From Antedon bifida (lineage: Eukaryota; Echinodermata; Crinoidea; Comatulida; Antedonidae): a stretch of 64,000 nt of DNA. The stretch spans positions 5,766,001 to 5,830,000 of the forward strand of contig OY727097.1 in NCBI GenBank assembly GCA_963402885.1. Direction: 5' to 3'. Shown here in pieces: positions 1 through 64,000 of the stretch (position 1 is the first letter of the stretch; every line of letters starts with the position of its first letter). The notes below the pieces were generated by a model. It was not told the origin of the DNA, searched no databases, and saw only the letters and a program-made list of their open reading frames with translations. The position numbers and the translations under genes are program-made.

Positions 1-1901
1 CATTTTTACTACATTATTATATTTCCAAGTTATGAACTTATTGGTAAACGAAGACAGTTATTAAGTGATTGATACAAAGCTATTTATAATATTAATGGTC
101 TGCTAGACTTAATCTTACTCTCGTTCTAGTAGAGAACTATGATGTGTTATTCTTTCAGTTCTAATCCATTTCTCTTTTTCAAATTTCTTAAATGGATGAC
201 CAAGATTATTAAAGTATCATTTTGAATCTTCAAAGAGAGAAAAGTATTTGGTTATCGCTGATTTTTTACATATTTTTTGTTGGTATAATTATAATTTTGA
301 TTAAAACACCCAAAAGTATTTAACTCCAGTTAAGAAAAGAAAGAATATATATTTGAACACTACAGCCAACCACCATTAATTTTGTTGCGTCCAGAAGGTG
401 GTGTCCCCTTGATAGATGTTCTACTGTTTTATTATGGTACTGTATGTGCACAATTTGACATAATTGTTGGATATTAGACATTGATGTTTCCACTTGAAGA
501 ATAAATACTACTTTGAACAGTCTTGTTCCTGTTACCAAATACCTTTGAGACATCCCTATTAAGGGGGAAACATTTCTATGAAAGGAAAGGTGGGCAATAT
601 GTTTTATAATTCTATGGCTAATCCCTGACACAAATTTCTTATTAATAGAGGATGGGACATTAATGTTTCCAATTCATATAATACTACTTTGAGCAGTCTT
701 GTGTCTAACATCCCCATTAAGGAGACACTTTGTCCTTAATAGGAAGTCTACTGTAAACAACCTTATTATTTTATTAAGAACAGCAAAAAATAAAATAAAA
801 GTTATTATTAAAGTTTGGTATATTTCAAGCATATTTCTAGATCAATACATTTATATATTCTGTAATAATATGATATTTCATGTGGCAAGATTATTCACAC
901 ATTTTTTTTTTAAATTTTACTTTGCATCAAAATATGTAATTAGAATTTATAGATATTAGTATTGTATGACAAATGTTAGATCTAAAAAGCAGTACCATCT
1001 TTGGAAATGTCAATGTTAAAAGGTAGGCCTTCTGAAATGCTATGGGGAAAAGTCGACGGAATAGCAGAGTTGTTTCAAATTTGTTTTGACTTTCTGTTTT
1101 CGAAAATTGATGCTAATATGTTTAATTTATAAAAATAATAGTAATGTTAGCATAACAGTATTTAAATGTAATTTCAATAAGTAATTAGGGGGCACGGTCC
1201 GCAGATGGGCCAATATCCAATAGGGATGCTCGGTTATACAAAAACATGTTTGGTTTGTAACAGATTGGAATTAATTTGTTGACGTAAAAATATATATACA
1301 CATTTAATATAAATCTAGTGAAATGATATTTAAATAAAATTAGCATAATACAATTATTGATTAAAAAATGTGAATATTGAATTCAACATAATATTCAAAA
1401 ATGTACATTTTATTATCATTTTATCATATTGAAACAACACATTTTATTCATCCAATTCTTATGTAAATTCTTGTGTCAAAAGCATTATAAATGTCTGGCC
1501 GTTAGATCTTACAGAAGCTCCCGTCTAATTGGTCGGTGATGATTGCCGAGTTATTTTTACGCATATTCTTACACCTGTGATAGACGACTGTCAACTCACT
1601 AATGACCAGGTGAAAGTTTAATTAATTCATGAATAAATTAAACAGTTCAGTGATTTGCATGTTCAGTGTAACACTTCAGATTCAAATCTAATTTATGAAT
1701 TAAAAATTAAGAAAAAAAATTCTACTTTCTACTAAATATTTAATTAAGTTAAATGTCAAAAAATATTTTGTCATTAATAATAATAATTAATTAATTTTAG
1801 AAATATCTCTGGAAACAAATTTGATTTAACCTCTAATTATTAGTAAATAAATACTTTAATTTACAATTAAATACAATAAGAATTTCATTTCTCAGTTTAC
1901 T
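1..1901. other. Non-coding left flank of the P-like transposon
   Basis: AT-rich sequence with no convincing coding exon. Around 535-760 there are degenerate copies of a GGGACACTTTGT-type motif that recurs across the window (for example 15380, 51655 and 57535), so this part is probably an old transposon remnant. Short open frames at 320-631 and 699-959 have no coding character and overlap that remnant. Nothing else was seen. Confidence 0.6.
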
Positions 1902-1935
1902 CATGGAGAAATAAGTTAGGAAGGAGTAACATCGA
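1902..1935 (+). repeat. Left terminal inverted repeat of the P-like element
   Basis: 34 bp starting CATGGAGAAATAAGTTAG, identical to the reverse complement of 8968-9001. The match stops exactly at 1935, where the next base differs. The adjacent outer bases 1895-1901 (GTTTACT) repeat at 9002-9008. Confidence 0.95.
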
Positions 1936-2180
1936 GAATACATCAAACGAATAGGCCACCCCGCCGCTAATTGGATTATCTGACTGTTACGTAACATTTA
2001 ATTGCCGTTGATCTGTCGCTTGTTAGATTTGAGCATGCGCATATCCATTGCTTTCATGTGACGCGTCATCAAGCGAGACTCGTTGTTGATGCTGATCTAC
2101 ACACGCGGCGACCATACACACAGCAGAAGAATAATTATACCACACTCGATACATTTTATTTACGCGTTTTATTTATCATT

Positions 2181-4040
2181 ATGGATTTTTATGAATTGGA
2201 GGACGAATTGGAACCCGGAATTCTCGAGGAATTGAAGTTTGCCAGCGAACATGAAGACCTGGAAAATGGTATGCTAGGTTAAAACTAGGCATTGCATTTA
2301 AGTTTAGTAGCTAGGCCTAGTTACCTGAACCTCTTCTCTTTTAAAGAGGCCTCGTCTGCCCCGGCCCACTCTAGGCTGTCTACACGACCGGGTTGATTGT
2401 AACAACGATAATTCTGAATTCGTTCGTCCTCTCTAGGCTAGGTAGTATTTTTGTAGTTTTTCTTTCTGTACGCCAAAAATTAGCCGCCCGATTTATTGAT
2501 AGGTCTAGCTAGGCTAGGCCCTATAATCTATCCATCCATGGATTTCCCCCTATAGGAGGCCTAGGCCTAATATATCATTAATTTTATTGCACAATCATCA
2601 ATAATGCATCATTCATATTATTATATTAATTATGAAGGCACGATTATCATCTGATGCAACCAACTCATCTATGACCTTGTCAAGACCTCAAACCATTAGT
2701 ATTAGTATTAGTCTGTATTTTTTAGATAAATTATTATTTTTCATTCTTATAGGACAACATGAGTTAATTTTCAATTTTATTATGCTATTTAGGTATGGAT
2801 GTTAGTGTAGGCCTACATCCAACTACTATTACCGCAACCCATCAGAAGAAGGAAGTGTCAACAAACCCAGCCAAAAACCAATCAAGGAAAAAGAGTAAGG
2901 ATTTTGAACGAATGATAACATTTTATTTTGAACATTTCATCTTTACTATATTAAATGCATTCTCATCATTTATTAAAACTGTTGTATGCTCAATAATCTT
3001 TCTTTTCTGTATTTTCAGGCATCAACCGACCCTCCAATAAGTTTAGTGAAGATGAAGCTGTCAGCAGGGTTAATGAATACGTTGATGCTGCTTTTACCAT
3101 GTTAGCGAACGATCCAGTATACAGCAATGACTTGTATCCAATAGCTCGTCAAGTGAAAAAATTGGCAAATGATCTGCAGAAGCACTCAAATACAGTCATT
3201 ATAAAAACATTTTGGGAAGACAGTACAAAATTACTTTGGAAGGTAATAACATCAGGAAACACAAAGAAAATGAAACCAGAAGCTGATGAGATGATGTGCC
3301 GGGCATTTCACCAACACATGTGTACAAGTTTGGGAAGGTGGGTCACCCTGTTAAAGGAGCTAAATGTCAACTCTGATGGGCAGCATGTAAAAACACTGAA
3401 CCTATTTTTGCAACGTACAATGTTAAGGTTAATTCTAAATGATAAGCATAAAATAGATTTGCCACATGAGCAAACGGTAACTGACATCCCACAGTTGGAT
3501 GTTCACACAGAAAAGATAATTCGGTACGTTGCCGGTTATGTGCCTTATGCGCTTGTGAAAAGATTTCGAAAGGGTAAAAGTAGTACTGCCAGAGCCTACT
3601 GTGATGTGCTCACTAAGTGGCAAGTGTGTAGTACCAACGTAACCCATTCCTTCTACGACTATTCCAAAGAATGGATCGACAAACAAAATAGATCAGGTTT
3701 GTTTGTTGTTGATGACGATGTATATCTGTTTTTTAGAAGCGTTGAAATAGAAACAAGGCAGCATTTAGCTACAAATAAACTTAATACGATGTTAAATAGT
3801 AACTATCTGGCTGATTTGTATGACCGTATTATCAATAAGGAGAATGTTCAAACTTTCTGGTGCAGAATAACCAGAGATACACTAGGTGACAATGCTTCTG
3901 CTCAATTATTACAAATTGTAGTTAGATACTGGTTGAAAATCAGAGCTAATGCATTCCTCAAGGTATACTTGAATTTAAAGAAGGAAAGCGGCAAAGTTTC
4001 AAAAAAGGGTGAAAAATCTCTCAGAAAAGAATTGTTGTAA
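2181..4040 (+). CDS. Spliced transposon-borne gene of unknown function, 403 residues
   Basis: Three exons fit together in phase with GT-AG introns: 2181-2268, 2793-2894 and 3019-4040. The joins restore GGT (Gly) and AGC (Ser) codons, and the spliced frame is open from ATG to TAA, giving 403 residues. An in-frame ATG exists upstream at 2058, but the acidic start MDFYELEDELEPG looks more natural. An AATAAA lies at 4074-4079. Near the middle of exon 3 is the motif EKIIRYVAGYVPYALVKRF, followed by Cys- and Trp-containing segments. A similar YIAGYV-type motif is usual near the C-terminus of THAP9/P-like transposases, and I do not see it in the transposase encoded on the other strand. The protein may therefore be an accessory protein or a detached C-terminal transposase domain. 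No enzyme motif was recognised. It has no family name I can give. Confidence 0.8.
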
Positions 4041-4173
4041 TATATACTATTTTGTATTTTGTGTGTGTGATGAAATAAATAACGACAATAGCTAAATTAA
4101 ATCTCAATTGTATTTTGGTTGGTTCTGAAAAGAACCGTTTGGTTTGAAAAAGTTTGCTGATCATAAATATCAT

Positions 4174-7100
4174 TTATGCATTTGGTGTCTTCTTCCTTTG
4201 AAGAGGTGAGTCATCAATAGTTTGGTCAACAATTTGGCTGCGGCAGTTGCCTCTCCTGGATGCCTTGGAACAGTTCGCAGCTACATACAGTGCATGCATA
4301 TTGTGGCCAAACTGCATTGATGTTGGGTTTGTGTTACTTCCACCACATCCTCTCTGTTTACTGAAGTACTGTTCCAACGGATCTTGATTATACTTCGCAC
4401 TTAGAACACACTCTACCCCTGGCAGGTCCAGTAGTTTTTTAGTCAACTCTACAAACGAATTAACTGTTGATGGCAAAGAATAAAAATTAATATACTTATT
4501 ATTAATTCATTTTTAATATACTTTGTCACTCTTGTGATGTCAGAACTTTTGATTAATTATTAAACAAAGTCAGCTGTAAAAAAAAAACGAAATGTACTTG
4601 CTTGTTATCTCAAGTCCATCAAGTGTTGCGGTGCTTAATAACATCCTCTTTTTTACACTCTTCTCTACATCTTCAAGCGCATTCACCTCGTCTTGCCATT
4701 CTTTAAAGAAACCCAGGAAGTCATCTTGCAACCACTTAAAAACATCAGAACAAAAAATAGTGGCAATTATTCCTTCGATTAATACAAAAATTATAGATAT
4801 TTCTCAATGTATATCCAAATGCTAATTGAAATTGAACAAAAACAATAATAAGCCCAATCATGTCCCATGTTCAATTTTTTTTAAATTTTCTATTTAAAAA
4901 AAATGTACCTTAAAACGCCAGTCATCTTTTGTCCTGTATGGCTCCATAGCTGGTTTTCTGGATCGTTTGCCTTGGAAAAAACTAGAGACATTAAGGCAAT
5001 CAAAAAATTGGTCTACCATTCTAACAAATTTGATAGTGGATGTCATGTCATGTCGATCCATAATCTCCATTGCATTTGCTGTCGAATTGCTTAACACCTG
5101 AAAATATGAAGAAAATAAAAAACATTCATGAAAAATTAAATTACAGAATTGTTTGCAAAAGAACAAGGGCTGAACACAAAACTTGCAAGTAATTACCTGT
5201 GCAGCCAAGTATACCCGCATTCTCAATGATGGAGTAAGGTGGAGGTGTTCATGCGTCAACTTGTGGAGCATCCTCAGCCCTGGACATGTGTTCTGCAATT
5301 TCACATCCCATTCATAGGTGTCAAGAAAATGACTCCACTTGATGTCTTGTTTGTTATACTTTAAATGAAGAACATTTTTAGATTTAGAAATAAGTAAATA
5401 TCATTTTCAACATGCTATAATGAAATTGGTATTTTCAATGTGGTGTATGATCATACAGTACTTACATGAAGATTCCGTGTCTTGTTATTGTAGCCAGAGT
5501 TCTCTACATTGTTTCGAAGCGTCTTTATTAGATGCGGCACATCACTGTAGAAAAAAACACTGCGATCTGGGTCTCCCTGATGCGATGTCTTGAAGACAAT
5601 GGATGAAGTGGTAGATGATGGTGAATGCAGTCTGTAAAACTTCCTGTTCGGAGTGGCACCATCAGAAACCATCGCATGAACTACAAACCCAGCTACTTCG
5701 ATCATCTCAACAGCTTCCCACATTGCCATGAACAGATCACAACTAGAAGCTCCAGTTGTTGGATAGTAGGCAATTGGAACATGCAGGTTAGAAAACAAAC
5801 CCCGGATCATCAACACCAGAACATGTGAGGCAACTGGGATTTCTTCTTCACCTCGACATCGCCGCTCAAATGAATGCATCTCATTGGCTAAGCTGCCTAC
5901 ATCTGTTGATCCAACAACTTTGCCAGAGCTTTGTGAAAAAACCAATCCTGATTTTATCTTCATTTCATCAAATAATAGCACAACATGTTTTTGCAATTCA
6001 TTACCTTCTTCATATAATTTGAGGTCTGTTACAACTCTACTTAACATCTCATGGCAAAAACCAGTTGTCACACCAGCAAAGTGGCTGTAGGGTTGGAGTG
6101 TGTTTGGATGAGGCAGCGTCATGAATCCACTTTCGCGAATTAAATTATAAGCTGACGGAGACTTGCTTTGGATAGCAATGCACCAACGTAAAATTGCCGG
6201 GTGCCAACGCATCTGCTTTCCCTTGCCCATAGATGCCAGTTGCTGCTCCCACAAAAGCTTTGCTGACGGATATTTACATAATAAACTCTCAATTTCAGGT
6301 TTTCCCATTTCCATTGTGTCTTCCATTAAGTGAGCTGCATTTTCAGAAATTAATTTGCTTTCTAGCATGTACATCTTGGAAACTTTATTCTCAAGGGAAC
6401 CACTCTTTCTTTTCAACCGTCTGTAATTACATTGTAATGTTGCTGCTTTGTTCTGCAGTTGAGAATTTGATAAATACTTGTTGGCTACCGTCAGTGAAGA
6501 CTTTTCCTTGCAGGAAGCACTTCGCATTGATGATAAATCCCCACGATAAATTCGGCAAACTGCGCACCGCTTCAGATCTTCAGCAATTAGCAATTCACAG
6601 TCATTATGTCTAATGGTGTTGCATAAATAGACATCTTTTGGTGTTATCCTTATAGGAATCTGCCCTTCTGGTCCTTTTCGTCTCTCTATCAAATCTAAAT
6701 AATCTTCATTGCCTGCACAGATTTTAGCACTCCTCAATATATCACACAGCTTGGTGAACTGATGTAATGGTAATTTTTTGTTAAAGACTTCTCCTAGAAT
6801 AGGCTGTGCTTGCAATACAACACCAGCAATGACAACTCCCCATGTCGAATCACTGTTGACTGTTAACTTGATGACAGCATCACCAGTTGGTGAAAGTCTA
6901 ATTATTAGTAATTCATCTTCATGTGGAAACAAAGAGACAAGGCTACATTTTTCTGCTTCCTTTCTGTAATCGTGAAGATTGGTAGGAATCTCCCCATCAG
7001 TCATACAAGACGCACATTGAGAATCATTGAATTTTGCAATTACAATATTGCACACTTTACTGCGGTCCTTGCTGTGGCCTTTCTTCCACCTTTTCAGTTT

Positions 7101-7355
7101 TTGCACACAGGAATAACAAATAAATGGTGGGTGGATTTCTGGATCATCATTATCAATATCTAAGCAAAAACATGACTTGATTACAGACTTGAACGCGTCC
7201 TTTGTATAAGGTGAACGATCTGAAGGAATCGCCCTGGAAATTCCACAAAGTCGACAAGTAGGTTTCAAACAAACACTGTGCAGCCCACGAATTTCACGTC
7301 GGCAATCGGCAATTGCCGACCTTATTGCCGACCTTAAATTGTCAGAGGACGGCAA
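4174..7355 (-). CDS. P/THAP9-like transposase with RAG1-like zinc N-terminus, 5' end interrupted
   Basis: Five exons on the minus strand: 7355-5466, 5358-5197, 5097-4909, 4734-4602 and 4463-4174, about 887 residues (human THAP9 is about 900, Drosophila P about 750). All joins keep frame; the fourth intron uses a GC donor (GCAAGT). Features in order: a Cys/His module at about residues 33-92 (CRLCG, then HPPFICYSC) resembling the RAG1 N-terminal region rather than a THAP finger; an RNase H-like core with VVLLFDEMKIKSG (Asp about 464) and VSDGATPNRKF (Asp about 566); HLIKTLRNNV before the insertion domain; LAAQVLSNSTANAME at the third exon border, a good place for the third acidic residue; and FSKQRGCGGSNTNPT near the end. 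These are hallmarks of P-superfamily transposases, which cut and paste DNA in the nucleus. The first ~24 residues of the present frame come from the nested element at 7281-7927. Confidence 0.88.
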
Positions 7356-7927
7356 GAGATTGCCGACCTAGAAACTAGGCTAGATCCCTCCTTTCAAGCC
7401 TCCTAGCAACAACATGGTACTTTAAGGGATCGTATCATTGAAATTTTAACAGGCATATTCACCACCATGTTGTGTTTAGTTAACAAACCATGGAATTAAG
7501 ATGATCCCTGAATTCACTCAACCATTACATCATGTTGTGTGTGCGAGCTGCATGCTTTCTATCAAGCTGGCTAGGCACAGCGCTGAGCGACAGACCTGTG
7601 TAGGGGAATACCCTGTTATGCCAAGCAAGCAACTATGCTCTGTGTACGGCTAGCTCCAGAACCACGATGTTCAGCAATTATCAAATAGAATTTATCTTGT
7701 AAATTTTAGTGTTAGGTTTTTATATTTTAGTTAATTTTGCTAGTTCTTTTTGCATAACATATAGCTAGGGAGGCTAGGCCTAGTTAGGCCCATGTTAGGC
7801 CTTAGGTTAGCAAGAGGTTAGGCCTTGGTGAATTTTCTATTTTTAGAACTGCCGAGACTGCCGACCTTGGCGAATTTAAGGTCGGCAATTTTTTGCCGAC
7901 CTTCTTTTTTCTGAATTTCGTGGGCTG
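7281..7927. mobile_element. 647-bp non-autonomous element nested in the transposase 5' coding end
   Basis: The ends form an inverted repeat (CAGCCCACGAA at 7281 and TTCGTGGGCTG ending at 7927). Just inside each end is a cluster of GGTCGGCAA / TTGCCGACC palindromes. The seven bases CACTGTG flank both sides (7274-7280 and 7928-7934), a clear target duplication. No transposase is encoded, so it is a MITE-type element. The superfamily is uncertain: CAG ends are hAT-like, but hAT duplications are usually 8 bp. Joining its two flanks restores an uninterrupted transposase start with its ATG at 7943-7941 on the minus strand. Confidence 0.88.
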
Positions 7928-8967
7928 CACTGTGTCCTGTCATCGTTCTCTGAAAACAAGAGCAATTTAATTTAAATGGCGAATGATGACCTAGAGTTGT
8001 TGTCCTAGTAGTAGTACTATCTAGGCTAGCTAACTAAAAATAAATACCTGCTTTTTTTTATTGTTAATGTTATTGAACATAGTCTAATTAGGCCGGCCCT
8101 AGATAGTAGTATTGGTATTTTTGGCATAACCCTAGGTGGTAGATTAACATTACCTCTATGATAAATAGTACATAGAACAATAGGTAGGTCTAGCCTAGTA
8201 GGACTAGACCCTAGCTAGGAGTCGAGTACTTTAGTCCTAGCCTAGCTAGTAGTAGTAGTAGGCCTACGAAAGTAATTATTTTATGGCTAATGTTAGTTAT
8301 TATTTATTGGTTTAAAATTTAAATCTAAGACCTAGCCTAAATTAAACATCGAAACAATAACTGCCCTAGACCTAGGCCTAAGTAATACAACGACCGGTGG
8401 ACCAAAATAACTACGACCGGTGGAACTAACTCCGGCTATTCGGTTCGGCGGTCGGACAGATTCGATGCTTTTCAATTCGTTGTATGTCAGCCGGACACCA
8501 TCGGAAACTGTCATGCAAGGCATCAAATGAAAGCTACAGCTTTCCTTTATTCATATAACTAAAACTTAAAACTCCAGTACAAAGGGAAACTATTAAAATA
8601 CGTGTTTGTTTCGTTGTTATATTCAAAATAATGGAATACTTACAATTGAAGAAACAAGTAGTTATTTTTGGTTGATTTTAATGATTTAATGACTGGTACG
8701 TTCGCAAAAAAATTCGGAATCCGAATACATAAAACACGCATGTGAATCCTTGTTGACAATTAACTGCGCATATGCAATGTGTTTTTTGTTCGTATTTATG
8801 TACTCCACTGTTAGTTAGACAGGGTATAGGGGTTGCTACTTAGCGGCGAGGAGCCTTGTGTGTAAGGAGATCGAACCGAGATAACGCGGCGGGCGGTCGC
8901 AGTGCAATTTAATAGGAGTCATTTGACCATGTAATGTGCTTAATTGGATTAAAATCCATGCATTACA
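7928..8967 (-). promoter_or_regulatory. Presumed 5' region of the transposase gene
   Basis: This segment lies between the nested element and the right terminal repeat, upstream of the minus-strand transposase. The original ATG (7943-7941) is preceded by TTGTTTTCAG, a good splice acceptor, so an upstream exon is likely. A 64-codon open frame at 8526-8332 on the minus strand (starts MMPCMTVSDGVRLTY) could belong to it, but no convincing donor was found. Many TAGGCCTAG-type repeats fill 7980-8330. Confidence 0.4.
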
Positions 8968-9001
8968 TCGATGTTACTCCTTCCTAACTTATTTCTCCAT
9001 G
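8968..9001 (-). repeat. Right terminal inverted repeat of the P-like element
   Basis: Perfect inverted match to 1902-1935, followed by the duplicated target GTTTACT at 9002-9008. The outermost bases CATG match the known P-element terminus. Confidence 0.95.
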
Positions 9002-10089
9002 GTTTACTGTAGTAGCTAGGTGCTAATTAAGACCTCTATTAGAAGACCTTTTTAAAGTCCAACAGTTATAATTTTATAAATGTAATAATGATCACTATTA
9101 GAAGTTTTAAATTTCACAGTTTTCTAGAAGACCTTTTCAATAATAAAATGGAAGACCTTATTACTGTTAGGTCCAACAATAAAGATGGAGTCTTTAGAAT
9201 AATTTTTTTGTAATCAACCCAATATAATATTGGATTTTTAAAATTTTTTGAAATTAAATATAAATTTAATATTAGTCTACTGTCTTAAAAGTGATTTTAT
9301 TTTCAGATAATTCTTTTATTTAATTTTGTTATAATGTTAAACATGTTTGAACATGTGTTAAAAACCGTATTCCAGATTTAAAAATTGGCAATCATTAAAT
9401 ATTCCTAGTCTACGTCTCTTGTGACCATTTTAATAACTTATGCTACGACGCTCGCCGTCTCTGTACAGTAATATAGCTTGTGTAAACTACAGCAAAATAG
9501 CTACAAGGCATAGATTTGTCCATTTTCTGTTAAATCTGAATCGGCTAAACTAAACTGACTCGATTTGATTCCTTTGTGGTTGTAACGTAAAAATATATGT
9601 TGTGCTTTTCAGTTTAGTGGCCATTTTAATAACTTATGCTTCCTCATTGGTTTTATAAAATATAAAATAGCTAATAACGAGGCATGGATATTTCCATTTG
9701 GTGTTCGTTCACTAAAAATTTTAATCGGCTAAACGCAAATGGCTGTGCAGGTTTTATTCCTTTGTGGTTATAATGTAAAAATATAATCTAGAATCTCTGT
9801 CTCTAGGAAATATTAAAAAGTAAAAATTGTTGCTATCACAATCAAACGGTTGTATCTCAATTTACTAAAAAAGGAATGCTGAGCCTGAAAGTTTTGTAGG
9901 AAATTTGTTTTTAAATTTGTACATTTGGAATGCATCTACCATTTACATTTTTAAAAGAAGTCATGACGTGTATTTAAGTATTACTAATACAGTAAAAAAT
10001 ACACCTGAAATTAAGTCTGAATTTATTGGTATTTCACACACACGATATATCCATCTAGTAGTCTAAAGTCTATTAACTTCATATTCTAA
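9002..10089. repeat. Right flank of the transposon with a diverged direct repeat
   Basis: Two related stretches, about 9417-9600 and 9612-9785, share CCATTTTAATAACTTATGC, an AATCGGCTAAAC motif and a CCTTTGTGGTT segment in the same order. They form a diverged tandem pair of about 190 bp. Weak relatives appear near 11730-11800 and 11890-11970. No coding exon was seen. Confidence 0.6.
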
Positions 10090-11060
10090 ATAGTGAATTG
10101 TATTTGAATGCGTTTACTTAAGAAAGAGACACTGAAACCAAGTCTGATATTGTATGGTAAACTAATGGTATTTTACACAATTTATCCATCTAATATAACA
10201 TACTAGTTCTGTTTACTGCATATTCTTTAAGGAATCACCAGCAAAAGAAATTGAATCCCAGTGTAATACCATTTTGCTAACGAAGAAACACCAAAACCAA
10301 ATCTTAAATTGTTACATTGGTATTTCACACACGGAACATGCAGCTTCCATTAACGCCACATTCTCTAATGACTAATTCCTTAAGGAATCAGTATCAAAAA
10401 GATTTGTATCCCAGTATAATACCATTTTGCTAACGAAGAAGCACCAAAACCAAATCTTAAATTGTATGGTAAATTCACACACGAAACACACACTTCCATT
10501 AATGGCACATTCTCTAATGACTATCCTCAAGGAATCAATCAGAAAGAATCAATCAGATAGAATTGTATCAATCCCAGTTTATTATACTAATTTACTATAA
10601 AGAAGAAAAAACGCTAAAACCAATTGTATGGTAAATCATTGGTATTTCACACACGGAACACACAACTTCCATTAACGGCACATTCTCTAATGACAAATTC
10701 CTCAAGGAATCAATCAGAAGGAATCAATCAGATAGAATTGTATCAATCCTAGTTTATACTAATTTATTATAAAGAAGGGGAAAAAAACGGCAAAACCAAT
10801 TGTATGGTAAATCATTGGTATTTCACACACTGAACACACAACTTCCATTAACGGCACATTCCATAATGACAAATTCCTTAAGGAATCAATCAGAAGGAAT
10901 CAATCAGATAGAATTGTATCAATCCCAGTTTATACTAATTTACTATAAAGAAGAAAAAACAGCAAAACCAAAATGGCAAATCATTGGTATTTCACACACG
11001 GAACACACAGCTTCCATTAACACCACATTCTCTAATGACTAATTCCTCAAGGAATCAATA
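10090..11060. repeat. Tandem repeat array, unit about 150-177 bp
   Basis: At least five units contain, in order, TTCCTCAAGGAATCAATCAG, a TATCAATCCCAGTTTATA segment, AAGAAGAAAAAAC, AAAACCAATTGTATGG, GGTATTTCACACAC and ACTTCCATTAACGGCACATT. GGAATC anchors stand at 10231, 10384, 10531, 10705, 10882 and 11051, giving spacings of 153, 147, 174, 177 and 169. Later units carry an extra GGAATCAATCAGA repeat, so the array is still changing in unit length. The open frame 10800-11042 is a by-product. Confidence 0.85.
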
Positions 11061-14000
11061 TCTCATATAATGAGAATTACTTGAAGTGCCAAAGGGAAGT
11101 TATTCTTGGAATCAAATAGAAACAAGATCAACATTAAAATAGAGTGGGAAATTGAGTTTCGCCGTTAATGAATTTCAGTGCCATTATCTGTTATTATAGT
11201 TATGCTAAAAAATGGTATTAGAGTTGGTAGTGATAATTGTAAAAGTGATGATAGCTTCTATGGTGATTCATTCAATGAGTAACTGAAATAACAACAGTTT
11301 CTGCTGGTTTCTGCAGTATTTTTGCTTTATTTGCAACAGTAATTATAAAATTGTTTTTGGTTTGATTGAATATATTACTGTATGACCACTTACAAATGCA
11401 AATAATATACATAAATATGTTAACCATGAATTCATTCATTTATTTGGTGAATATGAACTTTAATATTAATAAATACACAACAAAAAATTATTACCAAACA
11501 ATTACAATAGAAATGGTAGTTAAAATTGTACAAAACTTCAATAAAAATGTTAATAAACATAAAAAGCAGATAATAAAAAAAGATTTTAAAATGCAGTTAC
11601 AGTATATAAATAATTAGATAGAAAAAAAAATTGTATAAAAGACATTTTTACAAAAAAATACACAATAAAAAAATATATTAAAAAAATAATGATTTACAAT
11701 AAAAAAAAAAAGGGCTAATTACTTTGTCCATTTTTGTGGGAACTTTTTAATTGACTAAACTGGCCACATAGATTTGATACCTATATAAAATACATTTTTA
11801 CAAAAAATATACAATAGACAATAAAAAGATATATAAAAAAAATAATATAGATAAAACATTTTTATGTTGAAATGATTTACAATAAAAGGGCTATTTGTCA
11901 GCCATTATGTTGGAACATTTTGATTGGCTAAACTGTGGCCGAATAGATTTGATACCTTTGTGTATTACCATCAACATTATATGCACCGAAGAAGGAATGA
12001 TGGAGTGTCCCCTTCCCCTATTTTTCTTCTTGTTTGTTTAGATTATTATTTGCATTTACAATATAAATCTTATCATTGACTTCCATTGCGTGTCTTCTTC
12101 ATTTCCATGTTGATCTTGTCTCTGCTGATGAGATCATTCAAGCAATTTCCACTGGAAACTTGATAGTCTGGCTCAGACAAAGTCCGTATAGTGTTGCCGC
12201 TATGAAAATTAACAATTGATTGTACGTTTGTGTTTGCGTGAAATGTTTGCAGAGCTTTCAAGTAAAACTAGCCCTTCATATGGACTCGATAATTATTTTA
12301 GCCCCTTCCTATGTTAATGCCATTACTATTATTTTTATAATTTTATCAGAAAAAAGAAAGGAAATAATTTTGAATTGAATTGATTTTAATCAGATTTGAT
12401 CAAATTATTATATGATTACATATAACATTTTCTTTCTTCGCTATCTTAATAATTACCATTGTTATCATCACCTAACTAAGATATAAATTATATCATTATT
12501 ATAATCATATTGGTCCTCATCTTTGTCACAATCTTCCTCACCAAGTAATGATTCAAATTCTGGTGGATGGTGAAGTTGCTGATGGATTGACAGGTCAGGT
12601 TTCTTTCTTTCTATCAAGCAATCTTTTCTTGAGCAGTTTCAATAACATTATCATAATGGCTTTACTCTAATGCCATTTCCTTAGTCAGCACATCAAGGAA
12701 CCATGAATATCATTACAAGATACTACAATAACATTTGCCAGATTTTTTTACAATATTATTTTACAAATAAGACAATTTAATAAGCACAGATTGATTAAAA
12801 GCTTGAAAATAATAATTTTTTTTTTTTATAATTATTTATTTTATAATTATTTATTTTATCCTTTTGTTTTTTATTGACAATGTTGATTCGTCTATTTGTA
12901 ATATAAATGTTTATAGATAGTTTATTATATATCATTGTTGTTACTTTGGGAGTACGGAACATGAACTCTTGTTATAGTGATTAGGTTCACTTTTAAGTTC
13001 CTGCCTACTCCCTTAGTTTCTGTGTTTTTGTATGTTTGTAACTGGTTTTTGGCAATAAATAATAATAATAATAATAATTATCTTGAAAATTAAAGGTTGT
13101 AAAATAAAAACAATATAATTTATTCCTGGTTATTCATGTTAAACTGGACATTTTGGATAGACCTATATGAACCAGCCAGAAGTTCACCACCTACCATGGT
13201 CAGTTCTTTAACAGGCACTGTACATACACAGAGGCAAGCCCCTTGCCTAAAAGGGTACAAGCAATATGGCCCTCTGACAAAATAGTCCCCTAAACTCAAT
13301 CTCTGAAAAGTCTAGACATATTATATAGATATTCCCAGTTCTGATGGGCCCAACATCGCTTATGTTTATTTATTTTTATTTTTATTTTAACTATATTTAA
13401 TGAGGGTGATCCATCCAGCATTTGCTGATCATTTGGGACCCTTAGAACTGGAACTAGTGTTCATCATCATGGCATGGTCATACATTGTAGGATAAAAAAT
13501 GAATGACCCAAAAATGCAATTAAATCTTCAAATGATTGTATCAAAAAAAGAACCATACTTTTATACGTACACAGTTTGAAAAATAAACACAACATACTGG
13601 CAAAGATATGGAGGCTTTTAACACAGCTATTTGGTTTCTGTCACATCTATTTTTGGGTCTCTATGTTAAAATAGAGGCTTCCTTGTGCATACCAAAATGG
13701 TCTCCCCTATAGGCCTCTTTTATCTTAAACCTAAGCTTCCAAAAAGTTCATTCACACTCTTCTCCCCATCTTCCAGGTGTCATCTCTGCGTACTAGTTCA
13801 TGTTTTAGGAAAGCCATACATACTTTCTGATTGAAGCCATTCTCAATATAGTAGCATAGTTTCCGCTATTATTTCTACTACAGATCACTGCTTACATAAT
13901 CCCATTCTGTTCATTTCAATTATCATCAAACTTCAATTTAATATAATTTTTGTTCTGACATGAAGAAATCAAAGTAGACAAATATAATTTATTTCTATTT

Positions 14001-15379
14001 ATAACTTTATATTAAATATCGATTTAAGATAAAGGTAATCGTACTATAAGAAACTTTATATTTTATTTATACTTATATTAATTCCTTGTAAGTTTAAAAT
14101 TGAAAAATGTGTTTTATATGTTAGTGCTATATCCAATATAATTTGATATGTAATAATTTTCTTATACAATATCATAAACATGTTTTATGTATTTCTAGCA
14201 GGTGAATTTTTGTTTTATTTCTCCAGTAGATCACCTGACATCTGATTGTACATCTGTACGTTTTTTGTTTTGTTTTTTTTTGCATTGATAGTTCAGTAGC
14301 GTTGAGTTATTTTTATTACTGATATGAAGATACCTTAATATATAAATACCACGGGTTACTAATCACAATGCGGAAAAGGCTGTCAGATGTTTGATGATGA
14401 ATTGGCAGCTGGTAAGGCTGGAGCTCAGAATTCTAGGCTAATAACAAACTGGGGACTGGGACTTGTATTGTAGGCCAAAAACAGGCTTGTTTTGATTTGA
14501 TTGCGAGTGTAGGCCAAGCTGATGCGGATTGGGGTTGGCCAATAAACGGCTGGTGTTGCCTTTGGTTGGGCTACGACACAGCTGGTACAGCTTGAGTTTA
14601 GGCCAAGAACCTACGATCCAACACTTTTAGCTTCACATTCAGAGGGCTTAATTCAATTTGTCATGTGTGACACCTTGATTAGAACACACAAGGCAGGCAC
14701 GTGTCTAACATGGATTTCAAGTATTCCAATGTATTGTATTTGTACATACCACTGGTATGATATTTATGTGTATGCTCATTTATTTTATTAGTGTAGTACA
14801 TTTATTGTCATTCTAAGAGCTGATGAATACACAGTTACGTTACAGTACCTCAGCATATAGCAAAACATTTTACCATAAATATTGAAGTTATATCTGTTTT
14901 ATTCTTTTACCTATTCTTGTTGACTTGGACTTGGATTTTTAAACTATTTGGATTATTTTTTCACATGATAGATACTTTATACAGTAGACTAGAATCCAAA
15001 GTTTCAATTTTCTCTTCTTAAGGACTGTCCTTTGGACAGGGATTGGACGTAGTATTACGGTACCCCTGTTTTTGTGGAGGAAAGTTTCCTCTTAATCAGG
15101 TGTTCTATTATATTATTATATTCTATCTATTAAACAATATACATAAAATAAATAGGCCTATTTTAAACTATATTACCACAACATCTGATGAGAACATTGC
15201 AAACTGTAGGCCTACAGTTAGTAACATGCTGATCAGCGCACACCTAAAGTCCCAGCGGCCTTTTGGGCTGACCTTAATTCAATTAGTATGACTTTAAAGC
15301 AAACATACTAATGTATGTTGCTGCTGTTAATGAGTTTGAATGTCTTACATTCCACACTTGTATCTATGGTACTACAGTT

Positions 15380-15495
15380 GAAGCCCTCGTTTTGGACACC
15401 CCTATTAAAGGGACACTTTGTTTGGTCCCAAAGGTGTTTCCTAAATAAGGGTTTTACTAAAGTAGAAAGTGTCCTCTTAATAAAGGTTTTCCTGC
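15380..15495. repeat. Remnant of the GGGGACACTTT dispersed family
   Basis: Contains TTGGACACCCCTATTAAAGGG, then CACTTTGTTTGGTCCCAAAGG and a TTACTAAAG end. The same word order recurs at 19515, 31676, 44078, 51652 and 57530. It is probably a decayed terminal-repeat DNA transposon; ends and target duplication are not clear. Confidence 0.5.
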
Positions 15496-16384
15496 ATTTG
15501 TGATTATCATCTATTCAAAGGTGAATGGTCAATAAGAACATAAATAAGTCTTACCTGGATAAACCGACATTGGCCTATTCACTCCAAGAAGAGAGCTAGA
15601 ACTCGAATATATACAAAATTAGGAAACACCCCTGTCAGATAATCGTCAAGAAAATATAAACTTTCAATTTAACTTCCTAATTTTTTATTAATTGATTAAC
15701 AGCTTATTGATTATTTAATCAATCAATCACAGTAATTCTTCTACTGTTTTTTGTTTATACATTATTTGGCAATTCAATTTCCAGGGACCATGTCGTATTT
15801 GTTTTACTGCAGTTACTTCAAACCTGAAACCTGTTTAGCTAATACAGAATTTATCACACTGTTTTGAGTAGTAAGTCATATACACTGTTTATTGTTTTTT
15901 TATAGTGACTGCCTTCTCATATGTTATTGCATTAAAAAATGTTGTTACTGCAGTAACTGCAGTAGAATAATTTCGACATGATCCCTAATAGTAATAACTG
16001 CTATTCTACATAAAACATGAATAAATATATTACCAAAGGCAATATCATTCTTACTACTGTACTTCCGCATCAACTGATTTAAAAGTTTGACGCACTCGTG
16101 GAAAGATATCTCTGACGACTGCTAATTAATGTGTTGACTAAGTACCTGTACATGCTGAATAGCATAACCTGACAAAATGGTGGACGAGAAATTTATAAAT
16201 TCTTTGCTTTGCTACCGATGTAAAGGTTAACTCTCGGTATGTCTTCATAAATTATCCCAGTCTGTTTCAAATTTTTAATAGATGAGTATAAGAATGAATA
16301 TTTACTATATCTTAGTTGTTTTCGTACCAGATATTGTATCAAATCAAAATCACATCAAAATATAAAAACAGGCATGAATACAAA

Positions 16385-16585
16385 GTCTATTTCGTGCCCA
16401 GCTTACCTGGATAAACCGTTAATAGCCTTTCTCCTCGAAGAGCAAGGTATAATTCAAAAAGTATTCATTGAATCTCTTCACAAATAGTATAGTCCATGAA
16501 CTATACTGTACCCTCAACTGGGAGCCACCATCATCATTTCTTCTTCTCAGACTACCAACACCACTATTGTTTTGTGTAACCACTG
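16385..16585. mobile_element. Copy of the CTTACCTGGATAAACC dispersed element
   Basis: Starts with TTTCGTGCCCAGCTTACCTGG, continues with a diverged GCCTTTCTCCTCGAAGAG block and ends with GACTACCAACACCACTATTG. The same order is seen in the better copy at 26385-26630. Shorter 5' pieces of the family occur at 15550, 19898 and 20675. Confidence 0.6.
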
Positions 16586-19514
16586 ATCAATTTAACTATA
16601 TTTTGTCTTATTTTAGGCTCTGTCTACACAAATTTGAAAAATAAAGTGTGAAATAAAAGAGTAAATAAAATTTAAGTATTTAGTTCTTCCAGATTCTTGA
16701 ATAAACAACTTATAGCATGCATAAACTATAAAGTAGTAAGTACACCAACTAATGCAAGAATCTGTTATTAAAACATAGAATGAAGAAAGCAGGTTGAAAT
16801 CATTCGTAGAAGCGAAAAACAGATTATATGAAAAAAACATGTCTTTTTTTCACTCTGATAAAGTAGGGCAGATCAGAAAGTTGACATGTATCATAAGAAT
16901 ACTAGCGACTAGAACGAATAAATTAAGACACCATTACAGTAAATTATTGTGTGCTTCACTGCAAACTTTCTTTTTAATAGTGAGTATGATAGTGGCATAT
17001 TATTAAAATATAATCATTACATTTTTTTTTTATAAAAAAAAATTATCAATTTGTAATTTCCTGAATTTAAAGGGAATCTTCTAGGAATTGAACGTGATTT
17101 AAAATGGATATTGGAATGAACCAGTCATAAGTCAGTACAGCATTTTATGTTATGGAAGACGAATGACTTAAATAAATAAATATTTGAAAAAAACAAAACT
17201 TTAAATGTGGTGTTAGAAATCGATTAAGAAAGAATTACCAAAGTAAAATCAATTATAAAAGCCTCATTTGCTAGAATAATAAGCAATAATAATAAATTAT
17301 GTAATTTAACAATAATATGAAATAACTAAACTTGAACGCAAAATAGCAGAGACAAACGATAATAAACAGAGACAGAAATACCATCATTAAACAGAAGTTA
17401 ATCTTATTACAAATGATTTAGACCATGCTATATTTATTAAAACAACAAACATGTCATACCATACTAAAAATAATGCATAGCCATACTGACAATTTCACTT
17501 CAAAATTCGACATAAATTATGCCTCATATATTTTGATGCTTTTGTATTTACAGTATAACAAATGTCCAGTAAAGAATTTTTTTATTTGTTTTCTGTTTTG
17601 TGAGGATTTCACCCACTTTTATTTCTTGTATAAAAATGCTTATTTAATTTTATATAATAAATGTATTTTTTATCGTTATATTTATATTCTTCATATGTAA
17701 TGTTCATTAATATGTTTATCTTCTTATTTTGATAATATTTTTAAATGCCTATTTTTTTCACTTTTCCATTTATTGCAATGTCCATTTTTTACCTTGTTTG
17801 AATAATTGGTCCTGTATGACGATCTTGCATGTGAATGTACTCTACCAAGTTGAATATAATAATTTAAATTATGTACGCAGTTTGTTAAATACAATTTTAC
17901 AGTCTCCTATTCTGTGGTTTTAAATATCTCAATGATTCACCAAGTGATGTTTTCTTTAGATTAATGTTTACCATTATCGTTTTAGTGTACAGTGAATTCT
18001 ACAATCATATAAATGAGCATCTGGGCTATTACTAAAAGTGTTAGGCTGTCATGGAGCGTTTCAGTTACTCACGAAAAAATAAAGCACTATATTTTATCAT
18101 GAACTTTTTGACAAATGATTAAAAAAAATAATAATACTTGTTTTCCTCAGAGCACATTTCTTTTAGGAAACATTGTTTTTTAAAACATGACTTTCCAAGA
18201 AATTCGATGTTTGCTTAAAATTAAAACCAGCAAATAAATACAGTATCATCATTTATATCTGTAATGGCCACTTAAGTCATAAATACATTCTATGTAAAGT
18301 TAAGCAATTACCATCTAGTAAACCTGCTTTTTGTATGGTTTTTAACTGGTTCATGCTTTAGACTGTAAAAGACACGTTTGTTTGAAAGCCATTGAACTAC
18401 ATTGGACCCTAAGACGTAGCCTTTAGTTAACTAACAAAATACAGAAGTTGACATCACCCTGATGATAACGTAATTAATGGTGAAATATTAAATCCTAAAT
18501 GTATTTCATTGCTTGGAGTAAGTATTATACTGTAATATACTTGAATTTGAGTTTTTCTATATAAATGATGAAAACGTTGCCAACACGGCTAGAAGAGTCC
18601 CATATTTTACTTTTTAATAGATTAACTAAATAAAACCTTTAGGATTTTACTCAAATCTTCTTGTGTGCTATAAAAAACTGAAGAATTTTTTTTTATTCTA
18701 TACAAGCCAAATGGACAGAATAAACTCTGTGGTCCAAAGAGCAGAACACTAGTTTTTACTAGCCCATTGGACTAGCAAATTTTGACCAATTGTATAATTG
18801 TAAATAATTATATGTACTACTTACTACTACTGCTAGTACTAGTTTCTATCATGCATTTAGATTATCCTTAATTATCAATTAAGTATATTGGACCATTTGA
18901 TCGATGTATACTAATGACTCATTATCACATGTAATTTATTTAATCGTTAATTAACCAATTCAAGGTCTGTATTCAATTGATAGTTCTCCCATCATTTCAA
19001 GGTTAAAAAAAAACACAATACAACTAGAATCCGTAATGAAAGCATTATGTTTTAACATAATGAACTACAGCAGTAGAAATGTACTGTATCATATACATGG
19101 TTTTATTGTTACAAATTACATTTGTAATTTGTTCCATTGTTGAGATAATTAATATGGAATTTTAAGAAATTTATAATTCAAATTAATGCTATTATTAATT
19201 TAAATTTGTATAATTTAGTTGGTACAGTTTGCAAATTAATGAATAAATGAATTTCAATTTTATGTATATATCTGTTAATAATAATAGTAAATGTTCTACA
19301 GTAGATATATGGTACCAACAAACATTTTGTTGGTAATGACTTCAAAATACAGTAATATTGAAAAGATTTAAGCCATGAAATAAATCCTATTAACCTAATG
19401 AAATAACAAAAGATGCAACCTATGCTGAGGAACCGGCCATCACTGCTCTGTTCACCTGCAATCTAAGGTGCTTAGACCAGCCACAGAGTTTGTACTTACC
19501 AAGAGTATTATGCA

Positions 19515-19740
19515 GAAAAACCCCCTCATTTGGGAAAACCCCTATTCAGGGAAAATCCCTATTGAGGGAAAACCCTAGTACTAGTGTAAGGAAATACTTT
19601 CCTTTGAATCATTGAGGGGTAATGTGTTTTTTTTTTCTAAGTATGTCTAACCCATATTAAGGAAATATCCTTATTAAATTAAAGTATATACTTTGTAAAT
19701 TTCTCAAGATGTCCACTTAATAGAGGTTGTGTCCATGTAT
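19515..19740. repeat. Remnant of the GGGGACACTTT dispersed family
   Basis: Repeated CCCCTATTCAGGGAAAA and CATATTAAGGAAATATCC words, with the end AGATGTCCACTTAATAGAGG. It is closely similar in layout to 51652-51855 and 57530-57682. A decayed transposon is the simplest reading. Confidence 0.5.
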
Positions 19741-21561
19741 ACTGGACCGACCTTTGGGCTGTTATTCCCCAGTAAACACAAAACACCTGCATGACCTGTG
19801 TCATGAAAATAATAAATTTATTTGTTGGTATAACTGTAGGTGCTGCCTTACAATAGAAGGTATTAGTAAAACAAGGTGTAGACAATTGTAGGCCTAACTT
19901 ACCTGGAAAAACCAATACATGCCCTTTATCCCCTGAGGAGAGAATATAACTAAAAAAGTAATACACATTTTTAACACCCCTCTTTAAAAATCTTTCAACA
20001 AAACAATTGACCTTTTATGGACATTTTAATATCCAAATTCTTAAATTGGGTGCTTACCAGATAAGAAATATGTGAAAAATACCGAAATGGTGAAACATTG
20101 AGTTTTAACCTGTACTTTATGATAAAGATCGTATAATAATATCCCATACTAAATGACTCTATGTAGAATAATAATTTACAAGTTGTGTTACTTACAACGG
20201 CTTATCTGGATTACGTTGTCTATATCTCTTCTAATTACTGTTTGCATAATCAAAGCTAAATCATTTGACCGTGTTAAAAGTGCAATATTCACCTGGTCTA
20301 GGCCATAGCGTCTTCTCTAATCATTCTCCCATCAAAATTAATATGTTTTTGCAGTTGGTACTGATATAATCGAGGAGGAATTAACTCTTTATTAAAATTG
20401 TTTTCATCCCTTATCTTATTATAGCTGGTAATTTTGAAATATAACTGTTGTCGTATGATGATTGAAAGACTCTGCAGTGTATCTAGAAACATGAGCTGTC
20501 AATGTTTAAAGTTCTAGATGTGAGGTATTAGACATAACTTTAAAAATCTTTCATAGTACAACAGTATGGTAATGCCTACTGCATTCTGTGATACTGAAAC
20601 TCTATACCGTATGTGTTTACCTCCACAATTAGGATTAACTGTTTTGGAACTTGTCGATTTTGTGAATACCGGCAGCTTACCCGGATAAACCAACAATGCC
20701 CTATTTCCTTGAAGAGGTAGAGGAGAGGTAGAAGAAGCAGCTCCTTGTCTACAAATAGAATAGTCTTCTTCAACTATGATACACTCTGTGCTTGCTTATC
20801 AACCCCTTTATCTTGATTCTCACTATATAATAACAAGATCTCATTACCAAAGCAACAGTATTTCCTAAGCATTTTTAGTCTTGTGCAAACGTGACTCTAC
20901 AGCTCACTATGGCGGTCGGTCGGTTGGTCGGTAAACACTAACTAAAGTTTGAGCACGCGACTGCAGCCATGTATATGGCCTTGTTTGTTTCCCAACCTGT
21001 ACATTTGTGGATCCAGAGGTGTGAAATAGTTGTGCGTGGGGAACTCGAGGACTAAAAATTGTGAAATAAAGTTCTGAACCAAACCTAATTTCCGATCTTA
21101 TTCATATTTTAAAATTTAGGGGAGATTAAGTAAGGCATTGCCCCCACCCCCTTTGGATCCACATATGCTGTAATTAGTTATTTTCTTGCTAGTTATATAA
21201 CACATGTAATTTTTACAATAATTTCACAAGTTATAAATTTACATTTTACATTATGTGTTTTTAAAAATAAGAAAATAAGGCCTTAGGCTACTGTATATTA
21301 TTATTATTTGCAAATTAACTCTTGTATTTGTTAATAACAGGCGAATCTAATAATTTAGCCCAAAGGTATTGGTATGTTATATATTAATGAGTATATTTTA
21401 TAGGGCGTCCTTTTCTACGGTTACATAAACAGCGTTATTAGTTTTGGTATTTTTAAATATGTAATTTACTCGTGGGAGATTAAATTGCATGGTAATGTTG
21501 CCTGGTGAATAAACATAATAAATATTTATATAATAATAAATATTTATAAATAATATTATGT

Positions 21562-21868
21562 TAAACTCTGTCTGCAGCACACTATCAAACTTTATGTGAA
21601 AAAAAAATGTGATGTGCACATATAATGGACATGATGATGTCATATCACTACCACAACAACATCATCATTTGTTTGTTCCCAGCTCAATTATAACTGACTT
21701 ATAGATTTTTTTTTAGACTATAGAATTTTTTGTGTTGATGTCAAGCATCAAATTTCCAATTTTTATTTTTTTTATGAATATTGGACAATAAAGGTTTTTG
21801 AATTATTTGAATTTGAATTATCACACTTTTTTTGTCAAACTAGTTTTGATAGTGTAGACAGAGCTTTA
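21562..21868. mobile_element. TA-flanked palindromic MITE, interrupted copy
   Basis: Left end TTAAACTCTGTCTGCAGC..ACTATCAAACTTTATGTG and right end GTTTTGATAGTGTAGACAGAGC match the family found at 29962, 62330 and elsewhere. The interior is longer than in other copies (about 307 bp against 130-165), because unrelated AT-rich sequence follows the central palindrome. Confidence 0.75.
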
Positions 21869-22259
21869 CTATACAGAATTCTCTTTGATAAGAGACATGT
21901 TTATCATCCCGGCAGCCATCTTTGCTTTTGTTAACATTCTGCGAAAGGTGAAGTTGTTATAATCAACACACAACATTTTTTATCGTCGTTGTCTCTGAAG
22001 TATTCTGCGATAACCTCTGCCCTATTTATTTATTTTTTTTTAACTCTTCACGTTTTCATAAAAAGTTATTACATTTGTCGCATAATGATCAGTGATTGCC
22101 AATTTTTATAAGAATTATTTTTAGCTACTTAACTTCTCGGATTTTATTTTCACTGTGTGAATTTGACATTTGCTTATTTCAGAATGCATTAAAAACAAAT
22201 GTCATCAGACACTCGTATATTTTTATGAAATATTCAATGATTGTCTTGTGTGATTTTGA

Positions 22260-22990
22260 GAAATATGTATTATGATTATAGTGAAAATTGTGATGATTAT
22301 GATTATGACAATGATTGTACCTGTGATGATGGTTTTGGTACTGTAATGTGGTGGTGATAATGTGTTTTACGGTTGTGGTGATCGTTACGGTATAGAGGTG
22401 TGGAGATTATTATCACCTGGTAGTATTATGTTATCACGTAAAGGGATGTGTTTTTAGTAGTAATGTTGTTGTTGATGGTGGTTGTGATGTGTTGGTAGTT
22501 ATGGTATACAGTAGTAGTGTTGGAGATAAGTGATGATGTGGTTTTCACATGGATGATGGTTTTGGTAGTAATTGGGTGTTGGTGGTGGTTGTGATGTTGT
22601 TGTGTTGGTAGTTATGGTATAGTAGTGTTGGAGATAAATGATGATGTGGTTTTCACATAGATGATGGTTTTGGTAGTAATGTGGTGTTGGTGGCGGTTGT
22701 GATGTTGTTGTGTTGGTGGTTATGGTATAGTAGTGTTTTGAGATAAATGATGATGTGGTTTTCACATGAATGATGGTTTTGGTAGTAATGCAGTGATGGT
22801 AGTGATGTTAATGTTGCAGATATTGGAATGGTGAGTTATCACATGGTGTGACAATGGTGATGTAGTTGTGGTGAATGGTATTACGGTATTGGTCATGATG
22901 TAATGCCTTCAATTATAGTAGTGCTAATGGTTGGTGATAGTGAATGAGGATAATGGTAGTGATAATTATGGTAGTGGCTGGTGTTGGAGG
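22260..22990. repeat. GT-rich region with a 114-bp tandem repeat
   Basis: The plus strand is strongly G/T biased (GATGATGGT, GGTGGTTGTGATG). Within 22495-22800 a unit of about 114 bp is repeated nearly three times; each holds GGTATA..TAGTGTTGGAGATAA, GATGATGTGGTTTTCACAT and GATGGTTTTGGTAGTAAT. The minus-strand frame at 22765-22499, with Thr/Gln/Pro/Tyr-rich periodic translation, is explained by this repeat. Confidence 0.85.
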
Positions 22991-23377
22991 TTTAATTGAA
23001 GGTCTTGGTAGTAATTAACTAATTCCTAAGACAACATAACAAAACATGTTATACTTTCCTAATTTTGTTTTTTAATTGCATTGAATATGAAAAGTGTATT
23101 TGCTATGGTATGACCTCTTGTGAAAGATTGTTTTCATTTCACAATCATGTATAATAATCGTAATATAATAGCAGAAATGATTATGAAGGTTACTGTGCAT
23201 TTCCAGCTGAGACAATCTTGAGGCTTAACTTAGTGGTATTCCGACACTGACAGGTACATACTTGCATTCCTAGCCAGCTCATCACGCTCTCTTACTCAGT
23301 CTGTCTGATCTTATCTGTGTATTAACTGATGTTGCGTTGTGACTGTTAAACTTACTATTGTTTCGTTTTTCTTTTAG

Positions 23378-23476
23378 AGTGGACAAACTCCATTGATATG
23401 TGCTGCAAACTCGGGAAGGCTGGATATTGTTATTGAATGTTTGCGATTGGGAGGCAATGTTCGGGCTATGGATGAG
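23378..23476 (+). CDS. KIDINS220: Kidins220 exon, ankyrin repeat 1 visible
   Basis: 99 nt between TTTTAG and GTAAAG, phase 0. It begins [18 protein letters not shown] and ends with AMDE. By alignment to the family this is the second repeat-like unit of the protein, so an upstream exon with the start codon is expected. Confidence 0.9.
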
Positions 23477-26400
23477 GTAAAGTAGTATTAGTATTAGTTT
23501 GCAGTGAATGGCTTATCTCTTGATTATAATACTAAGTGCCTGGAAATAATCCAAGAGTACTTTAGCTTATCAGTGAGTTTTCTTTGTGTGAACCCAAGTA
23601 CATTGTCTTATAATCAACTTTCACAGTTCTTAGAAGTAAAAGAATTTTATTTCATTTGAAATAACCTAGCCCGCAGCAATATTAAGTATTTATTATATTT
23701 AGTACTTTGTTTTTGTTGTTAGTATCATTTAATAAGAACATTTTATAATCGTTTTAAAAACAATATTTAGGGATATTTATCTTCATCTATTAAATTCAAA
23801 TAAGAGATTTTAACTTTAAGCTTTAAAAATATTTTGTCTCCCTAAAATTTTTGTTGTTGAATATGCATTTTAATATCACATAATAGTTATTCACTTTGAC
23901 CAAAAAATGGATTGGAAAAAAATATTTTCCTGAAAAAAATGTAATTTAAAGCGAAAAATACCTAAATTGTCTGACAGACAATGGTTTTTGGTTAAAATTA
24001 ACTGTTTCTTTTGTCTTTTTTATAAGTGAAATAATTATTTTTGCTGATTTTTTTATAACTTTATTAAAATTGCAAAATGGCCTATTCAAATTTCATTAAT
24101 CTCTATTTTTCAGGTTTTTGGGGGAACAATACATCTTTAAGCATTAAACAAATTTAATAAATCAATGCTTCATTACGTTTTTACTACTAAAACAGTTGTT
24201 TATTTAGTGTAGAGTGTGAATCAAATTAGTTGAATATTTATATTAGTTGGCCATCGGATGCTTTTCATATTTCATCTGAATATTATGAAACGTGACAGAC
24301 CGATTTCAAATTCACTAATTAAGTTAATAAATGTAAATATAATTCATTTATTCAACAATATAAGCAATTGTGTTTCATATATGAGTTGAAAGCTACTATC
24401 TACTAGAATAGTCTAAATTGTTTCCATTTCCATTACAATGTGAAACACAATATTTTACGATGACCTGTGACATTTTCAAACCATGTTTGGGTACGCTTTA
24501 TTTCTTTTTTTATTGATATATTTCAATTTTATTATTATTATTCTCTTTATTTCCAAAAATATACAAATTTCAGTTTACAAAACAAACCAGGTTTACAATT
24601 CGTGGCCAAATTGCAAGAAAAAAACAATATCACATAAAATATACAAATCTGATAAAATAGTTAAATAAAATTTTACAAGACCAATTAAGGTGAAACAGTT
24701 CAATCACAATTTATAGTATGAAATATTTCATTTAAATATGTAAATTTTATCAACATGTCATTTAGTTAACAAACACTAGGCACCGGTGTTGTTTGTATAT
24801 AAATAAAATTATGTTTTTTTGAATGACACCTTTATTTTATTGATATATTAAATTGTTATGGTAGCTTACCCAATGATGGTCATAATATAACCAACAGTTT
24901 ACACTGTCGGTTAAAAGTTGCTCATACAGTGATGTATTGTTAAATTGTTAAATATATTAGGTGTTTTAAACTGTTTTTTCAAAGAATGCTCACTTAATCG
25001 TTTATTTGAAATGTGTCCCATTTATGTATGTAATTTATTCACACACTATTTAACCAGTTATTTGCTCGTAGCTGAAGAAGGCCCACAGACAATTATCATC
25101 TACTTGTCAGGCATTGCATATTAGCTGACATGATTAGGTCATGCAAGGATGCCTGTGTTGACGCACATATAAAAATCGTTTTATCTCATGTCTCGTAGTC
25201 TTGTTTTACAGTTTCCTGAAAACATCACCTGGCCTGGCCGCGCATTTGTCAATCTTTTTGCTTAAGTCAAGATAAGATTAAAGTTAATCACTTCTGTAGA
25301 AAAAAAAACAATGTTTGCCCTTGTAAAAAGACAAAATTTAAAAAAGAAAGACAATGAAATTAATTAAATTCAACCAAAAACCTATTGACTTCCAGTCAAT
25401 TTGACTATTTTTTGCTTTAAATTACAGTTCTAACTGGAATTTTTTTTCTTTTTTCCATTAAATTTTTGGTCAAAATGAATAACAACGACAACAATATTTA
25501 AAATAATATAATTTTTTAGGGGGACAATATATCTTTAAATATTTACTTAAGTTATTTTGAAAAAATGGCTTCAGAAATATCAGTGACTTAAACCAAGAGG
25601 AATTTGTATGATGTTGACTTTTGTTCATTATGCCTTGCATCAAGTCAACAGATTATTACAATGTTTCTTAAGCAGGGAGATTTAAATTTGCTAAAGTTGT
25701 TTTAAAAGCTGACTTAAAGATATATTGTCCCCCTAAAAAATAATTTAAAAACATTTTTTTTTTTAATATGCCATTTTATTATCACATAATAGTTATTCAC
25801 TATGACCAAAAAAAAAACATTTTCCACCAAAAAAATGTAATTTAAAGCAAAATATACCTAAATTGTCTGGAAGACAATGGTTTTTAGTTAAAATTAACCA
25901 TTTCTTTTGTCTTTTTATAAGTGAAATAATTATTTTTGATGATTTTTTTTCTACAGAAGTGAATAACTTTATTAAAACTGTGAAATTGCCTATTCAAAAT
26001 CTGATTTTATTCATCTTTATTTTTTCATGTTTTTGGGGGACAATACATCTTTAAGCAAAATCATTTACTAAAATTAATAAAGATAATTTTGTTTCTAAAG
26101 CAAGTTTGATAAATCTAACTCCTGCAATTCTATATAATGCATATAGAATGTTTGTGTATGCCAATTATTCTTTTATGCCATGCCATATACAGTATACTTC
26201 CAAAAATACCAACTTTAGACAGTAAAAAATCTCTGAAATTCCATATAATGATATACAATTGTTTTGTAGATGCCATTATGCCTTATGCCATACATTGTTT
26301 TGTACAAGTTGGTATTGCTATGCTTAACATTTTCCATACTATCACACTATACCATGCTGCTTATTTATTATTTTGTATGCAGTGTTTGTCGATTTCGTGC

Positions 26401-29400
26401 CTAGCTTACCTGGACAAACCAACAATAGCCCTTTCTCCTCGAAGAGGAATTTTTGTTGAACAGCCCCTCTCAACAAATGGTATAGTACATGAACTTGTTC
26501 TCAGGTGGGAGCCACCTGACAAACCACCATCATTATATCTCGCTTTTCAAGGAGAAAGGGCTATTGTTGGTTTATCCAGGTAAGTTAGCACTCAGAGACT
26601 ACCAACACCACTGTTGGTTTGTGCGTAATTGAATCATTCCAGCAGTGTGAAGACTACTACTTTATATACTTTTTCTAATGTTTCAGTTTCTCATTACTGA
26701 ATGCTATCAATATACTGTACGTAATCAGGTTAATTATTTGCATCTTTCATATGAGGAGATGTTCTCTGACTGAATAATATTCTAATAAAACTGCACAGTT
26801 GTAGAATCTTTATTCAGTCTGCTGCCCCCTGTTGACAAGAATTTATTTCACTTCTGTGTATTTTTCATTCTGTGAAATAATTTGATGAAAAATATTTTTG
26901 CTTGTTTCTAACCCATCAGTTTATTGTAAGTACTTCGTCAAAACTTAATTTTTATTGCAACTGTCCAATCGCCACCCTACCTAAATCTTCTCCCATTCAT
27001 AGTCTTTTGCAGAAACATGCTTGTTATATTTAAAGATACTTGTAATGGGCCCAGACCATTTTATCACATTTGTTGCTCCTTTACTTTTTTTTGGTTGAAA
27101 AACAAATTGAATATTAAATGAATAATTGGTCAATTTCCTAATACAAACTTCAATAGTCATTGATACATTAAAGAAAATTAATTGTTTATTAAGGCATTAA
27201 CAATTCCTGAAAAAATAACTAATATCCTGTGTCTGGGATATTGCAAAATATGGATGTTGTAGTTTGGAACTTGTCTAAGTTGAGTTCATAACAATATATG
27301 GTAATCATTAAACAAATTCGTGGTTAAAAACTTGAGAAGATAAATTAATAAATAGTGCTAGCTAAGACAGGTTTACTGTGAGATAGTTATTTCTAGTACT
27401 ATTTTTACCTCTGACACCCAAATGTGTGATGTGTAAAGATGGCCAAGAGAAGCTGAACGTGTGTTTGGCTATTTCAAAGATATTCAATCTAAAAACACAT
27501 GTTTGTGGAAAATACTTTGGGAGAAGTGGAAGGTGTTCCAGCACAAATCATGTGACCATCATTGCAACAAGGCTTCGGAATTACGACTCATAATATGAGA
27601 AAGAATGTGAAACCAATTCATTAAATTGGAAACTCCAAAGAAAATCCAACAATTGCATAATAATTTTATTTGGATCCAAATTATTAATTATGTTGACGAT
27701 TTAAATTATTACATGGTAATTTTGACATTTCAGTAAAAAATCATTGGTGGAAAGCCCCAGAGAGAAGGGGAAACCCCAGCAGCTTATTATGGTTTATTTG
27801 TCTGACAGGTACTCCCTATTAGGAATTAAGATCAGACCTGAGCAATTAGTCATATTGATGAATGTAGGGTAATAGCCAATTTAGAAATCATCTGTAAATT
27901 TCCAATTTAATTTTAAGAATGAATAATTAGTGTTCTAGACGATGGATGTTTAATTGGGTTTCAATTTCAATATTAATCAATTACAAATATCTAGAGTGAT
28001 GTAATTTTCTGTCGTCATAACAACTGAGCAGGTCAAATGTCATTTAGATTAAAATGATACTGCTGTTTATTGGTGGTCTAAACTCAAACTGATATTTCTA
28101 AGCTACTGTATATGTCTATCAAACTAGTTTGACAAATGAGTGCGATGTTCCCAAATATGGAAGTGATATGACATCATCATGTCCATATAGGCACATCACA
28201 TTTTGTTGTCACATAAAGTTTGATAGTGTAGACAGAGCTTTATGTACGAATTAGACTGTATTTCTCGCAAACGTTTCAGTCCCACTAGGATGCAACGCAA
28301 GTACATAGGTAGCCGTAACTTGCCAATTGGTCAATTGACTTGTGCTGCGTCTACGGTCTTGCATTCAGAGTAAACGAACTTGACTAGTAGTATCTGTTAT
28401 CAGATAATGCCTATGTTCATGTGTAGAATAAACCGGGTATATATGCTTCATTGTTGTGTCTGACAAAATTAACGACATGTAATTAAATCAGGTCTCCGAT
28501 TTATCTTGTCAATTTAATGATATAAGGTTTAAGATGAGTTTGTTTTTGTAAACAGTAATTTGAGATTTCCTTTTGTTATGCGTATGATGTCATACTAAGA
28601 CAGGCAAATGAACGGGACAGTTCATTTTATGATGGCGGTGTTTTGATCTAAAATAACCATTTATAAGTAAAATTAGGATTAAATTAGAATAATATTATTA
28701 ATGATAGAGAGAAATAATTGTAATCTATATTTGATAATAACATTAGAGTTATTATATTTTTGTTTTTTTACAATTTTATTAAAAAGATATAGCTTAAAAG
28801 CCCCTTTTTGTATAATAGAAAAGTCCAAAAAAGTTTTGCATAAATATGACATTAGATGGAAATCTCTAAGTCAATAGTATAGAGATGATCATTTTGTGGT
28901 GTGTTGGGAGTTGAACGTGGTTGATTGGATTTTTAAAATGTCAGCTTTTTTTGGATTATGTTTCAATTCAGGTATATATAAAAATGGGGACAAATTTTCA
29001 AGCTTTAAAAAGCCGTGGGAGGTAAATATGTAGAGTTTTTTTTTTTTTTTTTAATAGATTTTATGTATTTATTATGTGCTATTACAGTATCCCACTCTTG
29101 GATACTCAAAGCAGGGAATTAAAAAAAAATCTATCATCTTTGATAACTATGTTGATGACTTGTATTATTTACCAAAAATATGTTGATAAATAAATGTAGT
29201 TGGCTTTTCAATTCAATTTAATAAAATAAATAGCCCTAACCCCTAACCCTATTTAGGTCTTATAGCTTACCTGAATAAACTAACATATTCTCAAAAAACA
29301 AAACTCAAAAACTTCAACTTTGACCCTCCAAGATATATTAGACAGAATAAGAATTCTACATAAAAGAAATATTTATTTTTTCAGGATAAGTGGACACCGT

Positions 29401-32400
29401 TAATATGTGCTGCCAAGGAAGGTCATACGGAGGTTGTTGAGGCGCTGTTAGACAACGATGCGAATGTTAACCACGCTGACACTGTGAGTTTTATATCTAA
29501 AACCTAAAGATACCGTTTGTTTCAGTAACCCCTCTTACATACAACATAATGTAAACAACATACACAGTGAAAATAATACTTCATTAGAAGCCCCGGGACC
29601 TTTTGTGGGAAAAATAAATTAATATTGAGCGCAGTAACACATATCCAGTACCGTTTTGATTTTACAATTAATCGGGAAACCACCTCACAAACCACATACT
29701 TGACATATACTGTAACCCGGCGTCAGTCAGGTCTTGACCTTCTCTATCCCAATTCTCAACTACATATCCTTGGGAAAGCATTTATCCATTAAATTAAATT
29801 CATAAAGTCAATCATATCTTATGGTTATTAACTGTCAGAATTAACCAAGAAGAAGAAGCTTTCCTGGTCCTTGACAAATAAATATCATTTAACTGTTTTT
29901 TACATTTACTTATTTTCCCTTAAGACTTGACATTTTGTCATCCTCTCATTGGATATCAAACTAAAGCTCTGTCTAAAATCAAACTTGTTGTGACAAATAA
30001 GTGTGATGTGCCCAAATATGGTAGTGATATGTACAAATATGGTAGTGATATGACATCAGCATGTCCATATATGGGTACATCACATTTTTTTGTCACATAA
30101 GGTTTGTGTAGACAGAGCTTTAGATTATTATCAAGGCTCATTTAGAGTTCATGACATTTCATCTTAATGGTTACGTTAATGGTTATTCAAGAATAATTCC
30201 TTTACAGCCAATTTTAAAGTTCATCGCAATGCTAATTATTTTTTTTCTTTTGTTACATTTCCCATGTATTGTTGTTTTTGTGCTTTACTTTTCTCCGTTA
30301 TAATTTACAGTATATTTCTGTATTTTTACACGCATAATATTCAAATTTACTTTTCACCAGGTCACTACTGAACTACAAAAATATTATTGCAAATTGCAAT
30401 TAGAGCAATCTATTTCATACTGTGTAATACTAGATAAACTTCTATTTGTAATTTTATTTCACAAGTTTCGATGTTTTTTCTTGTCATAAATAATTTGTGT
30501 CTTGAAATCAAATGGAAAATCTATAGATCTTCTGGCTCCCTATGACTTTCACTAAAACTTCCCTGTTGAACATTGGGAAGATATGTTTGCCTCCATTTCA
30601 GAAAACACTTCAATCCGTTGACTTGTGGCAATACAGTAGTTTTTATGGATACTTGTTTAACTGTTGATTTGTGTGTTGTTATCATTTCAGAATGGGTGGA
30701 CTGCGTTGATGTGGGCTAGTTACAAGGGCCATGCAGATATCGTCAGAGCACTTGTTGAAAGGAATGCCTACACTAATGTACAAGCCCAGGTAAAATGCTT
30801 GATTTCTTTTTCATTATGTAACTGATTATCTAACTGAACCACTCAAATATTGAATTATTTTATGCAAAACAGGACAACCTTAGTTATGTACAACAACACT
30901 CCTCCCTCCTTTTTTTTACTCCATACTTCGCTTTCTCCTTACTCTTCCTCCTTTCTCTCGCTTTTCCTCCTTTCTCTCGCTCTTCCTCCTTTCTCTCACT
31001 CTTCTCTTCTTCTCTAGCTCTTCCTCCTTTCTCTCACTCTTCCCTTCTTCTCTCGCTCTTCCTCCTTTCTCTCACTCTTCCTTTCTTTTTTTGCTCCTCC
31101 CTTCTCATGCTCTTCCTCCCTTTCATCCTTCCTGCCTCCCCTCCTCATCCCCCTCCTACCTCATTCTTTTTTCGCCTTATCCCTCCTCCTCTCTCCATTT
31201 GGTCGATTTTTCTTTAGATTTCCATCTCAAGAATATTGCAAGAGCCTAGCATAGGTGGTTAGTCAAACCGTTTTTTACAAATATCAATATTGTACATGAC
31301 TTATTGAAGAAATCAATTGACGGTTACTTACAGTAATTAGAGAGATAATCAGAATAAGAGATTATTTCTTTGGGCAGTGACTGTGTCGTCCATGCGATAT
31401 TTGACTTTTGCGTCACAAGGGAATCCTCTCATCATCGTTCACATTTCAATAGTCTGCAAAGATGATATTTCTTCTAAATGTATTTATACCAGTTCCAATA
31501 TATTGAAAATACTATTAACTTTTAATTTTCTCAAGAAAAAGTATTGATTCTAGTAATGATGTAAGCGTTGTGCTTTGCTTTGACCTTTCTCGCTATCTAG
31601 TTTATGTTTTTAATTGTTTCACTTTGAAAAGAAAATTGTAAGGATTAAATTACCTCTTGAGATAAAATAATTACAATAGAGCCCATCCTTTGGGACATCC
31701 CTACTCAGAGGACACACCTACTATTATAATCAAGGAGACACTTATCCATTAAACAAACAGTATATGAGCTGTACAGGTAGCTTGGTAAATAATGCTCTTG
31801 TTTTCCAATTCCAGGGTCCAGGGTTCAATCCTGACTTATTGTCAGGGTTGTAACAAATCTTTCAACTCACCCCTATTAATTGAGCCCCAAAGGTGTCTTT
31901 AATAGTGGGTCTACTGTAGTTTTGTCTTCTGTAGTCTTCACAAACCTCCTTTTTAATCTTTATCATTGTCATCACCATCATCTTTACAATTTTCTTTGTA
32001 ATAATCATCACTGCATCATCCTTCATCATCTTCTTCATAATCATTGTCATCATTATATTTACAATCTTCTTCCTAATAATTATCATAATCATTATCAAAT
32101 CATAATCATTATCATCATCATAATCATTTTCATACTTATATGTGAAGCAAGAAGTACCCTATGAAATGTTAAATATTGAAATCTATAGAAAAAACTACCA
32201 TATTTGTTTAAAGGTTAGTAGTATAGATATTGAAATATATATGTTAATAAGGCTACACTGTAGGCTAAGTAGGTTGAGATACTAAACAATGAATCAGAAA
32301 TCTTAAAACAACATTTGAATTTGAAAAATAGTTATCGCAGACTATTTTGTGAGTGTGATAATAAATTTGAAATGTCAAGTTTTATAAACGCTTTATTTGA

Positions 32401-35400
32401 AAAGGTTATTCTGTCTGTTTATGGTTTAATTTCTAGTTTGTTCATGATTAAAATTTAGGATGAGATTATAATGTGAGGAAAAGTGGTATCATCCTACTAT
32501 TTTCAGTCTTAATGTGTTACGTCAATCTTGAAGTGCCACTGTTTTCAATCTTAATGTACCACTTCAGTCTTAACATATCACTATCTTCGTTCTTAAAGTT
32601 CCACTATTTTCAGTTTTATATTACCACTATTTTCAATCTTAATCTACCACTATTTTCAATCTTAAACTACCACTATTTTCAATCTTAAACTACCACTATT
32701 TTCAGTCTTAAACTACCACTATTTTTTGTCTTAAACTACCACTATTTTCAGTCTTAAACTACCACTATTTTCAGTCTTAAACTACCACTATTTTTTAGTC
32801 TTAAACTACCACTATTTTCAATCTTAAACTACCATTATTTTTAATCTTAAAAGTACCACTATTTTCAATCTTGAACTACCACTATTTTCAATTTTAAACT
32901 ACCGCTATTTTCAATCTTAAACTACCGCTATTTTTAGTCTTAAACTACCACTATTTTTTGTCTTAAACTACCACTATTTTCAATTTTAAACTACCACTAT
33001 TTTCAATCTTAAAAGTACCACTATTTTCAATCTTAAACTACCACTATTTTCAGTCTTAAACTACCACTATTTTCAGTCTTAAACTAACACTATTTTCAGT
33101 CTTAAACTACCACTTTAAATATTGCTATACAGTACAATCTGCCAGTTATGCCTGTAAAATGTTACTATTTACAATCAAAGATTTGACATCTTCAATCTAT
33201 ACAGTGTTTCTAAAGTGTTGCTATTTCAATCTTAAATGCGTCGTCTAACAATTTCGCTGATTTATTTGCAATATGTATTATTGAGAAGGTGTTGTTGAAC
33301 AATGATCTTTTGAAGTGTCATCTCTTAGGTGTTAAACTCAATATTTGTATTCATGAAGTACTCTTCAATTTTAATAGATTGTTCAATCCGTGTTCCAATT
33401 GTATAAGAGTCTTATCCATTAATCAGTTTGTTTAATCTTAGCAGAACATTTAGTCATCATGCCAGGAGTATTATACTGCATGTACTGCAGTAACTACATT
33501 TTGTAGTACAGTAACACATGATTTTAGTTTATTTCAATGTAGTTTATTAATCAGTCACTGCATGCAATAACAGTGTGTATGATTACTAAAATAAACTGAA
33601 TAATTGAATAAATGGATAAAAGAGTAAACAAATGATTCTACTGCAGTTACTGCAGTAGAATAACAACAATTAGATAGAATAACATCAAAAATTTGTTTTC
33701 AAACAAACTATCATTTATTGCATAAGATTTTATTTTTCTCGATACTTTCACAATCCTCCAACTGTTTTTCCTACGGGACTGTCTTTCTACGCGCCTTGTT
33801 ATATTACTATACTTCCGTTAGTTGATCTCTAATTGATTTGTTATCAATTTAGCGAGTAAGACGCGAGTAACTACAATTGACAGAGTTGATCATCTTTTTG
33901 GATGTACCTAATTAACTTCCTTAATTAGCCTTGTTGAGGTCATTGCACTGTAGAACATGATTGTTATGTTGTGAATTACAAAGGACTTGTACAAAAAACT
34001 GTCTTATTAAATCTCAAATTAATCACTCAAAATGAATAGCATAAAATGGAAACAAATATTCTATAAATAAATAAATACATTTTCTGTTAGTAGAAATTCA
34101 TTTTCACATTACCAGTCATTGGTACATTTGTTTGGCCCACTTACCAATTGTAGTAAGTACCACTTACAAATTATTTCATTTTACACACTTTTTCTCCATA
34201 AGAATAAAATTGTAGTTTAGATTTTCCATTGATTCCGACCCAAAAATTACATCCCATGCACTTCTGTTGTAATCACTTGTCTAAGGCTCTGTCTACACTA
34301 TCAAACTTTATGTGACAAAAAATGTGATGTGGCCATATGTGGACTTGATGATGGTCATATCATTACCATATTTAGTTAAAAGCATATCACTACCACATCA
34401 TTTAGTTTGATAGTGTAGAGTTAATGACACAGTGTAAAGCTCTGTCTACACTATCAAACTAGTTTGTGATGTGCCCAAATATGGTAGTGAATTGACATGA
34501 TAATGTCTATATATAGGCACAGCACATTTTTGTTTGTTACAGTAAAGTTTGATAGTGTAGACAGAGCATGTATAGAGTAGACAGAGCGTGCAAAGAGTTA
34601 ACTGATCACACAAGTTGGTTGTAACTCAAATATGATTTAAATCAGCTAGATTCAATCCTTCAATTTATGTGAACACAACTTTTGTAACAGTTATTTATAA
34701 AATTAACTTTTCATCATTAGAATAAATATATATTAATCATATAATCAGCCAAACCTAAAACAAAATAAATTAGATCTTTTTATTTTACTTATATAATTCT
34801 AAAGTAATTGATATTAAAATTATTAATTATTAAAATATGTTATTTGTTTAATAGTAGCATTGATGTCTCGTCTGTCATCTCTCATTTATTGTTGATTAAT
34901 CATTTTTATTATTAGCTTCTGCAAATAAAGAATTGATGCAATAGAGTTAATATTAGATATATATATCGACCTTAGAATATCTTTCCAAATACTTAAAATG
35001 CATTTAACCACTATATCACTTTTCATAGAAACAATGTGACTCAAATTGTAGAACTCAATCATACAAGATGAGTGTATTCTATTAAATCGATGAGTCACTT
35101 ATTATCTCTCAACCCATCTTCTCATAGTATATATTCAAATTCTAAAGAGTAATATCATTTATGAAATGGCTACGGGTTAATTGGTATGCTAAACATTTCA
35201 CAAGCAACTCCCTTAATAGTTACGATTCCTAATTATTCCTATCCCGTCAAAATTTGGATAGCAAAGAATATTGATATATGTATTCTCGTTTACTTGTCGT
35301 CGCAACGATGTTAAAAGGATATTCATCAAAAAAGGTGTGTTTGTTTACTCATTCTATCTAACATTTTTTTTATCAGGTGAATATTTTTTTACCAATTTTT

Positions 35401-38400
35401 ACAACTCGAATTCGTTTATAAACTTATTGATCATTAGGATGTTTTTTTTCTTAAAATTTGGTTCTCGATTGATTTGTAACTTCTCGTTAGTAGTGACTAT
35501 GACCTTGAGGATGTTGAAGTTTAAATGGATTATGCAAATCAGACTATGTAAATTAATATATGTAAATTATTATGTAATTGAATCCATGTAAATTGTTTAT
35601 TTATATTCATTTTACATTTTTGCACTACTTCTACAAGTTTATGTTACTTTTTTTAATTTATTGTTAAAATCTTCTGTATAAAACCCTCTGTAGCCATTTC
35701 ATCCTGATGTTCATCATCTTCATCATCAGCCGTTATCAATCCACTGCTGGATGAATTCCCCAGCATGCAGTCTCCAATACCATCTGTCTTTTGTCTTGCT
35801 GTACCAATTGGTACTGCTCCAATACTGTTGGAGTTCATCTCTCCAACGCTTTCTTTGTCTGCCTCTGCTTCGCTTTCCCGTTATTGGTGTACACATCCTG
35901 ATATTGATTTAATACAATCAAGGGAGGAATGAGGAAGAGAAAAGGGAGGCGAAAGGAGTGTTATTCTTGTACTAAACTACATGTTAGGTTATCCTGTTTT
36001 CATGATAATATTTTGGCTTGATACCATGGGAGAGCAAAAGCGTTTTTTATCGTTGTTATCTAACAGAAAACGACATTGAAAACAATCATCTAATACGTGA
36101 CCCAATAAAATTGACCCATAATGAATGTGTCTTTACCAATCACCATTTTTTCAAATTTTATTATTACCTAAAAGTGAAATTAAATATACAAAAATTATAG
36201 TTTCATCAAAAATCATTATATGTTTAGTTTTCACCAGAGTAACCCCTACTCTCTAAAAATGTACACTGGACCTGTTTAGTTCTGATAATTGTATTCTAAT
36301 TTGGTTTTGTTTGTTTTTATAGCATGGAGTCACACCGATTATCTGGTCAGCTGGTCGGGGTCATACGGCGGTTGTTAAGATTCTTTTAGAACATGGCGCC
36401 AAAGCGGACTCCTCCGACAAGGTAAGGAATATTTCGGCTTTAAATTATACTAATATAATCTTACTATTGACAAAATAATCATAATATAATTATGTTTATT
36501 TAACCAATTTATGCACGAATACCCATCAGGATTTAGATGCTTATGGCGTAGAATGATAGCTTTTGGTGGCCCACGACAGCCATGAATATTGCCTAAGGTC
36601 TGATAAGGGCACCAGTTACCATACATTTTTAAAAACAATATATGAATTTCTTTTTATGCAAACATGATGAATACTAAATATCGCATTTGAAATAATGAGA
36701 GGTAAACCTCTAATATAAACCCATGGGCTTCTAATTTAGCTTCTTTTGAAGTACAAAGCAGACTTTGTTTCAAAATGAAGAGATACTTTAAAAAGCATGT
36801 ATCAGAATACAAGATTCAATCACACTTTAGTCAACTGATACTAAGTATCCGACAATGACAGCCATGTGTCTTCAGAAGTAGACGGCTACAGGAACAGTAA
36901 CAGTTAGTGTAAAGTTTCAATTGGGAAAGATTGCATTAAATGATAATATCTAGCTGCTGCCAAGTCAAAAAGTCATTTTCTGTAGGTTCAGAAACATATG
37001 AGTAAGCATAGAACGACTGTTAGACTAAATAGCTGCATAGCCGTGTATTGTCATGAAAATGAGAGGTTGCCATGAACTCATAACTAAAGTTGATCAATCT
37101 AGTGGCACTCTTTCTATTCTCAGCCTTCAGGTTCAATTCTTATTTAGTACCAGAATTTACAGTAAAGCATTGTCTACACTATCAAACTTTATGTGACAAA
37201 AAAATGTGATGTGCCCATATATGGACATGATGATGTCATATCACTACCATATTTGGGCATATCACTACCATATTTTGACACATCACACTTTTTTTGTCAA
37301 ATTTGTTTGATAGAGTAGACAGAGCTTTAGACTAAATAGCTGCATATTCGCGCATTGTCATGAAAACGAAGGGTCACTCATACTCAAGTTGATCAATCTA
37401 GTGGCACTCTTTCTATTCTCAGGTTCTGGTTCAAATCTTGTTTAGTACCAGAATTTAACTTTATTGAAGAAGCGAGTGTATTTCTGTGATCATGATTTAA
37501 GATGACGTGCGATATGTAAAGAATTAAATCATAGAATACATAAATCAAAATGTCAAAGGTTACTACCAAACTCTTGATCCAAAAATGTGCTAGAAAAAAA
37601 CACTAAATCCATTAATTTATTATTACACTTTAAATTTCATATCATATATGCTTCACAAATTCCTATAAGCCTCTAAAAGTCAAATAATCTTTAAGTAATA
37701 TTCTGAATTTTTTATTTTAATTTTAAGTTGTCAGAGTCATCATGGATTCGTACCTATATTTAATTGATTGATTTTTCATGAATATGTTTTCAACTCAGTT
37801 GAGATAATAAATTAAATATTTAAAATCTTGTCATTACTTGATATTAGGAGTAAGCATAAATAAGGTATCTCTTTCCTGAAGATGATTTTTTTTAATTGAC
37901 ATTTTTCAATCCGGAATTTTTCATTTTAAATTTGTTTTATTGATTGATGATATCATTTAAAATTATTATATTTTTAGAGATGATAACATTGTTTATCCAT
38001 TTTTTGTTATCTATTTGCTTTTATAAAAGGGATTTTTAATTTCCAAATAAGATTTGCAATACAAGATTGGTATTCTCTATATGAAAAATATAAAGAAATG
38101 TAGATTTGTTAAAATATTCTATTAAAATATTTATATTATGAAATTTTAATTAAAGTTAATTTAATCAAATGTTTGATTTGTTTTAAAGACACAATATCTC
38201 TCCAGTTATCAGTTACAAACTTCATACTATAATGCTCAGTTGTCACAAAGCTAAAGGAGTGCAAGAATTTAACCTTTATACAAATCTGTTTTTTATTTAC
38301 CTGGTTGGATTTTTAAAATCCAGAATTTATGGGGTTTTTTAAAATTTGTGTTTTCATCCATATGATGTGTGATTGTTTCCATAATTCGTCAGATGGTATG

Positions 38401-41400
38401 ATCATCAAAAAATAAGTTATTTCTCCATAGTGTGTTATAGATTGAATCATTTTTACGTTTATACAGTATTAACTTTTTGAATAATGTTTGTAATCTTTCA
38501 GTATGGAACGACAGGTCTGGTTTGGGCAGCAAGAAAGGGCCACATCGGTTGTGTTAGGGAGTTACTAGATCATGGTGCCAATCCTGATATTGCAGGCATG
38601 GTAGGTTATCATCTAAGGCTACGTTCACACTAAAAGCCTGCCTGATATTGCAGGCATTATAGGCTCATTATCATCTTAGGCTACGTTCACACTAAGCCTG
38701 CCTGATATTGCAAGTATGGTAGGTGCATTAACATCTTAGGCTGCAATCACACTAAGCCTGCCTGATATTGCAGGCATTGTAGGCTCATAATCATCTAAGG
38801 CTACGTTCACACTAATCTTGCCTTATATTGCAGGCATAGTAGACTCATAATCATCTAAGGCTACGTTCACACTAAGCCTGGATTCAGTCCTGTATTTGGA
38901 GAAAGCTCAGCTGCACTAACGTTTTTTCGGTCACACATGACTGTTCTATATCTTAAATAATACAACTATTTTTGTTACGATTTGAAAACGAACATAAATT
39001 GTTATCAAAGATCACTGTAAAATATTAGTTGATGAAAACTTTATTTGGGTGATCATATCATGACCTCTTTTCCTGTAACTTTCAGAACTCTTGGACTGCT
39101 TTGATTGTAGCCTCTAGAGGGGGCTACATCGATGTTGTTGAGAGAATTCTTGAAGAACATCCCAACATAAACGCTGTTGACAAGGTAAGCATACATTTTA
39201 CTACCTCAAGAATTTATGAAAGAAAGCCAAAACTAGATTTTACCACAGATGGTTCTCGAATACACAGTAATTTCTGGCCTACCCACACACACACAGTAAT
39301 AATGTTTATATATCTATCAGTACCCACACTCACAGTAAGAAATTTGCGATTCAAATGGCGAACAAAAATGGTTAATATGTATTTACAGTATGTCAAAGTA
39401 TATTACAATACTATATCTAAAGGTTTTAAGTTTATCCCCAAGGACCCATAAATTTACCTACTTGTGTTAAAGACTGGTCTCCCAGAGGGCCTAGTTATGA
39501 TCAGTGGTTGTGAGTGACAGTGACTGTGTGTGTACTAGTACACAGGGGTAAACCCCTACTTGTCTTGAAAGATGTACTAGGTTCTTTAAAGTGCACATGA
39601 GCTAGATGTGTACACATCGAGAATATTTACAAACTCTCTTTTATTTTTAGGATGGACTAACCGCTTTATCCTCAGCTGCGAAGGAAGGACATGCAGATAT
39701 AGTTGACTTGCTCTTGAATAAAGGCTCCTATGTTAACATCCAGGATAAGGTAAACATAGTAACAAACAACAACAAATATGAGCCACCAATGAGATGTTTT
39801 TGAATACAGTCAACTCTCTCAATACCGGACTTTCTGAAAACTGGAAACTCTCCCAAAACCAGACTTTTCTCGAAAGTCTAAAAGGTCCCAAATTCATTTT
39901 TACCATTAAAAACACATTAATACCAGATATATTTGTATTGGGAGAGTGACTGTATTTCAAAAAGACAGAAGTAGTGATATTTGTCATCTTGCAAGAGTTT
40001 GAGTTATTATAACTCAATCTTTCTATTTAAAAAAACATATGCAAATTTAGTAAATATTTTGTATTTATTTTTCAGCATGACGACACTGTATTAATTCATG
40101 CTGTCAAGGGAAACCATATACAAGTGGTCAAGGTGCTATTGGTCAAGTATGCAGATGTTGATATAGCTGGACATGTAAGTATTCAAAAAGTCATCCATTA
40201 CATATATCCAAGGGTTTCCAAAACAGAAAAAGTCGCTTAGAAACTTCTTGTCGGCCTAGAAACAAAGTCATGTTCAATTTCATTTTTTATTAATTTCCAC
40301 AATATAACAATATCACAATAACATAATGATAAACTAGTACAGTATAGTTAACGTTATTATGTACATGCAGCAAAGATCGGACATGCTTACTCACTCATTC
40401 TAGGGGCCTTTTTAGTGGCCTCAACACACAGTTATATGTACACTATCTATGATTGACTAAAGAAGGTATATGTTTGACAATTTATATACAATTATAAGAT
40501 ATAAAGCTAATATAACATTAATTTTGTATTCATTATTGATAATTTATACTTATTTATATCAATAAAACGCCTTGAGTTAATTACTTAAAATTCTGTTTAA
40601 ATTTTTTTTCTAATAGTTCCACTAGCAATTTCAGTACTCTTTTTATGGAAGTCAATACTGCGATTTTAAAACCATTAACGGATCCATTCTATTGATTTTT
40701 AGATTGTAAATGTCTTCCTTAAGTCAGAATTTATCTGAAAGACGATCCATTTAGCATGAATTGCTAAGGCTGCGTTGGTTGGCCTCCTATAGATTAATAA
40801 ACTGTATATCCATAGTTGCTGTAAATGTCAGGCTTTATTACTATGCATATAGATTCATTCAGTATCTTTTTACACTGAATATATCTTATATAATTATATA
40901 AATTTATCTTATCTGAGAAAATTTGTAAGCAACAAATTTTTTAATTAAAGTTCTTAATAGAAGTGTTCAGTGTATACTCATATTGAGTTTTTAGCGCATA
41001 AAGTTTATCATTTCCAAATATAATCCCATGCTCAAATATATATAATCCCATGCTCAAATATAATCTGCTTGATGACCTAGGAACAAGTTAGGTCAAGGAA
41101 GTTGGAACATGCTTACATTTCTATTCCTCAACACATCTTTCATGGTTTCTAAAGCTCTGTCTACACTATCAAACTAGTTTGACAAAAAAAGTGTGATGTG
41201 CCCAAATATGATAGTGATATGCCCAAATGTGGTAGTGATATGACATCATCATGTCCATATATGGGCACATCACATTTTTCTGTCACATAAAGTTTGACAA
41301 GCTTTAATCTATACAATGACTGATAACAATATGTAGGTCCTAGGTCTTCGGTTGTCAAAAATCAAAAAAGTGGATTTTGAGTGACCTCATATGTCGCATT

Positions 41401-44400
41401 AGTTTACCCCAGCAGATTAGTATCTAAGCCTTGATGTTTTAAAAATTTGTGAAACAAAGGGATAGGAATATGCTGACCTGTTTTTAGACACCATGCATTG
41501 TCAATTTTGAAAAACGTGCATGACATTTTGTCCTAAATATGAGAAACAGGCATAATTTTTACAAAGAGATAAACCTAATTTTTTTTTTTCAGGACAAAAG
41601 AACAGCTTTGTTTTGGGCTGTGGAAAGAGGAAATCCTGACATTGTTGAGTTGCTGTTGGAATTTAATGCAGAGACTGAAATTTGTTCAAAGGTAAATGTA
41701 TTAAATGTGTACAACTTAAATTTGGACGCTACTATACCTGCCAACTCTCACGCATAATGCATGAGTCTCCTGCATGAGGACCGATTTGTTATGCCTTAAT
41801 GCCTTACGCATACTTGGCTATTTCTCACTCATCAATTAAAATATTCATAAAAAACATTTTTTTTTTATCTTTGGACCAAATGACAAAGCAGCGATAGTAT
41901 TAAATTAATTTTCCATAATTACTTTTAATTATTCGTTAGGATGAAGAAGCGCCCTTGCTTCGTGCTACAAGGAATCGCAACAGTGAAATAGTCCGTCTTT
42001 TATTAGACTACGATGCAAAAGTTTCGACCACCGATAAGGTATTTCAATTATTCATTTTTATTCATTTTGTACCTGAACCTGAAATAATATTTTCTATATA
42101 CTTTAAATTAAATTGTTTTCTTTGTTATGGTAGCGAGGAGACACCCCTCTACATCTGTCCATTCGCTTCCGAGATCGCCGGATATCTGAACTGCTATTAC
42201 GGAACCCTAAAGATGGACGTCTACTGTACAAACCAAATCAAGCTGGAGAGACGCCTTACAACATTGATGCATCGCATCAGAAAGGAATTCTTACTCAGAT
42301 CTTTGGTGCCAGTAAGTATCACACAATATACTTTGTAGCTTGTAATGCAATAACGTTATGAAAAGATTATGTTGGTTTGCTGTGCCCTTGGGCATGGTTG
42401 GTGGATTGGTCCATTATTGTAGAGGGATGTCCAAGGAATATTAATCTTTTCATATTATGGTGCTCCCTCAGGGAGAGCACAGGCTATTTAACCAGGTAAG
42501 TAGAATTCATTGACTACTAACACCACTAATGGGTTGTACATTCATTACTGTAAAAGGATACCAATCATTAGGTATAGTGCCTAAATCTCAATATGGTAAA
42601 TAAGCAAAAAAGAGTAAAAATCAAAAGGGAAAACATTAACATCCAGAAAGAAGCAAATTAGAATGATAGAATACTTATTACTCTTTAATCGCAATAGGCA
42701 GATGCACACCACCAATCAGATTTAAGGATTACCTAGTTAGTGTTAGAAACATTTTGTTAGATACAATATTGACCAACCAATCAAATGTTGTATCATAAAT
42801 TTACCTGATGAGTTCATGGCACATAATTAGTAACAGGTGTTTACTCATAACGAGACCCTAGGGTGATGTCACATGATCTCATAAAACGTTCACAACATTA
42901 ATTCAATGTAATAATTAGGTCGATCGCATACCATTGTAATGAATATCCAGGGATCGATTCAATTGTAACATTAATAACATACAGAAATTATTATAATTGA
43001 CTGTGGTTATTGGTGCTAATTAATATGCAAATTAGGTTAGATATGCGCATATAGATTATTAGGCCAACACATAACATACCTGGGGAAAGATTTCATTCCA
43101 GCATGTGTGATTGTAATTTCTGATGATGACATTTTAAATGTCGAAATATTGAATGCTACCATGACATGAATTTCAGCTTGAAGTACAGTAGTGAATAAAG
43201 TTAATAAGTGACCCTTTGCTCTTCTTGATTTTCATTGATGATATATCGCAATCTGTAACAAATAGGTCTTGCTGTATGTGCTACCATGACATGAATTTCA
43301 GCTTAGAGTACACAGTAGTAAATAAAGTTAATAACTGGACCTTTCCATTTTTGACAGTATTGTAATATGAAGTATGCTAATTGACTGTGCTTATCACCCA
43401 AATTAAGTTAGGTATGCGCATATACAATTAGAATATCTGTATTTTAAAATTGTAAATAAATTGATTGAATTATTAGAGTATTTACACTAAATTTTGATTG
43501 AAAGTTCATTCAGTCACGGCAACATTATATTATCTTTTGGGGAAAAAGCATAATTTATAAAAAAAAATTATTCTCCATAGAGGTTGCAAAAGGTTCTATT
43601 ACAGCTACAATATAACACAAAATGAGGCCAGTTCATATATAATGATATGTTAACATATACGTATATGTATTAAACATTTATTATTATAACTTTTCTAAAG
43701 GGCCTGTTCATTAAACAACAGCTTCCTAAAGTCTGGCCTATTTCACAAACAGCTGGCCCATTTCATACCTCATTGGAGAAATTTCTCTGCTAAATAATTG
43801 TTCCCCTCACTACGTATTCACTCGCAAAGTGTTGAATTTGTCTCGACTCCCTGTTAGTGTTACATTTTAATATTGCATGCACGGACATCTGTAGTGTGTT
43901 ATTAGATTTGAACGTTAAGGAGGTCGTTATTTACGAGGAGTTTGTCATAAATGATTGTAGCGTGTATTCTAGCATACATATACTACTCAGGTTTGAACTG
44001 TATAAGTAAATTTAACAATTTTGTTACATTTTAACATGCAGACAAAAAGAAATTGCTCAACAGTAAAATCATTATTAAGGGGGTACCTTCGGGACACACC
44101 AAAGTGTTAATAGGGGTGTCCCCTGAACAGGGGTTGGCCGTAGCGATAAAGCATATATTTCTGATTATTTTTAAAGGAAAATGTACCATTAATAGGGGTT
44201 CTGTTGTATATATAATTTTGAGATAATACTTATTAGCATACTAGTGCAGGTGTATGTCCACCTTTCAAATTCTTAATTAAAGCCAAATTATGCTTAGGGA
44301 TATTATGCCCATACATTTATATTGAGTAGTCTCAGACTGTAATCATAATTCTATTCCAACCAAATTAAAAGTGATATAAATATTAAATTAAATATGAATA

Positions 44401-47400
44401 AAATAATATTAACATATATATTGTCAATCATAACTGTATATAGCTTTACTTTTTTGTTAGGAAAGAAATAGGTGCTGCATAGGCAGGATCATGTATAAAA
44501 ATAAAAAAGACAAATTTCTTGTTTCTGCCTCAAAATAAAATATTTATTATATAAATTTAATAAAAATATTTATTATTTACTTTTTTGTTGTTTGCTTTTC
44601 TAGTTTAGTAGAATGATATAGGCAACTTGTATTAGGCAAATGTAAAACAGTATTAGATATTAAACTATTTCTATCTTTGCAGAGAGCTTCACTCCTGGAG
44701 AAGACATCCAGGGTGAACTGAGCGAGTTATATTGCAGCTCATTGGCTGATATGCTCAGTGAACCCACATTATCTCCACCAATCACAGTTGGGCTTTATGC
44801 ACGATGGGGTAGTGGCAAGTGTTATGTGCTAAAGAAACTTCAAGGTAAATGTCCATACCCAAAGAGGGTGACAGCTGTAAAGCTTTGTCTACACTATCAA
44901 ACTTTATGACAACAAAATGTGATGTGCCCATATATGGACAAGATGATGACTACCATATTTGAGCATATCACTACCATATTTGGGTACATCACACCTTTTT
45001 TGTCATCATCCTTCGAATGAGTATAATTATAAATATAATACACAAAAATGATCATAAAATATCCTAAGATAACCGGAAAAAAGAACAACAGTATTTACAC
45101 CACTCCGTTCTCCAACACTTAAGAAAGAGTAAAGGATTGTCATGGGTCTGTACTGTGCTCTATGGAAGAGATCAGCCGGCATTAGAAGAAAGAAAAATCT
45201 ACCCTGATCCTTTAGGTCTAATTGGTAAGGGTATGTGGCGCAGTGTGTTGGACTGATCATAAGATTGAGGTTCAAATCCAACTCTCATCGCATTGCTTGT
45301 ATCCTTAAGATACTTTACTTACATTTGCCTCTCTCCACCCTGGTGTATAAATGGGTACCCGGTTAGATCAAGGCACAACTTTACGCTGATTACTAGCTGC
45401 ATTATGGAAGTATGTTTCCATATGTGTTTGATCCAAAAAAAAATGACTGGGGTAATAATGTTCTTATTTAAATAAATATATTTACTTGTTTTTCTTATTG
45501 CAGAGGAATTAAAACAATTTGCATCACAGAGTTTGATACCTCTACTACAGCTGACGTGGGCGATGTTTGTTGTTATTCTGTGTTTGTCTGGCTTTCTAGG
45601 TGTCATACTCTTTGTCGTGGCATCTGTTTTAGCAGCTAAGGCAGGCACTCCAACTCCTCCACCGGAAACATTGGACACGGACGACGCATCTTCTGGGCCT
45701 ATGTCGCCTCTCAAAATTGCAATCGTTGGCGGATCTGTCTTTTTTGCAGTACTATATATATTTCTATGTAAGTGATACCAATATATAACTGCCCTTTTAC
45801 TTAAAGCCAGTTTTTTTTGTACTGGGTTAAGTTTTATTTATTTCTTTTCTACAATCTAGAAATCATCAGAAAAGTTGTGTTTAATTAGTAAATATTCTGT
45901 CTCTAATATCAAGGATGTACTGTAGCTGAATTAGTCTAGTTAAGGGTGGGTAAGATAAAATATAAGACTACTTTTAGTTTGATAGTGTAGATAGCTGTTA
46001 ATAGAATGCCTTAAGATGAGCTTTAATTGGGTGGAAGACTTTGAAAGTAGGTACCTGTAGGCTGCCCACCTCTGTCCTAACATCAACAGATGCAGATTCA
46101 AGGGGAGCCCAGTCGATCCAGCAGTGACTAATTACATGCTTGTAACATGGAGGGAGATATCGTACCATCTAAATTAAAGATATTTTTTTCTCTTTGCAGT
46201 TTTCATAAAATTTAGTAGTCGTAAGAAGTGGCGTTTTGCATTGGCAATAAGTTCATGGCTAGCTAGTTGGATTAATTATATAGAATTATTGTTGAAAATA
46301 TCTTACTTGTATCCACCTTCTGCTCCACCTCAAACTAACAAAGCATTGCCAATCAGGTAAGTTTCGCTCTTTACAATTTTTTTTAAATTTCATACGCATC
46401 CAACAGCGAGCACAAACTCACCAATTACAGGATGGATAAACTATTTTATAATTTATCATGCTTATAAACTAAGTCTCATTTGAGGCTTATGGAGTTGAGT
46501 TGAAAGAATCGTGAGTTACAACCCTGGAACTAGGTCAGGATTGAACCCTGGGATTGGAAAGCAAGCAATATAATATAATAATATATATTGAATTAAATTT
46601 TGTTTTAATGTACTGTAGAAAAATGAACCACAATTCCAGAGAGCACAACTTGTATGGCAAAAAACAATTTTGCAGACACCTTTTGAAACGTTTTAGCAAC
46701 CTTTTACCAATGATAACAGATTCAATTATTGCTAATTCATTTGAACAACTAATTATATCAATATGTTTTTTTTTTAACTGAAAGATTTGTTTTTGCGGAC
46801 CGCTTGAGACTAACTAATATTGGAGGTGAGACACCGTTGGCTCGTACTGTTGGTACGTTGTGCTCGGCCGTGGAAAAGGAATTTGGATTTATTGCTTCTC
46901 GTCTTGCTCGTGTTTTACGAACAAAAGTGGAGGAAGGTTGGTTTAAAGAAATTTGCTCATTTTAATTCCTCATCATTTATCAACATCATCAATAAATCTT
47001 TCATATTCATAGAAAATAAATACATTGTTATATGATTATATTTATGATAAAACTGTTTTCATGTTTGCAGATAAATATGGTTATAAATGGAGATGTTGTG
47101 TTCCTCAATTTGCACTATCTGTTGCCATCTTTATTTGTTTTATTGTGTCGGCCATTTTGTTGGCACAATATCAATTTCAAAACACAAAAATTAACATTGT
47201 AGTATACATTTTACTTGGCTTAGTTGCTGTTGCCATTCTTGTGAACTTGCCCGTTATCATGCGCTTTATATTTGCACTCTCGCAATCTCCTAAAACCCGT
47301 GTTTTGCGCTCGGCCAAGAAAGCCGACAAAAGGAAAACAAAAGCCTTTTTACGTGTTTTGAAAAACGAGGTAGAACTCCTATCGCAGATGATCAAAAGCA

Positions 47401-50400
47401 TTGACTCATTTCTTGGAACTCAGACACGTTTGGTTGTTATCGTGGACGGTTTGGACAGCTGTGAGCAGGAACATGTTTTACGTGTATTAGACTCTGTGCA
47501 TTCGCTTTTTAACGGAACAGACAGTCCTTACATAACAATACTGGCGTTAGATCCTTATATTATAACAAAAGCCATAGATCAAAATCTTCATGAAGTCTTC
47601 AAAGAGACTAACATTAACGGGCACGATTACTTACGCAACATCGTGCACCTTCCATTTTACTTGCAAGCTGGTATACAATTGCAGGAGAATCAACAAATAG
47701 CTGCTGTCCCCACAACAAATATGCTGCCATCCTCCGTAAGTATATTGTTTTTTTTTTCTTCAATATTCTTTGGAAAAAACTTTCCTCTATTTTAAAAGTA
47801 AATCAACTCTTCGGTCAACATTTTTAATTAGCTGGTTTAAAAAAATGTTGGGAGTGAACCTCTTCAATCTGGTTAACTGCCTGTTTTTTTTTTTGAGAAA
47901 TGAAACTTATTTTAAGAATACAGATTTATTAAATATAATAAAATATTATTGTTTTTGCTTGTGCCTGAAATAGATCCTATTATAACTCACATAGAAGTCA
48001 ATGTTTTTATGTTTTCTTGTAGTTCCTTCCTTCCATTGTAGAGACTTTTCGATTTTAAAACTTCAAAAACTGAAAAACAACATATATTAAAATTGTCTGC
48101 ACATGCTTACAAACCAATTGCCGTTGTGGTAGCTTCCGCAACCGATCACAATTGCAATGTGAAGATAACACAATGCTGGTGGTTTTACAGCAAAAGTTTG
48201 CAACTCTTTGATGCTTTATAAAGTTCTGTCTACACTATCAAACTAGTTTGACAAAAAAAGTTTGATGTGTCTAAATATGGTAGTGATATGCCCAAATATG
48301 GTAGTAGTGATATGACATCATCATGTCCATATATGGGCACATCACAGTTTTAATAGAGCTTAACCTTAAAAACTGTCATGTTGAAACGTCTCTATTGTTG
48401 CATTGATAACCAGAAAACATTGTTATGTATGGTTCATGTACTGTACATAGTGTATTACAGGTCGTATTAGTGTGTAGTTCATGTATTGTATATACTGTAC
48501 ATCATTTTATTGTATAGTTTTCTGTACAGTGTAGTTTTCATGTACCTTAGAGAATGTATTTGTGTAGTAAAGTATTCTGTCTTTGAGCTTGAGTTTTTCA
48601 CATCATTTTGGGTTATTATATCAATTTCATTTGAATACAGCACACACTGAATATGCAGTTTATTGTTATCTCTCTCATCCATGTCAACTACACGTCCTCA
48701 TGCAGACACACCCATACATCTACCACACCCCTTCCTCATGCAGACACGCCCATACATCTAGCACACCCCTCGTGTTCCCACTAGTTTTGGCGTCAGGGTT
48801 ATGTATTAGGTTTACTTTTATTCGTTAAAACATTTTATTTATTCTGAGATTACCAACTTGCCTTGACAGCTTTATACCATCAAAGAAGAAAATGAGGTTA
48901 AGTCACAAGAACGACCTGTCCTTCAACGGCAAAAAGTGCTACAGTCGGTACTTATAACCCTTAATACGCCGTTTCACTTGTGCAGGGCATTGTGGGATGT
49001 CTTACTCATACTTTCATTTTTTCACCACAGCTACGCTAACAAAATAAACTACTAGATGTTTACTATCTGATACTACTACTACTGCATGCTTTTAATTTGA
49101 CTAATGAACTTTTTCGTTAGTGTATTAATCTGTTTGAGGTCAAAGGTCGTGTCCCTTACTACTGTGACATATTTTGTCTAAAAGTGAACTATTAGGTGTA
49201 TTCAATTGTTGAATTACGAGACCCTCAAACTACTTGCAAAAGATCTACACGCACAGCTCAGATGGAACAGCGAAGGACGAGGATCTAGATCTCTTTAAAA
49301 CAGACTTAGTTGGATAAGCCTATTAAATTTTAATAAAATATTCTTTGGGGGTGTAGTGATGTAAAAGGATTTAGTAATAATAGCTTAGTACATTTAGCTT
49401 AGTTAGTTTCTTAGAGCAAGAGGGATAGCATCTTTCCAAATCTGTAATCTACATTAGTCCTACTATCAGAATAAGTATCAGTTTGTAGCTTGCCACACGA
49501 GAGACAATCAATAAGTAAAAAATTCTCAAATTCTCTAAATATGGTATGATGATGATGATACAGGTAACCTTTGACCTCAAAATGTATTTCCGGTTTGCAC
49601 AGTTTTCATTTAATAATCATTTTATGTTGGGTATAGGGTATATTAACATTCACAAAGGTAAATATCACGTACAGTTTATTTCTCTGTGATTTCCTATTGC
49701 ACATTACTAATATGCATGCAATAAAAGTGACAGAAGTATATTGTCATCATGGAGATAAAAATTAATTTTTGACCTCCATATTGTCAGTAATTTCCACCAA
49801 TGCAGTGTACATAGTTTGCAGTAAATTTCAATAATTTTATCACATTTTAACAAATGTTTTTTTTATGACTCTAGAACGGATCAAACCCACCTTCACCCGA
49901 TGCTGTTCGAGCTAATGGATCAAAGCGCCCCCGAATGTCTTCCGTAAATCAATCCTCTGTCACCAACACACGCGATGTCTCCAAATTGTTAATGTCGGAC
50001 GAGCAGTTTAGTGATTTAAGTCCGCGTAGTATGAGACGTCTTCTTAATATTGTGTCTGTGACTGGTAAGTATAACATTTTAACTGTATTAAGCTCTGTCT
50101 ACACTATCAAACTGGCTTGACAAAAAAAAGTGTGATGTGCCCAAATATGCTAGTGATATGACATCATCATGTCAATATATGCACATTTTTTTTCACATAA
50201 AATTTGATAGTGTAGACATCACTTTAAAGTTGTAGTCATGGTGTTTTGGGAAACAATTTTTTTTATTCTATAAATTTTATTTATTTCCTGGTAACACTTT
50301 GGGGGAGGATCAGGAGTGTACCTTTGGGTTCTTTTAATTTCTTATGACTCATGGTCCCACAGGATATTCAGCCTGGTTCAATGTATTTTTCTTTTATCAA

Positions 50401-53400
50401 CTTGTGACACCTAGTTCAATTGAAATAGTTCTACCATTCTACGTTTGGAATTAATTGAATGCTTGGTGTGATAATCACTTTGAAGCTCAAATAAGGCTAT
50501 ACTGGGAATAAGTGCAATGACAGCGGCCTCCTCCCAAACTCGCCCCTCCACCCAAACTGATCCTCCCCACAAACTCATCTATCCCCCCAAACTCACCTCT
50601 CCCCCCAAACTCATATCTCCCCCCAAACTCACCTCTCCCCCAAACTCACCTCTCGAAACAAACTCACCTTTCCCCACGTTGACGTTGACAGCAGTTGAAT
50701 TTGCACCAAAATTGGGGATCAGAGGTTAATTAAAGACTTTTTCAAGAACTATGGACAAGGAGAGCCTCAAACCTAGTGAGCTGCTTAGCCGCTCTTAATT
50801 CTTCCAATTAAAACATTTTTTGTCCGGATAAACACACAATATAGGTAGTTGTGAAATGAATGTAAAAAGCTTTTTTGTACTTTTTCTAGGCCGGTTGTTA
50901 CGAGCTCATGGAATTGAATTCAAGTGGCAGAAGCTAGCTAGTTGGGTAAACATGACAGAACGATGGCCATACCGTACATCATGGCTTGTTGTTGTTTACC
51001 TCTACAATGAGACATCCAACGATGATGAGCTTCCTCTACAAAACCTCTATGAAAAGTAAATTTTTGTTTGTTTGTTTTTATTGTTTTTCTACACACACAT
51101 AGCATTTACAATGAAAGAACAAAATTACACTAGTTAAAAATAAATTAAAAAAATGTGCAGAAGGCGGCCAAAACAAGTTTGGCCGCATTGTGGAAGATAA
51201 ACTTCTACAATGTTTCTAGGATTATCCTAGAATTCCAGTGGCCGTATCTGCCATTCACTCATAGGCTATTAAGGGAAACACCCTTCAAATTTAAATATTC
51301 TCTTATCTTAATGAACACCACTTAAAATATTTATTCACTGACTTAAGTGAAATACTTGTGTGATTGGGGAATACAGCCACAAGGATTCTTGATTACATAA
51401 AGTGATATTCTTACCTGTAGTTTGAATTGTTTAAATATCTTTTACTTTATATTTGTAGGTACGTTGACTTTATGCCATCATCAGTAGAAATTGAGCCTAA
51501 ACTTGATTTGGACCAAGACCTCCGTAACTTCCAGCTGTACCTTAGCAAGCAAACCACAAAGCTTACCATTGAAGACATCAGGAAATTTCTGCCATGCTCC
51601 TGTAGTCTGGACCCACAACTACGCAAGCACATAAGAGGTAAGTAGTATTAAAGTATAACCCCTCCTATGGGACACCACTATTCAGGAGACACCTATTAAG
51701 GGGACACTTTCATATGAAATGAAGGGAAAATATATACTTTAGCCCTATGGCCTACCTTATTAAGGTAACACCCTTATTAAGGTAACATTTTCCATCGAAT
51801 TAAATGAGGGAAATATGTTTTAACACTATGAAAAACCCCTATTTAGGGGATACCTTTATTATTGTACAATACCCGGTTTCCCAGAAAATCTGGTATTTTG
51901 TACATAATTTTAATGTTAAAAATGAATTTAGGACCTTCATATAGAAGAGTCTGGTTTTGGAAATGTTTTTTGTTTTCAGAAAGTCTGGTACTATTATCTT
52001 GGAGGAGTTGATTGTATAAACATGTAGTTTGTAAAGTTATTTTGGGATAGTAAATTCGCATTTAGGCTAGTAATAGTCCTCTGTAACTTTATGTTCATCT
52101 TTCGTCTTTTTTTTGTAGATACAATCGATAATACACATACTGGGTCTGCTCACACGTTGTCCACCATTGCACGTCCAAACAGCTTCATTCCTAGCTACGT
52201 CGGTCGTGAGTCTCCAGGCGTGTCGTTACATTCGGCGATCAGCGAGACTGCACGTAAACTGAACTATACAATGAACGTGCAGAATCCGTTTCAGAAACGA
52301 GTAAGTTTGATAAATGCATAAGTTACTTTATTTATTGTATTTTTTTTTTCCAACTTTTTGATGTTCGGTGACATTCGACAGAAACTAATTGGATCCCTAA
52401 TTAAACTGATTTGTTTGCCAAATTAAATTAAACTATTAAAGTTCTTTTTTCAAACAGGGAAGTGGTACCATATAATATTAATAATCTGTCAAATACAGAG
52501 ATATCAAAAAGTAGTTCATAATTAAATTATAGCTGTCAAAAGAGAGATAGCGTGCCCCAAACACTATTCCTGGATCTGTACAACACATGCTACTGTATTT
52601 AATGTTGTTACATATTTAGACAGACTTCTTGGTTGCCATAAATTACAGTAAATGTTTGATTACTTCTCTGAAGAGTGGAACTATCTTATCTTTATATTGC
52701 CCTACTTTGACTATAATATCTCTATGCTTTGACTAAATTAGGAAATGACGCATTATGTGTCACTCCATATTATATCAGTTGAAAAATGCAATACATTTTT
52801 AAAATCCTAATCAAGTTAGATAGATTTTCTTTTTCTGTCATTAAAGACCTTAATCCTTAAGCCTCTAATTGTCTTTGTTATGTTCTTAGTCCACCAAGCA
52901 GCATTTTGATTTTTGTCTGGAAAATATTATACGTATGAAACGCCATGTGTGCCAAAATACTTATCTTTCAACCAATATTAAGTCAAATAGCTACACTAGT
53001 AAACTTTTGTTTGCAAACTGTGAGATTGTTGTTAGGAGAAGGTTGTGCTTAAGGGTCTTTCACACTTGTTCCGGCACGATTCCGGTCCGGTGCCGCTGGA
53101 CCGGAACTGTGCCGGAACAGGTGTGAAAGACCCTTTACAGTCCATCTTGGGGTCACATGGCTTCCTGTAGTCATATGAACCTCAGCCTCTGGTGGTAAGT
53201 ACAACCTTATACCAGTGGCATAAGTTTGCAAACAAAAATTTGTTAGTGTAGACAGCTTTTACAGGGTTTGCCAATGACAATCATCATAGCTCCTAGCTAT
53301 TGTCCATGAGGTTAGGTGTTTGAAACTATCACTAAATCTTCTAGATAACTTTTTCTTAAATTGTTTCTGGAGATTTTTTATTTTATTAAGTACACCACTG

Positions 53401-55659
53401 AAACTTATGAGCAATTTTTTCATATTTTTCACCAACTCTCTTGAGATTATGTATCTTTTCATTCCGGATACTTGGTGTCATCGTACTATTCATATAGTAG
53501 CAAGGTTGAACTAATTACTAGTTTAATTCATTTTGATTAATATTTCTTTACGAATGTTGAATTTTACACACACTGACCCTTATCTTATAAAATGTTAGTT
53601 GACATCAATTTGACCTCTTTTTCTAAATGTTGAGTTGACGATGACATGAACTAAATAAGATGTTTATTATTACAATTTTTAAAATTAATAGTACTTAATA
53701 AATTTGCGTTATCTTTTACTGGAAATAAATAATAGTATGCTTATTTTCTAGACACCACAATATAGTGGCAGTACACCTACAGTAAAAGATGTCTGTGATC
53801 GTTTGTTGAACCTTGACGGCTTAGATCCAAGTGCAATTCCAAGATACCAAGCAAAGATTGCAGAACACAACATTAACGGGCATGTTCTTCAACAGTGTGA
53901 CATAGATGAACTAAGGAATATCCTTGGAATGTCATTTGGAGATTGGCAGATTTTCCGCGGGATGGTTCTCCAATTACGAGATCAAATGATGTGCTTCCCC
54001 TGTGGAGGTAGCATCTCCAGTTGTGACCAGGCCCAAAATGAACCGGTCATCACAACTAATCCAGTACCGTCGGTTTCTTCACAATCTCATAATGACTATT
54101 TAAATCTAAGCTTTGAGGAACTTAGAAAAAGCTCACGACCACCTTCTTCGGACTCTTCCACCCATTCTGCCTTCCACACCTCTCATCCGTACCTTGGCAT
54201 GTCACCAAGTGAGCATTACAGCAACTCCATAGGAGGACTACCAATTGGTATTATCGGCATTAATTATAGTGTAGAGGATGAAAAAGCCAAGAAGACCGCT
54301 AAGAAGTCAAAGATCAAGACCAGTGCAAATGGTGATGGGCTAGTTCCTGCGATTACAACTCCTCTGTCTTCAGTAACTGCTTCTTACAACTCTAGAAATG
54401 ACGCAAAGTTTCTGCAGAAACAAAATGGAACTGCTCATACTGGTTATTCAGGTATGGCTACGGAGTGCGATCGGACCGGATCATCTGGATCCACTGCCAT
54501 CCATGAAGTATTAGCAGCAGACGGTGAACCTGCTGTGTTCCAGATTGGAGGAGATGAAAACTTGCCAGGGTCAGAAGAAGAAATGTCCGAGATGTGGGAG
54601 GAAGAATTCCCTAAAGTTGGTGAAGAGAGTCCGAAAAGGAGGTACAGATTTGGTGTGAGTCAAAACTCCTTGGCTGGAAGTATTGAAAAACTAAAAACTA
54701 AGCTGTCGCATAGTATTGAAAGCTTACAAAAACGGAGCGACGAACGTGACAGTTTGTTGGGCAAGTCTTTGAGAAGTGGTGGTAACGGTTATCATGAGAC
54801 TCATTTACATGTCAACAGAAGTAACGAGAGTCTTGATGAAAGAGATGGTGTTCCTCTTCTTCAAGCCTTACATCAGGGGAACCCTGACGTAACTCCCACC
54901 TCTTTAGAGAATGACAGTGGCCATGTCAGCTCTAGCGAGAAAAATTCTCCAACAGATGCTGCTTTGAAAGCTGCCGCTGCAGCAGCATTGTCTCCAAAAC
55001 CACTTGATAGTCCCACCAGAAAAATCCACCGCGATATCGACAAAGCTCTGCAAGCGGCAAGAGCAGCTCAAAGAGCACAGCATTCAGATTCCCCAAGTTA
55101 TCTAGATCAGCAAGATTACCAATTAGATGATCGAACATCTCATGAACAATCCCTTCTGTCAGGCTATTCATTCTACACAAGTAACCAAGAACTTCCAGGC
55201 GTTCCAGAAAGTGATAACTTCCCGGTGTTGACAAGTTCCTCTGCATCGTTCCCAAACACTCCTCAAAAAGGTCTGCCCAATACTAACAACAACGGGAAGA
55301 TGTACTACAAGTCAATACAGTCGATGGACGAGTACAGTGGAGTACCGATGTCTCTGCGACCGTTGATCCGCAGTCGCTCAACTCCGAACCAGTTCTCGGA
55401 CGAATCATCGTACTTCACAAAGCAGGTTCAAGAGGGAAGCATGAAAACTCTGGACCAAAGCTTTGAAGCTTTTGTGACACTGACAGCTGAGCAGAGTAAC
55501 AGGAGGCATGTAAACTACGATGGAGAAACAGCGTCGCCTGTCCGCGCTCAGAGTAGCCCTTATCGAATGTCTGCCCCAATGGAAGTATTCAGCATAGCTC
55601 AACAAGGCTCTCTGGATATTAAGCATCATCCGAGGCAACATAGCGACACTTTAGTTTGA
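23378..55659 (+). CDS. KIDINS220: Kidins220/ARMS orthologue (5' exon not seen)
   Basis: Exons: 23378-23476, 29385-29483, 30691-30789, 36323-36421, 38502-38600, 39086-39184, 39651-39749, 40076-40174, 41593-41691, 41940-42038, 42134-42311, 44683-44844, 45504-45767, 46200-46356, 46785-46936, 47071-47735, 49875-50064, 50890-51055, 51459-51637, 52119-52300, 53752-55659. All joins hold frame, giving about 1730 residues; vertebrate Kidins220 has about 1770. Domain order matches that family: N-terminal ankyrin repeats, KAP-type P-loop NTPase with four membrane segments, a conserved helical region, a SAM-like domain, a disordered tail and a PDZ ligand. In vertebrates this membrane scaffold links Trk, Eph and other receptors to MAPK and cytoskeletal signalling; that role is inferred here from homology. 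The reading is strong because stretches such as [19 protein letters not shown] and NINGHDY are family signatures. About 36 N-terminal residues are missing. Confidence 0.95.
23820..24142. mobile_element. 340-bp MITE with TTTAAG..CTTTAAG ends, copy 1
   Basis: Shares nearly its whole length with 25713-26056. Both contain ATCACATAATAGTTATTCAC, TAAATTGTCTG.CAGACAATGG and a right end GGGGGAACAATACATCTTT. The termini are inverted (TTGTCTCCC against GGGGGAACAA). No coding capacity. Confidence 0.8.
25385..25545. mobile_element. Partial inverted copy of the 340-bp MITE
   Basis: The right end reads TTTTTTAGGGGGACAATATA, the reverse complement of the left end of the 25713-26056 copy. It also contains the inverted TTTTTGGTCAAAATGAATAAC block. 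It is truncated on its left. Confidence 0.6.
25713..26056. mobile_element. 340-bp MITE, best copy
   Basis: Left terminus CTTAAAGATATATTGTCCCC and right terminus GGGGGACAATACATCTTTAAG form an inverted repeat of about 20 bp. The interior is AT-rich and non-coding. The open frame at 25863-26054 lies wholly inside and is fortuitous. Confidence 0.85.
26385..26630. mobile_element. Palindromic dispersed element
   Basis: AGCTTACCTGGACAAACCAA and AGCCCTTTCTCCTCGAAGAG at 26403-26450 return inverted at 26546-26592. A further GACTACCAACACCACTGTTG block follows at 26597. Related copies or pieces occur at 15550, 16385, 19898, 20675 and 42463. The 148-codon open frame at 26137-26583 runs through this palindrome and is not a gene. 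Confidence 0.8.
28112..28242. mobile_element. TA-flanked palindromic MITE
   Basis: Contains CTATCAAACTAGTTTGACAAA, ATATGACATCATCATGTCC and the complete right end AGTTTGATAGTGTAGACAGA. The outer left bases are lost. Confidence 0.8.
29385..29483 (+). CDS. KIDINS220: Kidins220 exon, ankyrin repeat
   Basis: 99 nt, TTTCAG before and GTGAGT after, phase 0. It encodes [18 protein letters not shown] and ends NHADT, a canonical ankyrin repeat. Confidence 0.95.
29962..30122. mobile_element. TA-flanked palindromic MITE
   Basis: Ends TAAAGCTCTGTCTA and GTGTAGACAGAGCTTTA with the family interior. The GGTAGTGATATG segment is duplicated inside this copy. Confidence 0.8.
30691..30789 (+). CDS. KIDINS220: Kidins220 exon, ankyrin repeat
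   Basis: 99 nt, phase 0, between TTTCAG and GTAAAA. It encodes [18 protein letters not shown], matching the WTALMWA repeat typical of Kidins220. Confidence 0.95.
30890..31200 (+). repeat. Polypyrimidine (CT-rich) tract
   Basis: About 300 bp, almost purely C and T on the plus strand, with recurring CTCTTCCTCCTTTCTCTC words. It lies 100 bp downstream of a splice donor in a Kidins220 intron. Such tracts can form triplex DNA; no function is shown. Confidence 0.85.
31676..31920. repeat. GGGGACACTTT-family remnant with a nested tRNA-derived SINE
   Basis: Left part CCCATCCTTTGGGACATCCC and right part CCCCAAAGGTGTCTTTAATAG belong to the dispersed family seen at 57530. Between them (about 31765-31872) is a tRNA-like unit with GTAGCTTGGTAAA (A box) and GGGTTCAATCCTG (B box). 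The SINE seems to have inserted into the older element. Confidence 0.65.
31940..32135 (+). repeat. ATC/ATT-rich microsatellite
   Basis: Imperfect CATCATCAT and ATAATCATTATC repeats over about 190 bp. Open frames on both strands here (His-rich on plus, Met/Ile-rich on minus) come from the repeat. Confidence 0.8.
32520..33115 (+). repeat. 23-bp minisatellite, about 25 copies
   Basis: Unit ACTACCACTATTTTCAATCTTAA and variants (CAGTCTTAA, TTTTGTCTTAA) repeat head to tail with a 23-bp period. The left side grades into diverged copies from 32520. It lies within a Kidins220 intron. Confidence 0.95.
33470..33665. repeat. Imperfect inverted repeat with CTGCAGTAACTGCAG ends
   Basis: Left TACTGCAGTAACTACATTTTG and right ATTCTACTGCAGTTACTGCA point toward each other around a non-coding interior. 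A related motif set stands at 15800-15970. It is probably a small DNA transposon. Confidence 0.55.
34282..34423. mobile_element. TA-flanked palindromic MITE, first of a pair
   Basis: Starts TAAGGCTCTGTCTACACTAT and ends AGTTTGATAGTGTAGAGTTAA. It is followed after only about 11 bp by a second copy. Confidence 0.8.
34435..34567. mobile_element. TA-flanked palindromic MITE, second of a pair
   Basis: Starts TAAAGCTCTGTCTACACTAT and ends GTTTGATAGTGTAGACAGAG. Its interior differs from its neighbour, so the two are separate insertions or diverged duplicates. Confidence 0.8.
35653..35880 (-). other. Possible coding fragment, antisense in a Kidins220 intron
   Basis: The minus strand reads open from about 35880 to 35653, with an acidic, Ser/Gly-containing translation ([16 protein letters not shown] near its end). 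Composition differs from the surrounding AT-rich intron and looks coding-like. There is no recognised family, splice context or partner exon. It may be an exon of an antisense gene or a retrocopy fragment. Confidence 0.2.
36323..36421 (+). CDS. KIDINS220: Kidins220 exon, ankyrin repeat
   Basis: 99 nt, phase 0, acceptor TTATAG and donor GTAAGG. It encodes [18 protein letters not shown], equivalent to the PIIWAAGRGH repeat of the family. Confidence 0.95.
37021..37465. repeat. Direct repeat of about 140 bp flanking a MITE
   Basis: 37021-37160 and 37329-37465 are about 80-90% alike by eye. Both contain GACTAAATAGCTGCATA, GTTGATCAATCTAGTGGCAC and TTTAGTACCAGAATTTA. The TA-flanked MITE at 37163-37329 lies exactly between them. 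A GGTTCAAATC word gives a tRNA-like look. Confidence 0.8.
37163..37329. mobile_element. TA-flanked palindromic MITE between direct repeats
   Basis: Ends TAAAGCATTGTCTACACTAT and GTAGACAGAGCTTTA, with the family interior CATATATGGACATGATGATG. Confidence 0.85.
38502..38600 (+). CDS. KIDINS220: Kidins220 exon, ankyrin repeat
   Basis: 99 nt, phase 0. It encodes [18 protein letters not shown] and ends DIAGM, with donor GTAGGT. The last 18 exon bases plus the donor are copied several times downstream (38583-38880). Confidence 0.95.
38583..38880 (+). repeat. 60-bp tandem repeat made from an exon end and its splice donor
   Basis: Five units about 60 bp long start with CCTGATATTGCAGGCAT and continue through GTAGG..TCATAATCATCTAAGG and CTACGTTCACACTAA. 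Unit 1 begins inside the preceding ankyrin exon at 38583. The first and third units keep an ATGGTAGGT donor; others are changed (ATTATAGGC, ATTGTAGGC, ATAGTAGAC). Confidence 0.9.
39086..39184 (+). CDS. KIDINS220: Kidins220 exon, ankyrin repeat
   Basis: 99 nt, phase 0, TTTCAG before and GTAAGC after. It encodes [18 protein letters not shown] and ends NAVDK. The continuing open frame to 39451 is intron read-through. Confidence 0.95.
39651..39749 (+). CDS. KIDINS220: Kidins220 exon, ankyrin repeat
   Basis: 99 nt, phase 0, TTTTAG before and GTAAAC after. It encodes [18 protein letters not shown] and ends NIQDK. Confidence 0.95.
39805..39955. repeat. Pogo/Tigger-like terminal-repeat remnant
   Basis: Left ACAGTCAACTCTCTCAATAC and right GTATTGGGAGAGTGACTGTA are inverted to each other, about 150 bp apart, with TCCCAAAACCAGAC words between. 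An inverted relative stands at 51862-52018. The CAGT-type ends resemble pogo-like MITEs; this assignment is tentative. Confidence 0.6.
40076..40174 (+). CDS. KIDINS220: Kidins220 exon, ankyrin repeat
   Basis: 99 nt, phase 0, TTTCAG before and GTAAGT after. It encodes [18 protein letters not shown] and ends DIAGH, matching the DTVLI repeat of the family. Confidence 0.95.
41150..41306. mobile_element. TA-flanked palindromic MITE, right end shortened
   Basis: Starts TAAAGCTCTGTCTACACTAT and has the full interior. The right end is reduced to AAGTTTGACAAGCTTTA. Confidence 0.8.
41593..41691 (+). CDS. KIDINS220: Kidins220 exon, ankyrin repeat
   Basis: 99 nt, phase 0, acceptor after a poly-T tract (TTTCAG), donor GTAAAT. 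It encodes [18 protein letters not shown] and ends EICSK, like the TALYWAVEKGN repeat of vertebrate Kidins220. Confidence 0.95.
41940..42038 (+). CDS. KIDINS220: Kidins220 exon, ankyrin repeat
   Basis: 99 nt, phase 0, acceptor CGTTAG and donor GTATTT. It encodes [18 protein letters not shown] and ends TTDK. It is the tenth consecutive 99-nt repeat exon. Confidence 0.93.
42134..42311 (+). CDS. KIDINS220: Kidins220 exon, last ankyrin segment and linker
   Basis: 178 nt, acceptor TGGTAG, donor GTAAGT, ending in phase 1. It encodes [20 protein letters not shown], then [19 protein letters not shown] and ILTQIFGA. These words are nearly unchanged in vertebrate Kidins220 and identify the gene. A longer open frame in another phase (41955-42338) is a shadow. 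Confidence 0.97.
42312..44682 (+). other. Kidins220 intron, 2.4 kb
   Basis: No exon was seen. It contains a piece of the CTTACCTGG element at about 42463-42545, a tandem pair of CTACCATGACATGAATTTCA segments (43157 and 43281), and a GGGGACACTTT-family remnant at 44078-44212. Confidence 0.65.
44078..44212. repeat. GGGGACACTTT-family remnant
   Basis: Contains TTAAGGGGGTACCTTCGGGAC, AATAGGGGTGTCCCCTGAAC and ACCATTAATAGGGGTTCTG. Same family as 57530-57682. Confidence 0.5.
44683..44844 (+). CDS. KIDINS220: Kidins220 exon with the KAP P-loop (Walker A)
   Basis: 162 nt, enters with two bases and leaves in phase 1. It encodes [10 protein letters not shown] and then [18 protein letters not shown]. 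The P-loop reads G-S-G-K-C: the Ser/Thr that normally follows the lysine and helps hold Mg2+ is Cys (TGT at 44820-44822). A MITE starts only 33 bp after the donor. Confidence 0.96.
44878..45008. mobile_element. TA-flanked palindromic MITE, right end lost
   Basis: Starts TAAAGCTTTGTCTACACTAT, only 33 bp beyond a splice donor. The interior is typical, but the right terminal repeat is replaced by unrelated sequence after TTTTTTGTCA. Confidence 0.75.
45226..45425 (+). mobile_element. tRNA-derived SINE
   Basis: TGGCGCAGTGTGTTGG (A box) and GAGGTTCAAATCC (B box) are spaced as in a Pol III promoter. They are followed by a central block CTCTCCACCCTGGTGTATAA and ATGGGTACCCGG of a kind shared by SINEs in several marine invertebrates. 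It lies in the intron between two KAP-domain exons. It is not a functional tRNA; no cloverleaf is kept. Confidence 0.7.
45504..45767 (+). CDS. KIDINS220: Kidins220 exon, KAP domain membrane segments 1-2
   Basis: 264 nt, acceptor TTGCAG, donor GTAAGT, phase 1 to phase 1. It encodes a first hydrophobic segment ([19 protein letters not shown]), a Pro/Thr/Asp-rich loop ([16 protein letters not shown]) and a second one ([16 protein letters not shown]). KAP NTPases of this type insert two helix pairs into the membrane; the loop here is longer than I would expect in vertebrates. Confidence 0.95.
46200..46356 (+). CDS. KIDINS220: Kidins220 exon, KAP domain
   Basis: 157 nt, acceptor TTGCAG, donor GTAAGT, phase 1 to phase 2. 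It encodes the end of membrane segment 2, then a cytosolic stretch with [15 protein letters not shown] and TNKALPIR, matching the TTKALPVR signature of the family. Confidence 0.95.
46490..46562 (-). mobile_element. tRNA-derived SINE fragment, inverted
   Basis: Read on the minus strand it gives CCCAGGGTTCAATCCTGAC and GGGTTGTAAC, then TCTTTCAACTCA. The same word order stands on the plus strand at about 31805-31872, so both are copies of one SINE family. Confidence 0.6.
46785..46936 (+). CDS. KIDINS220: Kidins220 exon, KAP domain
   Basis: 152 nt, acceptor TGAAAG, donor GTTGGT, phase 2 to phase 1. It encodes [20 protein letters not shown] and [17 protein letters not shown], clear matches to the family. 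The donor is weak but keeps frame with the next exon. Confidence 0.93.
47071..47735 (+). CDS. KIDINS220: Kidins220 exon, membrane segments 3-4 and Walker B
   Basis: 665 nt, acceptor TTGCAG, donor GTAAGT, ending in phase 0. Two further hydrophobic segments ([19 protein letters not shown] and [19 protein letters not shown]) are followed by [20 protein letters not shown], the Walker B-like strand [14 protein letters not shown] (Asp codon at 47445-47447) and [18 protein letters not shown], the best conserved part of the domain. Confidence 0.97.
48219..48362. mobile_element. TA-flanked palindromic MITE, right end shortened
   Basis: Starts TAAAGTTCTGTCTACACTAT and has the interior ATGACATCATCATGTCCATA. 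The right repeat is cut down to AATAGAGCTTA. Confidence 0.75.
48870..48947 (+). CDS. KIDINS220: Candidate optional 26-residue Kidins220 exon
   Basis: 78 nt, phase 0 on both sides, following CTTGACAG and ending at TCG|GTACTT. The frame is open and encodes a charged segment ([18 protein letters not shown]). It falls where vertebrate Kidins220 has an alternatively spliced, poorly conserved linker after the KAP core. The donor is weak. Skipping it also preserves frame, so a cassette exon is possible; so is chance. Confidence 0.4.
49875..50064 (+). CDS. KIDINS220: Kidins220 exon, post-KAP region
   Basis: 190 nt, acceptor CTCTAG, donor GTAAGT, phase 0 to phase 1. It encodes a Ser/Asn-rich linker, then [20 protein letters not shown] and LLNIVSVTG, a block strongly conserved in the family. 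Confidence 0.96.
50089..50226. mobile_element. TA-flanked palindromic MITE
   Basis: Starts TTAAGCTCTGTCTACACTAT 24 bp after a splice donor and ends AATTTGATAGTGTAGACATC. It carries the family interior. Confidence 0.8.
50534..50667 (+). repeat. C-rich minisatellite, 15-18 bp unit
   Basis: About eight units of CCCCCCAAACTCACCTCT and variants, very C-rich on the plus strand and thus G-rich on the minus strand. The short Pro/Ser/Lys open frame over it (50517-50729) is repeat-derived. Confidence 0.85.
50890..51055 (+). CDS. KIDINS220: Kidins220 exon, post-KAP region
   Basis: 166 nt, acceptor TTCTAG, donor GTAAAT, phase 1 to phase 2. It encodes [20 protein letters not shown] and [13 protein letters not shown], nearly invariant in the family. 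The spliced frame continues into the next exon through a Lys codon. Confidence 0.96.
51459..51637 (+). CDS. KIDINS220: Kidins220 exon, post-KAP region
   Basis: 179 nt, acceptor TTGTAG, donor GTAAGT, phase 2 to phase 1. It encodes [19 protein letters not shown] and [19 protein letters not shown], matching the DIRNFEVFLS and VKVFLPCTVNLDPKLRE blocks of vertebrates. Confidence 0.96.
51652..51855. repeat. GGGGACACTTT-family remnant
   Basis: Starts TATAACCCCTCCTATGGGAC, has ACCTATTAAGGGGACACTTT and two further CCTTATTAAGGTAACA blocks. It is the clearest relative of 57530-57682 and 19515-19740. Confidence 0.6.
51862..52018. repeat. Pogo/Tigger-like remnant, inverted to 39805-39955
   Basis: Has TACAATACCCGGTTTCCCAG on the left and CTTGGAGGAGTTGATTGTAT on the right, with AGTCTGGTTTTGG in between. 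These are the reverse complements of words in the 39805 element. Confidence 0.55.
52119..52300 (+). CDS. KIDINS220: Kidins220 exon, linker before the SAM-like domain
   Basis: 182 nt, acceptor TTGTAG, donor GTAAGT, phase 1 to phase 0. It is Ser/Thr/Asn-rich ([20 protein letters not shown]) and not conserved in sequence, but correctly phased between strong exons. Confidence 0.88.
52925..53000. repeat. Dispersed repeat shared with 61212
   Basis: ATACGTATGAAACGCCATGT and GTGCCAAA, then ACCAATATTAAGTC, also occur in the same order at 61212-61280. No termini were identified. Confidence 0.6.
53052..53134. mobile_element. 83-bp near-perfect CpG-rich palindrome, TTA-flanked
   Basis: The arms AGGGTCTTTCACACTTGTTC and GAACAGGTGTGAAAGACCCT are inverted repeats; the centre holds CCGGTCCGG and CCGGAACTGTGCCGG. 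TTA stands directly outside both ends (53049-53051 and 53135-53137), as for PIF/Harbinger-type insertions. It is a MITE-like miniature that would fold into a single hairpin. Confidence 0.85.
53752..55659 (+). CDS. KIDINS220: Kidins220 last exon: SAM-like domain, tail, PDZ ligand
   Basis: 1908 nt, acceptor TTCTAG, phase 0, stop TGA at 55657-55659. The first ~77 residues form a SAM-like domain ([20 protein letters not shown] to [15 protein letters not shown]), very close to vertebrate Kidins220. The rest is low-complexity and probably disordered: Ser-rich segments, an acidic patch with EMWEEEFPK (about 54589-54612), [17 protein letters not shown], an Ala run (about 54967-54990) and [16 protein letters not shown]. 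The protein ends HSDTLV, a class I PDZ ligand (T-x-V); vertebrate Kidins220 also ends in a PDZ ligand. The W-acidic patch could be a kinesin light chain site; this is a guess. Confidence 0.97.
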   Translation, partial: TPQYSGSTPTVKDVCDRLLNLDGLDPSAIPRYQAKIAEHNINGHVLQQCDIDELRNILGMSFGDWQIFRGMVLQLRDQMMCFPCGGSISSCDQAQNEPVITTNPVPSVSSQSHNDYLNLSFEELRKSSRPPSSDSSTHSAFHTSHPYLGMSPSEHYSNSIGGLPIGIIGINYSVEDEKAKKTAKKSKIKTSANGDGLVPAITTPLSSVTASYNSRNDAKFLQKQNGTAHTGYSGMATECDRTGSSGSTAIHEVLAADGEPAVFQIGGDENLPGSEEEMSEMWEEEFPKVGEESPKRRYRFGVSQNSLAGSIEKLKTKLSHSIESLQKRSDERDSLLGKSLRSGGNGYHETHLHVNRSNESLDERDGVPLLQALHQGNPDVTPTSLENDSGHVSSSEKNSPTDAALKAAAAAALSPKPLDSPTRKIHRDIDKALQAARAAQRAQHSDSPSYLDQQDYQLDDRTSHEQSLLSGYSFYTSNQELPGVPESDNFPVLTSSSASFPNTPQKGLPNTNNNGKMYYKSIQSMDEYSGVPMSLRPLIRSRSTPNQFSDESSYFTKQVQEGSMKTLDQSFEAFVTLTAEQSNRRHVNYDGETASPVRAQSSPYRMSAPMEVFSIAQQGSLDIKHHPRQHSDTLV

Positions 55660-56530
55660 ACTAGCAATAATTATACAGAAAATGATCATGTGACTGATAA
55701 TAAACTGCATTATGGGAAAGAAAGACGGAAAGAATAATGATTAATGCAAGATTTACGCAAGAGATATTGAATATTGTATGATATATGACAGAAAGATCGA
55801 ATCGTCAAAATCAAGTCCCTACCAATGTGCATACATACTTCGTATTGATACTACTACCTGACTAACACTTTGAAGGCTGAAAATGTTTTGTTAAAATGTG
55901 GTGTTAATTTTGATGTTTAAAACTATGAAGAGAACAAATAACCTTTATAAACTGTGCGATTATTTATTAGAAAGTGGTAGTTGATGAAATTTCAGTAGCG
56001 GAATAGAAGTTACAATATGTACAATGTTCAGGTTGCCATTTCAACCTTGGTGCTTGTGATTATCTAGAACATGTGACTTGTTTGGAAATTTGTCGATGTT
56101 GACCTTTTAGATGGTCGCCATAGATGTAGACCCCAAGTTTACTTAGTGACCGTTTGTTGTCATGGTAACCTGTCATCGTAGACGATGAACTGTGGTCTTG
56201 GTGACCTACCTATATTGTCATAGAGGGCGACCTAAACTCTTAAGTGATTGTCGTCCTGTCTCTCAATGGTGACCTTTTGTCAATTTGGTGACCTGTGTTG
56301 TTATGGTGACCCATGTGTTGTCATAGATGGTGACCTTTTCGTGTCTCATAGATGATAACATTGTGATGTCATAGGTGTTGATGGTTACATTTTCATATAT
56401 AGTGGCATTGTGTATTAGATGGTGACCTTTTACCATCATAGATGTTGACCTTGTGTCATCATAGATTTGTTGACCTGTGTGTGTTGTCATATCGATGACC
56501 TATGACCTGTGGTGCTTTGTGCTATTAAAT
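55660..56530 (+). other. Likely Kidins220 3' UTR with TGACCT-type repeats
   Basis: An AATAAA lies at 55699-55704, only 40 bp past the stop, and another at 56856-56861. From about 56095 to 56510 the sequence repeats GGTGACCTTTTGTCATCATAG and GTTGACCTGTGT words at irregular spacing of 25-40 bp. No open frame crosses it. Which polyadenylation site is used cannot be told. Confidence 0.55.
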
Positions 56531-57529
56531 GTAAGATGAGTATTTTTATTGAAATGGTGCCACACGTTTGTATTTATTTATGTGTGTAGAAACATTTTAA
56601 AATTTAGATTTACAATGACAAATAATTTTTAATTTAGTAATGAAAATATGATATACAGTTTTTTGGCATATTTGTAAATTTAATTATTACCAATACTTTT
56701 AAAATTATAGATAACATTTTTTTACTTTATAATTTCACTAAATATTAAGTAATTTTTTTTTTATTTGAAATTTAATTTAAATTATACTAAAAAAATGAAT
56801 AAGTCACGAGTGCTATATTTTATTTGACTGTTTAAATATTAAATACGCTTTAAACAATAAATATTGTTCTGAATTTGACTAATTTAAAACAAATTAATAG
56901 TTTATGTTAAAAAAGGCTATTGTCACTGTTAATCATTGTATTTTAAATTGTGTATATTTAAGAGAATTATGGATGTTGATACCTAGCTATATCTAACCTA
57001 GTACAAGGAGAAAGATTGACATCCTATTAAAGCATTTGATTGGCTAACGGAAGACAATGATATGGAATCTTTATATCACTTTATTATCACCTTTTGAACA
57101 TTATTTTAATAGAAGACATTCCTATAAGTATTTTTAATCTCAATTTTTAAACGCAGTTTTTTTTTTATTAATTTTGATGAACAATTAGAGGAATACATTT
57201 TTTTATCTTAACAGTTAAAAAAAATTCTTACATAAAATCTTCCAGTCATTATTTTAATATAACGTTTAATTAGTAGTGCAATATAACGAAATGTACAATC
57301 CTGAATAGTGGTTTTCTTAATATTATAATTTATTATGTTTTTATTCAGTGTACGGGTTCCTCGTCCAATACTTCCAACTTCTAGTACAGGGTTCATATGG
57401 GTAATTAAAAACCTGGAACAAAATCATGGAATATTAGAAAATGACGAATTTGGCTTTCATTCAAAAGTCATAAAAATAAAATTGAATTGTTTTACTTAAT
57501 TAATAATTAATTGATATATTGATAATTTT

Positions 57530-57682
57530 ATAGAGTAAACCCCCTATTAGGGGACACTTTCCCATGATATGAACGAGATACATATGTTTTAACACTTCGG
57601 TCAACCCCTATTCAACGGACAATTTTAATAAGGGGACAATTTGACCCCAAAGGTGTCTCCTTAATGGGAGTTTAACTGTATT
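57530..57682. repeat. GGGGACACTTT-family element, best copy
   Basis: AGAGTAAACCCCCTATTAGG on the left and CCTTAATGGGAGTTTAACTG on the right are inverted to each other, about 150 bp apart. The interior has GGGGACACTTTCCCATGATA and ATTTTAATAAGGGGACAATT. This layout suggests a short terminal-repeat transposon; older copies occur at 15380, 19515, 31676, 44078 and 51652. Confidence 0.65.
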
Positions 57683-60279
57683 CGTATACTAATGTGTTTG
57701 GATAACTTCCATTGTGAGGCGTCATGTTTTTAATTTATTATACATATGTTGGCACTTTGTTATTGTAAAGGTTAACTGGATAAACCTCGCATCCATTGGT
57801 CGTATTCACCAATCACACTTAAGTGAGATATTTCCCTTAAATCCTAAGAATTTCCCTTAAATCAAGAAAAAATTAAGGGTTTCACTTAATTGGTATTCAC
57901 AAAGGTTTTAAGTTTAAGTGAAATCCTTAACTTGATCTATTTTCCCCTTAACTCAGAAAAAAGGCAATGATCGTTTCTTTTCGTACATAAGTTGGGGACC
58001 CTCATGAAACGTCATAACATGAATATTCATTAGTCATACCCATCGCGCCCCCGGTGCTGACCTATCATTTTACCAGGGTAAATTACGCACAGGTGGGCGT
58101 ACTTATCATATTGAAATAACGCAGAGAGAGCGATACAAACTTCGATGATTCATATAATATGGCCTTCGTTATTTTCCTTTTAGTCTGTCTGGTCCTTCTA
58201 TATATATTTACGTTTATAAGCAACTGTGATAAATAGCTGTCATTCTTAATTTTGTAGCGTTTGGTATTAATTTAATAACCCTTTTTATCCCAGTATCACT
58301 AATATTCTATTTTGAATGTTATTATTATTACACTAATATATATTTTTATTTATTGTTTATTACCAAATTGTTACGTATGCCTATTCTTGCGGCAACACCA
58401 CGTATTACTGGGAATATGTTTTTTTAATTCTTTTTTTTTTAATTCATCATTTTTGTCATTGATTATTTCAATGTTTATTTTTCTAACTTTTTTTCAAATA
58501 TCTCATTCTGAATATATAATCTGTCTTTTAAAAATTAAAAAAATTTCTGGTAGAATGATTGTTTTTTTTTTTAATTAAAAGGTTTATTTTTTTATTTAAA
58601 AGAATTGTTCGGCCATAAAAGAATGCCGTATGTGACAACAATGAACTTTTCTTTCGCAATGTGCTTGCGTAAACCGTTCATTTTGCGCCTCCCTTGCATA
58701 ACTATTGTTTTATAATAAAACGATAAGTCACAATTTCAGTATAGGCCTATTGCATCCGAACTTTAATTCGCCGTGTCGGTTCGTTGCTATCAAATTAACC
58801 ATGGTGGCGGAAAAACTAAATAGCTTAGCACGCGATCAACTGTAATAAGAAATAAAGCCGAACCAATCGGATGGTAATCTATCAAACATTAAATAAAAAG
58901 TGAAATTATTGAGTACAAATGCAATTACGATTTACAGAAGATGTCGTTATTAATTCAAATGGTTTCCTCTAAATTGAACTTATCAGATTGATTGTAAATG
59001 TTTGCGATTTGTCATGAAACGGGCAAAAAAGGACTCTTTTGAATAGAGCAATCTTGCTTTCAAAGTATGTTTCAGTTCGGCATTTAGGCCTATATTTGAT
59101 TAAACTCATTTTTCTGAAAACTTAAAGGGTAGGTCCGGGTTAAAGGAGCACCACCGGATTTTTTTCACAATGCTGTCTGCTTCAACGCTGTAAAAAAATA
59201 ATCGAGTTAATATTAGATTTATTTTGTTTACATTTAGAATATAACTAACAATAATAGTTCTAAACCCGGAGTTAACCTTTGACACCTATAAACGTGCTTA
59301 GCATTAATAGGCTACACATTCAACAATCGACCTGTCGCGATCCTTTATACTCGATCAGTTATAGCCAATGCATTACAATAAATATGTAATAACTTCCGAA
59401 TTTTATAGCTATTTAAGTTGTAAGAATTTTGACCCGAATATAAATTGTTTAATGTACCTTCATTAATGGCATCCTTTAGTTGTTATCAAACCCCTCGGAT
59501 ATGTGTCTACGCTCATAATTTAATAATCTAGACTTTGCCCACAACCTCTTCGTAAAAAAAGAACATCTATTCGCCTTGAATTAAAATGTTGGCTTAGTTT
59601 GTATTGTTAAATATTAAATTGTAGTATAATCTGCGAAGTTTGAGGAAATAAATACGGTGCAACATTAAAAGCATTTGTCTCTCTGTCCGAAGTTGCCCGA
59701 ACAACAATCAGACGATATAACACATTCGTATCAAATCCACTGTGTATAGCAAAAACATGATTTTATGCCGAAAAGAATCAAAATCGATTCTACTAAGTGT
59801 ATGTTTCAAATTCTTCTTGAATGATGGTTATGTTATGGTATGCATTTCTTTTTTATTCCTCATGTGAAATATAGGTGATCAAAATGTTTCCTTCAAATGA
59901 TAAATTGTAGCGATAAGTGACTCAAATCAAACATTAGATTTATATATCAATGAAGCTCAAACAGTAACTTTTTAGACTAAACACTTTCATTGTAGCAATG
60001 ATTTTTGTGTGAGAAGAAAAATAAATAAATAATGCAATATTATTAGTAAGATTAAACATTGTTAGTATGTAGATTTTGGTGTTAGATTGTATAAAATAAA
60101 AACCATAAGGAAAAAATATGTATTGTGGAATGCTTGGTTGCCCAAGTGATATTGATGTGTGTGTATATTTTTTGTTCTTGATTGCATTGACAATCAAGTT
60201 ATATACATACGATTTCATAGAATGGTGTTTACAAACCTAAAGTAGAATTTAAAATAGTATTTGTCTATTAAATATCATC

Positions 60280-60508
60280 GGTGACGCCACAAAGAAACAC
60301 GAACTTTGACGCGCGCGTTCAAATGTTGATGATAATGATGCTGTTTATTGTACGCGCGCGTCCAAACATTGAAAAATAACGTTTTTTGTACGCGTGCATT
60401 AACTTTGTGTCTTTGACGCGCGCGTTCAACATTGATAAGGATAGAATCAATGTCAATAATACTTTGTACGTGTGCATCGACTTTGTGTTTATCGTGGCGT
60501 CATTGACG
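60280..60508. mobile_element. CpG-rich imperfect palindromic element
   Basis: GTGACGCCACAAAGAAACAC at the left is answered by an inverted GTTTATCGTGGCGTCATTGAC at the right. Between them TTTGACGCGCGCGTTCAA and TGTACGCGCGCGTCCAA alternate several times. CpG density stands far above the surrounding AT-rich DNA. It may be a MITE or a regulatory island; the inverted ends favour a MITE. Confidence 0.65.
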
Positions 60509-61211
60509 ACATAAGTAGCCTAAGTTTTATCATCAATAATGATCGTAACAAGTGTTGTACAGTAAACGGCAGAGTATGGTTGTTTATCCACTCGCTGCTG
60601 GTCAGTTTAATCAAAGTATATTGTATTAATGATTATATTAAGAATAAATCCCCTTTTTCAGAGTGCAGCTTGAGTGTTTATAGTTTTGTTTTTAAGCACG
60701 TGTATTTTGTGAATCACCGGTTAAATGTCTGACTTGATTCGCTTCGCGCGAACTATGCGGAATTTCTTGTTGAACATATTTTACTGCTTGTTTAGCGAAA
60801 ACAGAATGTCATAATTGCGATTATGATTTGCTTACAGGCGCAGTGATCAGTTCCGCGTATACATTATAGGATTAAATTGTAACCGTCTCTCGTAAATAAA
60901 ATGTATGGAGGGTCAACATAAGTGCGCATTAAAGGTACCGTACATCATCACGTTGTTTAATGTGCCAAAGTAGAGTCTGCACCCATTTTATAAAGGGATA
61001 ATCGTGGAGTCGTAAATGTGACGGACATATCCGTTTGTAATACTGTACCTATAACAGATTAACTTTAATTTGAACATTATTTAACGTCATATACTGTAAT
61101 TATTAAACCCCGGGTTAACAAACCAGACGCACGCGATATCTCGTACGAACTTATGGTTTTGTGAATGGAAATAAAGAAAGAAAGACAAGACTTAAAACCT
61201 TGTAAAAACGT

Positions 61212-61280
61212 ATTATACGTATGAAACGCCATGTGTGCCAAAGTGTTTATGTTTTTACCAATATTAAGTCGAATCGCAAT
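61212..61280. repeat. Second copy of the 52925 repeat
   Basis: TATACGTATGAAACGCCATG, GTGCCAAAG and ACCAATATTAAGTC in the same order as 52925-53000. Confidence 0.6.
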
Positions 61281-62329
61281 GTCCCTATACAACATGCTTA
61301 CACGCTTATTAATCCTATTTTCAAGCACTGCTTCATAAAATGCATTACCGTAATAATTGGAAACACCCGAGCGGGCACGCGATGTTCTTAGCAGCTAATA
61401 TTATTAATCGCTTGCACTGTTAGTGGGCTAAACCTATAAAAGTACCGGTCTCGGTGCTTACACACTAATTAGCGGTAAACTTATTTAGTTCGTCTCCTTT
61501 TTTACTCTTCAGACATTTTGACATTGGAAATACCCTGGGCGGAAATGTGTCATAGTTAGTTAAATAATATCCGATTAATTAGATACAGTCTAAATTGTTC
61601 TTGAATTTGGCAGACCGTCGTGCTTTGGTGAATTATAACTACTTGATACTATATTGGGCATGAGTTAAAATACTAGCGACTTTTGTATTCCGTCGAGAAC
61701 TTTTTCATTCCGTAGGTACTTCAAAAAGGCCCAAAGTTCATGAATCGAGAGACGAGATAGCGACGCATTGTCCTTAGGGTGAAACGTATAGCCGTTTATC
61801 TTTTACAGAACTGGAAATATGTTTGACTTCCGTCCGTGGTTGTTGACAAATGTTAGATACATTAATTATTACTAATGTACATATATTATAATTGCAATCG
61901 CGTCAATAGAAACATAAAAATACAGTATAAACAATACATATAACTATATATTCATCAAGAACGAGTCCATATAAAATTCTGTGACTTAATTATCATGATC
62001 TATCATAAATTTAGCACGATGAGTTTCACATAGAAATCATATAATTCACGATCTACATGCTAATGAGGCAGGAGTGATATTGTTTTGAGCATGAACATGC
62101 AGTGTCCGTAAGCGCTAACTGTATAGAGTCAATAGCTACCATACATGTATCATATGTGATCTAGTATCACGGTTACAAGGACCAGTACCAGTATGAAAAC
62201 TGACCAATACATACGGGTCCTTACATGTAAAACAAGAACATAAACAATCATTTATAGTAGTTTGCTATTTTATTTCAAGTAAATATATTCAAAATATTAA
62301 TAGTAAAATGACATAAAATAATAATACGA

Positions 62330-62496
62330 GTAAAGCTCTGTCTACATTATCAAACTAGTTTGAAAAAAAAAGTGTGATGTTCCCAAATATTGTAATGATA
62401 TGCTTAAATATGGTAGTGATATGACATCATCATGTCCATATATGGGCACATCACATTTTTTTGACACATAAAGTTTGATAGTGTAGACAAAGCTTA
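62330..62496. mobile_element. TA-flanked palindromic MITE, near-complete
   Basis: Ends TAAAGCTCTGTCTACATTAT and AGTTTGATAGTGTAGACAAA, with an interior AGTGTGATG..CCCAAATAT, TAGTGATATGACATCATCAT and CATATATGGGCACATCACA. At about 165 bp this is one of the fullest copies. Confidence 0.88.
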
Positions 62497-63361
62497 ATGA
62501 AGATCAACGTTTTTATAAAAAATGGTAAATTAGATTTTGCGGTAAGGTCAACTTTTTAAAAACCCCTTATCGGGTAAAGGTCATCGCCAGAGGCGGTTCA
62601 TTTTAAACAATAATAACAATTAATATTATAATATATAAAGTCATGAAAATCTACATTATGAAATGCATTTTGCTTTATTATACAGAGCAATCGTTTCTCA
62701 AACATACTAACAAATACAATCGTTTGAAAGTTGTCATTTAAAACACCTTTCACGATTGACTAGATATTGTTATGAAATATTGTTAATACGAGGATGTAGT
62801 GACGAAGGACTCCATAGGACGAGAGCTCAGACGCGTGGGGACGCTTATTATAGGATGTCATAACGTGCCAACTATAGTTACATTGGGAATTCATGAGGAC
62901 ACCGTGCATTATATGCTATCTCGTACAAAACATGCAGTAATTGCTACTTAGCTATTTATATATATTCACAATATACGAGCACAAATAAATGACGAAGGGA
63001 AATTCGTAGGGTAGGCCTATAGTGTTGCTCTGTCCCCAACAGATAGATATGTAGTCAAGGACCACTCCATTAAATGTTGGAGGTAAGGACCAGGATCCCA
63101 ATACTGGACCACCACGTTTTAGTATTATTTCAGACCTGCTAGTGTTAAAAGATAGACAATTTTCAAAAGCCGGCGATGTCGTACAGAGCAGCCATTCATT
63201 TCTGGAGCTGTCAATAGAAAGATGCTAACTGACTACCGCAAGTCATCTAGAAACGTGTCCGGAGTTCTTAATTATGTGATAACATTGGGTATTTGGAATC
63301 ATTTTAAATCTATAACCGTTTACATACATCAATGTTCTAAACTAAAATGTTCATTACAAAC

Positions 63362-63516
63362 ATAAAGCTCTGTCTACACTTTTAAACTAGTTTGACAAAA
63401 AAAGTGGGATGTGCCCAAATATGGTAGTGATACTCAAATATACATTATCATGTCCATATATGGGCACATCACATTTTTGTTGTCACATGAACTTTGATAG
63501 TGTGGACAGAGCTTAA
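63362..63516. mobile_element. TA-flanked palindromic MITE
   Basis: Ends TAAAGCTCTGTCTACACTTT and GATAGTGTGGACAGAGCTTA. The interior follows the family, with a short change at 63430-63445. Confidence 0.85.
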
Positions 63517-64000
63517 GGCACGTTATGGTAGTTACTTGTATTTTAGAGTTAAATTAATTAGGCCAACATAAAAAGAAATTCATAAATCGTCTGTGTTTAC
63601 ACTACGCGGTATTCAATGAAATTGCAATAGATTTACATGGAGTTTCTCTTTACTAATATATACCGTATAACACATTAATATATATTTTCCTTTTCAAATT
63701 GTTTTTACTTTAGAATTTTTACAAACTTATAATATTTACTCTCTGTAATTGTAAGTAATAATTTGAACATATTTGGTAGTGCTATGTACTGTATAATATA
63801 GTATAGTTTCAGACAAGCATCGAAACAAAATAAACACAACGTTGACTGATTACAAAACACATTCTTACTTTCTTTTACACCTTTCAACACTAATAACAAA
63901 ACAAATTCAATACAGTGTATGCTATAAATTATCAAATTGCGTTTACACGGCGACGCTTAAGCTTTGGTTCTCACTAGGACGCAATGCGGGATGGATCATC

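Follow-up and report, generated by a model that had tools for sequence, protein, structure and literature searches.

We describe a transposon of the crinoid Antedon bifida, probably an autonomous P-type cut-and-paste element, whose transposase has lost the N-terminal THAP finger to a zinc module that is a probable homolog of the central non-core domain of RAG1 (CND, also known as the Chapa domain), with a ZAD-like treble clef and a third CxxC pair. At the level of sequence, the fusion of this module to a P core is evident, as are its recurrence in several diverged families, the intact terminal repeats (TIRs), the 7-bp target-site duplications and the near-identical copies of the element.

A recently mobile element in Antedon bifida

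The stretch that we analyzed (64,000 nucleotides of contig OY727097.1, hereafter the window) contains one copy of the element, which measures 7,100 bp including a 647-bp insertion; intact copies measure 6.45 kb (Table 1). The 34-bp TIR opens with the letters CATGGAGAAATAAG. When 1,830 bases of the window were searched against the genome (315.6 Mb in 27 contigs), at least 20 matches were returned: counting the window, 15 of these cover the entire 1,830 bases with a printed identity of 100%, another does so at 96%, and four are partial. At least 14 copies outside the window therefore match over the searched stretch. The target-site duplication is 7 bp long in all 11 complete copies as well as in the window copy. 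The 11 complete copies differ from one another at 0 to 8 of ~6,440 positions (55 pairs, gaps excluded), indicating that the element family moved recently. Two copies on contig C9 (L016 and L017, about 27.81-27.83 Mb) stand head to tail with 7 bp, ATCAGAC, between them.

The window copy itself cannot produce the native transposase, as the insertion breaks it at codon 6. The minus-strand open reading frame (ORF) found there (7355..5451) has 634 codons, and its first ~22 residues are non-native and derive from the insertion. The insertion contains repeated TGCCGACC words and has relatives elsewhere in the genome (40 of 105 candidates scored): nine more span its full length at 94-97%, one does so at 80%, and others are shorter. 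Elsewhere in the window, two long plus-strand ORFs (47025-47795 and 53803-55659) resemble, by eye, parts of what we take to be a KIDINS220-type host gene.

Table 1. Coordinates of the element and its parts in the window
Feature	Position	Strand	Remarks
Left target-site duplication	1895..1901	.	GTTTACT
Whole P-type element, window copy	1902..9001	.	From alignment to copies, TIRs and target-site duplications
Left TIR	1902..1935	+	CATGGAGAAATAAGTTAGGAAGGAGTAACATCGA, 34 bp, perfect
Candidate subterminal site	1968..1978	-	TAATCCAATTA, 32 bp inside the TIR
ORF2	2997..4040	+	347-codon open frame, convergent to transposase; predicted mostly helical
Transposase exon 5	4174..4463	-	RNase H C-terminal part (PF21789, 1.8e-9), inferred catalytic E800, stop
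Transposase exon 4	4602..4734	-	Followed by inferred GC-AG intron
Transposase exon 3	4909..5097	-	Part of GTP-binding insertion domain
Transposase exon 2	5197..5358	-	Part of GTP-binding insertion domain (PF21788)
Transposase exon 1	5466..7943	-	Native ATG 7943-7941; split by insertion; splice sites inferred
TNP-like RNase H N-terminal domain	5631..6065	-	Catalytic D441 and D543 by alignment to 6p5a
Tnp_P_element HTH domain	6093..6362	-	Residues 310-399; PF12017, 3e-4, 21.6 bits, under its cut-off of 23
RAG1-CND/Chapa/ZAD-like zinc module	7005..7280	-	Residues 4-95 of native protein
Non-autonomous insertion	7281..7927	.	TIR CAGCCCACGAA; 7-bp target-site duplication CACTGTG; splits transposase codon 6
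Candidate subterminal site	8941..8951	-	TAATCCAATTA, 16 bp inside the TIR, transposase 5' side
Right TIR	8968..9001	-	34 bp
Right target-site duplication	9002..9008	.	GTTTACT

The transposase has a P-type core and no recognizable THAP finger

In an intact copy (L010), the native protein begins MTGHSVCLKPTCRLCG. Our gene model, predicted from the DNA alone, has four introns (three GT-AG and the last GC-AG) and encodes 865 residues; it is open in all 11 complete copies, nine of which specify identical proteins and two of which carry one change. The 612-codon frame that runs from the native ATG and holds module and P core together is likewise open in 11/11.

Searches of Pfam and the PDB matched the core to PF21787 (TNP-like_RNaseH_N, 2.5e-24), PF21788 (TNP-like_GBD, 8.1e-12), PF21789 (TNP-like_RNaseH_C, E-value in Table 1) and the P transposase 6p5a (6.7e-10). 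Judged by these profiles, the core is P-type, an RNase H domain with a GTP-binding insertion. The inferred DDE residues are D441, D543, and E800; both D regions align to 6p5a, and E800 is taken to be the catalytic glutamate from its motif. The transposase gave no match to THAP (PF05485) at E<=10 in a search whose HMMER filters drop most weak matches; THAP matches do appear elsewhere in the same genome. An earlier, sequence-only reading of this locus had proposed a P-type transposase that starts with a RAG1-like zinc module instead of a THAP finger, quoting the motifs CRLCG and DIDNDDPEIHPPFICYSC; both motifs are present in the window ORF, and the searches agree with it on the P-type core and the absence of THAP. 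Neither a RING domain nor a RAG1 core was found in exon 1 by hmmscan.

The module shares three CxxC pairs with Chapa proteins

At the transposase N terminus, the cysteines follow the pattern CxxC-x42-CxxC-x30-CxxC, together with IHPPxxCxxC; in the native protein of the intact copy, the pairs begin at residues 12, 58, and 92 and the HP lies at 53. A basic stretch, KLKRWKKGHSKDRSK, comes after the second pair. We aligned five modules of this genome (window family, L026, L037, L038, and L039), excluding the partial modules L043-L048, of which L045 and L047 were in a first alignment. The pairs in these five modules are spaced by 38-45 and then 30-34 residues, and in 5/5 the HP precedes the second pair by 5 residues. 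Two proteins of the same genome that join a Chapa domain to a RING (L031 and L040, which we call Chapaev-like by architecture only) have spacings of 40-48 and then 23-24 and the HP in the same position. Three CxxC pairs with an HP before the second are present in all five P modules and in both Chapa modules.

The L031 locus, the one that we read in a cluster on contig C8 (21.55-22.21 Mb; L031-L036 and others), encodes a RING as well as the Chapa domain. This cluster holds 19 ORF matches to RAG1_imp_bd in about 0.65 Mb; for 17, the frame has 326 codons. Two ORFs in the 5 kb downstream of L031 were scanned for a Chapaev core, and neither exceeded any family cut-off.

The module stands between the RAG1 CND and the ZAD

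To compare the module with known structures, we searched 177,635 PDB sequences with a profile of the five modules. Among the 15 sequences returned at E<=10, the RAG1 N-terminal domain 21wb_A was first (4.3e-5; domain E 0.0021, bias 6.8 bits), followed at lower ranks by USP36 (0.0055), the ZAD 7po9 (0.021), and full-length RAG1 (0.054). A profile of three modules (window family, L026, and L038) also placed 21wb_A first (0.0034), above the ZAD (0.032). RAG1 led the single-sequence searches with L039 (0.0035), L037 (0.039), and the Chapa protein L031 (8.8e-5), while the window module alone, searched with phmmer, gave rabphilin as its top match and RAG1 as the last of nine (E 3.4).

Against Pfam, the modules were scored as fragments of 100-110 residues against cut-offs of 23.3 bits for RAG1_imp_bd and 28 bits for zf-AD. 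The window module alone prefers zf-AD (1.8e-5, 25.3 bits) to RAG1_imp_bd (0.58, 10.1 bits), as do L026 (22.4 versus 15.6 bits) and L038 (27.1 versus 9.4), whereas L037 (23.1 versus 27.6) and L039 (16.7 versus 31.1) prefer RAG1_imp_bd and pass its cut-off; the zf-AD cut-off is passed by 0/5. At E<=10, both families match all five fragments (best 2.3e-7 for RAG1_imp_bd and 4.8e-6 for zf-AD), and each of the nine other families listed matches one fragment. These scores vary with the stretch submitted: L037 reaches 18.8 bits against RAG1_imp_bd over a 526-codon stretch, below the cut-off, and 27.7 with its neighbors in the genome search, in which the L038 locus with its neighbors scores 28.4 against zf-AD, just over the cut-off. 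The Chapa fragment of L040 matches RAG1_imp_bd at 2.8e-6 and zf-AD at 0.0072; over 298 residues, its RAG1_imp_bd match falls to 0.014, below the cut-off. A ZAD-like N terminus at L049 (1-621, minus strand) apparently belongs to a host protein, with no C2H2 domain in the stretch read; its fragment matches zf-AD, with no match to RAG1_imp_bd, and its PDB search did not return RAG1.

Structure prediction points toward the ZAD with low significance. AlphaFold2 modeled the module from five sequences with a pLDDT of 78.5 and a pTM of 0.71, its end being poorly predicted, and Foldseek returned 15 PDB matches, all of them weaker than E 0.001. At the head of the list are the ZADs 7pok_C, 7po9_A, and 7po9_B (E 0.47-0.62, probability 0.44-0.75); RAG1 21wb is not among the 15, in a library that possibly lacks it.

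Could the module simply be a ZAD, that is, a protein-protein dimerization finger that resembles RAG1 through a shared treble-clef zinc pattern? We hold this to be unlikely, with an appreciable chance of being right. The Pfam preference of three modules, the ZAD fold matches, and the L038 score in its genomic context all speak for it. Yet two of the five fragments pass the RAG1 cut-off and none that of zf-AD, RAG1 ranks above ZAD 7po9 in both profile searches, and P and Chapa modules have in common (7/7) a third CxxC and an HP placed 5 residues ahead of the second CxxC. ZADs dimerize and precede C2H2 arrays; the hmmscan matches of the window protein include no C2H2 domain after the module. The two readings are not exclusive, because ZAD and the RAG1 CND may themselves be related; we infer that ZAD, Chapa/RAG1-CND, and the P-core module form one group.

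A second alternative is that an unrelated C4 zinc module converged by chance on the CxxC and HPxxxC spacing. Short cysteine-rich modules do score by chance, as the ranks of USP36 and rabphilin in the searches above illustrate. When the P modules were aligned by hhalign to a profile of the two Chapa sequences, however, the scores were 82.1 (five modules), 66.1 (three), and 46.9 (window alone), while the best of 200 cysteine-preserving column permutations reached 22.7, 30.5, and 21.6, respectively. Together with the two RAG1_imp_bd cut-off passes, these values make convergence very improbable. With all five modules, the hhalign match takes in the first 65 columns, as far as the second CxxC, and among the alignments printed the third CxxC is aligned to RAG1 in the L039 match only.

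The likeness to the RAG1 N terminus, the central claim of the sequence-only reading, is supported by the family profiles, both of which rank RAG1 21wb_A first, and is weaker for the window sequence by itself. That result tells only half against the claim, because the single sequence goes to zf-AD, a family that appears related to the RAG1 module, and not to an unrelated zinc finger. Against our overall reading we also count the window module's RAG1_imp_bd and phmmer values, the weak ZAD folds, the bias in the five-module RAG1 hit, the long-stretch score of L037, the L038 locus with its zf-AD pass and without a listed core, and the monomeric state of the CND in solution (passages of PMC3124419). 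The module stands between two known families, ZAD and RAG1-CND, and homology to the latter is the reading that we favor.

The module recurs beside P cores of one group

The module and a P core share one ORF in the window family and in two other families, L026 and L037. At L039, an HTH-type P segment comes next, in L041 (PF12017, 0.032), and a P core follows about 5 kb further; no P core beside L038 is in the genome list of cores. The genome also has P cores with THAP: at six places, a THAP match precedes a P core on the same strand by no more than 3 kb (core and THAP lists compared by hand).

When 11 sequences of the RNase H N-terminal region were placed in a tree, six module-group cores separated from five others with an ultrafast bootstrap of 100; three of nine fetched cores were left out, L055 for a stop and L057 and L058 as partial. 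In four of the six module-group cores, module and core lie in one ORF (window family, L026, L037, and L043, the last with the module's second half), and the remaining two (L025 and L056) have it nearby in another frame or exon. Two of the five cores outside the group have a THAP listed nearby. A simple script found no terminal repeats with a 7- or 8-bp duplication at L024-L028.

A convergent second gene belongs to the element

ORF2 is part of the element and is conserved across several related P-type families. Its frame is open at 16 places in the genome, and three relatives that we aligned show 28-45% identity. Relatives convergent to a P core occur at L025, L026 (in pieces), C11:12579339, C8:20156598 (beside L037), and C7:18770088, the last with a core and no listed module; for those at C11:13101937 and C1:20419359, a core is absent from the genome list.

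The protein matches nothing in Pfam over cut-off and no PDB sequence at E<=10. Its predicted structure (pLDDT 76.9) gave 226 matches in a fold search, all above E 0.001, the best at 0.24, and none credible. We considered a RAG2-like partner and, as far as tested, rejected it, given the mostly helical prediction and the lack of a Pfam, PDB, or fold relative. ORF2 is probably an accessory protein of the element, and our guess is a cofactor of transposition or end binding.

A subterminal word may be the site of end recognition

The 11-bp word TAATCCAATTA occurs exactly twice in the window, at both subterminal positions of the element, where it forms a direct repeat. In 5/5 copies checked, its distance inward from the TIR is 16 bp on the transposase 5' side and 32 bp at the other end. 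A common word of this length at the two ends was reached in 0/300 shuffles of the inner 66 bp, 2/300 over 116 bp, 2/300 over 166 bp, and 3/60 over 366 bp; because the word was chosen after the fact and shuffles of longer stretches do reach its length, these counts should be interpreted with caution.

According to passages of PMC7776569, the THAP domain of Drosophila P tethers the protein and binds sites adjoining the TIRs, 9 and 21 bp away. The unequal spacing of TAATCCAATTA at the two ends resembles this arrangement; that the word is a binding site of the transposase is our guess, made after it was noticed. In our reading, the module would stand in for THAP by holding the transposase at the two ends of the element, perhaps at TAATCCAATTA, and the P core, with its GTP-binding insertion and DDE residues, would carry out cutting and joining with a stagger of 7 bp.

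Alternatively, the module may be regulatory or, in line with its name in Pfam (RAG1 importin binding), serve nuclear import, leaving the HTH alone to recognize the ends. The RAG1 CND contributes to nuclear localization (passages of PMC3124419), and the basic stretch after the second CxxC fits this role. On the other hand, the same source describes the CND as binding two zinc ions and preferring double-stranded DNA, and the N-terminal finger of Drosophila P gives site-specific binding (passages of PMC7776569), so that its replacement would need a substitute. We regard a purely regulatory or import role as rather doubtful.

Implications for the origin of RAG1

If the module is homologous to the RAG1 CND, as we favor, this part of the front end of RAG1, the enzyme that cuts antibody genes, appears to be shared between unrelated cutting enzymes. 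We tentatively suggest, with somewhat less than even confidence, that the N-terminal zinc domain of RAG1 has a ZAD-like fold and is mobile, having moved between the P superfamily of DDE transposases and the unrelated Chapaev/Transib/RAG superfamilies. Kapitonov and Koonin (2015) stated, in passages of PMC4411706, that RING and Chapa domains occur in no known transposable elements outside the Transib/Chapaev group and that the domain architecture argues for one ancestor that joined Chapa, RING, and catalytic core; a P-type family with a Chapa domain would therefore weaken that parsimony argument. Were the mobile-module proposal true, the module's presence beside the RAG1 core would be no proof of joining in a Transib-type common ancestor, and the P family would offer an independent, recently active system for studying this part of RAG1.

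Portions of PMC8355894 and PMC2996935 say that N-RAG-TP of Aplysia encodes a protein like the RAG1 N terminus, and portions of PMC7776569 that THAP domains are confined to animals. A 2011 study judged the zinc spacing of the CND to differ from all motifs described until then (part of PMC3124419). Among the titles and abstract openings listed, we found no report of a Chapa/RAG1-CND module on a P core, although Repbase may contain a description, and the literature searched had no paper with ZAD and RAG1 together as whole words. The match of the module to both RAG1_imp_bd and zf-AD provides a testable fold for this RAG1 region, and a recently active transposon would permit a direct test of the role of a RAG1 non-core domain and of a P transposase working without THAP.

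Comparison with known systems

The insect ZAD is the best single-sequence Pfam match and the closest predicted fold of the window module, which nonetheless scores below the zf-AD cut-off. The Chapa plus RING proteins L031 and L040 have the same module by hhalign; they differ in that the third CxxC lies closer and a RING comes next. With the RAG1 CND, which the family profile ranks first in the PDB, the module shares CRxCG, D-x3-D-x4-HP-x3-C-x2-C, and a third CxxC; here, however, RING and ZDD are absent behind it, the core is of P type whereas that of RAG1 is Transib-type, and the duplications are 7 bp compared with 5 bp for RAG1/RAGL.

Like the P element and THAP9, the transposon has an RNase H core with a GTP-binding insertion, an HTH, an inferred DDE triad, and cut-and-paste movement with short duplications. 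Its TIR starts with CAT, as does that of zebrafish Pdre2 (CATACC); the Drosophila P TIR begins CATG. The duplications are 7 bp long here versus 8 bp in Drosophila P and Pdre2; we took neither an 8-bp duplication nor a THAP finger, both typical of the P superfamily, as defining. What sets this element apart from the P element and THAP9 is that it lacks THAP and carries instead a RAG1-CND-like module and a convergent second gene.
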